This document shows positions 1 through 64,000 of a stretch of 64,000 nt of DNA, one piece after another (the stretch's first letter is position 1; each line of letters begins with the position of its first letter). A program made the translations under genes and the position numbers. Source of the DNA: Patiria pectinifera (Eukaryota > Echinodermata > Asteroidea > Valvatida > Asterinidae). The stretch is from assembly GCA_029964075.1 (NCBI GenBank), contig CM057149.1, positions 28,658,197-28,722,196 on the forward strand, written 5' to 3'. The notes under the pieces are model-generated. The model was not told where the DNA came from. It did not search any database and was given only the letters and a program-made list of their open reading frames with translations.

Positions 1-106
1 GAGTTATCATTGGAGGCTGTTTGGCTGTTGGCTTCCTCCTCAGGCTCAGAGGAAGTTTTCTCGCCGGTTTTCGTTCGATGTCTCCTTTTTCTTTTCTTTA
101 TCCTTA
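1..106 (-). CDS. Left gene exon 6: basic spacer exon, cut by window start
   Basis: Acceptor TATGCAG at 107-108, then VRIKKRKRRHRTKTGEK and an acidic stretch (SSEPEEEANSQ). The frame is open to base 1. It is the same exon family as its neighbours. Confidence 0.5.
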
Positions 107-3100
107 CTGCATAATAATTAAAGGTATACGTACAGATATCAAGGTTACCTCAAGAATATTTCACTTTTAGCCAGATCTCCCGATTGCTTTGAAGGTAATT
201 AAATTACTATTCTCAGATGTTATTTTACCCGGTTCTGACTGCTCAGTGGCCTGAGCATCGACTGCCGAAGAAGTAGAGGAATCCCCCGAGTCATCCAAAT
301 GATCTCGATCTACATAGCCTGAGATAGACTGTCCCTTAGCATCATTTTTAGTTGAGGATTTCTTGTTGTGATTTCTCTGGCTACGCTTTTTCCGCTTCCC
401 TGGTATTTCAAAAATTAAACAATCACAATGGAATCTTCCACATTATAATGTTTACCATTACAGAATTAAGCTGTTGATTTCTCTAGGCCTATATAATCAG
501 CTCAATCTGTCAAACCGTGCTGCTGTTTTCACCCAGGATGTATAAACCTTATACCTGCTGATTTGGATATACTTTTCGTTCAAAAGCCCCAGTCACATAT
601 TCACTTTTTGGAGCTATGAATATCCACAGTTTACCAAGAATCAAGCAATCACCAAGAACCGTCGAGATCCGTGGAGAAATCGACTTTTTAAGAATTCACT
701 ACGGTTCAGGACCGATAGCCACGACTGTCCTACGGTTTCAAGAATATCGACGGATTAGTGAAGAATATTGACGGTATTACCAAGAATAATTAAATATTAC
801 CACGGTTGTCTGTGATTGCGCCACGGATGACCACGGTTCTCTTACGAATAAAGGGTGGTTATTCGTAGTACAACCTTACCAGAACCCTAGCACTTTCTGG
901 CCGATCCGTAGGACATACGTAGCGAATTTGTAGATATTTCTACCACGAATGAGCTACCAATCTCCAACAATATATGCACAAATAGCCACAAAAAACACTA
1001 CGAACCAGCACGGTTGTCAACGGAAGTCCCACGATTGCACTAAGGATTAATTTTCATGGCGTTTCACCACGGAAGTTTTGAACAGGTTAAAACTTCAGTA
1101 GCCCCTCCACGAAAACCCAAGGAAGATGACGGATAGACAGGGGTGTACTAAGGATGAGTGTGGTACTCCCACGGTTTATCACAGATTTCAAACCGTGGAG
1201 ATCCGTAGCTCCAAACGGCGAATGTGTGACTGGAGCTCTTTATTTTTGTTTATCAGTTCCATCCATTAACCAAGATACTGCACTATTATAGTTGCAAATC
1301 TACACATATTACCTGCTGAGTTTTAAAAGGTCATAGCTATTCAACAGTTCAGACAACAAAGGTAACTGTAATACAATTAAGTATACGGAAAAAATTGTTT
1401 TCATCATCAACCCATACAACAAGTGTAACTCTATGTATACGAGATTACCTGCGGATTTCCGTCGGTCAGCTTCACCATTCAACTCAGACGCAGTGCGCAA
1501 CTTTAATTTGGTTTCTTGCACAATCCCATGATCCTTTAGAGAGAATCCATCACGAAGCTGAAATATAAAAACAACAAACAAAATAATTTACTGTAAGTGT
1601 ATAAAACTCCTTTTAATTAATATGCCATGCCACAGTAAACAATCTTCCGAATAACTCTTTGTACCGTTGCGATATTACAGTTCGAATGAACCTAGCATTT
1701 GGATTCAACTGTGCATACTACTTTAAAGGTTGAACGAGGATTTGGCTTTCATAAAAACTTTGGCTAGGATCTCAACTTCATGCAATCCCAAAGCATGGGC
1801 GTCGCCAGGAATTGTTCTAGACAGGGGCAAAGCACATTCCCCCCCCCCCCCACCAAAATCAGTGTACCTTACCAGCACATTCTCCATTTATCATTATTCG
1901 AGGGTGGGCAGGGACATTTGCCCACCCCACCTATAAAATAAACAGCAATATGATTTCGCAATATGATTTTTTCTTGTCCCATGTCCCAACGTCTCCAAGA
2001 TTTATATTTTGTGTCATTCTCGTTCGTAATTTAAATAGTAGTTATCCATGGATAACCAACTCTGAAGAAAAAGAGAGGGGAGGGAGAGGGAGGGGGAGAG
2101 GCAAGTATTTTTGGGGGGGGGGGGGAGTGGGTCATTTACATGAGAAGACACCTGGGATATGTGCACATTCTGTCGATTGATGGTTTTCCAGAAGCTATAG
2201 TGATGCTGGGTTTATTTGTAAAATTTTATGTACCTCATGATTTCTCCTGGTTATGAGATGTTGCTTCTCTGTGTCGATGCCCAGTTTGTCTTGAAGTATT
2301 CCTTTGAATGCTGAGACAGTGGTGGATGGGTGCAGTTGGAGACATAGAGGTGATGCCAAAGAACTTTTTACAAATAGCTTGATCTCACACGCTACTGATC
2401 TGTGGAAGATGTCAAGAGCGGTTAATATCGCACCAAAATACATTTAACAGGTTACCAGAGAGACTTAAGAGGAATCACTTGTGTCACTTTGTACTGAGGA
2501 TCGGGGGAAACAAAACCTCGGAATGTTTCTCATTTTTAAGTTTTCTCCATGTAAATTTTATTGCCTCTGTAATGTAGCCTATTTTGCGTATAGAGTCTCC
2601 ATGGAAAAGATAATTAAAAAGACTCAGCATAACAGCATGTCACGGTTGGGCTAACCGGAAGGCAGTTACTTCTCTATTAAAGGGAATATACATCATTTGC
2701 TTTTGCTGTAATTTTCAGAAATGGATGGAATTGGGGGGTTGGAAATATATAGCAAATATAGTTACACTGACTTTTTTGAGGTTTTGGGTTCAAAAATGCT
2801 ATAAAAACCAAGAAAAACAATCATTTTCCTGTAGTCTGGTTCCCCGACTCCATTTAAGAAGAAACAGAGCAGTTTACATACATTGGGGAATTGTAAGGTC
2901 AGGGAACCAGTCTAGCTGGCTTGTACCCGTTTATAGGTGTGTAATCGATTGCAAACAAGTGCGATGGTCAATTGGGGCCAGTATTTGAAAAAAGCCAGTT
3001 TTTTCCAACGCTGGTCGGCCGATCAGCGTTGGAAATTGATACAAAAATACCACTTTTCTTGAAAATGACAGTATACCAGGTGCCATGATTTTACAGGATG

Positions 3101-4522
3101 CTTTACACTGTCATTCACTAACAGTCCAGCAAGGTATTTCAAAATGATTTGGTAGTTTTATTTTTTGATGTTTGCCAATGTTGTATTTTCCCTGTAACTT
3201 AAAATGTGTTACCATACTATATCAGCTAACAACCTGCATTCAGAATTCCTGGCTGAAGCCGCCTTTAGGTTACACATTGGTGATGAGGACGTATCCTCGA
3301 ATTTGTTTCGGGAAAGCACAGACAGAAATATCGTCTTTCTAGACTTTCGGATCTTTCTCTTTCTTGTGACCATCCTGGCCAGCGAGTGATTGTTGATAAC
3401 TCGGGCAGCCCTCTTGGCATCCTCGAAGTCTGCGAGGGTCCTCAAAGGTACCAGGAACTCTCCCTTAAGACAAATACATAGAAAATATTGAACAGTAATT
3501 ATGTGCATACATGTATATGCATTCAATCAAATGCAACGATTCTGATTCATTAGATTTTGTTTCTTGTAGTTGTGGTAAATGATTGTGGTAATCGTGAAAG
3601 TCTGTTTTAAGTGTGTACAAGATCAAAGGCACGATGATTTTTTCCCTATAAATGATCAAATACAAATATAAAGTATTATAGCTCCGAATAGAGTTTTAAG
3701 TTTAATATGAAGGAGTCTCTCGTCGATGTCGACGAACAAGCATATCCATCCATAACATCAGTCTGTGTTGTGTGACCACGTGCGTCAAGTTAAGCCCAGT
3801 TATGGATTTACACACACGATTAGTGTAGAGCAGGTCAAGTCGGGTGCTTGTCGCACTTGGGTCCCCTGGTGCTAAGTGCCTACAATTTGACCCATTTACT
3901 GAGTCATGGTTGGGTGGCTCCAGGGCGTGTCCGCATCTGTGATGACCATGCTCTTCCGAGAGTGGTACCATGAAATAGGCACCACAAGAGTCTTGGCGCT
4001 GGAGAGGCTATGCGCTGGCAAGAAAGACTCACACACTCGGCTTCATTTTCAGAGAAGCTACTAGTCAGCGGCAGTAGAAGGAAGCAGCAGAAAGTAGAAG
4101 AGCTGGGCAAAGTGTCTCTAATTACCTCTAAACCACTGCACTAGACGCTTCACACAAACCCGTTCGCACAGCCACGTACGTCCACACGTGCTAATACAGA
4201 TATATTGGGGGGGGGGGGTGGTATCTTGGCCACCAATTAACCTATTGCCGTTTGCAACTTAGCCACGCCCCTTAGACAACCCTAAGGAATTGTGTACGTC
4301 AAGTTTTGTTTGTCTCAGGTTTGCGCGTTTAGCATCCATTATTATATCATGTAATTAAATAATATTTCACAAGCTGCGTTGACGCAATTTTACAGAGTAC
4401 TGCTAAGATTTAAAGCACAATTGATTGTAAAACATCCTGCCTAACATAGACGCACGACCGCCTAATACGACCTTCAACATAAACGGAGAGTTCTCTTTTT
4501 ACACTCAATAGTTCCTTACCAT
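1..4522 (-). CDS. Left paralogue of the Ubl-array gene (partial; runs off window start)
   Basis: Six exons in the same order and phases as the right gene: 4663-4520 (UTR plus ATG), 3463-3234 (N-terminal domain), 2399-2234 and 1557-1449 (Ubl1), 399-229 and 106-<1 (basic spacer exons). Exons 2 and 4 have exactly the same lengths as in the right copy. The 3' part, where a NACHT-LRR exon would be expected, lies outside the window. Both copies are on the minus strand with about 37 kb between their starts, so this is a tandem family. No disabling mutation is visible in the six exons, though only a computed alignment would show the true level of constraint. Confidence 0.7.
229..399 (-). CDS. Left gene exon 5: basic/Ser-acidic spacer exon
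   Basis: A 171-nt phase 1-1 exon with acceptor AATACCAG and donor CCGG|GTAAAA. It starts GKRKKRSQRNHNKKSS, then an Asp/Ser-rich part, and ends TEQSEPG. It follows the same plan as right-gene exons 5, 7, 8 and 12. Confidence 0.6.
590..1232. mobile_element. TIR DNA transposon (non-autonomous) in an intron of the left Ubl gene
   Basis: The ends are imperfect inverted repeats of about 43 bp: CAGTCACATATTCACTTTTT at the left and the complement of CAGTCACACATTCGCCGTTT at the right, continuing into GGAGCTA and CCACRGTTT. The interior is full of CACGG/CCGTG motifs and has no coding frame. Target duplication is not clear. Confidence 0.65.
1449..1557 (-). CDS. Left gene exon 4: ubiquitin-like domain 1, second part
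   Basis: A 109-nt exon, the same length as 39886-39994. It encodes LRDGFSLKDHGIVQETKLKL, completing the Ubl, and ends RRKSAG at donor GCAG|GTAATC. It has no Gly-Gly end. Confidence 0.75.
1798..1945. repeat. Interspersed repeat with GGGCGTCGCCAGGA start and C-run
   Basis: The sequence GGGCGTCGCCAGGA followed by TTCTAGA and a GGGGCAAA block recurs at 12682. Both carry long C or G runs. This is a known style of short interspersed DNA repeat in marine invertebrates; it holds no gene. Confidence 0.4.
2234..2399 (-). CDS. Left gene exon 3: ubiquitin-like domain 1, first part
   Basis: It encodes SVACEIKLFVKSS, then LCLQLHPSTTVSAFKGILQD and TEKQHLITRRNHE. It is four codons longer at the 5' end than the right copy because the acceptor is further upstream (CTTCCACAG). 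Phase 2 in, phase 0 out, matching exon 2 and exon 4. Confidence 0.75.
3234..3463 (-). CDS. Left gene exon 2: conserved N-terminal domain
   Basis: A 230-nt exon with the same borders as 40674-40903. It encodes GEFLVPLRTLADFEDAKRAA and the basic RKRKIRKSR stretch. The proposed donor TGCAG|GTTGTT is weaker than in the right copy (GTAGTT) but is at the same place. The family is not recognised. Confidence 0.65.
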
Positions 4523-4663
4523 TGTTACTTCTGTAGTCTCTGATCAGATTGAAAATGTTCTCCTAAGTTGAAAAAGTTCTACTGATGAAATTGGGAAATC
4601 CCTTGTAGCCAATATCATCACCAGATTCTACCAAAATGCAGAACGGAAGGGACGCTGGAAATC
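4520..4663 (-). CDS. Left gene exon 1: 5' UTR ending in the start ATG
   Basis: Acceptor CTTTTCAG, then GATTTCC; donor AACAATG|GTAAGG. The ATG at 4522-4520 is again the last codon. Spliced context ACAATGGGAG has A at -3 and G at +4. An in-frame TGA stands eight codons upstream, as in the right gene. Confidence 0.6.
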
Positions 4664-4862
4664 CTGAAAAGATTAGTAGATAAAGCCATAAATACGTTGG
4701 CATATAAACTTTATTTAAGCAGTTAAATTTGACTGAAATTTGACTTTTTTTCTTTATAGAATTCACCTCATAATAGAATTACTGAAATCGATCCATGTTA
4801 TCAAACGTTATGCACGCGTTTCAATAAACGAACCCATTTTATAGCTGTCCATGGAATGCCAT

Positions 4863-5949
4863 TATACAAATATTGAGTGGCTCAGCGTGTAATGGGAGGA
4901 ATATTATCGCAAGGTAAAATCTGGACTTTTCCATTTCACGAGGCGAAGCCGAGTGAACTGGAAAAGTCCAGATTTTACCGAGCGATAATATTCATCCCAT
5001 TTCACAATTTAAAGCCACTCAATATTTTTTTATATAACTGACATATAGATCCTTGTCATTTGATACATTTGAACTCTTTTTCAATACAAAACTGGAGGAA
5101 AATCTATTTCTCTAGTCCAAACCATCCCTTCACGAAAATGTTTGAACCCAACGCTGTAGCGCTGGCTCTTTGGAACAATACGCGCTACGTGCAACGCTGA
5201 ACGCGCACACCAGCATGCATTTGCACACAAATATCGCGTCAGGATCCTAACTGTTAAATAGTATACAAATATTGAATGCTTCGAGTGGTGTAGTAAAACT
5301 AGCCTCCCGAGGTGATCCATGGACCATTCTATTTTCCCGAGGCGAAGCCGAGGGAAAATAGAATGGTCCATGGATCACCGACGGAGGCTAGTTTTACTTC
5401 ACCACGAGATAAAGCATTCAATATTTGTTTTATAACACTTCACCCACAGATTCTGCTTGATTTTAATATTTTACATTATTTAAATCTGAACACAGTTGAA
5501 ATAAACTTTAATTTCAATACAAAATTGGTGGAAAATGTATTTCTCTCTTAAAAACTAACCCTTCACGAAATGTTTGAACCCAAGTCTGCGGCGCGCTCTC
5601 TTTGGAATAATACGCGTTACGCACAACGCACAACGCAAACACCAGCATGCATTTGCACACAAATACCGCGCCGTGGAAATAGTACTTTGGTTGCTAATGG
5701 TATAGTACTTTGGTTGCTATGCGCATAGTACTTTTGGCCGTGCACAGAAAGATAGCAAAATTAGAAAGTAACATGTGACTCGCTCTTGGCCAATCAAGAC
5801 ACAGAATCTGTGGGTGAGGTGTTATAATATTTCCCATTCCCCATCGGCGGATAGTACTTTTTGAGACGCGGCGTGAATGGGAGCAATAACGAATGTCATG
5901 TGATGTGAGTTCCACCAATCAAATGACTAGGATCTGTATGTCCGTTATA
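4863..5949. mobile_element. Type A foldback element, copy 1, with a type B element nested in it
   Basis: The left 175 bp (4863-5038) is a long perfect-looking palindrome around the core GAGGCGAAGCCGAG. It is followed by a region with its own inverted ends (TATAACTGACATATAGATCC near 5035 and its complement near 5910-5949). A type B element interrupts it after GTTAAATAG at 5262-5826. No protein is encoded. Confidence 0.6.
5262..5826. mobile_element. Type B foldback element, copy 1
   Basis: A 173-bp palindrome (TATACAAATATTGAATGC ... core CGAGGCGAAGCCGAGGG ...) is joined to a 400-bp part bounded by inverted repeats TATAACACTTCACCCACAG (5431) and CTGTGGGTGAGGTGTTATA (ends 5826). Three further copies start at 6839, 11814 and 13757. 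It has no coding capacity, so any transposase would act in trans. Confidence 0.65.
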
Positions 5950-6353
5950 AAATATACAAATATTGAGTGGCTCAGCGTGGAATGGGAGGAATATTATCGC
6001 AAGGTCAAATCTGGACTTTTCCATTTCACGAGGCGAAGCCGAGTGAACTGGAAAAGTCCAGATTTTACCGAGCGATAATATTCCTCCCATTTCACAATTT
6101 AAAGCCACTCAATATTTGTTTTATATAACTGACATAATATAGATCCTTGTCATATGATATATTTGAACTTTTATTTCAATACAAACCTGGAGGAATATGT
6201 ATTTGTCTCTTCCAAACCCCTTCACGAAAATGTTTGAACCCAACGCTGTAGCGCTGGCTCTTTGAAACAATACGCGCTACGCCCAACGCTGAACGCGCAC
6301 ATCAGCATGCATTTGCACACAAATACCGCGTCATGATCCTAACTGTTGAATAG

Positions 6354-6829
6354 CAACCTCGTCCCCAGGGTGTCGAGCAGTAGGCGCCCACCACTAACTG
6401 CTCTCTCACCCTGGTATTGGATCATTTGCATGTGCAAGATTTTTGCACACGTATGCAAATGAGGAACAGTCTGGTGCCTGGATATGCGTTACACATTAGC
6501 GTTTGTTTTTGTATGCGGTGTCTGGGGTAAAAACAGAGTCAATTCGTAGCAGAGTCAATTCGTTACGATCTTATCGAGATAACATGCAATATCATATTTC
6601 ATATTAATATGAGCAAATTGGAAAGGAAATAAGTATTTTCGAGAAGGCGTGGACGAATAATCGCGAAAACACGTACTGCACGTTGTGAATATATAGCACC
6701 AAGTACATGATACAAATCCATTACTAGCCAATTGCGGTATCCAATCAGGACACAGGAAGAAAGTTTCCATTCCAGGGTTTACTATTGGAAACGTGGTTGG
6801 AAATAAAGTAAGCACTGTGGACGAGGTTG
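6354..6829. mobile_element. hAT-like MITE nested in the type A element
   Basis: The inverted ends are CAACCTCGTCCCCAG and the complement of CAACCTCGTCCACAG. They are flanked by GTTGAATAG on both sides (6345-6353 and 6830-6838), which fits an 8-bp hAT target duplication plus one chance match. The first type A copy shows the empty site. Confidence 0.7.
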
Positions 6830-6838
6830 GTTGAATAG

Positions 6839-7546
6839 TATACAAATATTGAATGCTTCGAGTGGTGTAGTAAAACTAGCCTCCCGAGGTGATCCATGGA
6901 CATTCTATTTTCCTGAGGCGAAGCCGAGGGAAAGTAGAATGATCCATGGATCACCGAGGGAGGCTAGTTTTACTTCACCACGAGATAAAGCATTCAATAT
7001 TTGTTTTATAACACTTCACCCACAGATTCTGCTTGAGTTTAATATTTTAAATTATTTAAATCTGAACACAGCTGAAATAAAAATTCAATTTCAATACAAA
7101 ATTGGTGGAAAATGTATTTCTCTCTTAAAAACTACCCCTTCACGAAATGTTTGAACCCAAGTCTGCGGCGCGCTCTCTTTGGAATAATACGCACTACGCA
7201 CAACGCGCAACGCACACACCAGCATGCATTTGCACACAAATACCGCGTCGTGGAAATAGACCGCTTGCAGACGCGTTCGATTATCGACGCGCGATGGCGC
7301 GCGACGCCATGTTGTGGGACAAGCGCATATCTATCCATGCACATTTTGTCCCACAACATGGCGTTGCGCACCTTCGCGCGTCAATTATCGAACGCGTCTG
7401 CAAGCGGTCTATAGTACTTTGGTTGCTAATGGTATAGTACTTTGGTTGCTATGCGCATAGTACTTTTGGCCGTGCACAGAAAGATAGCAAAATTAGAAAG
7501 TAACATCGGCCAATCAAGACACAGAATCTGTGGGTGAGGTGTTATA
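6839..7546. mobile_element. Type B foldback element, copy 2
   Basis: Matches copy 1 from TATACAAATATTGAATGC to GAGGTGTTATAAT. It is longer because of the insertion at 7259-7411. Its palindrome is slightly imperfect (a base missing near 6900). Confidence 0.6.
7259..7411. mobile_element. Small palindromic MITE inserted at a TA site
   Basis: Ends TAGACCGCTTGCAGACGCGT and its complement, with nearly the whole 153 bp forming one hairpin. Three other type B copies carry the uninterrupted site AAATAGTACTTT, so the insertion is clean and sits at TA, as for Tc1/mariner-type elements. Confidence 0.7.
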
Positions 7547-7789
7547 ATATTTCCCATTCCCCATGGGCGGATAGTACTTTTTGAACCGCGGCATGAATGG
7601 GAGCAATAACGAATGCCACGTGATGTGAGTTCCACCAATCAAATGACAAGGATCTGTATGTCGGTTATATAATGGAAGCTATTGAGCTTAGGGAGAATAA
7701 CAGATTACAAACAATCATTCAAATACGAATGAGATTTTAATCGTTTAAATCAAGACTGACACACATTGTTGTAGTCGAGTACTTTTTTC

Positions 7790-7950
7790 AAGTATCAAGA
7801 ACTGCCGAGTACTTAGGTTGCTGAGTATGAGTATACTTGTACTTCCGAGTACAAGTACGAGTACTTGTACTTCAGAGTACGAGAACGAGTACTTGTATTC
7901 CGAGTACGAGTACGAGTATATATCCGAATACGGGTAAGAGTACTTGTACA
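7790..7950. repeat. Degenerate GAGTAC hexamer array
   Basis: Many variants of CGAGTACGAGTACTTGTACT in a row. A second array lies at 21593-21755. It gives open frames of Tyr/Ser/Thr/Arg runs that are not genes. Confidence 0.75.
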
Positions 7951-9249
7951 TTTTGCTTGAATTCGAAAATTATGTGTTGTTTCTTTTGAAGCATTTTTCA
8001 ATTATTTGAAATTATTTTTTTAAATCAGCAACAGCAGTCTCAAATCAATGTTTTTTCCAAGGAAATGCTACACAGCTGAGATACAGACAGGAAAGTTTCG
8101 GTCAACCGTCATTTAATTAATTTAATCTACGTGCGATGCATTTAAAGTCCCAAGCCTTCATGTATTTCGGGCCCTTGGAATCCTCAGACTAAAAAACTTG
8201 CTGCACTGTGGCGTTTGACACCATTTTTGACAAATTTTATGTGATCTTTGAAGCCAAACCAGTGCAAGACAGTGGAAACAGACGACATCATATTCCGTGA
8301 CTTTCACGAACAAGTAACAACTTGGGCACAAAAGTGCCACAAATTCTTCACAGGCCGACAATTTTTGACAAGCAAACGCGGACGGTACAGTCGTTTGACC
8401 GGTTCCGCAATCGCAAATCGTCTGAAGCGTCTTGTGGCGAAAAACTCGCGCTTTCACAGGAAGCTACTTATCTATAAATATGCGCAAATTACTCACCTAC
8501 TTCATGATATGAATAGTTTTCTGCGATCGTTTGAAAGAGAAATTTGCCAGGACATTTTGTAGAGGTCGGTGCTTTGACCGGTTCCGCAAATGTTTTCCGG
8601 TTTCGCAAACGGCGCCCTCTGCGAGACTGGACTGAAAATATTCCTTGTTTACTGGCCAAATCTAGATCGTTTTTGCCCCCAAACCAGCCAAGAAAAGATG
8701 TGGATTATATTTCCCTGTGCATAAGCCACCGGCGTCGGAACCGGGGAGGGGAGGGAAGTTGCCCCCCACTTTTGAATAGGTAGCTATTTTGCCCCCACTT
8801 TTTACCAGGAGCGATTTAAAAAAAAAACGAGGTTAATTAAAATGATACAGGAGGTAAAAAAGATTTTTGAACACGTGTCTCATTTATAGGGCCCTATTAA
8901 TAGTATTATGTACTACAATGTATCTTTTCCTCAGAAAATATTGGTTAAAGTGGTCACGTTTGCCTTAGATCGCACCACAGAGCATCTAGAATCCAATTTT
9001 TTTCCGGGGCCCTTAAGCGGGCCCTGAACCCCACGCCTCAAGGGCTTCGCGCTTCACGCTCGCACCAGTTCTGATAAAGGTATGTCCCACCCCCCACCCC
9101 CACTTTTGAAAAGCGATTTACACCCCTGGTTGGTGGCGCACTTTGACAATAGGCCTTATACCTAAGTGAGTATTGCGAAACAAAATTACAAAATGATACG
9201 AAAAATAGGGATATACCGGTAGGAATAGTCCACATGCATAGGTTGGCAG
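7951..9249. other. Noncoding stretch with a decayed hAT MITE relic
   Basis: No gene seen. Between about 8740 and 9118 are pieces related to the MITE at 9250 (GGTTAAAGTGGTCA, GATCGCACCACAGAGCATCT, G and C runs). The rest has short chance frames only. Confidence 0.4.
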
Positions 9250-9502
9250 CAAGGGCGGATCCGGGGGGCAAAGGGGGCCATGCCCCCCCCCCCCACAAAA
9301 AACATGTGACATTCCAATAAAGGCGGGCAATGAGTACATCACCATCTTTTCCTCAAAAAAACATTGGTTAAAGTGGTCAGAAATTGCCTCAGATCGCACC
9401 ACAGAGCATCTAGAATAAAAAATAAATTAAAAAAATCCACTTTTTTGGGGGACTAACAATTTTTTTGGCTCGCCAAAAAATTGTGTTCTAGATCCGCCCT
9501 TT
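9250..9502. mobile_element. hAT-like MITE with GGATCC ends
   Basis: Ends CAAGGGCGGATCC and GGATCCGCCCTTT. They are flanked by GTTGGCAG (9242-9249) and GTTAGCAG (9503-9510), an 8-bp target duplication with one change. The interior shares CTTTTCCTCAAAAAAACATT and CAGATCGCACCACAGAGCAT with 43443-43751. No transposase. Confidence 0.75.
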
Positions 9503-9510
9503 GTTAGCAG

Positions 9511-11390
9511 ACATTACGTAGGTCACACTTCGGACCAAATTCACACTTTTCCCATTTGCTTTGATTTTGCTGTAATCCTGCTTCGGGAACAGTTAAACTG
9601 GACCTTGCCCTCCCACTTTTAAAAGTGTTCCGCCGCCGATGGCATAAGCCAAGGTCTGCACATTATAAATGCGTCCAAATTTACAAAATGTAACTCCATG
9701 AAGTTGTTATGGTTCGTTGGATCTTTTTTTTTACGTTATAATTATTTGACTTGCTTCAATCTAATTATATGACTTTCTTGCTTTTTGTGCATTCTGTCAA
9801 TCATCTTGCAATCACTAATATTTTTCTTTTTTGTTGTTGTCTTATTCTTATTTAGACACACTCTGACTTTGGATAGAACCAGACACAAACCTTGTACTGA
9901 ATTGCTCCAGTTGGTTGTTTTTTTTCTCACATCAGCACAGACCAGCTATTTATGAATTTGAATTAATATTTTCCCCAGGATATTTTTAATTCCTATGACA
10001 CTTAAGGAAGTGACTGCATGGCTGGATGAATTGGAACTGAATCATTGTCTGCAGGGGAGCACTGTTTATTGATATTATTTGTATATTTAATTAATCATTA
10101 TTATTTATTTACTTTTGTTTATTCCCTCCTTTTTTTTCATTTTACTTTTTTTTGTGGGGGGGGGGGGGGAGTGTTTCAATTTGTTCAGGGTAAAAACACA
10201 ATATGCTTAATTTTGTGTGCCCCAACATCCAGTAGGGGGAACCTGGGGTAGGGCAGAGGGAACAGGCCTCAGCAGGCCAGATACATACAGGCCACATACA
10301 TGTACATATTGTTTCACATTCAAATTAAATTTCACAAACAAATTAAAACAAATTGTTAAAAATGTCATAAATCCTATGGCTGTTTCATAGCAATGGCAAT
10401 TTCTAATAATAATGTTCAGTTACTCCTCATACGTTGTTGCACATATTAACTCCGTGCATGTATCATGCTTTGGAAACTGTTAGCAAACCTCATCTACCGT
10501 TCGGTGATGCTCTTAAAAGAAAATGTCAACACATTTATCACGTACATTCCGATAACCCTTTCAATATATTGACATGTGATACCTGCATGTGTAAATGTAA
10601 TACAAAACTAAAGCACTCAAGAAGCTACCCCTTTTAAATCCAAAAATATACCTGTCATATAAATAAATGGTGATGAATCACAGAAATAGACATGTTCTGT
10701 GAGTTTTTCATGCAAAGTAGCATAGTTTTGTAAAAACCTCACTTCTCTTTCACATGTACTGGTTAATAAAAATGTATGTAACGCCTTTAAATTTATTGCC
10801 TTTATGACACCTGCATGTCTGTTTAATTGTTATACACAAATGGTGATGAAGACACACAGCTACATGTACTTTCACTATAATATTCAACTTCTTCTTGACC
10901 TTCACAGGTAAAACTGAAAAAGATGTGCTGATTGCCTCTTATGGCCTATCAGGAGGCTGGCGTAATCTTCTTCTTAATATTTGGCATTGTCTGTATGAAA
11001 CAGAAATTTTAAATACATCGTTTAGTTTATGACCAAGTTGAGACAAAAATGAGAAATGGTTTATAGTATTTGACAAATTTTGTGCTCCAAGAAAACAATC
11101 AAAATGTGTGTCTCTGTACTGACGAGAAACTGGTCTTCATTATGAAATATTAGTGGACCTATTTTTCTCTTATTTTAAAGGGTAAAGAGTAAGGTTAGAA
11201 CCCACCGAAAAAGGATAATTTTAAATTTACTAAATTACTGGAAATGTCCTTTGGGTTAGAAACACACCTGCGTTTTATTTTCCATATTATTATGCACTAT
11301 TCTTAATTGTTCCCCACAGGCCTCACCTCCTAGCCTGGGCTGACTCATGCACCCTGGATGGGATGGCAATATACGAAACTGTCATATAGG
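9511..11390. other. AT-rich noncoding DNA
   Basis: No gene, RNA or clear repeat family recognised. There is a G run near 10157. Short open frames lack any known motif. Confidence 0.5.
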
Positions 11391-11399
11391 GACTTGGTC

Positions 11400-11812
11400 A
11401 ATAAAATCCCTCCCTGAATTCGTACCATGTGCATCATATCTCACACGTACGACACATGTATTTTAACGCGTACGTACGAATTGTATTTCATACCTACGCC
11501 ATAGTACGTACGACATGCAAGTCGTAGGTATAACATATAAATCGTACTTATATGTCGTATGACATACTAGTCATACATACAAGTTACAATACATATGTCG
11601 TTCGTATGAGATACAAGTCGAACTCACAAGATATGTTGTACTTTATCTACGACATAATCGACAAACAAGTCGATCGTACGAGTACAAATTCATATGTTGT
11701 ACACACGAGATATTAAGTCGTACTTATAAACGAAGTCGTATCTGACATATATCGTACCCTGTCGACTCGACTCGTATGCACGACATATATGTCGTACCGG
11801 CACCTGTCGACA
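11400..11812. repeat. Degenerate array of GTCGTAC / GTACGAC motifs
   Basis: The word GTCGTAC and its complement recur every 15-40 bp in both orientations, mixed with ACATAT and CATAC words. The array is interrupted by the type B element and seems to resume near 13030-13370. It is noncoding and resembles a decayed satellite. Confidence 0.55.
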
Positions 11813-11813
11813 T

Positions 11814-12361
11814 TATACACATATTGAATGCTTCGAGTGGTGTAGTAAAACTAGCCGCCCGAGGTGATCCATGGACCATTCTATTTTCCTGAGGCGAAGT
11901 CAAGAAAAAATAGAATGGTCCATGGATCACCGACGGAGGCTAGTTTTACTTCACCACGAGATAAAGCATTCAATATTTGTTTTATAACACTTCACCCACA
12001 GATTTTGCTTGATTTTAATATTTTACATTATTTAAATCTGAACACAGTTGAAATAAACTTCAATTTCAATACAAAATTGGTGGAAAATGTATTTCTCTCT
12101 TAAAACCAACCCTTCACGAAATGTTTGAACCCAAGTCTGCGGCGCGCTCTCTTTGGAATAATAAGCGCTACGCACAACGCGCACAAATACACACAAATAC
12201 CGCGCCGTGGAAATAGTACTTTGGTTACTAATGGTTTAGTACTTTGGTTGCTATGCGCATAGTACTTTTGGCCGTGCACAGAAAGATAGCAAAATTAGAA
12301 AGTAACATGTGACTCAATCTTGGCCAATCAAGACACAGAATCTGTGGGTGAGGTGTTATAA
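11814..12361. mobile_element. Type B foldback element, copy 3
   Basis: Complete copy from TATACACATATTGAATGC to GAGGTGTTATA, inserted within the GTCGTAC array. The palindrome around 11880-11930 has several changes in its core. Confidence 0.65.
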
Positions 12362-12403
12362 TATGTCATAGTTTGATTTGTTGTACCCTGTCAACATATT
12401 AAA

Positions 12404-12550
12404 AGTTATCCTGCGAGCGCGAGTGGAACACGGAACAATGTAGTGCGTCTATTTCCCACATACCACGAGGCCGAAGGTCGAGTGGTATCTATGGGTATAT
12501 GGGATACAGGCGCACTACATGTTCCGTGTTCCACGAGCGCGAGCGTGATA
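12404..12550. mobile_element. Type C foldback hairpin
   Basis: A 145-bp palindrome TTATCCTGCGAGCGCGAGTG ... complement, with the core CGAGGCCGAAGGTCGAG. The sequence differs from types A and B but has the same kind of GAGGC-GAAG-CCGAG loop. Confidence 0.6.
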
Positions 12551-12681
12551 ACGAATTTATCTTCAAGCAAACTTGACGCGCTGTAAAGTTGGACCATTGC
12601 TTTACACGAACCGTTTAGCGGTTTAGCGCATGCAGCTGGAATGTCGCTCGCATCTTGGAATAGCGCAATTTGCAGGGTCAT

Positions 12682-12945
12682 GGGCGTCGCCAGGATTTTT
12701 TCTAGAGGGGGGCAAAACATATTTTTCCCAAAAATTTTTTGTATCTCTCTCAAAGTATCAGTTTTAGAGGGGGGGGGGCAGGGATATTTTGCTCCCCCCC
12801 CCGCCAACTCATTAAATTTACACCACTATGACTTCGCACCTCTTTTTTTTTTTTTTTTTGGCTTTTCCAGGGGGGGGGGGGGGGGAAGCGCACCCCCTTG
12901 CCCCCCCCCCCCTCCCCTCTCGCGACGCTCATGCGCAGGGTGCCA
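12682..12945. repeat. Interspersed repeat with G/C runs
   Basis: Same start (GGGCGTCGCCAGGA) as the repeat at 1798, followed by several runs of 8-12 G or C and an 18-T run. Open frames across it (Pro/Gly-rich) are artefacts. Confidence 0.4.
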
Positions 12946-13054
12946 TATAGACCGTGCAATACAACCTTATATCACACTGTTGGTGCCATGGATCAACCAA
13001 TCAGGATCGAGGATTCAAGTTTACTTAAAGATAATATGTCGTACCCTGTCGGTA

Positions 13055-13320
13055 TGGGCACCGTGCACTACCAAAGAGGGCGCCCTTTTACCTAGCAACG
13101 ACGTCCCATGGGACATTTCGCTGGTTGACACGCACCGTTCCTTGTGTGTGACGCACGTACACACCAGGGGATTTGTTCTATGTACACGCAGTGGCCGCGC
13201 TTGTGCAGCAAATGAATTGAAGTCAGGCAAGATAGCGTCAGTCGGTCACCCCCAACTATACTTCCTTTGCCAATGAGGGGGGGGGGGGGGTACTTGTGAA
13301 CGGAGCGGACAGTCGTACTT
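13055..13320. repeat. Interspersed repeat family, copy 1
   Basis: Shares GGGCGCCCTTTTACCTAGCA, TTTCGCTGGTTGAC, CGCAGTGGCCGCGCTT and TCACCCCCAACTATACTT with 25250-25520. No coding capacity is evident. Confidence 0.5.
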
Positions 13321-13484
13321 TGTCAACATATGTCGTATACCTGTCAATATTTTAGTCGTACTGTTCTTATTCCTCCATGATACCACATAACTTATAAGTC
13401 GTTCATACAGGTTAAAATCAGCCTTTAGTAGCTGAAGGAGAGATAAATTTTTTTCCCATTGACAGATTAACCCCCCAAAAGTCA

Positions 13485-13640
13485 GTGGTAGATGGTGTGA
13501 GGGCTCTTTTGCCGCTGACCGAGAAAGCGCAGGGTGTCTTACCGCATAGCGCAAGCCCGGCCGGTGCGGACGGCCCCGTCGTGGTCTCTGTGCACGATGA
13601 CATCGTTTTTGCCGCGCCGGCGTGGGATTTGTACCGTTCA
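13485..13640. other. GC-rich patch of unknown nature
   Basis: This stretch has markedly higher GC and more CpG than its AT-rich surroundings and is open in more than one frame. No domain is recognised. It could be a fragment of a transposon, an old exon or a CpG-rich regulatory patch. Confidence 0.3.
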
Positions 13641-13756
13641 CCGTTTTGTGAAAGTCAAATTGTTCATCCTTTTCATTTCATTTTCAACCCAAACTATGTA
13701 TAACTATATAAATGTTATCCTACTATTACTTAAGATTTCAAAGGTGTGTTCTACAA

Positions 13757-14311
13757 TATACAAATATTGAATGCTTCGAGTGGTGTAGTAAAACTAGGCT
13801 CCCGAGGTCATCCATGGACATTCTATTTTCTCGAGGCGAGGCCGAGGGAAAATAGAATGGTCCATGGATCCCTAGGCTAGTTTTACTTCACCACGAGATA
13901 AAGCATTCAATATTTGTTTTATAACACTTCACCCACAGATTCTGCTTGATTTTAATATTTTACATTATTTAAATCTGAACACAGTTGAAATAAACTTCAA
14001 TTTCAATACAAAATTGGTGGAAAATGTATTTCTCTCTTAAAAACTAACCCTTCACGAAATGTTTGAACCCAAGTCTGCGATGCGCTCTCTTTGGAATAAT
14101 AAGCGCTACGCACAACGCGCAACGCGCACATTTGCATTTGCACACAAATACCGCGCCGTGGAAATAGTACTTTGGTTGCTAATGGTATAGTACTTTGGTT
14201 GCTATGCGCATAGTACTTTTGGCCGTGCACAGAAAGATAGCAAAATTAGAAAGTAACATGTGACTCGCTCTCGGCCAATCAAGACACAGAATCTGTGGGT
14301 GAGGTGTTATA
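13757..14311. mobile_element. Type B foldback element, copy 4
   Basis: Complete copy from TATACAAATATTGAATGC to GAGGTGTTATAAT. The right arm of the palindrome has a short deletion near 13868. Confidence 0.65.
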
Positions 14312-15136
14312 ATAATTATTGTTACCACAGGACCATCTGGTTTATAAACCTTTAATCGCATTATGCAATTTAATAAATATTCATTTTGTTGTCAGCCATT
14401 ATCCAATGAGAGAAGACTATTTACCATAGCGCATACTAATTATCATATCGAGCCTACACGGTTGCGTCAAGGCAATCCTCCGCCTCGTCTTACTGTATGG
14501 CTGTTGGCGGAAGTGTGTGTGTGGGGCGTACGTACGTGCACACCCAGTACACGCAAGGGTCGTTCAGGCTATCGGCATAGTACAACTAGTGTGTCGCGGC
14601 ACGCGCGGTGTGCGGTATGTAGCGGGAACAAGCTCGTATGGGAACAAGCTATTACCCTTGCAGGGAACGCCTCTTATGGTAGCAGACCAGAAAATAAACT
14701 TCCATAGACCCCAATGGTAAATGCTCCCACTTCCAAAATTCGGGAAAAATACTCACAACTCTCCAAGGTGTTCGAGACACACATCAAATTAAAGCTTATT
14801 TCATCATCTTTCATTTTCTTCTAAACTTTTGGGGGGTCAACTGATGACGTTTAGGAGAAATTTCCATCTGAAGATGATCACCCCTGAAAATAGTCCTGAA
14901 GCCCATCGCCATTTTGAAAAACGATGCCTACACTCCATTGCAAAATAGAGCGCTTTTAGGGTCCAAATTACATCTAAATTACCCAGAGCTGCAAGCTCCC
15001 AGTCCTGTGCACGGCTTCCACCCATATTTTTTACAACCCCTCAAGTTCTGAAGATTTTGAGGGCATGCAAATTGTGATTTGGCCGGCGTAGGCAATTTCG
15101 GACCGATTTACTGGTCTGCACCCTTATGAACTAAGT
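14312..15136. other. Noncoding stretch before the DIRS remnant
   Basis: No gene recognised. It may include the 5' region of the DIRS-like element, but no terminal repeat was identified. Confidence 0.35.
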
Positions 15137-15466
15137 ATGAGACGTCGAGAGGAACTGAAACAAGTCCTCAACCCCACGTATTGCGGACTGTGTTCCCGCA
15201 ATACTCCCGTCTCAGAAATGCTGTTCGGGAAAGACATGAATAATACAATGAAACAGGTAGCTGAAGCCTACAAAGCAGGCCAAAAATTGACCTCGGACGA
15301 GAGGAAAAATCAGTCTTCCTATCGCCGTTGTGGGCCTTATAACCAGCAGAGAGCAGGCAAAGGCTCGTCCGCAAACTACAGCGGACCCACTGGAGACAGA
15401 GGCTTCTGGCGTTCATCTTCTCGGGGTTCCAATGTTCCTCAACACAGCCGTGGGCGATCCACCTGA
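15137..15466 (+). pseudogene. DIRS-like retroelement, gag-like remnant
   Basis: About 109 residues with a Cys-x-x-Cys start (YCGLCSRN), FGKD, AEAYKAGQKL and a basic Gln/Ser/Gly-rich end. This resembles the C-terminal part of the gag-like protein of DIRS elements, and the RT and tyrosine-recombinase pieces follow in order. The 5' part is missing. Confidence 0.45.
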
Positions 15467-15496
15467 CAGCAGAGATCTAACAAACCATCTACTGCA

Positions 15497-16850
15497 ATGA
15501 AGCCTACTTCAGAAGAAAAAAACGGGTATGTAAAATCAGACCTGCTATCCTCTCCATTGGCAAGTGCCGGGAGACTAAAATTACACACGGGCAACAATTG
15601 GTGTCAAATCAGTTCTGATAGGTGGATTCTAAACACCATATCAGGTTGTAAAATTGATTTCTTGAGCTGTCCAATTCAAACCACAAGACCTCAAAAGAAA
15701 TCCTTCAGTGATCAAGAATCACTTGTGATCAGTACTGAGATTAGTGAACGGCTGCACAAAAGTGCAATCAGAGAAGTTCCTCTGGCTGAATGCCAGTATC
15801 TGTCAAACATTTTTTCTGATAGCGAAAAAGACAGGTGGATTGAGACCAGTTATCAATTTGAAAGATCTTAACAAATTTGTGTCGTACGAACACTTCAAAA
15901 TGGAAAATATCAAAATTGTGAAAAACCTAATTCAAGTTAATGACTTTCTCACGTCATTTGACCTGAAAGATGCTTATATTTTAATTCCAATGTGTGAAAA
16001 GGATACACCTTATCTTTGCTTCTCTTGGGCAGAAAAATGTTCTGCTTTACTTGCTTACCATTTGGCTTATCACGTGGGTCATTTATTTAGATGACATCCT
16101 CATCATGTCTTCTTCAAAAGAAGAAAGCACCACCAACACTAATTTCGTGATAAACCTACTCCAAAATCTTGGATTTGAAATTAATTATAAAAAATCTTGT
16201 TTGATCCCTGAAACAAAAGTGACACCCTTGGGATTCATAATCAACTCAGATTCAATGTCAATTCACATCCCTAAAAGTAAGGTGGAAAAAGTCAAGTTGG
16301 AATGTAGACAGTTAATTTCCAAAAATTCAGTAAGCATCCGCCAACTGGCCAGATGTATTGGCCTCTTTGTTTCAACGTTTGAGGCCTTTCCGCAAGGAAA
16401 ATTACATTACCGACAGATGGAAGTTGCCAAAGTTAAAGCACTTCAGTCTGAATCGGGTAATTATGATGCACATATGGATACCACACCATTTCTTGAAGAA
16501 ATTCAGTGGTGGTTGACGGTTTCCTCTGGTGGAGTATATTGAAATATCAAATTACCATCCATCGATATTGTTATCTCCACGGATGCCAGTAAACTGGGAT
16601 GGGGAGCAGTCTGTCATACAGACAATTCTTATGCACAGGGTGAAAGACATCCGTAAAGTGGACAGACATCCATAAAAAGATTCATATTAATGTGTTGGAG
16701 CTCCTGGCTGTGCAAAATGCACTGCTCAGTCTGTGTTCACAGGTGCAAAATGCACATGTTCTCATAAAATCAGATAACAGCACGGCTGTAATCATACATC
16801 TCCAAAATGGGGGGATCTATGGTTTCCTTAAACCAGATTTCGACCACAAT
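15497..16850 (+). pseudogene. DIRS-like reverse transcriptase and RNase H, frameshifted
   Basis: AGRLKLHTGNNWCQISSDRW (typical DIRS start), then the RT blocks INLKDLNKFVSYEHFKME and FDLKDAYILIPM. YLDDILIMSS is the catalytic Tyr-x-Asp-Asp box in another frame. A final block, ISTDASKLGWGAV, near 16570 is RNase H. The blocks lie in at least three frames with stops between, so it is inactive. DIRS elements use a tyrosine recombinase instead of an integrase. Confidence 0.7.
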
Positions 16851-16856
16851 TTTTAA

Positions 16857-17740
16857 GTGGTGTTTGCAAAAGAGTATTCACTTATCTGCAGCCTTGGCCT
16901 CACCATTAACGTAACCAAAATAGAGGTAATGTTCCAACCAGCTCCTGGATCAAGTGCACCAGATCTAAACATCATGCTGAACAACAAACGTCTCGAAGTA
17001 GTGAAGCACTTTAGTTACATCGGCAGCACAGTGTCTGACAACAATAGTCTTGATAAAGAAGTGGAGAAGAGAGTCAGCCCTGCAGCCACCGCATTCGGAA
17101 AACTCCAAACACGTGTGTGGAAGCGTCCGGTCTTCCGACTCCCAACCAAATGCAAGGTTTACCGAGCCGTTGTTCTGAGCTGCCTCCTCTATTCATCCGA
17201 GACTTACACACTGTACAGACGACACATACTTCGACTTCAACGAGTGCAGATGTCACATCTAAGACAACTGTTGAACATCAGCTGGAAAGATAAGATCACT
17301 AACGTTGAAATACGCAGGAGTGCCAATATGCCTAGCGTTGAAGCACTGCTGACAAAAAGCCAACTGCGGTGGTCCGGACATGTCATCCGGATGGATGACA
17401 TCAGACTTCCGAAAGCTGTGCTCTACGGTGAGTTGAAGGAAGGCAGAAGAGGAGTCGGCAGGCCAAAGCTGCGCTATAGAGACTGTATTAAACGCCACCT
17501 CGTAGCCGGCAATATTGACGCTGCCACATGGGAAGCTGCTGCCAATAACCGCTCGCCAACGCTGCAAGGGAAGTGGAAAACAGACTGGAATTGAAACCCT
17601 TGAGCGCAGTCGTCGCCGAGCCATCAGGACCGACTCCACTTGCAACCAGCAGGGAGAACACCTTTCCAAGTGCCGCCACTGCGGAAGAACCTGCGCCCAC
17701 AGAATTGGGCTATATTCACACGAGAAACGTGACGCTTTCG
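16857..17740 (+). mobile_element. 5'-truncated LINE inserted in the DIRS element
   Basis: An open frame of 245 codons encodes the end of a non-LTR reverse transcriptase: FAKEYSLICSLGLTINVTK, HFSYIGSTVS, YRAVVLSCLLYSSETYTLYR, SQLRWSGHVIRMDD and GRPKLRYRD. A C-terminal Cys-x-x-Cys...His-x-x-x-His finger (CRHCGRTCAHRIGLYSHEK) follows in a shifted frame. This is the usual 3' end of that LINE group. Truncation at the 5' end fits target-primed integration. Confidence 0.75.
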
Positions 17741-18016
17741 AGTGACGCTACCAAACTCATCTCAAGTTCGTGGAGACAGGGCACAGAAAAACAGTATGAG
17801 TGTGCCTGGAAATGTTGGGTTAGCTGGTGCAGTGGAAGGAAAATCGATCCATTTGCGTCATCTGTTCTAGATATTGCTAATTTTCTGGCTCACAAACATT
17901 CTTACTCTACCTTAAAATTTATACGGGTCAGCATTATCAATGACTCTGCCTTTAGCATGAGGTCATCCTGTTGGGCAACACCCTCTCATTTTTCGCCTAC
18001 TAAAAAGGATTTTTAA
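17741..18016 (+). pseudogene. DIRS-like tyrosine recombinase, N-terminal part only
   Basis: TLSSDATKLISSSWRQGTEK, QYECAWKCWVSWCSGRKIDP and FLAHKHSYSTLKFIRVSI match the core-binding domain of DIRS recombinases. The catalytic part (Arg...His-x-x-Arg...Tyr) is not found after 18016. It belongs with the RT at 15497, from which the LINE separates it. Confidence 0.6.
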
Positions 18017-18700
18017 TTCCACGCCACCAAAACCAAGATTTTCAAAAATGTGGAAAGTATCTACTTTATTAGATCACACGTACAAGTCGAAGAAGGTTCT
18101 CACCCAACATAGTGCGCTAGTTTACTCAGAATTAATGTTGTTTACACCACCCTATAAAAAAAGGAGTTCGTTCTTTTTAATTTGGACTTTTAAAAGATGC
18201 TGGTTCCTTTCAGCCGGGGGTTTATATACCCGTGCTACGCTACCTCATTTGAATTACTATAGATTCTTTGAATGTATTGTGTGATCCGCGTGCCTAGCAC
18301 CTGAAAGGAACGCATGCCATCTTCGACTTGTACTTCATTATTATTCATAGAATTCAAATTATATTTCAATTTCATATTCACATAATTTTTGAATTTTCCC
18401 TGATAGCTCTGTTAATTACAACATGAGTATTTGGGTCCGGCGTGAGCGTCGCTGTGGGACGATCCCCCCTCCCATAGGGAACTTGATAACTTGAGAGAAC
18501 CCGGTCTGCTGCTTGGGTAGGCACCCTACGCACCGACCGTCGGAGAGTAGGGAGAGTACACATCACGTAACGTCATGTTACGTCACAACTTCAGTGAAAT
18601 ATGAAAAAGACAGTGGCTGCCCCGCTAGCCATCGTAGGGTAGGACAAAAAATATTACACCCAATTTTTGGATATTTTGTACAAAAATATGTTGGGGTTTA
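18017..18700. other. Noncoding stretch after the DIRS remnant
   Basis: No gene recognised; may include DIRS 3' sequence. No split inverted repeats could be identified with confidence. Confidence 0.35.
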
Positions 18701-20260
18701 ATTTTCATCAAAGTTTGTCTCCATGTCAGGTGATCCACTAGGTTAAATTCAAGGTCAAAGTAAAGGTCAAAATGTCATTATACATCAAATAACCCTGACA
18801 TGAAAAACAATGGTAAATTTGAATTTTTCATGATGTAACCTTTCCAAAGAAATCAAGATTAACAAATTGGGTATACTCCCAGTGGAGTACCCCATCAACA
18901 ATGATCAACTTGGGTTCTTTGGTATCAAAAACATGAAGTTTGCCACCAAAATGGACTTCATACGACATTCAGGTGCCACCTTATTATCAAGATGCCCACT
19001 ATTTTTGAATATCCAATATGGCTGTCATCCATTTGGGATGCCTAAAATGTGTTAATTGATTCCTTGGTATCAAATTTATGGGGTTTGCCTCAAAAAGTGT
19101 CTTCATAGACATTCAAGTCCAAATTTAATATGCAAATTAGTTCAAAATGGCGGCAATTAGGAAATATCCAAGATGGATGCCATCAAATGTGAGTACACCG
19201 TCCACAGTGATTTACTTGAGGTCATTCATAAACGTGGACTTCATAGGACATTCAGGTGCAATGTTATTATAAGTGAATTCCAAGATGGCGGCTACTTTTA
19301 AAAAAATCCAAGATGACTGCCATCCATTTGGGATACATCATGAGCAATGGGTTATTAAGATTACTTGATATTAAAATGGGGTTTGCCACCTAAATTGACT
19401 TCGTACGATATTCGAGTCCAAATTTACTATGCAAATAAGCCGAAAATGGCGGCCATTTTGAAATATCCAAGATGACTGTCATCCATTTGGAGTACACCAT
19501 AAACAATAATGTACTTGGGTTCCTTGGTATCAAAAACATGGGGTTTGCCATCAAAATGAACTTCATGTGACAATCGGGTTCGAAGTTACATGATACAAAT
19601 TTTGAAATCCAAGATGGCCGCCACATGGTAGCTAGGAAAAAATTTGTCTCCAATACATTTCCGGCTTAGGGAGGTAAACTCTTTCCAAAAATAGGAAAAA
19701 TTCCTTCTTAAGCAAAAAAAAATGCAAAAGTCCATAACGGTCTTTACTATATGGTCAAATCATGTAATTAGCGGCCTTTTGAATTTATGCAAATTAGGCG
19801 AATTTCCACCACTTGGATTTTTAACAACCTTTTTAGGGACCTTATAGCAATGCACTGTGGTGTGAAATTTGACTTGGATTATTATATCAGGGAAATTCAA
19901 TTGGTACATGTCCACGCATGGCATCCATTATTTTAACTTTAATTTACGCAAATTGATATGCGGCATTTATGCAAATTATACGGCATTTAGAAAATTTCGG
20001 AAACATATGGATATTGAAATTTACCTAGGACTAGAATAATGAGTAAATCAATGAAAAAGGACTAAAACTGTCGTTTAAAGTACCTCCAAAATCTTCCTTG
20101 TTTGAGAAATATCACCAAATCAATGCGAAAGTCCTGAAATATGCGGCCATTTTGGATTTATGCAAATTGGGCATATTTCCACCTCCTGGATTTTCAAAGA
20201 CTTTTAGTATGTCATTGGAGGGACCTTATAGAAATGCACTGTGGTGAAAAAAATTCTGTT
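18700..20260. repeat. Degenerate repeats with AAGATGGC/ATGGCGGC words
   Basis: Diverged units of roughly 150-230 bp share CCAAGATGGCNGCC, TTTGGGATGCATCA, GGGTTTGCC and GACTTCATACGACATTC-like phrases. The second half (19700-20250) has a related AATTATGCAAATT theme. No gene. Confidence 0.6.
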
Positions 20261-21592
20261 GATGCCATTGCCCCGCGTGTATACATTTCCAGCGACGGGG
20301 ATACGGCGTAGTGCCTGCTATTGGATTTGTGCACCAAAAGCGCCGTTTGTTTACATCCAGTGTATTTATTAAGTAGCTACGTATGTGGCTCTAAACTCTT
20401 CAACAGTAATTTTCTACTTCAATTTGTCTTTCCAATGGTAATTTACCTGATTCGGAATTAACTTTTCGAGATGACGAAAAATCCCACGAAACGTGAACGT
20501 TATTTTCCTTCCGATTGAGACATTTATAAACGTCGCAATCAAAGGTAGGCCTAATGTTTCGAAGGTGTTTTCTAATCAAATGTCTTGCCAAAAAATTCAC
20601 AGTCTATATGATAAAAAAGGATTGTCCTTTTTCTGTCGATTTATTGTTATATCTTGAATATCAAAAATGTATTTGTAATATAAAAAAGCGATTGAAAAGA
20701 CGTTTTCCGGTAAGCTGTTTTTACGCAAAACGAGACTGGAGAAATTCCGTCTAAAGAGGGTGTTTTATACGAAATTAGCACGGATAGCATACATAGACCT
20801 TTCTGCGCTTGGTTGGCAAACTGCATTTTTGCAAACCACGGCCTGCAAAACTATGGAAGGCCCAACACTGCAAAAATGAAGAAGAGTTATTACAGATCAA
20901 CAAAATATTATTTGATACTTGAAAAAATAACACTGAAAATATAACATTTTTAACAAAGCTACAAAATAATTCCTACATATGCCTTTTTAGTACGTTTTGA
21001 TGGCGCTATGGCGTTATGTTTTGGAAAAATATGTTGCCAACCACGGCTTCAATTTATGCGTTTACGGCAGCCCATACAAAATGGCGCCACTGTTTACAAA
21101 CAAAAGTAAGGCTTATACCTAATGTCGCCCTGAAAACAGCGGTTGAGCCTCTGTTTTTGTCTGTGGGCCTGAGGCCGAAACCAGACTAGGAGCCGTTTTC
21201 CAAACCCCGGCTTCGGCTATGTCTCTTTCTCCATTCATGCAGATTGGCAATGGGGCTGGAACCGGATAGGGTCCGAAACCGGGGTTCGGAAAACGGCCTT
21301 GTTCCAATCTCCCAAGTTAATCGTACGACCATTTGAGGAACACATCGGCGTTTCACGTACATGTACAGTATGTACATGATTGGCCATTGTGCCCACATAC
21401 GGCAATGGGTCATTGTGTGTAATTGGCCCAGGCCCAGTCAGACCGATCTATAGAGACCCAGTCATGGCTAGCTGTTAATTGTGTTTGTCTGGACGTGCAA
21501 AGAGGTAACTTCGATTTCTTCGCAATCAACCATTCGGAACCGAAAGTTTCGATAAAAAAGGCCGTGGTAAGTGCTATACCATTTTTTTTGTA
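20261..21592. other. Noncoding DNA
   Basis: No gene seen. The short stretch 21180-21300 has an inverted pair (CCGTTTTCCRAACCCCGG and its complement), possibly a small foldback element. Confidence 0.35.
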
Positions 21593-21755
21593 TCGAGTAC
21601 TGCTATTCGAGTACGAGTATTTTGATGACCGAGTGCGAGTACCGTCATTTCGAATACGAGTACTTTGACATTCGAGTACAAGAACGAGTGCGTGCGTGTA
21701 CTCTATAAGGACTCGAATAGTACTCGAGTACGAGTACGAGTGCTACAACACTGAT
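21593..21755. repeat. Degenerate GAGTAC hexamer array, second copy
   Basis: Repeats of CGAGTACGAGTAC with frequent changes, as at 7790-7950. Confidence 0.7.
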
Positions 21756-21797
21756 TTTGTGTTGGAACCGTGCTTGTGTGCAGTCTAGAATTACGGT

Positions 21798-22215
21798 TCT
21801 GATCTCAAGGGGTTTGTTTGTTACTGCGTCATATTTGCCCCCTGGCGAGTAGGCGTACTTGAACGTGTATTTTTGGATATTCGAGTCGTATATTTGCTGA
21901 TAATCTGATCTCAAGGGGTTTGTTTGTTTATAATACTGCGTTTTATTTGCCCCCTGGCGAGTAGACGCACCTGAATGTGCATTTTGGACATTGGATTGTT
22001 TGTTGATAATCTGATTTGAAGGAGTTTCTTTGTTACGTGTGTTATATTTACCACCTGGAGAGTAGGCAGGCTTGAATATGTTTTCCGGACATTGGATTGG
22101 TATATTTGTTGATAATCTGATCTCAAGGGGGTTTCTTTGTTACTGTTATTTACCGACTGGCGAATAGGCGAACTTCAATGTGTATTTTGGACATGTGAGT
22201 GGTATATTAGTTGGA
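21798..22215. repeat. Tandem repeat, four units of about 106 bp
   Basis: Units start with CTGATCTCAAGGGGTTTGTT or a variant at 21798, 21905, 22011 and 22117. Each contains TTTGCCCCCTGGCGAGTAGG and a TATTTTGGACATT end. They are diverged, so not freshly amplified. Confidence 0.75.
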
Positions 22216-25200
22216 CACGGGCTCTTTCATGCTATTTTTCTCTTTTATATTCATATTGAACTTTTCGTCGTTGCCAGGGCCACCGAGTCGATTTTTGTTT
22301 ATGTTCAGGATGTTTTGTGTAAGTTAGTATTTTCTCGCACAATTTTGTTACTAATTGTTCAGACAAAATGGTCAGTCATTTTTGCTTGAAACTGAGCACG
22401 CTTTTTCACACCCCGTTAAAATATATTTCATATATCTTCACTCTCGCAAAACATTACATAATTCCTTCATATAATTTCGTGAGCTGTGGATGTTAGTCCC
22501 GCTCGGGAATTCAAGTTGGTGCATACGTTCACAAACGTTACTCATGCTCAATGAAAATGGGTAGTTTAGCAAGATATTATACAAAATATTTTCTTCTGTC
22601 ATTTTTAAAGTTTAAAAATTGAATTTTATTTACATATGGTTTTCATATTATATGCATTGATATGTGGATTGATGAGCATTTCATTTTGTAAAATGTGCTG
22701 TGGAGAATGTTTGTTTTAATGTTTCACTGGTTCAAGGCACCAGCGGTTTTTGCATCAACTGAATTGCTTGTTTTGAAGCCATACCCATTATTAACGCGAA
22801 TGTTAAAAAGTTTTATAAGGAATTAAGTAAGTATGGTGTGAAGCGAAAACATCGTTATGCCACATTTTTCGCGACTTGTCCGTTCAATTAGATTAAAATG
22901 TTCATTCCATTTTAAAAGGTAAATGAAAGTCGGGTTATATTACGGTTTCTAATTCCCAGTTGTCGGTTTTTGACCTAACGCGGAGCATGCACATTCGATG
23001 GGAGTTCCTACATTCATCGAAATTAAAACTAAATTAGTAAACAACTCCATGTGGCATTTATATTTCACTTACTGTCAATCCCTGTAGCGATAAAATAAAT
23101 AATTTCATTGACGAACATTGGATAGTTCTTTTTATATGGATGCCTTTCTCAAAAACGCCAATGATCAAGCTGGCTACTTTGGTCTGCACATAAAATCAGT
23201 CCTTTAACAAGGCATGTTTATCCGCATCTGTTAAGATGTATTTTTAATCTATCACTAATTTCACGGTTTTCTTTTTGAAAGTTTCGTTATGCTATTTTAT
23301 TATCTTTCCAGACAAATATTTTTTTTGTCAGAGGTAGCTGTATTCTTTCCTGTATAAAACTTTCCCAAAAGACTTGTCATTTGTGACTTTGTTTTTAACA
23401 ATAAAGCACATGTACAATATATTGCTAATGCCATTGCCCAATTTTGATCCTCGGATGTGGCGAACAAGCATGGATACCTAAAAAAAATAATAATTAAAAA
23501 CTTATTTAGCGCCTTTCGTTAACCCTAAAGGGGCCGGGTTATTTTGACCATCTCTCAGCCGGGGGGGGGGGGCGTCCCTAACATCTCGGCCATCGAGTGA
23601 CGAAAAAATTTTGAAACTCGGCACATGCATAGAGCAACTCTTCCTTAACATACCCAAGAAATTTCATGACTATAAGTCAAAGGGTTTTGGAATTATGGCT
23701 AAATAATTATTCATATGTAGGAATGGCAATTCTGCTCTGTGTGCACGACGTGTATGCGAAAATTCACGTTTTCACGGCGCGTAGCGCCTTGAAAATTTAT
23801 GTGTAAATAAGGTGTATCAAGGCTGATCGTTTTGCTGTGTCGCATTTCTAATGCTGTGCTACAGTGTGTGCCCACCCCCAGCCAGCGCAAATATATACCG
23901 ATCCCTATCTTACCCTACCACCCTGCCACTAGCCCTCGCCCCTCTACCTCACCCCATCCACATTTGTGTCTATGCGTTGTTTTAGGCCTATGGCAAATTA
24001 CCGTTAAAATTACGGGACATATGTGTAGGAATTACGGCCACCGTCATTTATTAGGAGCCTGTGTACCTGTACAGCATTTCGTATGTTTTTGTTGGGAAAC
24101 CGTTTGACATCGAATTTACCGTCGAATTGCGGACAATTTTCACATGCAAAAAGAACACTAGATTTTCAGCAACACATTTCATATAACTTATTATCATTTT
24201 TAACACTTTCGACGTCTTTTCCACATAACTTTTTTTTTCAGTAATAACAATCAACATGTGAGCGCATCCAAATATCTTACCTTTTAGAGAGTGTTTGTTG
24301 TCTTCATGCAAATCATTTGATATTCCAGTGAGTACAATCGACGAAGCGCAATGAGTAGAGCTCTCCTGATGCAGACAGGTATAAAAGCGATTCTCCACCT
24401 AGGCCCAACCCAACACTCGTAGCCCATTCAGTGATCTATCGACAGCATTATCTAGTTGAAGTGTTAAATTAACCACACTGCACAATGATAATTCTGCATG
24501 AATAAATAACGTGGGCCCTACTTGACTTTTGAAACTTTAAAAGTAAAGTCAACTTCGATCTTTCACACACACATTAACGTACTACCCGCCAGTGTTGTAT
24601 CTAATTTAGGCTTAGGTTCCTGTATGACAAGTATGGATTAGAAAAAAATGGATATTACTTCCCAAGTATTCCAAACTTGCTTGTCGACGAAAAAGAAATC
24701 TATAAACTGCTAAACTAAGTGAAAAAAAAGAGGAGATAAAGGTCTTTTTGTATGCTCTTATTCCCGTAAGTTCATTAAGAGATGTGAACATGAAAGGTAT
24801 TCTCCCAACCTTAAACTGCCCCTCTTCACAAATACAAGGATTTTTTTAAAACACATTTTGAAATTTCACAAGGTTGGTCAGCACCAAAGTGTAGGCATGG
24901 CAATCATTGGTTTTTAGGATACAGATCTGTGCAACAAATTGTCCAGCATGGAGTAGCAGAAAAACAGTGAATTGCAAGTTTGAGGTTGCAAAACGTTGCA
25001 TTTTGTCAGCCTGAAGTAGAGGAAATGCATAGAATTGCTTCTTCAAATTCTCCGCACAAGATAAAGTTACCTAAAACCAATATCATGCAAAATGCCCCAT
25101 TCTGAAACACTTGTAAAAAAAAGCTTAGAGAACTGAATTTGAATATGATTATTTTAGCTTTTGATAAATAAACGGTGGGTCAAAATTGATTTTTTAAATT

Positions 25201-25249
25201 TTCTTTTAAAAGTAATTACAAATATATGACAAAATAAAAATACAGATTT
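22216..25249. other. AT-rich noncoding DNA
   Basis: No gene, RNA gene or transposon end could be supported. There is a G run near 23565. Confidence 0.45.
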
Positions 25250-25520
25250 TTGTGGGCTCCGTGCGCCAACAAAAAGGGCGCCCTTTTACCTAGCAGCAAC
25301 GCCCCATAGGCGGGACACATATATTTCGCTGGTTGACGTGCGCGCACCTTTCCTTGTGCGTGACGCACGTACACCGGGGGGGGGGGGAGATTTGTACTAT
25401 GTGCACGCAGTGGCCGCGCTTCGCAGCAAAATATTGCAGTCAGGCAAGATGGCGTCGTTCAGTCACCCCCAACTATACTTTCTTTGTCGTCGAGGGGCCC
25501 CTTGTGAACGGAGTGGATAG
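25250..25520. repeat. Interspersed repeat family, copy 2
   Basis: Diverged copy of 13055-13320, in the same orientation, with a G run near 25377. Confidence 0.5.
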
Positions 25521-27375
25521 GATCATAGGTTCCTATTAAAAGAAGGCTTTCAAGTAAAAATGTATCGTTTTTTATAGGTTTAGGTCTATAGGTTTAAAGG
25601 TTTCGATGTAAGGCCTGATTTCCTTATCAAATGTGTCCATGTACATCGATGTTTACGACCGTGGCCAGAGGAAGCGAACACTGGGGCTGGGCGTGCGGGC
25701 GAGAAGGGTGTGGTGTGGGGGTGTCGGGGGTCGGTGTGGAGTTCACCAACAAAATATATGTTGATACAAACAAAAGACTTGTACAAACAGATTTCTAATT
25801 CACTGTACAAAGAATGGCCTCGGCAGCTGTAAAAAATGACACGGAAAATATTTTTCAATATTTTAACTGTATTTTACTTCATACCAAACCTTTATTTTTG
25901 TCAACAATTATCTCTTTTCAAAGTTGAAGTCACTATTCCTTAGCATAATTACCAAATCCGTATAAACATCAGTGAGCAAACAATTTCTGTCCTGACGTTT
26001 GTTGTATAAAATATTTCATCAGATGTCTAAATGAAGTATTCATTTGTCATTTCTTTGATTTCTGTGCGCATGCTCGATTCGTTAAGACAGTGAAATGATA
26101 TCTTTTAGCGAATCAGTGTATTCGTTTATTTGTATACAATCAGTTAATCTTAAATCACTTAAACCAAACAAATAATGGTTCATGTCGTGCAACTGAATAC
26201 ATACCAACTCCCAGCTTGTCAGCATACAGCACAAACGTTATTGAAGTATGCGCTACTGATTACTATTAAAGCAGCTTGAATAAAGATATATAGCATCTGT
26301 CTCTTAATAATGCAAAGTACATTCGTTGTTCTTTCTCAAAGCCATCCCGCTTCACATAAGGGACACCTGCTATTTTATAGCTTTCGTAAAAAGTGAACAA
26401 TTGAAAAGAAAAAAAAGTAACTGATTTCTGATCCTAGTTGAACTGTTTACTGGGCAAGCGTACGTCATATTTTATATGTATGCGCTCATTTCATATGCGC
26501 TCATTTGAAATATTACAGTGACAAGTCATTTCGGTTTTTATGTTCACAAGCAGTTCACAATTATCAAAACAAGTTTTTAATTTCGGTGTAAATATCAGAT
26601 ATCCAGCAAACAGTAGTTTTCCCAATCCCTGCATCTACACATTATGACACGTAAGAACATTATTTTTAACATAACATCAACTTCATATTGATTGTGATTC
26701 GCCCACATTGCTTGATACAAAATCAATGTATACAACTATAGTAATTAGACAATTAGTTTAAATTAACAAAACACAATCACAAAACTATCCAATGTATAAA
26801 AAGTTTACAATCATTTATATATCAGTCGTTACATTTCGTACTCTTTCCCCAAGTTCTATTCATAACAAGATCACAAAATTCAGTTGTCCACCACTGATTA
26901 TTCACCATTCAGTACGAATTGATGAATACAAATTACATACAATAAAATATGGACATTTTCCCACCTCGATGAATGAATGAAAAGTTGCAAAGGAAACAGA
27001 CGCAATTCACCATCAATGTTTCAGAAAGAGTTGACTTGTTCAAAATACAAAAATATGGCAGTGAAAATCATGTCTTGCCGCAAACAAATGAAATCTCATT
27101 TGTATTTTAGTGTCTGCGTGTAATCGGTAATTCTCACTCAGCCCAATAGCTTCAATGGCATTCTGTTGAAAAATGGGCTATTTTAGTAAAACATGCATAA
27201 CATCTGATAGCATGGATCAAGTTTTTATACGCTTTTCCCTGACTGATCCATATTATTAATAATTTTTTTTATTAATACATATACATACGTACTGATAGTA
27301 CAAGATAGTACTGACGCATCGAATCATCATTGCTGATATATTTATAGTACAAGTCACAGAAGTGGAGAGTGGTGT
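25521..27375. other. AT-rich noncoding DNA
   Basis: Nothing supportable seen on either strand. Confidence 0.45.
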
Positions 27376-27662
27376 CATGGACCTTATTCACGAGAAAGCC
27401 ATATTGGTTGGGTTCACTGAATGTATTTTATAAATATTGTGAACTGTTGAATGGGATGGTACAAGACTAATTATACATTCTAGCCTCACTTTCATTTGTT
27501 GTGGCTTAAACCATTAGAGTATGTTTAATCACATATTTAAAGAGCAGAATGGTATAACGTGTAATAAACTTTGTCATTGCTTTCATTTATTTGCAAGTTT
27601 CAAAAATAAAAAATTTACCTCACTTTAAATTCAATATGGCCGACTCGTGAATAAGGCCCATG
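27376..27662. mobile_element. MITE with CATGGRCCTTATTCACGAG inverted ends
   Basis: The left end CATGGACCTTATTCACGAG, continuing to GCCATATTG, is matched by the complement of 27632-27662 with few changes (about 31 bp). The interior is AT-rich and noncoding. It lies in the 3' flank of the NLR gene. Confidence 0.6.
27587..27594 (-). terminator. Possible poly(A) signal of the NLR gene
   Basis: A TTTATT on the plus strand (AATAAA on the gene strand) lies about 400 bp past the stop codon. There are several AT-rich alternatives nearby, so this is a weak call. Confidence 0.2.
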
Positions 27663-27995
27663 ATGAGTTCCTTATATACGGTCGATACAATGTAAGCTAC
27701 CAATTTAAAAGTTAACAATAACAGTTGATGTCAAAATCTTTAGAGAAAAAAACAGTGGCGAAGATAGTTGCTCTTCTATGTGACTGATGACATAACAAAA
27801 TCATAGGCTAAGCAATGAACGGGGATGAGTGATGGGCCCATTTCTTACAATGCGCTATTAGTCCCTCGATACCCAAGGTAACCCCATGGGAAAGATGATG
27901 TACCATAAAATTATGTTCTGGTACCATGTTATCTGACCATCAATGCAGTGCAACCAGAACTTGAGAGAGGCTACATGCTGATGGAGGACTGTGGT

Positions 27996-30900
27996 CTATG
28001 TATGGAGTATTTCCAGATTCGGTCGCTGCATTGAAGCTGTTTCAGATTCGTCAACAGAGTTTATAGACAGATCGAGCTTTACCAGATTCGGCATGTCACT
28101 CAGTGACGCAGCAATGTGCCGAATATCTCTAGCATACAGGGAACAATCCTGTAGGATGAGTTGTTTGAGTTGTTTCATGCACTTTAAGTGAGTCCATGCA
28201 TCCGAACCACCCAGGGATCTATTGAGAGACAAATCCAATTCAACTAGATTTGGCATGTCACTCAGTGACGCAGCAATGTGCCGAATATCGTTTTCTCTCA
28301 ATGAACAAGAACATACGACGAGTTGCTTAAGTTGTTTCAAGCACTTTAAACGAGACCATGCACCTAAATAACTCTGCGTAAAAAGTCGCCTAAGTTGATA
28401 TAAGAACTCTAAATGATCGCATGTATCTGAACCAGCCAGGGATGCATTTTTAGAAAGATCCAGTTTAATAAGATTGGGCAAGTCACTCAGTGATTCCATG
28501 TCTTGAAGTGTCAAAGAGCAAGACCTCAAGGTCAGTGTCTGAAGATGTTTTAGGCACTTTAAATGAGACAATGCATTGGAACCACCCAGGGACCTATTTC
28601 CAGACAGATCCAGTTCAACCAATGTAGGTGTGTCACTAAGGGATGCAGCAATGTGTTCAATATCCGCGCGTATTAATGAGCAGGATCGAAGCTTACATCG
28701 TTCAAGATGTTTTAGGCCATGAAAAGCATGTGACCATTCAGCTGCTGTGCCCCTAAGGCCGGAAATATCCTGCAATACCACTTCAACTAAGTCGTTACAA
28801 TTACCCAGGACCTTCAAAATATCTGTCGCATCAGATCCAGTGACTGACAACGAGAGCTTCATCCTTACGCCTCTTTCCATTCTTTTTAACTCAAAGAAAT
28901 TATCAATACTACACTGCACAAGAGTTGGCATACAGTCGCCTAATGCGGCAATATGTATCACGTCCTGTGCGCCTAAACCACAACGGTCTAGTGTGAGATT
29001 CTTCAGATGTTTCAGGCGTTGTAACTGAGACCAAGACGCACCAGACCCTGCTAGAGATTTATTTCCAGACAGATCCAGTTCAACCAATGTAGGTGTGTCA
29101 CTAAGGGATGCAGCAATGTGTTCAATATCCGCGCCTATTAATGAGCAGTATCGAAACTCACATCGTTCAAGATGTTTTAGGCCATGAAAAGCATGTGACC
29201 ATTCAGCTGCTGTGCCCCCCAGGCCGGAAATATCCTGGAATTCTACTTCAACTAAGTCGTTACGATTACCCATGGCCTTCAAAATATCTGCCGCATCGGA
29301 ACCGGTGACTGACAACATCGAGAGCTTCATCCTTACGCCTCTCTGCAATCTTTTCAACTGGAACAATTCACCAATACTAAACTGCGCAAGATTTTGCAGA
29401 CTGCCAGCTAATGCTGCAATGCGTATCACGTCCTGTATGCCTAAACTACAACCATCTAAATTGAGCTTCTTTAGTTGTTTTAGGCCCTGTATCTGAGACC
29501 AAGAAACACCTGAGCCTGCTAGAGATGTATTTCCAGACAGATCCAATTCAACCAAAGTAGTTGTGTCTCTAAGGGATGCAACAATGTGTTCAATATCCGC
29601 GCCTATTAATGAGCAGTATCGAAACTCACATCGTTCAAGATGTTTTAGGCCATGAAAAGCATGTGACCATTCAGCTGCTGTGCCCCCCAGGCCGGAGACA
29701 CATTGGAATTCCACTTCAACTAAGTCGTTACGATTACCCATGGCCTTCAAAATATCTGCCGCATCGGAACTGGTGACTAACAACATCGAGAGCTTCATCC
29801 TTACGCCTCTCTCCAATCTTTTCAACTGGAACAATTCACCAATACTACACTGCGCAAGATTTTGCAGACTGCCAGCTAATGCTGCAATGCGTATCACGTC
29901 CTGTATGCCTAAACTACAACCATCTAAATTGAGCTTCTTTAGTTGTTTTAGGCCCTGTATCTGAGACCAAGAACCACCTGAGCCTGCTAGAGATGTATTT
30001 CCAGACAGATCCAGTTCAATCAATGTAGTTGTGTCTCTAAGGGATGCAGCAATGTGTTCAATATCCGCGCCTATTAATGAACAGTATCGAAACTCACATC
30101 GTTCAAGATGTTTTAGGCCATGAAAAGCATTTGACCATTCAGCTGCTGTGCCCCCCAGGCCGGAAACATCCTGAAACACCACTTCAACTAAGTCGTTACA
30201 ATTACTTACGACCTTCAAAATATCTGCTGCATTGGATCCAGTGACTGACAACGATAGCTTCATCCTTACGCCTTTTTCCGTTCTTTTTAACTTAAAGAAA
30301 TGATCAATACTACACTGCGCAAGATTAGGTATACAGCCTGGTAATGCTGCAATGCGTATCACGTCCTGTATGCCTAAACTGCAACCATCTAAAGTGAGCT
30401 TCTTCAGTTGTTTCATGCGCTGTAACTGAGACCAACAAGTACCTAATGAGCTTCCTAGCGATTTATTTCCAGACAGATCCAGTTCAACCAATGTAGATGT
30501 TTCACTAAGGAATGCAGCAATGTGCTCAATATCCGCGCCTATTAATGAGCAGTCGTGTATTGTTAACTGCTTTAGGTGCTTCTTTAGCTGCGCTTTATTT
30601 AACAGTGGCATCCAAAAGCGTAAAGAATCCGTCAAACCATGACATCCTGATAGGTGAAGTTCAGTCAAGTAATTAGCCGTCTTGCCTAATTGTGATGCGA
30701 TGACTTTCATACTGTCATCAGTTAAGAAGCATCTGTTCAGTCGAATAACAGAAAGATTCTTCAGTGTCGCCACAGCGTTTGCTACGCCTTCACAACACCC
30801 TTCCATTAAGGTACATGATTCAAATGTTATTTCCTTAACTTTGCTAAGTTGATTGTTCCCTGTGTACTTTGACTGGTTGGCAACGTGCCTCAGAAACCAT

Positions 30901-32638
30901 CCGAAAATATTGATCTCGTCACTTCGGAAAAAATTTAAATCTATTGAATCAGTTATCACTGAATTTACGAATGTCATCGATAAAAGAGTTTTTGCCTGAC
31001 TTTCATAGTAACAATTCAGGGCAAGTTTTAACAGTGTTGTCCTCATGGATGCTCTGGACCTCGGGTATGAGGAATTTTCTAAAGGCGCGGATACATTATC
31101 TCTGACGGAATTTACTTTTTTCTCTACACATAATGGGAATGATTGATTCTCACTAAATCTCGCTGGCAACAACGTAGTACATGTATAAGTGTTACCAACT
31201 TCTTGCAACATCTGTAAGACATGTTTCGTGCATTCGACATTGTCACCACAGCAAAATCGCAGAATATATCGAAACCTTTCGGGGTCATTAAGTTTCACAA
31301 GAGCTTCCTCAAATTGATCAGCGTCTGTTTCTAGTAAGCTTTGAAGGTACTTAGCAGCACAAAACTCCTGAATTGTTTTGTGGATAAACAGGATACTGTT
31401 GTGACGGTCTAAGCTCTTTGAAACTATCTGCCTTGTGAGTATGCCAGCCTTCAAGGCTTTAACCAGAATACTCTTCTCAAACTCTCTTTCTTGGAATGAA
31501 AGCCGCTGTACTGGAGAGACCAGACCATACCAAGCAACCTTTCCAATTACTTTAACTATTTCTGATGCTACCTCCTCTGGTACACCTTTTCTTTGGAATA
31601 CATATCGCTCAACGTTACTATATAACCGCGATAGTGTGTCTGGTAGTGTGGAATCTTGTCTCCATAATAAACACATTAGTAGCAACATCATTGGGCTCTG
31701 CGCTATATCACACAAACCGTTTGAGGATTGAATCTTTTGGAAAAGGGCCTTGCCATCATCAGGTTTCTTAGAGAAAAATTTTCCTAAATAAGCTTCCATG
31801 TCCTCCTCACAGAACCCCATGACTTTCACATGGGTGAAAGGTTTTTCAATCAGTAATTTGCCGACCAAAGTAGAAAAATGGGAGGGACGGGTCGTTAGAA
31901 CCACATCAATATCAGCTCCGACCTTTCGATTGAGGATTTTTAGGATCGTGCCAAATGATTTCCTATTGAGTTCGGTTGTCATAAATTCATCGAAGCCATC
32001 CAGAAGAAGAAGCACCTTTTTAGGATTATTGAAGATGAACGTTTTTAGATGGTTCTTATCGATGACGTTTTCGTTGATGAGTTGATCAAAAATAGAGTCA
32101 ATAAAATCTGACATTTGATCCAGTGCGTTCATGTTTAGAACAAACACAAGTTTGTACTTCTTTGTTGTTTTGCAAACGCCAAGCGCCCAGTCGTACGCAA
32201 TTTTACCTATTAGTGTTGTCTTTCCCATACCGGCCTCTCCATTATAAATGATACGATTGATAACAAAACCATCTTCGTTTGCCACGAGGAAAGTATCCTC
32301 ATACAACATCTCTTTCCCCTTTTCATCACTCCACCCCAGTCCTTGATCATCACCATCACTGTCATCATCATTATCATCATCCCTAACTAATCGTACATTC
32401 GTGTATATTTTCTTGAAATGCTTCATGTCATCATCAATCCATGGATTCACCTGCACGTAACTGCCCGTGCTTCTGTATACCCCTTTAAGCGCCTCCTCAC
32501 ACATATCCACTGCAGCGTCTGCTGCTGCATCGATGGCCGGGCTGACATCTGGGCTGGTATCTTGACTGGTCCTTGTCGATGGACTACGTACCTCAGGTAG
32601 GACGTTTTGTACACTGGGTTGATCGTTTATCATGCCTG
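27996..32638 (-). CDS. Exon 18: NACHT, winged-helix and LRR region of the NLR
   Basis: One 4.6-kb exon of 1546 codons plus stop. The acceptor is a tandem CAGCAG, so the exon may begin at 32638 or 32635; both keep phase 1. An N-terminal acidic tract (DDDNDDDSDGDD) precedes the NACHT domain. Walker A is GEAGMGKTT (genomic 32240-32214), Walker B is VLLLLDGFDEF, and the sensor is VVLTTRPSH. The winged-helix region ends FIHKTIQEFCAAKYL, the classic NLR motif. Ribonuclease-inhibitor-type LRRs follow (LVELDLSGN, LKKLNLDGCSL and similar), including four nearly perfect 156-residue (468-bp) superrepeats. The stop is TAG at 27998-27996. A NACHT-LRR single exon is usual in sea urchin and related NLRs. 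The residues needed for ATP binding look intact. Confidence 0.93.
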
Positions 32639-35600
32639 CTGTTGAAAACGCAAAATAACAAAGACAGTAATTCCGGAGTAAAGATCGGTGTAATAAAAGA
32701 TTAAAAGATTGCTGCAAGGCGGAAAGTCAAGAGGTTGATTCTGTAGTTAGAATAAGGAAAGTAATTTTAATCTCGAAAACCATTTTCAGGAACGGGAAAA
32801 TAACTTTAAATTATGATTTAGATTACAGTGTCTATTAAAACGATTATTGTGGGTTTTTCAGCTGTCTGAAGGCCCCTTAGCAAATATACAGGCTTAGATA
32901 TGGACAATTGCAGTTACATTGTGATCTGCATTATGAAATATCAGCGATGTTAACATTATTTTCGAAGGCAAAGCCCAAACTGATCAAGGTATAGCTACCT
33001 CCATTCTGTTTCATTTCTGAAATGCGCATAATTTGATGAGCGGACATTTCGAACTTGAAGTTTTGGGAAGCCAAGAACTTCTTTACCTGCTGTTGCTCCC
33101 TGGACTGTCACATTCTGAGTGTATGTGTAATGGAACGTATTCCCAGTAGCTGGAGCGAAAAAGGCAGGACTACAGCTGCCACCGATGTTGACATCTCTCA
33201 CTGGTGGAGTAGGTTGAAGGGAGCCATACGACTGAGTATATACAGTAGACGGATGCTGCATGGCTGGATAGAGAGCTGAGGGTACCAAGTCTCGCACTAT
33301 ATACAGAATAGTATGGAGAATAGTATGGAGAACATGGCTCATAAAAATACAGAGATAAACTGAAGTAGATTGGTGAAAAAAAAGGAATACACGGAAAATA
33401 TTGTACAATGGATAGAAAAACCTTCACACTCGGTTCCCTTGGCCTCTCTGTTTGTTTGGTTTTTTTTTCAACTTGACCGTTAAAAGCAAAATTTCACTCG
33501 TTGCGAAAAGTCTGTGCTTGTAAAGAATAAAACAAATCAGAACGTTATAACTCCGGGTATAGTTCTCGTGTTTGTTGCAACTACACTAACATGGACCTAT
33601 GTTGCTCCCCGCCCGAGTGTCTGATTTCGTAAATGTTTTATTACGATCATGCAACAAAAAAAGTATTTTTTTCACAATAGACGTGAATTTTTTAACAATA
33701 AACATGTTATTTTCACAATAAATATGCAACAATAACAATAATTTGTACTGTCCATTAGACTGATTATACTCATGAATAAGCCAGCACCTTGGATATTTTC
33801 TCGTGTTCGATTCTCCTTGTCCACTCTCTCATGTTTATCACCGTGCCCCCGTCCCTGTTTTTCTTGCTCATGTGATGTCACCATCTGTTCTTGAGAGCTA
33901 TGCTTTCCTGCTCCATGTGTTGACTGAATATTGGGTAGGAAAAAGGAACGTCGACGATCACCAATCTGCTTCTTTTTCACTTTCTGTTTCTGTCTAATTC
34001 TCGGTTGCTCAGGTAACGTCAGCACACTTTGTTGGACCCCTGCCATTGTCTGTTCTTCTTCATGATGAATAGTTACGTGATGACTGGCCTGCTGCTGTTC
34101 ATTTGCCTTTCTTGTCCTCCTTGGATCCTTTTCAGTCCTAGTTCGTGAATTCCCTGAAGATAAGGAAAAATTACGTACGCAGGTAGGCCCACATCAAGTT
34201 TGGTTTACAAGATTTATTACTTCTCTAATTTGAGGTTAGGAAGTCACTTAGTGGGTTATTTTATTGGTTCTTATTGGTTCTTCACAAAGATTTATACTAA
34301 ATTCCAACCAACTCTTGAATGAATACATTCAGTTAATCGAATTATCTCTATAAAGCTATATATGCCCATCAACCAACTTGAAGACATTTGGAAATATAGG
34401 GTACCTGCGGCCATCATTATTCCCGCTATTCCAATACTTTGTTTGATAACCCCATGTATACACATTATAAGCCAATCGTTACACACTGGATTTACTTCTA
34501 TAAATACAAATACGTGTAAATAGACTTTACCTGCTGATTTCTGTTCATCATCAGCTCCGCCCTTTAACCCGGACACGAGGCGTAGCTCTATGTTAGCATC
34601 TTGCTCAATCGCCTGATCTTTGAGGGGAACCTCATCGTGTAGCTGAAAAAAGGAACATCATTTAACAAGTGTCTTAATTGAGTTAAGATGATTAATTCGA
34701 GACTTTTCAAAACCGAAACCTCCTAGGTGATGGCTAGCTAGAGTAACAAAGGTATACGGGATGGGAAAGGGAATCGACGAGTTTCAATTGTTAGAATAGC
34801 CAGTTTAAGTTAGACATTACCTCGTGGCGTTGTCTGATGAAAAGATGCTGCTTCTCTGGTTCAATCCCAAGTTGGTCATGACATTTGTCTTTTAAGGCTG
34901 ATGTAAGAGTTGATGGATGCAGTTGCAGACATATTGGTCCTATCAAAGAACTATTCACAAACAGCTGGATCGGGCGTTCTCCCCTCTCTTCACAGAATGG
35001 TTTCCTGACTGCATTTCCTCGTTCCGTTCTTGTCCGTGTTCTTCCTATAATGTGTGCAAAATATCATTTTTTTTTTAATTATTTTTTAAAGTATTTAATT
35101 TTAATGTTAACATAAAACAAACTTGGATTCATCTTCTGTAATTAAAGTATTTTACATGCTGGACAGGGGCAATGTTTAAGAGACTCTGTATCTTAAGTAA
35201 TAATGGCGTTAACTGGTCTTTGATTATCCAACCATATCAAAAATCACACAACGTTGGCCTATTTTACCTGACGGTACTTGTAGCATTTCCTTTGATGGCC
35301 TGTCTGGATGATTAGTTTGCTTTTGTTTCCGTGCTTCTTGCCCAGCACCTGCCCTCTTCTCTTGAAGGCTGCTCCGTTCTCTCTTGCTTTTGGATCTTAT
35401 TAGATCGCTAATCTGCTCCAGGCAGCCTTCATCCGATCTTCGTTGCCTCGCGGATATCGTCATAGTTTGTTGACAGATCTGTTCCCTGACCATGGCGCCT
35501 TGCTGCTTCCCTTTTTGAGGTCCGTTTGAAACACAAATCTTATCCTCTCCATGTTTCTCTTTCTCAGCTGATAGCTCCTTTACCTGTTTAAAGCTCTTAT

Positions 35601-38600
35601 CACTGTTCATTACCATTTCCCCATTCTCTTTCTGACAAAATTCTGCTTGATCCTCTCCGGTTCCACGTCTTTCTTTCAGCTGGGATAAACTTTCTGGCTG
35701 AGGACAGTCTTGTTCATCTGTCAGTCTCTGCTGCTCACGATCACGCGATGTTTCTTGTCGGTTGGTTTCCTTTCCACCTTCTATGCCTTGCCGTTTCTTC
35801 TGCTGAAGACTGTCTTTGCAATCCTCCATCTTACCAGGTGCCTGGTGTTGGGGGACCACATGGCATTCTAAAAAGCACAACAATAATAAGTACAATTAAT
35901 TTCTAAAACTCCTGTGTCATTGGAAAGATTGCGAATCGAGCAATGCTCAAAAATATATCTTGCTATTCGAAATAATATGATGAGTAACTGAAAAAAAATA
36001 CGATCTTGAGAAGAGAAAATGAAAGAAAATTACTTACGGAATTGCCTCACCTGACATGCTGTGGAACCTTTATTCAATAAATTGAAATCATATTTAGTGC
36101 CCAGGAGAAATAATCGCCCTGATTGAGACTGCATGTAAAACAAACAAAACATCTTACCAGATTTTGATTGGTCAGTAGCGGCGACATCGATTGATGAGGA
36201 GATGGAGGAATCCTTCGAGTTCACTTTATCTTCTTCATGAAGACATGTGTCCGCATTAACAGATGGAGATTTCTTGGCAGCTCGTCTTCTTCCTTCCCTT
36301 GTCTTTCTTCTCATCTTCTTCGTCATTCTTGTCTTTTGTGTTCTTCCTGTAAGTTGAAACAAACAAGCGTTTTCAAGATATCAACATGAGGTCTGCTTTG
36401 AATGAACTAAACCCCTGAAAATGTATTAGTCAGAATAGAACTTTTATACCAGTCTTTCATGATTCGTTTAGTTCCCAGTTTTATTATATTTTTGCGAGTA
36501 TGTGAATTTTTTTAGATTTTTAGATAATGCCAGCCCTTATATTTTTCATGCATTATTTTATTTTTTGTTGTTGTAAATCGTGTACAATTTAGCCTTCTGG
36601 TCACCACACATGAGCTTTAAATACACTAGTAGTAATAATACCAATAGTAACTTATGGCTGTCTCAAACATTATGCAGTTGCGACAGTTCACAGCATCACC
36701 CGATGATGTCCATCAATCATTGCATCAAGTTCAAGATCAAGATTTACCTGCTGATTTCCGTTCACCGGCAGCTCTACCCATCAACCAGGATACCAGGTGT
36801 ATCTCTATGTTAGCATCTTGCTCATCATGGGGCTTGAAAGGGAAAAATTCAACTTGTTTAATCAAGTGAATAGAAACGATCCATTCAATACATTTTAAGA
36901 CTATAAGCGTGTAATTGCAAGCTATACAGCGACACAATTATGGGATAACGAATCTTAGATTAACAGACAGACGTTACCTTGTCGTGTCGTCTGGTGAAAT
37001 GATGTTGCTTCTCTGGATCAACCCCAGATTGGTTTTGAAGTTTTCTTTTCAAGATTGTGATCAAAGTGGCTGGACCCATTTGTAGACATATTGGTCCCAT
37101 CGAAGTACTATTCACAAAGAACTGGATCCGGCGTTCTTTGTTCTCTTTACATGCAGGCTTCTTTTGAGCACCAGTTCGTTCCCTTCTTGTCTTCGTTTTT
37201 CCTATATCGTAGATAATTACAAGTGTAATTTGAAGACGTCATTTTTTTTTAAACACTGATTAGATAGCGACTTAATATGAACTTAAGAATATTCTTTCAG
37301 ATACTCTCAAAATTCATCTGCTGTACATGTTGAATTGGCGAACTTAGTGTTTCTAGTGACATTCAGGGGAACGTTTTAAAGACTCGATATAAGATGCTGA
37401 ACATGCAGGAAAATATCCCAACATCACAAGGTATATTTACCTGAAGGTACATGCATATCTTCCTTTGACAGCCGATTTGTATGATTAACTTGCTTCTGTT
37501 TCTGTGTTTCTCTCACTGGAGGTGACCTCTTCTCCTGAAGGCAGGTCTGTTCTTTCTTAGTTTCGGATCGTTTTAGATCTCCAACCTGCTCAAGTGTGTC
37601 TTTAGCCGATCTTTGTTGCTTTGACCACGTCGTCATCTCTTGTTGACAGATATGTTCCCTGACCACTGCGCATTGCTCTTTCTGAGGCCCGTCTGGATCA
37701 CAAGTCTGCTCCTCTCCATGCTTCTCTTTCTCAGATGATAGCGCCGTTGCTTGCTTAAAGCTCTCATCACTGTTCTTTACCGTTTCCCCATTCTCTTTCT
37801 GACAAGCGTCTGTATGCTCTCTTACATGTCTTTCTTTCTCCTGGGATGTCAGTTGAGAGTCTTTACCTTTGACCGCGGTTACTTCGCAGATCTCTGGCTG
37901 AGGACTGTCTTGTTCATCGGTTAGTCTCTGTTGCTCACGCGATGTCTCTGTATCTTCTTGGCTGATGTCCTTTCCACCATCCGTGCCTTGCTGTTTCTTC
38001 TGCTGAAGACTGTCTTTGCAATACTCCATCTGACCAGGTGCCTGATTTTTGGGGACCACATAGCATGCTAAAAAGGACCACAACAATGTTAAGTACGATT
38101 AATTTCTAAACCTATGTCACTGGGAAGACTGCGAATCGAGAATTTAGTTCCATTCTAGACTTTATGGGATCAAATACCAGTTTACTATACTATCAGAATG
38201 AACACTGTACCTTTTGATTTGCCATTAGAGATGGCAGTGGGTGACTGGGAAACAGGGGAATTCCTTAAGATATCTGAGATGTCATACTCTTCATCAACCG
38301 TGGCTGTGTTATCATTGGCTTCTTCGTTAGATGGAGATTTCTCGGCAGCTTTTCTTCGTCTTTTTCTTATCCTCCCTGAAGAAAATATTCCTTAAAAAGA
38401 TCAATATTTTGAACATCTTTGATCAATTGCTCGCAAAGATAGGTTGTTGAGGGATGAGAACAAAATACCCCAGCAGTCTTATGCACTTGCTCTCATTTAT
38501 GTGATGAAATCTACCTTTACACTAGTTCTCCTAAAGTTCACATTTTCTTTTTGAAAAATCTTTATTCCATTTAAGCGCGTAAACGGTGTTTTATAGAGAG

Positions 38601-41294
38601 CTTGCCAAACTCCAATTCATCAGACTTATTCAGAACCTCTTTTTCAAGATTAAGCTGAAGGCAGAAACAATTACTAAAATGGCTCTTCAAGTCAACCAAT
38701 AATTGATGGAAATGCACACTGAACCTACTGAAATGTAACGTAAAGCTAGGGCTTTACCAGACTTAGATTGATTACTGGCGGCTTCAACTCCTGAAGAGGT
38801 GGGGCAATCTCCTGCTTCCGCTTTGTCTTCATCACGTGAGGTAGTCTGTGCAGATAGAGATTTTCCTCTCGCTTTTCCTCGTCTTCTTCTTGTTCTCCTT
38901 TTCGCTACGGAATATCAACCAGGGAGTACGAAAGTGAGCACGTTTTAAGTTCATTGGATGTGGACTGAGATAGAGTTTAGGTCCCTTTAAGCAAGCAAGA
39001 GGTTCCGAAAGGTTTTGAATTTAAACCACACGTGACAGGGCAAATCAGACTACTACTACTTTACCATGTTTTGCTGTAGAGGTAGTCGAGCAGCCCGATT
39101 CGCCTGATGGATCTTGCTCTTCACCACATGCAGATGTTTGTAGTCTACGGTCTTCTGTAGCTGAAGAAAGTGTGGGAATCAAACGAAGAGAACATATGAA
39201 CAGGATGACTGTGATTGTGATCAGTAGGAGGTGCATAATCTACAGCAGTAGGTCGAGTTATGACTAGACTTTGACGGGATGCTGTCTTAAAGTGGGTGCT
39301 GATTGGGTTTTGGAATCTTTCGAATGATCAGATTTTCGGTGAAGATACCTCAGCCAGATTATGTTTTTCTCCATCTTCTGTACATGATAGTTTCTTGTCT
39401 TTTTTCGTCTTCTCTAATGTGCTGAATGTGTGTTCTTTAGAAGCATGCAGCCAACTTGTTAACTGTTTAGAAAACTCATCAAAATAACCTATACTGGGCA
39501 CTGAAGACTGAACATGACTTTTTTTGTATCAGGAAAATATTTTACCTTTTGATGGGTTGCTTATCTCTTGCCCACTTGTTGAATAAGTAGATGCACCCTC
39601 CGAGTGATTTGAGTTGACGGCGTCTTTATTACCCAAAGTAGGCTTTTTGTCTTTCTCTTCTTCAGATGAAGATTTGTTGCCCGACTGCCTCTTTCTTCTT
39701 CTCTTCTGTTTCCCTGCAGGTTGAGACGTTAAAGGTTTCTATAAGACAGCCAGCTCTACAGTATAAACACAGATAGTGTGCATAAACCTACATACTGCCT
39801 CACATGTTCATTTCTGTTGATCAGATCAATAAATCAACCTGTGCTGTAAAGGCCTACCTGACATGAATCTATGTACAGACTTTACCTGTTGATTTGTGTT
39901 GATCACTTCCATCCATCAAGTCAGACACTAGGCGTAAGTCTATCTTGGAATCTTGGACAATCCCATGGTCCTTTAGTGATAATTCATTGCGAAGCTATAA
40001 AAAAAAAAACGATAAAGAAGCATTTGTTTTCTCGGAAAGATCCACAAATGAATAAACCTTGGTAACTCTACCATAATAAACATGGCAGTAATTCGTGTAG
40101 GGAAGGGGAAAACACAATCAGAGTTGTATTATTTTTATACAATGAAAATGAACATTGGGTGAAGTCCAGATTTACCTCATGATGTCTCTTTGTGAATAGA
40201 TGTTGCTTTTCTGGTTCAATCGATAGTTTTTCTTGTAGTAATCCTTTCAAGGCTGAGATAGTGGTGGAAGGATGCAGCTGCAGACACAGAGGTGACCTTG
40301 AAGAGCTTCTCACGAGCAGCTGGATCTCACTGTGAAAACGTAACAATCAGGTCCAAAGAGCTTAACTTGATGTCATACTTTAAGAAATTCTTGCATCGAA
40401 ACACTTAGAGGCAGAATTTTATATTAGAATTATGCCATGGGGCCCCCTTTTTTGTTGTTTTTCTTTTTACTTTGTATGGATTTCTCCGAAATGTTCCCCT
40501 CTCTCCCTTATCATTTCTTTAAGGAATGAAACTTCCGCTTACTCATTTACGTCTGTAGGCCAGACGTACTATCTCATTTGTTTTTCACGAATCACCTTCA
40601 AGTGAAAAAAAAGATGTAACATGCTACACTTTGGGACATATATTGGAGTTTCATCAATTGAACAGCTAACTACCTGCATTGAGTATCCTCAGCTGAAGTT
40701 GCCCTTAGGTTGCACGATGGTGATGAAGATGTATCCTCGAACTTGTTCCGGGAAAGCACAGACAGAAATATCGTATTCCTAGACTTTCGAATCTTTCTCT
40801 TTCTCGTGACCATCTTGGCCAGCGAGTGATCGTTGATGACCCGAGCAGCCCTCTTGGCATCCTCCAAGTCTGCGAGGGTCCTCAAAGGTACCAGGAATTC
40901 CCCCTTAAGACAAATACATACAAAATATAGACCATCTACGGGTATATACACAAAGATTATTATAGACGAGTAAGGAGCATCTTCTATTCGATTTTGTTTG
41001 TAGTTCTGTACCGGTAAATTGTTATTGATGAATCGATCCGATTGAAAGGGTAAAGAACCTTACGTCTGCAAATATGCCTACAATTGCATTTATGTCAACG
41101 TGCAAACACAGATAGATTTTTGTTATATGTTTGCTACCAACGTATTGTTTAGTACAGCTTTTCTGTAAAAACCTGCACCTCGAAAACATTATTCCTAACT
41201 TTGAAACAAGAACATAGAAGATGCTCATATGAATACAGTGAGTACTGTTTTACAGTCAAATTTGTTTTCATCACTATAAACATTTCCTTACCAT
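27996..41294 (-). CDS. Ubl-array NACHT-LRR receptor (whole predicted CDS span, 18 exons)
   Basis: Predicted intracellular NLR-type immune receptor. Eighteen exons with GT-AG borders and matching phases join into one open frame of about 2783 codons. Approximate residues: 1-77 N-terminal basic domain; 78-165 Ubl1; 166-357 four basic/Ser-acidic exons; 358-566 Gln/Glu/Lys-rich; 567-669 Ubl2; 670-732 basic; 733-932 Gln/Glu/Lys-rich; 933-1044 Ubl3; 1045-1166 basic linker; 1167-1236 Tyr/Thr/Asn-rich linker; 1237-2783 NACHT, winged helix and LRRs. NACHT proteins are STAND ATPases that oligomerise on ligand sensing; the Ubl domains take the place normally held by CARD, PYD or DEATH. The Ubls are internal and lack a terminal Gly-Gly, so I infer they act as binding modules, not as conjugated modifiers. 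The single-exon NACHT-LRR part is very secure. Joining it to the Ubl exons is inference from phase, order and strand; two genes (Ubl gene and NLR gene) remain possible. Confidence 0.7.
28640..30530 (-). repeat. 468-bp tandem superrepeats in the LRR exon
   Basis: Four head-to-tail units with a period of exactly 468 bp (156 residues) can be aligned by the recurring block GADIEHIAASL, at about 28640, 29108, 29576 and 30044, with a diverged partial unit near 30512. Each unit holds LRRs, the spacer QDVIRIAAL, the block MKLSMLSVTGSDAADILK and AAEWSHAFHGLKHLERC. The units at 29108 and 29576 are nearly identical at the DNA level, so they arose recently or are kept alike by gene conversion. Confidence 0.9.
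33087..33296 (-). CDS. Exon 17: Tyr/Thr/Asn-rich linker before NACHT
   Basis: A 210-nt phase 1-1 exon with acceptor TATATAG and donor GCAG|GTAAAG. It encodes a Pro/Tyr/Ser-rich segment (YPAMQHPSTVYTQSYGSL), then GGSCSPAFFAPATGN, then FHYTYTQNVTVQGATAG. The second half is low in charge and rich in Tyr, Thr, Asn and Gln, unlike the charged exons upstream. Linkers of this style occur just upstream of NACHT domains in some invertebrate and fungal NLRs. An amyloid-like role is only a guess. Confidence 0.6.
33788..34153 (-). CDS. Exon 16: basic Gln/His-rich linker
   Basis: A 366-nt exon with acceptor TCTTCAG. It starts GNSRTRTEKDPRRTRK, then a Gln/His-rich part (NEQQQASHHVTIHHEEE), a second basic cluster (RQKQKVKKKQIGDRRR), and a Lys/Gln/Glu-rich end. 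The proposed donor (ATCCAAG|GTGCTG) is weak but is the one that gives phase 1 and so joins exon 17 in frame. The frame runs open past it, so the exon end is less sure than the others. Confidence 0.5.
34531..34642 (-). CDS. Exon 15: ubiquitin-like domain 3, second part
   Basis: A 112-nt exon (phase 0 in, phase 1 out) encoding LHDEVPLKDQAIEQDANIEL, then RLVSGLKGG and a tail ending KSAG. It completes Ubl3 (Leu-Lys-Asp-x-x-Ile and the last beta strand). A Gly-Gly does follow the last strand by two residues, but the chain continues without a break, so processing is not implied. Confidence 0.8.
34821..35044 (-). CDS. Exon 14: ubiquitin-like domain 3, first part
   Basis: A 224-nt exon (phase 1 in, phase 0 out). 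After a basic extension starting GRTRTRTERG come IQLFVNSSLIGPICLQLHPS, the helix segment TSALKDKCHDQLGI and PEKQHLFIRQRHE. The ubiquitin turn Pro-x-x-Gln-x-Leu and the helix Leu-Lys are kept. Donor CACGAG|GTAATG. Confidence 0.8.
35268..35867 (-). CDS. Exon 13: Gln/Glu/Lys-rich domain, copy 2
   Basis: A 600-nt phase 1-1 exon with acceptor CTTTTTAG and donor TCAG|GTAAAA, encoding about 199 residues. It starts CHVVPQHQAPGKMEDC and shares with exon 9 the blocks DSLQQKK, QRLTDEQD, CQKENGE, SFKQ and EKEKHGE. The spacer therefore arose by exon duplication together with the adjacent Ubl pair. Predicted charged and low complexity; function unknown. Confidence 0.7.
36158..36346 (-). CDS. Exon 12: basic/Ser-acidic spacer exon
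   Basis: A 189-nt phase 1-1 exon with acceptor CTTACAG and donor TCTG|GTAAGA. It has a long basic start (GRTQKTRMTKKMRRKTREG), then RRRAAKKSPS, a middle stretch with Asp, Glu and Ser, and ends TDQSKSG. It belongs to the same exon family as exons 5, 7 and 8 and lies between Ubl2 and the second Gln/Glu/Lys-rich exon. Confidence 0.6.
36748..36832 (-). CDS. Exon 11: ubiquitin-like domain 2, shortened second part
   Basis: An 85-nt exon (phase 0 in, phase 1 out) encoding PHDEQDANIEIHLVSWL and a tail ending KSAG. Against Ubl3 (LHDEVPLKDQAIEQDANIEL) it lacks nine residues: the loop and the Lys-Asp-x-x-Ile turn before the last beta strand. The reading frame is kept. The fold of Ubl2 may be weakened, or the domain may be degenerating. 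Confidence 0.65.
36978..37201 (-). CDS. Exon 10: ubiquitin-like domain 2, first part
   Basis: A 224-nt exon (phase 1 in, phase 0 out). It opens with a basic extension GKTKTRRERTGAQKKP, then RIQFFVNSTSMGPICLQMGP, the helix segment and PEKQHHFTRRHDK. It has the same length and extension as exon 14, so Ubl2 and Ubl3 are closer to each other than to Ubl1. The Leu-His-Pro-Ser of the other Ubls is replaced by Met-Gly-Pro-Ala. Confidence 0.75.
37441..38067 (-). CDS. Exon 9: Gln/Glu/Lys-rich domain, copy 1
   Basis: A 627-nt phase 1-1 exon encoding about 209 residues. It starts CYVVPKNQAPGQM and is very rich in Gln, Glu, Lys and Asp, with segments such as KDSLQQKKQQGTDGGKD, QRLTDEQDSPQPE and SFKQATALSSEKEKHGEE. 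It is predicted to be long and charged, either disordered or part coiled coil. Exon 13 is a clear duplicate (same start, same QRLTDEQD and CQKENGE blocks). No known family recognised. Confidence 0.7.
38211..38375 (-). CDS. Exon 8: basic/Ser-acidic spacer exon
   Basis: A 165-nt phase 1-1 exon with acceptor TTCTTCAG and donor AAAAG|GTACAG. It encodes GRIRKRRRKAAEKSPSNEE, then an acidic and Ser-rich tail ending NGKSKG. The AAEKSPS motif is repeated in exon 12 as AAKKSPS, which shows the exons are duplicates of one another. Confidence 0.6.
38758..38904 (-). CDS. Exon 7: basic/Ser-acidic spacer exon
   Basis: A 147-nt phase 1-1 exon with acceptor CCGTAG and donor TCTG|GTAAAG. It starts with an Arg-rich run AKRRTRRRRGKARGKS, then SAQTTSRDEDKAEAG, and ends ASNQSKSG. 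It is the same exon family as exons 5, 8 and 12. The basic start could serve as a nuclear localisation signal. Confidence 0.6.
39065..39160 (-). CDS. Exon 6: short acidic spacer exon
   Basis: A 96-nt phase 1-1 exon (acceptor TCTTCAG, donor CATG|GTAAAG). It encodes ATEDRRLQTS, then an acidic Gly/Ser-rich stretch with two Cys, ending TAKHG. It lacks the basic start of its neighbours. Support is only its open frame, splice sites and matching phase, so it is the least secure of the spacer exons. Confidence 0.5.
39546..39713 (-). CDS. Exon 5: basic/Ser-acidic spacer exon
   Basis: A 168-nt phase 1-1 exon with acceptor CCTGCAG and donor AAAAG|GTAAAA. It starts GKQKRRRKRQ, a nuclear-localisation-like cluster, followed by KSSSEEEKDKK, a Ser/Thr/Asn-rich tail and SKG at the end. 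It is one of a family of short exons (5, 7, 8, 12 here; 229-399 and 1-106 in the left locus) built on the same plan: Arg/Lys cluster, Lys-Ser, acidic/Ser stretch, Ser-Lys-x-Gly. Confidence 0.65.
39886..39994 (-). CDS. Exon 4: ubiquitin-like domain 1, second part
   Basis: It encodes LRNELSLKDHGIVQDSKIDL, then RLVSDL. This matches the end of the ubiquitin fold (Leu-x-Asp-Gly-x-x-Leu-x-Asp-Tyr-x-Ile ... Leu-x-Leu-x-Leu). The usual terminal Arg-Gly-Gly is absent and the chain continues into MDGSDQHKSTG, so the domain cannot be processed and conjugated like ubiquitin. Acceptor TTTTTATAG, donor AACAG|GTAAAG, phase 0 in and phase 1 out. Confidence 0.8.
40176..40329 (-). CDS. Exon 3: ubiquitin-like domain 1, first part
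   Basis: The exon (phase 2 in, phase 0 out) encodes a beta-hairpin start EIQLLVRSSS, then LCLQLHPSTTISALKGLLQE and EPEKQHLFTKRHHE. This follows the ubiquitin pattern: strand, strand, the Thr-Ile-x-x-Leu/Val-Lys helix, then the Pro-x-x-Gln-x-Leu turn. In ubiquitin the matching turn is P-D-Q-Q-R-L-I-F. The domain is completed by exon 4 across a phase-0 intron placed where ubiquitin has its Lys48 loop. Confidence 0.8.
40674..40903 (-). CDS. Exon 2: conserved N-terminal domain of unknown family
   Basis: This 230-nt exon (phase 0 in, phase 2 out) encodes about 76 residues beginning GEFLVPLRTLADLEDAKRAA. A helix-like first half is followed by a strongly basic stretch (RKRKIRKSR), a possible nuclear localisation or nucleic-acid contact, and a Ser-rich tail. 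The left paralogue exon at 3234-3463 has the same length, and by my count 65 of 76 residues are identical, with most changes in the last 15. I do not recognise the family. It sits directly before Ubl1. Confidence 0.7.
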
Positions 41295-41441
41295 TATTGT
41301 TAGGTCTGCAGTCTGTGATCAGGTTGAAAATTATCTCAAAATTGGAAGAGTCTTAATGAAACTGGAGACTCCTTTGTAGCCAATACCTCCACAAAAGGTT
41401 CTTCCCAAATGCGGAATAGAACGGACGCTCTGCTGGGAATC
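41292..41441 (-). CDS. Exon 1 of the right Ubl-NLR gene: 5' UTR with ATG as its last three bases
   Basis: The exon lies between an acceptor (TTTTTTCAG then GATTCC) and the donor ATG|GTAAGG. The start ATG at 41294-41292 is the last codon of the exon. After splicing it reads ATGGGGGAA, with A at -3 and G at +4, a good Kozak context. An in-frame TGA lies eight codons upstream of the ATG. The left paralogue (4520-4663) has the same layout and the same upstream TGA, which supports the start choice. The rest of the exon is closed in every useful frame, so it is read as 5' UTR; a further noncoding exon must lie upstream. Confidence 0.6.
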
Positions 41442-42424
41442 CTGAAAAAAATTGTATAGTAATTCATTATTTTCGTAGGTGAAAGATGTCACTATAATAC
41501 AGTCAAACTTGCACCTTGTTGACTGCAGCTGAATGCGACATTGACTGTGTCTTGTCAATCTGGCTGGCGTGTAACTATACAACCACACTTCCGGCGTGTT
41601 GTCAGAGAAGGTGTGCAGTACAGAAGCAAAACAGATTGTTCTACCTCACCATTATCGTTTCCTTCGTTCAATTTGCGGATTATGCAGAGGCAAAAACCCT
41701 GGATGGGGAGGGAGTCGGCTCAGCCTTGACAAGCATCGAAGGGTAATGCAAAGTGTCAGGGGAAGAACGCACATACACCAATGAACTTTAGTCTTGGAAC
41801 TCAGTTACTGCATGTCTTTAAACGTTACTTTCCTTAATGCCACGTACAGTATCATTTCTGATTACCCGGAAAAGTACTTTCACCAGATTTAATGACATAC
41901 ATCAAAATGAAGAAAGGACTTGTCTATTGATATGAAATAACATATGAAATTCTTCCGCCTAAAATGGTTTTGGAAGAAAATGTTGAATGTTCTTTGTTAG
42001 TCCCTCTTGAAACACATTTTACGGTGCGTTAGTTACGGAATCCTGTTCTCTGTTTTCTAAAAACGAATAGTGTTTGTCTGTGTTTGGGGTTTTTTGTTTA
42101 TATTAATCGGCAATTGGCCGGGAAAGCCCACGAAAGATGCGGAAGGAAATAACAATGCCTCCAACCCAATTACTTCCTCGGACCGGAGACTGAACAAACA
42201 GACTAAAGGCTAGGGATGCAAGTTCGTTTGAGGGGTGGAATTTTGCCTCCGAAGGAATTGACTGTCTCACTCTACTCAAATAAGTATGTTAAAAAAGTTG
42301 TCTTAAAATGAATAAATTATTCTGTTAAATGACCTTGATTCGGGGAAACCCTTTAATCATAGTTGCAAAGCTGATTACCTCACTGCTGGGCTGACGCTGC
42401 CTACAAACTATTTACAAACAATAA

Positions 42425-43060
42425 TTGCTACATGTTTTTATTTCATCGGCAGAAAAATGCTTCCTATCCTTCCAGTGCAGTTGGCATATTTACTTCTATC
42501 AGCCTCACTGGCTTTTTACTCGAACCTCAACGTACCAATAAACAAGGCATTATATTTGCGGTCACAGAAACTCGACAAATAAGTGCAGTTAGTTTCGTTT
42601 CAATACAGCGTCATTGTGTGAACTTAGAAAAGTATTTTCCATTTTTATGTGAAGCTTTTCACTCTTGTTCAAAAGATTTGCGTCACTGATTTGAATGACA
42701 ATAAATAGGTTGGGCAAATTTAGGGAAAAACCAAGCTGACGCAATGATTGGAACCTTAGTCGCACGAAGGCATGTACTCTGTACACATAATATTGTGTTC
42801 CTTGTGGTTATACGTAAGTTGCTTAACTAGTATAATCTATCAAGCACAGAGGTTTGATTTGAGAAGATTTTTTTTTAAAATAAGGGCCAAATGAATTCAT
42901 AGGCCTGCAATATTACCCCAAATCGATTGCCTACCACCAATTCAGTTTTAAACTGCCTTGCATGTTCTCCAAAGACCAACGGTTGTGTGATTGTAATTTT
43001 CGAATGTGATCATTTTGTCTCAAAACAGAAGCCACAACCTTTAGCGAATCTATAGACAAA
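42425..43060. repeat. Oldest, diverged unit of the 1.1-kb tandem family
   Basis: GGCATTATATTTGCGGTCAC, GAAGCTTTTCACTCTTGTTC and CAGAAGCCACAAC occur here in the same order as in the two younger units, with more changes and no MITE. Confidence 0.6.
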
Positions 43061-43442
43061 CATATTTTTTGACAAATATCTTTCAATGTAATGTCCATTT
43101 TCTGTTTCGTTTGCGAGACACATTGGACTAGATCAATGTATTTTTAATTTCACTTCAAGGTGATCTAGTTTCTTACAACGAAGTTTTACGTGCGGTGTTT
43201 GTATTCATTCAATGACGAGGGTTATCATCTAGGAAATTATCTTTAAAGTTCCTAAATGCAAAGAAAACGATTGGATTCTCGAATCACTTCAAGGTTAACT
43301 ATCAAGCAAAACAAAACAATTGTGTAATAATTACTACTTCACCGTTGAACTCATTAACAGGTCTGGATCTCAACCCGAGGTAAATGTGGTAATTACAATG
43401 CTTTCAATATATAAATCTAGAATGAAAATCAGTATGGAAAAT

Positions 43443-43751
43443 CAAGGGCGGATCCGGGGGGGGCAAAGGGGGCCATGCCCCCTTCCCTCCAAAACGAAAC
43501 CAATTTTTTTTTATGTGACATCGCAATAAAGGCAGGCAATGAGTACACCACCATCTTTTCCTCAAAAAAAAACGTTGGTTAAAGTGGTCAGAAATTGCCT
43601 CAGATCGCACCACAGAGCATTTAGAATCCAAAAAAATTTCGGGGCCCTTCAGCAGGCCCTGAACCCCATGCCGTAATTTTTTCAACCCACTTTTTGGGGG
43701 ACCAAAATTTATTTTGGCCCCCCAAACAATTGTGTTCTGGATCCGCCCTTG
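43443..43751. mobile_element. hAT-like MITE with perfect 8-bp target duplication
   Basis: Ends CAAGGGCGGATCC and GGATCCGCCCTTG, flanked by TGGAAAAT on both sides (43435-43442 and 43752-43759). Same family as 9250-9502. No coding capacity. Confidence 0.85.
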
Positions 43752-44617
43752 TGGAAAATAAAAGGACTCTTATTTTCATTCAAGAGTTATTTTTTCGAAG
43801 CAAAGTTGCAAACCAAAGACAACGACTTCTGTCAACATTTTATGACAACGTAGGTGTAGTCATGTATACATGACGCTATTTCAACACTTGTAATTTCATC
43901 GAAAGAGTTGGCATACTCTTCGGGTCAGAGTTTTGCTTTGAACTAAATGAACCAACAATCCAGGCATTATATTTCGAGGTCACAGTTTATACTCCTACGT
44001 AGACTATTCGAGGCTAGCAGCGCGACAAACATGTGCAGTTGGTTTTGTTATCAAATACAGTGTCATTGTGTGAACTTTGAAAAATGTTTTCCATTTTTCG
44101 GTGAAGCTTTTCACTCTTGTACAAAAGATGTGCGTCACTGATTTGAATGACAATGACTCTGAACAGGTTGCGCAAGTTGAGGGAAAACCCAAGCTGACGC
44201 AGTGATTTAGGGACCTTATTCGCACCTTGTTCCTTTTAGAATGTAAGCTGCTTCAAAGTATCATTTTCTTTCAAGTACAAGGTGCCTATGTGTGATTTTG
44301 TGGGCAATGTTAATCCAAATGGCCCCATATCACATGTCTGAAACTCAAGTTCAACCTTTATATAACCAAAGATACCAAGATTGTAATTAGTAGGGTTTTC
44401 CGTCCCTACCTAATTCTGTGGGAATTCCATAAAATATTCTCCTGGGGTGTTCCTCCCGACTCTAACACTGTAATTACCCATCACTGTCTTCTTTGGCTTT
44501 AAAGCTAAGTGCCTAAGGCACGTTTGAGGAATCCTAGGTTTCATTACCAGAAATACAATTGAAAATCATCATTTAAAAAGTAGGTGACCAACTGATTTCC
44601 AAAACAGAAGCCACAAA
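43515..44617. repeat. 1.1-kb tandem duplication, unit 1
   Basis: This unit and the next (44618-45719) are nearly identical over about 1103 bp. Unit 1 begins at GTGACATCGCAATAAAGG within the hAT MITE and ends CAGAAGCCACAA. Confidence 0.85.
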
Positions 44618-45719
44618 GTGACATCGCAATAAAGGCAGGCAATGAGTACACCACCATCTTTTCCTAAAAAAAAACGTTGGTTAAAGTGGTCAGAAATTGC
44701 CTCAGATCGCACCACAGAGCATTTAGAATCCAAAAAAATTTCGGGGCCCTTCAGCAGGCCCTGAACCCCATGCCGTAATTTTTTCAACCCACTTTTTGGG
44801 GGACCAAAATTTATTTTGGCCCCCCAAACAATTGTGTTCTGGATCCGCCCTTGTGGAAAATAAAAGGACTCTTATTTTCATTCAAGAGTTATTTTTTCGA
44901 AGCAAAGTTGCAAACCAAAGACAACGACTTCTGTCAACCTTTTATGACAACGTAGGTGTAGTCATGTATACATGACGCTATTTCAACACTTGTAATTTCA
45001 TCGAAAGAGTTGGCATACTCTTCGGGTCAGAGTTTTGACTTGAACTAAATGAACCAACAATCCAGGCATTATATTTCGAGGGCACAGTTTATACTCCTAC
45101 GTAGACTATTCGAGGCTAGCAGCGCGACAAACATGTGCAGTTGGTTTTGTTATCAAATACAGGTCATTGTGTGAACTTTGAAAAATGTTTTCCATTTTTC
45201 GGTGAAGCTTTTCACTCTTGTACAAAAGATTTGCGTCACTGATTTGAATGACAATGACTCTGAACAGGTTGCGCAAGTTGAGGGAAAACCCAAGCTGACG
45301 CAATGATTTAGGGACCGTATTCGCACCTTGTTCCTTTTAGAATGTAAGCTGCTTCAAAGTATCATTTTCTTTCAAGTACAAGGTGCCTATGTGTGATTTT
45401 GTGGGCAATGTTACAAATCCAAATGGCCCCATATCACATGTCTGAAACTCAAGTTCAACCTTTATATAACCAAAGATACCAAGATTGTAATTAGTAGGGT
45501 TTTCCGTCCCTATCTAATTATGTGGGAATTCCCTAAAATATTCTCCTGGGGTGTTCCTCCCGACTCTAACACTGTAATTACCCATCACTGTCTTCTTTGG
45601 CTTTAAAGCTACAGTGCCTAAGGCACGTTTGAGGAATCCTAGGTTTCATTACCAGAAATACAATTGAAAATCATCATTAAAAAGTAGGTGACCAACTGAT
45701 TTCCAAAACAGAAGCCACA
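44618..45719. repeat. 1.1-kb tandem duplication, unit 2
   Basis: Direct repeat of 43515-44617. It carries only the right part of the MITE, so the duplication happened after the MITE inserted. Confidence 0.85.
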
Positions 45720-47043
45720 ACTTTTAGTGAATCTACACAAACATAATAATATAAACCTTTAAAATATTCTGGCTGTCATTCTGCTATGCGGGCAAATATT
45801 TCACCTATCGCCTTCAACGCTGTACAGGCAGACAAGCTAAGTATTATTTTTACACACAATATTATTTTTATTTAAAAAAACCCTGGATATTTTTGAAATT
45901 TGTGACTTTAAAATTTTGTCTCTAAACAGGAAGTGTGACATTGGAGATATTGAATTGAATTGATAATTTTGTTATATTACATCCCATGAAATAATGTGTG
46001 CTTTGTTGTCATTAAGAAGAAACCAATATAATGTAGGTGGTTTTCAAGGACTCTATTAATTAATAAATTCCTCGTTTGAATCTACACACATTAGAGATAG
46101 GCCTATAGCATCACTTTAGAGATTGTACTCCCACGAAGTTAGGGCCTTCTATAGGCTTCTTCATTAGCGCGACTTCCAAAATTATTCAAGTGGCTTATGG
46201 TAAAAAATCATATAGCATATGCAATTTCGGGTACATTCTTTGAACATTTTAGGGATTATTAGCGAAACACTATTAAACTCAAATCCTCTTAATGCCATTT
46301 TTTCTTCACCACAAAATTGTTTTTTTGGGGGGTATTGTTTATTTGCTTAAATTAAGAAGGTACAATTGAATACCAATTTTGCTAGACTTTTTGGTGGGCA
46401 GGGCGTCCATTTGGATATAGTTGACGAAATATATAGGCCCAAAAGGAGAGCCATTTATCAGGATTTTTTCCAGTAGATGAAAAGTTTGAATTGAGAATTA
46501 CATGTTGGAACTACATTTTGGACAAAGCTTCTCTTCTTGGGGACACCTTTCATAATTTGGGAGAGTGGGAAAAATGAAATTACAAAATACTACATTGTAC
46601 ATAATTAATCCAAACTCAAGTCCATTTGGTTTTTTAATTTTGCCTTGGCAGTCGAATCAGTAATAAAAAGGCAAAATTGTAAGTTGTATTTCGCTTTTAT
46701 GCGAGAGGAAGTACAAGTATTTTATTTTATTATTATTTTTAAATGGGAGTGGTGCAAATGTACAATTTTGTCCTTTAAATAAAGTTTGTTTCACTAAAAT
46801 GAGAAACCAGAGCTGGGACGTCTATTCTTTGAAGCAAATCCAGCACATTCATGGAAAACTTTAGGATGGATTAATGTGGGTTTTTTTAATTCAGAGGAGG
46901 GACCAAAAAAAAACAGAGAAAATGAGTAAATTGATAAAATTTGAACAATTAGGTTTGAATGTCAATTGAAGTTGTCAAATGATACTATAGCAATTTGAGA
47001 TACGTTCACATTTACAGATGTATATAGTAGCCTAAGCTGTGTT
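45720..47043. other. AT-rich noncoding DNA
   Basis: No gene or repeat recognised. Confidence 0.45.
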
Positions 47044-47199
47044 AAATCCTTCTAATCATGTTGTAAAAAAAGGCTGTGGTTGGGCTTGGAATCATTTGCC
47101 TGGCTATCAGTCATCACGGCAAGACATCAGTTTAATGCTCAAGGTCAAATGATTCCAAACTACAACCGCAGCCCATTTTTTTCACAACATGAAGGATTT
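47044..47199. mobile_element. Foldback MITE
   Basis: AAATCCTTCTAATCATGTTG at the left and its near-complement at the right continue inward as inverted copies (GGCTGTGGTTGGGCTTGGAA, ATCATTTG). The hairpin covers almost the whole 156 bp. Confidence 0.65.
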
Positions 47200-48061
47200 A
47201 TGAACTGATTTAGGCATGTTAGGGAAGGAACTTGGTCACAGTGTCCAAGCATGTTGTTGTGAACAATTGACCATTGTGCAGTGAGGCGTGAGGGAAAGTA
47301 GCTGAAACTCATTGGGGTTTAAGCCAAGAGTAAGGAGTATCTGCACAAATATCAAGTTTCAGATTAACTTGGTTTCCAGTTGTTTAAACGATATTTAGGC
47401 GGATTCTTTTTTTGTGGGACATACTGTACGCCTTTACTGGATGGGAAAAAACGCACCAAGATCGCCTGTTACAGCTATATAGAGTTTTTCTGTTAACATC
47501 ATTTGTCCTCAAATGTAAGATTCTGGTATTTGTGACTCTCTGATGAAGCACTTGGGTGAGTTGTCAAAATGCTGAAAATAAAAGTGAAATTATGTGAATT
47601 TCGGTTTTTTGCTCGCGAACGCTCACCCATTTTTTGGTTTTAATGTCATGGCCCCGCCTATAAAAGGGTCTGAAAAAAATTTCATCAACTTGGTTTTGAA
47701 CTTGTTGAAGTTTCCTTGAGTGATGCTGAGAGTTTCCAACATTGTTCCCAAAAATGCATATGGGCCCCCACTGACTAAAAGGTAATTTATCAACACTGTT
47801 CCCCCCCCCCCACGCAAAAAAAGTAGTCTCCTTTAGATAACATCACAAAACTTGGTCACAATTTCCAAAAAAGCAACGAGAAAATACTGACATTCCAAAA
47901 AAAGTTCATTTTATAATGGACCTTGGGGGAGAAGGAAACAAAATCAAATTTCCACAGAGATATTACAGATACATAATGCTAAACTGGTAGAATAAAACTC
48001 TATGATGTATTACAAGTCACTAGTCACGCCCTTTTTGTTTTTCCGTGAACGTTCATGACTC
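47200..48061. other. Noncoding DNA
   Basis: Nothing supportable; a C run lies near 47803. Confidence 0.4.
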
Positions 48062-48300
48062 ACCTGCAGTCAACGGTGGACAATCGGACTTCGGCAACTG
48101 ATCAAATCGCTGGTTCTGAGCGCTGTGTCTAACTTGCTCGGTGATGAAGAGTCTCGGAGTTTCCGAGTTACATCCCCATGGATCTGTGGATCAACACATG
48201 AAGCTCAAGCAGGACGTCTAGACGCGGGTAGTCGCCAGAAGAGTCCGAGTCTATGATGCGAGCGTGAAGTTTCACTTAAAAGCAAAGTGTGAGGCTACAT
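48062..48300 (-). other. Possible upstream noncoding exon / promoter area
   Basis: A GC-richer patch lies between AT-rich flanks. On the minus strand it ends with a near-perfect splice donor (GACTGCAG|GTGAGT). No frame is open through it, so if it is an exon it is noncoding. Exon 1 of the Ubl-NLR gene has an acceptor at its 5' side and so needs such an upstream exon. The link to that gene is a guess. Confidence 0.2.
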
Positions 48301-50240
48301 GACGAGAGGGTGAATGGGGTATTGGTGTATAGGCGCGACGTGCGAGATATGTACACCCCGATTCCACGGGAATTTCCTGGTACCCGTTAGTGACCTTCGT
48401 TGAAAGTCAAATGCATTCCGTCAAAAGGAACCAGAGGGCGGTATTTTGGAATAAAGTTCGTATAAAGTTCATATTAAGTTTTAAGAACTGCGAGAACTCG
48501 AATGTTGGCATATAAACACAGTTCCAAAACTGAGTGGGTTATACACTGGCAATAATATAAAGGGATCAGAAGTGCGAAAACTCGAATGTCCGCATATAAA
48601 TGCAGTGAACTGATGCAGGTGCAAATGTATGAAGAAATTAGCTAAACAAGCCTAATAGCACTATCACACCCCAACGATGACACTGATCGCCGCATTGAAA
48701 CTGATTGATATATCTAACTTTTAAAAGATCAGTTCACGCTCTTCTAACCATGCTGCTATATTTTATAAATAAAATGGACGAAAGTGAGACAATTTGTATC
48801 CATCGACAAAGAAAGGTACTACAAATATTACTCTGAGCTTTCACATTAGTCTTGGCCCGAGACGTCGATGAATTTTATTATTAGAATTATTATAATTATA
48901 CGGTATAATAATTACGGGAAATGGGTCATTTGGGAGACATTCTCATAGACTTGTGCACAAAATTGTTCAAACTTCAATGTGCCCTAACCCAATATTTTAT
49001 GTAAATAGGACCGTCTGTAAAAATTCAAAACGGCACTTCCCATGCAAGTCACCACAGGAAAGTTCTTGTGGGTTTTTTTTTTTTTTGGGGGGGGGGCATT
49101 TACCACTGTACAGCACTGTTCCTGTGGTAATTTTTGTGGTAAAACCACAGGACATTTTCGTAAGGAATATTGTGTCCTTGGGCAAGCCACTTCATCCCCA
49201 CTTATCTCTCTCTCCACCCAGGAGTAAATGGGTACCGGCATTAGCTGGGGAGTAACCTGCGATGGGCTAACATCCAGTCCAGGGGAAATAGAAACATTTT
49301 TAGTCCTTTCATGTTACTGAAACTGGAGAAAAACGCCGACCTGATGGTCCACATTGGCTCGTGAAAGACTTTTATAACATCAGCAGTATACTTCTTTTGT
49401 TTTAATTTGATTTTTAATGGTTACCGTAATCAGGCATGCAACTGGGAAGTCACAAAAAAAAGAGGAAATTCAAATCTTTCCCAGACATTGTACAGTGTTT
49501 TTTTTCTATTTTCAATAGCACACATTGGAAGTAAAAAAAAAAGAGGGAAACAGCTGATCCGAGGAAAAGTGGCATGCCTGCGTAATAAAGAACAAAGCTC
49601 GCAGCCAAACAAGGTAGCATCTTTTAACAATGATTTTTTGCTTCTTTCTTTAATATTCGAACTGCATTCTTTCATAGTTTATGGACTGTTCACATACTTT
49701 TGAAACTTTAATAGTCCTGTACCACTCTAATTATTAAATTTTTACAATTACCGCACAAATTCATTTTTAAAGCATAATCGATATACCTGGAAAATAAAGC
49801 AAAAATAAATACTTTTTCATCAAAAAAAAAACATTTGCATTAATATATTCCAGCTTTTTTTTAAACAAAATATATGCATATATTCTTCCTAAATTTGTAT
49901 ATTTTGATCTTCAATTATCAACAATAACAGATTGAAACAAGTAATTAATCAATAGCACATTTACAATGTATTATCATTGACTAAATCTCAAAACCTTCCA
50001 CACACCATTTTGGCTACTGGAGAGACCTTTTACAGCAAAAATAAATACACTGAAAAAGTCACATAAATAATGAAATTTACAGATGTTTACTGACCATTTT
50101 GTCTCAGCATCACATAGAAATTTGCTTTTAACGAATTAATAAGAAGAATGTTTACAAAAAAGCTCTGATTATTTTCGTTCCTGTTAGCCTGTCAAACAGC
50201 AAAAATATCCAGAAATTGCTTTACAACAACACGGTCGTTT
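48301..50240. other. Noncoding DNA with a possible SINE tail
   Basis: GTGTCCTTGGGCAAGCCACT near 49171, with the following text up to about 49280, resembles a 3' module found in several SINE/LINE families. No pol III box was found beside it. The rest is AT-rich and empty. Confidence 0.3.
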
Positions 50241-50564
50241 ATTTTGTTCGATATTAATCTGTACCATTTGCATATTCATTATTTCTTACAGATCGAGCAA
50301 TCCTATTGGCTCAATACAGAAAAGTGAGATCAGCGGCCGTGTCAAAGTTCAATTATTTGAACTCTGTAGTGACGTCATCAGCGTCCTTTGCCCACAAGTC
50401 GCTGGGGCTACAGCAACAACTGAACCATATGTAAGATGATCGGGCGTCAGTTTTTCAGTTGCGTGATCATTGCGCAACTATTGCGCGACCGACTATAAAC
50501 TGGCCATAAAAGCTCACTGCTATAGTCACTACTCATGACTAGTGAGTTACGACGTAACTCATCA

Positions 50565-55562
<4,998 letters not shown>

Positions 55563-56355
55563 CTGTATATGGTGGCAGAAACAATGTTACTTCTCAATTA
55601 GACAAGGCATGAACATTTTTGTGGACCGCACACAGTGCTTAAATTAATTCATTGACTGTGGAATAAATTGCCTTATGCTGGATCTGTGCAAAAGGACCCC
55701 CTCAATGGTAAGGAAGGGAGAGTTGGGGGAGACCACTTGGATTGACATTCGAACAAATGTACGACGGCGCCTGATGCTCACGCGAAGATACTCTGGCTTT
55801 GTCCACATTCCGAATGAAATAAGTTGTGCGAACTTAATGCTAAACACGCGTGAACCCACACCCTCTTGTTTTACTATACTCCCGAGGACCATGCTTTGTG
55901 TTTTCCTTTGTCCCAGTAACACACTCCCATAGACTAAGCACACAAACCTACCACAGAGGACCGTTTTGAACAAAAGACCCGACTCCTGAGGACTGGAAGG
56001 ATCTGTTGTTCTCCCTTTGTGGGTCTGTCCTCGGGGGTTATGTAGAACAAGTATGGGTGCGCATGCGGTGTGTCCCCTCAACACGGCTTTCGAAAGTGGT
56101 AAATTAGCTAGCGCCCTCTCTTTTTCGTGCACAGAGCCCATAAGTAGATGAAAAGAATTCCATATACATGGACATCACTAAGTTTTCCTTGCTGTCATTG
56201 CAAAGTGATGGCATGTCCTAAACAAAATCAAATTTTGCTGGGAAAATATTGCAGCATTCACGTAGAAAACTCTTAGAATTTTTCAGACCAGTCTCAAAGG
56301 GTTTAAGGGTGACAGGTAATGTCCAGGTATTGAACTCTTTCCAATATTATAATAT

Positions 56356-57032
56356 TGTAACGTGCGTCGCCTAGTCGGTCCCTTGCCTCTCTGGCCCAGT
56401 CCCGATGGAGTTGAAGCACCTGCGGTTGGAGGCCACAGCACCAAGTGACGAACAGCACTCCCAAATCTGCTCCACCAGGGGAAAGCGCTAACTCAACTAG
56501 TGTTTGGGATTTTAGGGATTGGGTGGATTAACCTGTGGTTTTGGGTGGATTAGCCTGTGGTTTGGGTGGTTGACCGGTGGCTCTGGGTGGCTGACCGGTG
56601 GCTCAGGGTGGCTGACCAGTGGCTTAAGTGGCTTAAGTGGCTCGAGTGGCTCGAGTGGCTCGAGTGGCTCAAGTGGGGGAGACTTACACCCTAATTAGTG
56701 ACAATTAGACAATAAAACAGAGACAGGAGACTTCTTTGACTTCTTTGGTCCCACCAGGCGAAGAAGTGAGATTTATTCTCTCGAACTGTGCCTTTTATAG
56801 GCCAACATGGTCATATACATTCACATACAATAAATGCCCCTCATTACTAAAGTACACAGGGTGCCTCAACCAATGAAAATGCAGTATTGCTTAGTAGATG
56901 ACTTAAGCCACGCCCACTAACAGCGCTGGCCAATTAAATGCTGATGTTCTAGTATGAGTGACTGGGCACTACAGAAAAGTCACTATACAGTTCATGTTAA
57001 TGTATAAAACGTATAGTTGATGATTCATCACA
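56356..57032 (-). mobile_element. Ty3/gypsy 3' LTR
   Basis: Read on the minus strand the LTR begins TGTGATGAATC and ends ACGCACGTTACA, about 677 bp, with the TG...CA ends of retroviral-type LTRs. It contains a GGTGGCT/GAGTGGCTC minisatellite at about 56555-56670. The other LTR would be beyond base 64000, so identity could not be compared. The flanking ATATT may be one target duplication. Confidence 0.65.
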
Positions 57033-57048
57033 TGACCTCCCCCCAGAG
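57033..57048 (-). other. Polypurine tract of the Ty3/gypsy element
   Basis: On the minus strand CTCTGGGGGGAGGTCA directly precedes the TGTGATG start of the LTR, the expected place for the plus-strand primer. Confidence 0.65.
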
Positions 57049-57560
57049 TTTTCAGTCCCTGAAACTGTTAAGTCTTAATTTATTAAAGTTTCCACACAAT
57101 AAACATTTGAAAACTTAAGATTTTGAATCAGAGCCACATCCTTCATTCAGTATTCTCATATAAAATTTACAATCTTCGCAGCTGACAAAGTGGGTTTAAT
57201 AAATCTCATAAGCAGCAATATTTGTGCACACAAACCTAGTTTAGCAATCATCTTAGAACAACTCTAAAATGGAATGATTAATCCTTTTTATCAACCCATG
57301 GCTTTATAAGAATAGATGACTTTATATGAAATAGATGGCTTTATATAAAATAGATGAGCAACACTTTAAAAATACCTCTATAAAAGTCTTCTTAGTACAT
57401 GTACATGTATAACAAAATAAAGTGGTTCATATTAAACCAACTCTTTTAGAAATAACTTGGTCCTCAACTTTTAAAGTTTCAAAATTAACTGTAACTTTTA
57501 TAACAACTGAACATTTCAAACTCTAACCTTAAAACTCTGTAATTATTTGGAACTTTAACT

Positions 57561-58259
57561 TTAGAAGTAGAAATCTTGCTTTGCCTCTTTCTGGGAGTGC
57601 AATACTCCTCTGCGGAATACTTGGGTGATGGTCGTTACCTCAATATGATCTGCCATCTCCCCAGCTGGGTCTTCACTTTCTGTGGAGGAGCTCACTCGGG
57701 GCACCATCTCGGTGTGAAGCTGCCTAAGCAGCTTCAATGACTTTCCCCCAGTCTTGGGGTGGCCAGTAGGAGTGGAGGTTGAGGGGGAACCACGCGGGGA
57801 TGGGACAGGGAGGAGTTGCAGCTCCGGCTCCGGTGGCAGGATGGATGGAGAATCGGGTACTCGAGGCTTGGCTGAGGTGGAGCAATCCTTCCCAACATAG
57901 TGCAACTGGGACTCGGCATGGCGGTGCAAGCTGGAGTTCCTGGTGAACCGCTCCCCGCACGTGCTGCAAGCGAAGGGCAAGGCCTCCCTATGTCTCTCCT
58001 TTTCATGTCGGACCAGGCTGGCTCGAGAGGTGAATTTCTTCCTGCAACCACCCACATGGCAAGGGAAGGAGGTGGTGGCTGGCGGGCGTGTCACGGGAAT
58101 CTTGGCCTCAGGCTTCTGGGGATGGGCGCTTGGTGTTGAGCTGCTCTTGTGATGATGACTGCTCGTTCTAGGGCGTTTGCTGGCCCCGTCATCCCCCGGT
58201 CGCTTCTCGTCACGCCGCTTGCCGGCCGATGGCTTGTCACCATGGTTGCCCCTAGGCAT
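57561..58259 (-). CDS. Extra C2H2 zinc-finger ORF of the Ty3/gypsy element
   Basis: It encodes a basic, Ser/Pro-rich protein of about 232 residues with two C2H2 fingers: CHVGGCRKKFTSRASLVRHE (Cys-x4-Cys form) and CSTCGERFTRNSSLHRHAES. The likely start is MPRGNHGDK at 58259. The frame stays open further upstream, but there it runs through a 12-bp minisatellite and a small palindromic insertion. It lies between the integrase and the 3' LTR on the same strand, where some elements carry env or accessory genes. Function unknown: DNA or RNA binding is inferred from the fingers only. Confidence 0.6.
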   Translation of the reverse strand: MPRGNHGDKPSAGKRRDEKRPGDDGASKRPRTSSHHHKSSSTPSAHPQKPEAKIPVTRPPATTSFPCHVGGCRKKFTSRASLVRHEKERHREALPFACSTCGERFTRNSSLHRHAESQLHYVGKDCSTSAKPRVPDSPSILPPEPELQLLPVPSPRGSPSTSTPTGHPKTGGKSLKLLRQLHTEMVPRVSSSTESEDPAGEMADHIEVTTITQVFRRGVLHSQKEAKQDFYF

Positions 58260-58354
58260 GGTGGACAGTGGAACTGTACTACTGTAGGTTGTGGAAACGG
58301 CGGTGGCTGTGGTGGCTATAGTGGCTGCGGTGGCTATAGTGGCTGCGGTGGCTA

Positions 58355-58513
58355 TCCGGTTCGTAAGTGACTTCGTCATACACGCGCACGCACCACTGAT
58401 TACGAGCGCCCATTGGATGAACACTCAAGTTGCGTTAACTTCCGGTTCCATTGGTGCCATGCTACACCATGTACAGTAAGTTGAGATGACGTCACACTTA
58501 CGAACCGGATAGT
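58355..58513. repeat. Small palindromic insertion
   Basis: ATCCGGTTCGTAAGTGACTT and its near-complement lie about 130 bp apart at 58355 and 58488, flanked by copies of TAGTGGCTAT. Probably a MITE inserted just upstream of the zinc-finger ORF. Confidence 0.5.
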
Positions 58514-58924
58514 GGCTATATACAGTGCGATGTGCGGTCGTAGTTGTGGACGGTTCAAGGTTCAAACACAGAATGAGCTGAGGCATGTACGCGCGCCGTA
58601 TAGCGTACGCGTCACACGTCCATGCCACGCCCACCCATACATGTCTCGCACGCACAAACGGTACACGCTGTGCGTAGTTGCTATGCAACCACGTGGTGTC
58701 TGGTTGATTCCCTTTTAGCACACACATGAAGTACAGGATACCAGTTACAAGTTGTGGCAACGATGACCATTTTAGCAGATTTTTCTTTCTGCTAAATCCT
58801 TTTCTTTCTTGTACGGGCTAAACTTCGTAATCCTGTAGCCGAGTGGGACGTCGTCGCTGGCGTTTTGGGTACCGCCCGACGAAGAGTTGGGTATTTGATG
58901 CTGGTTCTTGCTCCTCGTCTGGAA

Positions 58925-60090
58925 TTAGGCCCGTTGTGATATCTTCACTGCCGTTTCCTTGGACGGAAATTCGTTCCTCCCCCGCCGTTCTGTCGATCGT
59001 TCAACAGAGGGCTCGAGGTGAAGTGGGCATTCCCCCACGTTGTCTGTGGTTTCTCCAAGTGGATCATCGTCCACCAAGTGAACACCATCTTCATCAGTTG
59101 GTGGAGGTTCCTGCTCATCCTCGGTCTCCGGCTCCATAGGAGCGCTATCTCTCCCCTCGGATCGCCATTTTCTTCTCTCTGGGCCTGTGTAGATCTTCAG
59201 TTTGTCATAATGCACAACCTTCGGCTTTGATTTTGGTTTCTCCTGTATCCGGAAGGTCACATCTGATAACTTCTTCAGGACTAGATACGGGCCAATCCAT
59301 TTGAACTGCAGCTTGGGAGACAATCCTTTCTTGCGTGCAGTGTTGTGCAGCCATACAAACATTCCAGCTTGTATCTTGCTACCCGAAACATGGCGATCAT
59401 AGTTGCGCTTTTGCCTCCGAAGATTTACTTTCATTTTGCTCCGAGCTCTTTGATGTGCCTCACTCATTTTCTGTCGGAGATTTTTGGCATAGTCAGTCGA
59501 CATGTGGTCATCACTGTCGTTTTGTAGTTCGGTAAGCGCGTGTAGTGGTAGTGCTATCTCCCGCCCCATAAGCATGGTGCAAGGTGACTCTCCGGTGCTT
59601 TCTTGAGCCGTACTTCGGTATGCCATCATCGAGTATGCCAACTGGACATCCCAATCCTTCTGGTCTGGCTTTACGAACGGCCCAACCAGATTCACCAAGC
59701 TTCGGTTGAATCTTTCAATGAATCCGTCGGACTTAGGGTTCCATGGGCAAGTTCGCGTCTGGTCGATCCCAAGCAATCTGCAAACTTCTTTGAATATGGC
59801 AGACTGGAAGTTTGTGCCTTGATCACTGTGGAGTTCTTTTGGACAGCCATATCTGCAAATAAATTGCTCCACCAGAGTTTCTGCTATGGTCGGTGTCTTC
59901 TGGTCTGGCAGTGCGTATGCCTCAATCCACTTTGTAAATGGATCTCCCACAACTAGTACATACGCATTGCCTCGGTCGCTCCTGGGGAGGGGGCCCATAA
60001 CATCCAGAGCGATTCTCTCCATCGGTGCGCCAACCGTGTATTGTTGAAGGGGAGCTCGGGGTTTCTTGCCCGGTGATTTCCTCCTTGCAC
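58925..60090 (-). pseudogene. Ty3/gypsy integrase core and GPY/F module
   Basis: The catalytic acidic residues stand in the motifs DVMGPLPRSD, HSDQGTNFQS and SDGFIERFNRS, the D-D-35-E pattern. KWIGPYLVLKK is the GPY/F module near the C-terminus. No chromodomain is seen. This part is one frame away from the upstream pol part; the break is near 60085-60095, at the HHCC zinc finger, so this copy is probably defective. Confidence 0.85.
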
Positions 60091-62835
60091 ACACTGTCGA
60101 ACCTTGGAACGCACATCGGCCGATACTCCTGCCCAGTAGTACCTTTGTCGGACCTTGTGTAGGGTCTTGCGCACTCCTTGGTGACATGCCGTTTTACTAT
60201 CATGGAGTTCATCCAGGACACTTTCCCGCAGACATGACGGCAAAATTACTTGCAACTTACATTGCCTTCCGTCATCTGTCTCAAAGCGTCGGCAAAGAGC
60301 TCCCTGTTGCATCTTCAGCTGTTGCCACTGGGCCCAATATGTTTTGGTTGCTGCTGACTCAGTGGAGAGAGATTCCCACTCTGGTCTGTCCCCTCCATTC
60401 TCCTTAGCTCTGACAATAGGTCCAATCGTAGGATCACCTAACTGTTTCTCCCTCAGTTCCTTCAGCGTCCATTTTGGTGAGAGACTGATCATTCTGGTCC
60501 CACGATCTGCATTCACCCCTGTCGTCGGTACGTTTTGTTGGCCTTGACCTTTCCCTTCTGTCTCCTCCTGTCTTCCCTCGTTCCGAGGATCGCCACTTGC
60601 CAAATCTTCTGGGCAACTAATTCTAGGCATCTCCACCTGGTCCTTTTCGTTCTGCTCCATACCCCTTCCGCACTGCTTACATGGCATGCGGGAGAGTGCA
60701 GCGGCATTCTGGTGGACTCGACCTGGCCGATGTTGGATCGTGAAGTCATACTCACTCAAGATCTCCATCCATCTAGCCAGTTGTCCTTCTGGGTCACGGA
60801 AGTTAAGCAACCATCTCAAGGCTCCATGATCGGTTCTGATTACAAAGTGTCGACCATACAGGTAATGCCGGAAGTGCTTGACAAATGTCACAACGGCAAG
60901 GAGTTCTCGCCTCGTGACGCAGTAATTCCTCTCTGGCTTTGACATAGTCCGGCTGGCATATGCAACGACTTTCTCCACCCCATCATGTTTTTGGGATAGC
61001 ACAGCTCCCAGGCCTGTGCTACTGGCGTCCGTGTCTAGTACAAACTCTCCTCCCTCTTCGGGGTAGACTAGTATGGGTGCTGATGTCAACTGTGTCTTCA
61101 GAGTGCGGAAAGCAACCTCGCAGTCCTCTGTCCACAGGAACATCCGGTTCTTTTCCATAAGTCGGTGCAATGGTTGAGCAATCTTGGCAAACCCTTGAAT
61201 GAAACGTCGGTAGTAAGAAGCCAATCCAATGAAACTCCTTACTTCTTTGGTGGAACGAGGTGTTGGCCATTCCTCCACAACTCTCACCTTCTCGGGGTCC
61301 GTGGCTACGCCCTCACTAGATATCACATGTCCCAGGTAGGCTACCGATTGTTTGAAGAGGCTACATTTCTTCAGCTTTAGTTTGAGGTTGGCCCGTCTCA
61401 GCCTCCGGAAGACTTCCTCAAGTCTCTCTATCTCCTCATCCACCGTCTTGGCGAAGACCACGATGTCATCTAGGTACAGTAGCAGTGTTTCCCACTGAAG
61501 CCCGGAGAGAATCCTTTCCATCAGCCTCTCGAATGTAGCCGGGGCGTTACAGAGGCCAAAAGGCATGACCTTCCACTGGTACAGTCCTCCTCTGGTAACG
61601 AAAGCTGATTTGGCCCTAGCATCCTCATCTAGTTCCACCTGCCAGTATCCACTGGCCAGATCTAGGGTACAAAACCACTTTGCCCCTGCTAGCGAATCTA
61701 AGCTGTCGTCCACCCTGGGTATCGGGTATGCATCTTTCAGTGTGTGTTCGTTGAGAAACCGGTAGTCCACGCAGAACCGGGTGGATCCGTCTTTCTTCTT
61801 CACTAAGACGATTGGAGATGCCCATGGGCTATGTGATGGCTCGATTATCCCCTTCTGTAGCATGTCTTGTACCTGCTCGTCCGCCTCAGCCCGTTGCCAG
61901 GTAGGGAGACGTCTGGGACGTTGCCGTATGGGGGCCGTATCATCTGTCCTGATCTCGTGACGCACCAGGTCCGTTTTCCCCAGGTCTCCCGCGCCCTTTG
62001 AGAAAACGTCTTGATACTCGATGAGTAGCTTCTTCACCTTGTCTCTATCCGGACTCTCCAGTAAGTTCTCGACACTCTGTTGGTACAGATCGGTGAGATG
62101 TTCTGGAAGCTCTGGACCAGCTTTGTTCTCTGCTGTTTCTTCCCCTCTTTCCATCATCCTAATCGTAGATTGATCATCTTTCTGAATGTCCTTATCAGCC
62201 GTGGATGTGATGGTCCCCAAGACACTTCCTCCACTTATCATCACAATTGTAGTACCTGGGTTGAACACTCGGACCGGGTATTTATCTGCAGCGGCATCCA
62301 CAAGTACCCTCGCTACCATCAGACCTCGGTTTGCCACCTTACTCCTGTCATTTGGCTCGATGATCCCCCATCCATGGAGGTCTTTCTTCTCGTCCAGGAC
62401 ACCAGTGATGATTGCTTCATGCCCGGGTGGTATCCTTGTAGTCCCATCTGCTCGCACTCGGCAGCTGAAAATGCTCGTCTGATCTTTTCCTTGTAAAGGA
62501 ATTACATGCTCCCCAATCTTCAATTGCTGATGCCTCAAGTCCAGTATACTGCCAGTGGTTAGTAGGTAATTCATGCCGAGTATTCCTTGGTTTCTGATGG
62601 ATGCAACCAAGACTTCCACCTCCGCTTTATATCCTCCAATTTGTATCTCCATCTGGGCACTTCCTTTTACTGGGAGTGGTTTCCCATCGGCTTGGCGGAT
62701 AACTTCATCGACCGGTGTCAGTATTGGTCTGGTTTCTCGATCCATCAGGTTGTACTCTTTTGTGTCTATCAATGTCTCTGACGACCCAGTGTCTATTAGG
62801 AATGGCAGTGGATGTGTCCCGATTTCACCCGGCAC
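60088..62835 (-). pseudogene. Ty3/gypsy pol: protease, reverse transcriptase, RNase H, integrase start
   Basis: Order: aspartic protease FLIDTGSSETLID; RT blocks LKDAYPIPRVDD, LDLASGYWQVELDED and YLDDIVVFA (catalytic Asp pair); RNase H LDTDASSTGLGAV; and the integrase His-His region ACHQGVRKTLHKVRQRYYWA. The frame is open for about 915 codons before the break near 60090. Clade not assigned. Confidence 0.88.
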
Positions 62836-62912
62836 GAATACCCCATATGAAGCAACTTCACTTGGTAGTGTTACTGGGTGGAGCTGCTTGCTTGGAAGTT
62901 CTCCACCATCCT

Positions 62913-64000
62913 CTACTTTTTCTGGATCTGTATCACAGGTTTGGGGTCTTGTGTTGCCGACCTTCCCACGACCCCCTGGGTTGGTCCGGAGTCGTTTCCC
63001 GACGGTGCGCTGTTCTTCAGTTCAGGGTAGTTTCTCTTAAAGTGCCCCGTGTTTCCACAGTGGTAGCAGGCTAGTTTTTGACGCTTCTGTTCGAAGTCGG
63101 CTTGTTCAGGGCGTCGTGTGTCATTCTGCATTGCTTGAGTTAGCCAGGCCAACATCTGATGCACTTGCCTCAGTTGCTCCGACATTGCCCGTGTTTGCCT
63201 TTCGAACTCATCCCTTGAGACAATCTCCACTTGTCTTGTGACTCGATTGTTTCTGTCTGGGCGACCACCCTGGTTTCGCTGCCGTTGTCTCTCCGCTTTC
63301 AGAAAAGACTCGGTCTCCAGCGCAGCTCTGATCGCCTCATCCAACGTCTTAGGGTGCGCTCTGAAGATTCCCGCTCTAATTTCTGCATCGGGTATGGCAT
63401 CCACCAGATACCCTCGTGCCAGACGCTCTCTGCTATCTCGGGGCAGCTCAGGATACGCCAGCTCCGTGAGTCGACGTATTCCCTGCCCCAGCGCTTGCAA
63501 ACTTTCGTTTTCTGTCCTTGTTCTGCTCCTAAGCTCAGCTAGGTACGTTTCGGCTTGCTCACCAGGCCCATAACGTCTTTCTAGTCTTGCTGTGAGCTCT
63601 GCATAGGTCAGCACTTCTCCTGTAGCCCTGTCTCCCAGCACTTGCTGTGCTTGACTCTTGAGACTCGCTGCCAGGAAGTAAGCTTTGTCCTCTGCCGTCC
63701 AGCTATTAATAACTGCACAAGACTCGAAATGAGATTTGTAGTCTCTCCATGGCACCACCCCGGCGAATCGATCCGGCACGATATTTGGCTTCCGATGAAC
63801 TCTGCTGGTTCCTTCTGCTCCTGCAACGGCTGCTCTCTTGGGTGGATCCTGCCCCTTTTGTTCAGGCAGAGTTTTCTTTTCTACTGATCCTTTCTCTCCC
63901 GGATCCACTGGTTTCCTCAGGTGCTGCCCTGTGCTCCTGACTTCTTCCACCACCCGCTGTGGTGCTGTACACGTCTGATGTCCAGGCGCCTCTCCCAACT
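62913..64000 (-). pseudogene. Ty3/gypsy gag, C-terminal part (cut by window end)
   Basis: Retrotransposon gag domain (VPWRDYKSHFE, AYFLAASLKSQA, YAELTARLERRYGPGE, ELAYPELPRDSRERLARGYL) then a zinc knuckle CYHCGNTGHFKRNY. The last Cys of the CCHC knuckle is Tyr here, a sign of decay. The frame is open to the window edge. The stop is at 62913, 78 bp before the first pol Met. Confidence 0.75.

Follow-up and report, generated by a model that had tools for sequence, protein, structure and literature searches.

An NLR architecture in which ubiquitin-like (Ubl) domains stand before the NACHT-LRR part is real and recurrent in the genome of Patiria pectinifera (GCA_029964075.1, 613.5 Mb), and it is little described as far as our literature search reaches. 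One such predicted gene lies on the minus strand of CM057149.1 (C21) within positions 28658197-28722196, the whole 64-kb stretch of DNA that was analysed, referred to below as the window, and it belongs to a large, partly tandem Ubl-NLR set of this one genome. Judging from the sequence, we put the probability that the Ubl array and the NACHT-LRR exon of the window are one gene at about 0.93. That many NLRs of one animal bear Ubls in the signalling position, with or without death domains, suggests an unusual wiring of pathogen sensing to ubiquitin biology.

The predicted gene and its domains

Between positions 41294 and 27996 of the minus strand, an open frame of 2782 residues, with its only stop codon at the end, can be assembled from 18 coding pieces, which are separated by GT-AG introns and join in phase. 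This model, which includes exon 40903-40674, bears out an earlier reading made from the sequence only, which had proposed a Ubl array upstream of a NACHT-LRR exon on one strand and in a single frame of about 2783 codons; the exon coordinates given there were correct within a few bases, and the acceptor of the NACHT exon is 32635 or 32638, at a repeated CAGCAG. Both other frames are interrupted by stops in 15 of the 17 exons that follow the start codon, and one alternative frame is also open in each of exons 39160-39065 and 38904-38758. In the predicted order, the start codon and a conserved N-terminal exon precede Ubl1, which four linker exons and a long charged linker separate from Ubl2; between Ubl2 and Ubl3 lie a basic linker and the duplicate of the long one, and two further linkers lead from Ubl3 to the NACHT-LRR exon. 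No Rfam match was found anywhere in the window. The features, in window positions, are as follows.

41292..41294, minus: start codon, at the end of an exon (about 41441-41292) that is mostly 5' UTR; donor GTAAGG, in frame with the next exon
40674..40903, minus: N-terminal exon with the motif LEDAKRAARVINDHSLAKMVTRKRK; phase 0 in, phase 2 out
40176..40329, minus: Ubl1, first exon; Pfam PF00240 (both exons together), matches to ubiquitin in a PDB sequence search
39886..39994, minus: Ubl1, second exon; phase 0 to 1, ends LMDG, without diglycine
39546..39713, minus: basic linker exon; phase 1-1, GT-AG
39065..39160, minus: linker exon; phase 1-1, GT-AG
38758..38904, minus: basic linker exon; phase 1-1, GT-AG
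38211..38375, minus: basic linker exon; phase 1-1, GT-AG
37441..38067, minus: long charged linker exon A; phase 1-1, duplicated as linker B
36978..37201, minus: Ubl2, first exon; in phase, matched by a profile built from the other Ubls of the family (E 1e-22)
36748..36832, minus: Ubl2, second exon; in phase, short of about 9 residues
36158..36346, minus: basic linker exon; phase 1-1, GT-AG
35268..35867, minus: long charged linker exon B, copy of linker A; phase 1-1
34821..35044, minus: Ubl3, first exon; Pfam PF00240 (both exons together), matches to ubiquitin in a PDB sequence search
34531..34642, minus: Ubl3, second exon; ends LKGG-ADDEQKSAG, diglycine kept in relatives
33788..34153, minus: charged linker exon; phase 1-1
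33087..33296, minus: linker exon before NACHT, SYGSLQPTPPVRDVNIGG; phase 1-1
27996..32635, minus: NACHT-LRR exon including the stop codon (27996-27998); Pfam NACHT and LRR, PDB NLRP3 and NLRC4
1447..4678, minus: 5' portion of a neighbouring Ubl-NLR gene, with an ATG exon (about 4678-4512) and an N-terminal exon (about 3463-3234)
2383-2234 and 1557-1447, minus: first Ubl of the neighbouring gene, which continues beyond the window with its remaining Ubls and NACHT (L009-L012)

Several of the pieces outside the recognised domains have counterparts elsewhere. The stretch 41456-41284 around the start codon is 74% alike at window positions 4678-4512, in the neighbouring gene, and the N-terminal exon, in which no Pfam family reached its cut-off, has a counterpart upstream of the first Ubl in two other stretches (L016 and L023) as well. 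For this exon the dN/dS ratio is 0.09 over 60 codons between the window gene and the neighbouring gene and again 0.09 between L016 and L023, the latter value resting on very few changes. DNA pieces of linkers A and B are 83% and 86% identical, and the charged linker 33788..34153 has weak similarity in relatives (E 9e-14 to 0.047). A nuclear-localisation role for the basic linkers found no support: the pattern K[KR]x[KR] is present 4 times, shuffled sequences average 3.5, and 956 of 2000 shuffles reach or exceed the observed count.

The NACHT-LRR exon makes the window gene an NLR, with a NACHT domain (PF05729, 7e-25, 88.2 bits against a cut-off of 26.7) that carries Walker A (GEAGMGKT) and Walker B (LLLLDGFDE) motifs and with C-terminal repeats that match LRR_4, LRR_8, LRR_1 and LRR_6 over their Pfam cut-offs. 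In the structure database the NACHT region resembles those of vertebrate NLRP3 and NLRC4 (best E 2e-19), which carry PYD or CARD where the window gene carries Ubls. Signalling by animal NLRs is usually framed around death-fold, BIR or TIR N-termini. In line with the sequence-only reading, the usual start was not found here: no death-fold, CARD, PYD, BIR or TIR domain appeared by Pfam at E up to 1 in the N-terminal part or the NACHT-LRR exon, and the Death domains of relatives on C17, searched against the window, gave a best match of only E 1.6. An N-terminal death-fold, BIR or TIR domain is usual, yet a protein can lack one and still count as a bona fide NLR in the sense of PMC12909245.

Of the three Ubls that had been claimed, the first stands by Pfam and the third nearly so, whereas the second is degenerate. 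The 1237-residue N-terminal part matches the Pfam ubiquitin family PF00240 (curated cut-off 25.4 bits) at 42.6 bits and 5e-11 in two stretches, the better at residues 84-149. Taken singly, Ubl1 is over the cut-off (7.9e-7, 29.2 bits), Ubl3 just below it (3.7e-5, 23.8 bits), and Ubl2, which lacks about 9 residues in the alignment, has no Pfam match; Ubls of relatives on C21, C17 and C20 are all over it, at 26.5, 27.7 and 28.7 bits. Identity to human ubiquitin is 28-38% over the aligned part. A profile of the Ubls scores ubiquitin at 46.0 bits, NEDD8 at 20.5 and FUBI at 15.9, leaving descent from FUBI instead of ubiquitin unsupported. By the Nei-Gojobori method, applied among paralogs whose pairs are not independent, the median dN/dS was 0.31 for the first Ubl exon (21 rows, 195 of 207 pairs usable, 99% below 1) and 0.24 for the second (16 rows, 111 of 117 pairs usable, all below 1), indicating that the Ubl exons are under purifying selection.

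Recurrence of the arrangement across the genome

The window gene is not an isolated NLR with Ubls: a large set of Ubl-NLRs is present in this genome, some of them bearing DEATH domains. The NACHT exons closest to that of the window (best 30 of 590 candidates) were compared in position with Ubl first exons from the whole genome (best 150 of 198 candidates, the weakest at E 0.69). Among the matches listed, a Ubl exon lies on the same strand within 10 kb upstream of 24 of the 30 NACHT exons and on the opposite strand upstream of none (0/30), while 8 of the 30 have a same-strand Ubl exon downstream, which we take to belong to the following gene in a tandem array. Six have no Ubl within 10 kb among the matches listed, two of these having one at 16.9 and 22.5 kb. 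With a NACHT family model (best 101 of 439 candidates scored, all over the cut-off), which in a control on 14 well-known microbial genomes gave matches in 11 and matches over the cut-off in 3, the matches listed put a Ubl within 10 kb upstream of 23 of the 101 and downstream, on the same strand, of 4; they put none on the opposite strand and leave 78 without a Ubl within 10 kb upstream. Conversely, 77 of the 150 Ubls have a NACHT within 30 kb downstream, again among the matches listed.

In the DNA itself, Ubls were read upstream of NACHT in 14 of the 16 paralog stretches from C21, in the neighbouring gene and in all six C17 genes. No Ubl was found in the other two C21 stretches (L014 and L021, 10 kb each), in the next 6 kb beyond L014 (L036) or in the single 6-kb stretch read from C11; for L021 a Ubl is listed 16.9 kb upstream of the NACHT. 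Also recurrent is the exon directly before NACHT (33296-33087), a counterpart of which, 56-63% identical and lying between AG and GT, is present in 10 of the 16 C21 stretches; the remaining 6 gave no match of at least 50 residues at E 1e-5.

These data bear on whether a Ubl-linker gene and a NACHT-LRR gene, simply neighbours, have been misread as one. The NACHT exon has an ATG two bases after its beginning, and 12 of the 18 C21 NACHT exons listed carry a methionine at the aligned place, which makes an independent start possible. We nevertheless consider two genes highly unlikely in view of the co-location on one strand only (24 of the closest 30, among the matches listed), of exon 33296-33087 being kept in phase from AG to GT in 10 of 16 C21 paralog stretches, and of the C17 gene L029, in which the equivalent linker shares an exon with a DEATH domain and the reading frame runs in phase through Ubl, DEATH and NACHT.

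Related layouts are found on three chromosomes, as Ubl array-NACHT on C21, DEATH-Ubl-DEATH-NACHT on C17 and Ubl-DEATH-NACHT on C20. In L029 a DEATH domain, a linker, a Ubl, a second DEATH domain with a long linker and the start of NACHT join in phase over 870 stop-free residues, with Pfam Death over the cut-off twice and the Ubl also over it. The C20 gene (L037) joins Ubl, DEATH and NACHT in phase over the 636 residues read, stop-free and all three over their Pfam cut-offs, and it is not an independent count since it was picked for its Ubl. Pfam values in these relatives were 8e-14, 1e-9 and 2e-11 for Death and 2e-22 for NACHT; no Death domain was found in the C21 stretches read (best E 1.5). 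Ubl1 of the window shares with L029 and L037 a unit with phase 2 at its entry, phase 0 at its internal split and phase 1 at its exit, whereas the other two Ubls of the window have phase 1 at entry. We read this as an old Ubl module, common to NLR lineages, that probably multiplied in the C21 set.

The number of Ubls varies between genes in the stretches read, with a second Ubl further upstream in L032 and L034 and three Ubls in the neighbouring gene, as in the window gene. In a tree of the Ubls, the first Ubls of window and neighbour pair (92/92), as do the second (90/76), both pairings falling below the program's own bar, which 1 of 15 inner branches meets; the third Ubl of the neighbour groups with the two second Ubls and not with Ubl3 of the window. 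The two pairings, below the bar as they are, hint that the array is older than the duplication that separated the two genes. A third tandem copy (L038) has kept its Ubl3; its NACHT ends abruptly, and LRR sequence follows in a different frame.

Possible roles of the Ubls

Since the Ubls occupy the place of NLR signalling domains, we tentatively favor, at somewhat less than even odds, a reading in which they would be N-terminal docking modules, clustered on NACHT oligomerisation and recruiting ubiquitin-binding partners. Sensing of a ligand by the LRRs would cause the NACHT ATPase to oligomerise; the N-terminal Ubls, brought together in this way, would form a multivalent platform resembling a ubiquitin chain, to which proteins with ubiquitin-binding domains could be recruited, such as autophagy receptors, a LUBAC-like ligase or NF-kB-type adaptors. 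Death-fold signalling would be supplemented by this platform in layouts with DEATH domains and replaced by it in the window layout. If the Ubls signal, the NLR would be a ready-made ubiquitin-like scaffold that awaits no ubiquitination step. The hydrophobic patch of ubiquitin is only partly kept, V70 being retained, L8 replaced by S in most rows and I44 mostly by Y or F, so that classic ubiquitin-binding domains may not bind these Ubls, and this counts against simple ubiquitin mimicry.

Shuttle proteins carry N-terminal Ubls that dock to the proteasome. The Ubls of the NLRs might likewise be proteasome-docking or turnover modules, degradation of the N-terminus setting the level of the receptor or its activation, as for CARD8, which according to passages of PMC9213247 is activated by proteasomal destruction of an N-terminal fragment. 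Ubls that look intact in most relatives read and are under purifying selection are consistent with such a role. We consider it rather unlikely, as three Ubls exceed the needs of a shuttle protein and no FIIND, ZU5 or UPA domain was found by Pfam at E up to 1 in the N-terminal part or the NACHT-LRR exon, so that no released fragment of the CARD8 kind would be expected.

The Ubls could also be integrated baits that imitate ubiquitin; the receptor would then be triggered when a pathogen protein directed at ubiquitin, whether by binding, modification or cleavage, acts on them. Plant NLRs with integrated decoys of effector targets offer a precedent (parts of PMC9528084 and PMC5067614), the Ubl profile scores ubiquitin above NEDD8 and FUBI, as given above, and the number of Ubls differs among genes in the stretches read. 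This seems improbable to us, however, because selection on the Ubls is purifying and not diversifying, because they adjoin DEATH domains in other clades, which fits a signalling role, and because a text search of the plant papers PMC12787737 and PMC5067614 returned no ubiquitin-like integrated domain. If the Ubls are baits or cleavage sites, the receptor would guard the ubiquitin system itself.

Cleavage is raised by the end of the Ubl nearest to NACHT. A diglycine at the position of ubiquitin G75-G76 is present in all 24 NACHT-proximal Ubls read (16 from C21, including those of the window and the neighbour, 6 from C17, L037 and L038) against 4 of 9 other Ubls, a contrast with a Fisher p of 5e-4 among paralogs that are not independent, many being close and some identical. 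In the window, Ubl3 has it (LKGG, internal), and Ubl1 (LMDG) and Ubl2 (LMGR) are without it. The sequence-only reading suggested that the Ubls may act without conjugation, and that part of it cannot be assumed when the diglycine is kept in 24 of 24 NACHT-proximal copies read. This conserved diglycine could mark a processing site or act as a hinge.

As a processing site, it would be cut by a deubiquitinase-like protease acting after the diglycine of the NACHT-proximal Ubl and separating the N-terminus from the NACHT-LRR part. The conservation just described, which extends over three chromosomes and sets these Ubls apart from the others, speaks for this; the tails GLMGG, GLKGG and GLLGGG, however, are unlike the LRLRGG of ubiquitin, the glycines could be a flexible hinge, and much of the sample consists of closely related, in part identical, paralogs. 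We regard cleavage of this kind as unlikely. A more elaborate version, in which the NACHT-proximal Ubl would be a built-in ubiquitin-fusion junction, its cleavage would detach the Ubl/DEATH N-terminus and the NLR family would act as a deubiquitinase tripwire, seems to us a distinctly long shot; host or pathogen enzymes that cut after the diglycine of ubiquitin would then cleave the receptor there.

Relation to known systems

The sequence-only reading knew of no NLR with an internal Ubl array. The figure 2 legend of PMC12909245, a paper on the sponge Dysidea avara, does, however, name a ubiquitin domain (UBQ) as one of those that occur in bona fide NLRs; that legend and section 3.3 of the paper describe neither a Ubl array nor a DEATH-Ubl-DEATH arrangement. 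Among the open-licence PMC articles listed by full-text searches, no Ubl-NACHT-LRR or DEATH-Ubl-DEATH NLR was found in a title or in the opening lines of an abstract. Words beginning with ubiquitin are absent from PMC2575513, PMC4986451, PMC12787737 and PMC11797021 and occur in unrelated contexts only in PMC8913654 and PMC5067614; PMC8195603 mentions, in the part seen, Ubl systems of bacteria.

The NLRD receptors (DEATH-NACHT-LRR) that sea urchin and amphioxus carry, as portrayed in part of PMC11508797, share the NACHT-LRR core and a large expansion, and the C17 and C20 relatives, too, have Death domains ahead of NACHT. The difference is that here Ubls stand beside the Death domain or replace it, and PMC11508797 contains no word beginning with ubiquitin, Ubl or UBQ. 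Sea cucumber NLRs with Ig domains (excerpts of PMC13133943 and PMC8699970) are likewise echinoderm NLRs with an unusual partner domain, Ig there and Ubl here, and neither paper has a word beginning with ubiquitin or Ubl; PMC8913654 counts 6 sea cucumber NLRs with 'other domains'. Plant integrated-domain NLRs are similar in having an extra domain fused to the NLR, but here the Ubl is in the usual signalling position and common to many relatives. Compared with ubiquitin itself, these Ubls differ in being internal and flanked by linkers, in that K48 and K63 are not clearly kept, and in their tail, which reads GL(M/K)GG in place of LRLRGG.

Tandem copies of the Ubl-NLR gene

The 5′ part of a neighbouring gene for a NACHT-LRR receptor (NLR) with ubiquitin-like domains (Ubls) lies in the window and runs on into the adjoining stretches L009-L012, and over this whole extent the gene carries three Ubls and the same N-terminal exon as the window's gene. 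A third tandem copy, L038, is located on the same chromosome, C21.

Window 1-4678, minus strand: neighbouring Ubl-NLR gene, 5′ part
C21:28790400-28795399: third tandem Ubl-NLR copy (L038)

The Ubl3 region of L038 is ~85% identical in DNA to that of the window's gene, while its NACHT is shortened and passes into the LRR in a different frame; L038 is apparently a degenerate copy.

N-terminal motif and Death domain

A short conserved motif, LEDAKRAARxINDHSLAKMVTRK, is present near the N-terminus of the window's gene and in the relatives L016 and L023, where it is positioned upstream of the first Ubl, and it matches no Pfam family. The Death domain of the C20 NLR gene, L037, was identified with Pfam and also exceeds the 27.1-bit threshold of that database's bacterial Death-like domain 3, scoring 29.1 bits.

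Window 40903-40674: N-terminal exon with the motif
L037 1354-1767: Death domain of the C20 NLR

Repeats and other coding pieces in the window

Window 15729-16539, plus strand: reverse-transcriptase remnant
Window 43515-45720: direct duplication
Window 54140-54427, minus strand: single, exon-like ABC transporter ATPase piece (1e-7)
Window 57564-58424, minus strand: open frame containing two stretches of C2H2 zinc fingers
Window 58928-63021, minus strand: Gypsy-type retrotransposon

The direct duplication, 1.1 kb in length and 98.5% identical, lies upstream of the first coding exon of the window's gene. The retrotransposon retains open frames for protease, reverse transcriptase, RNase H, and integrase, and the zinc-finger frame lies next to it.
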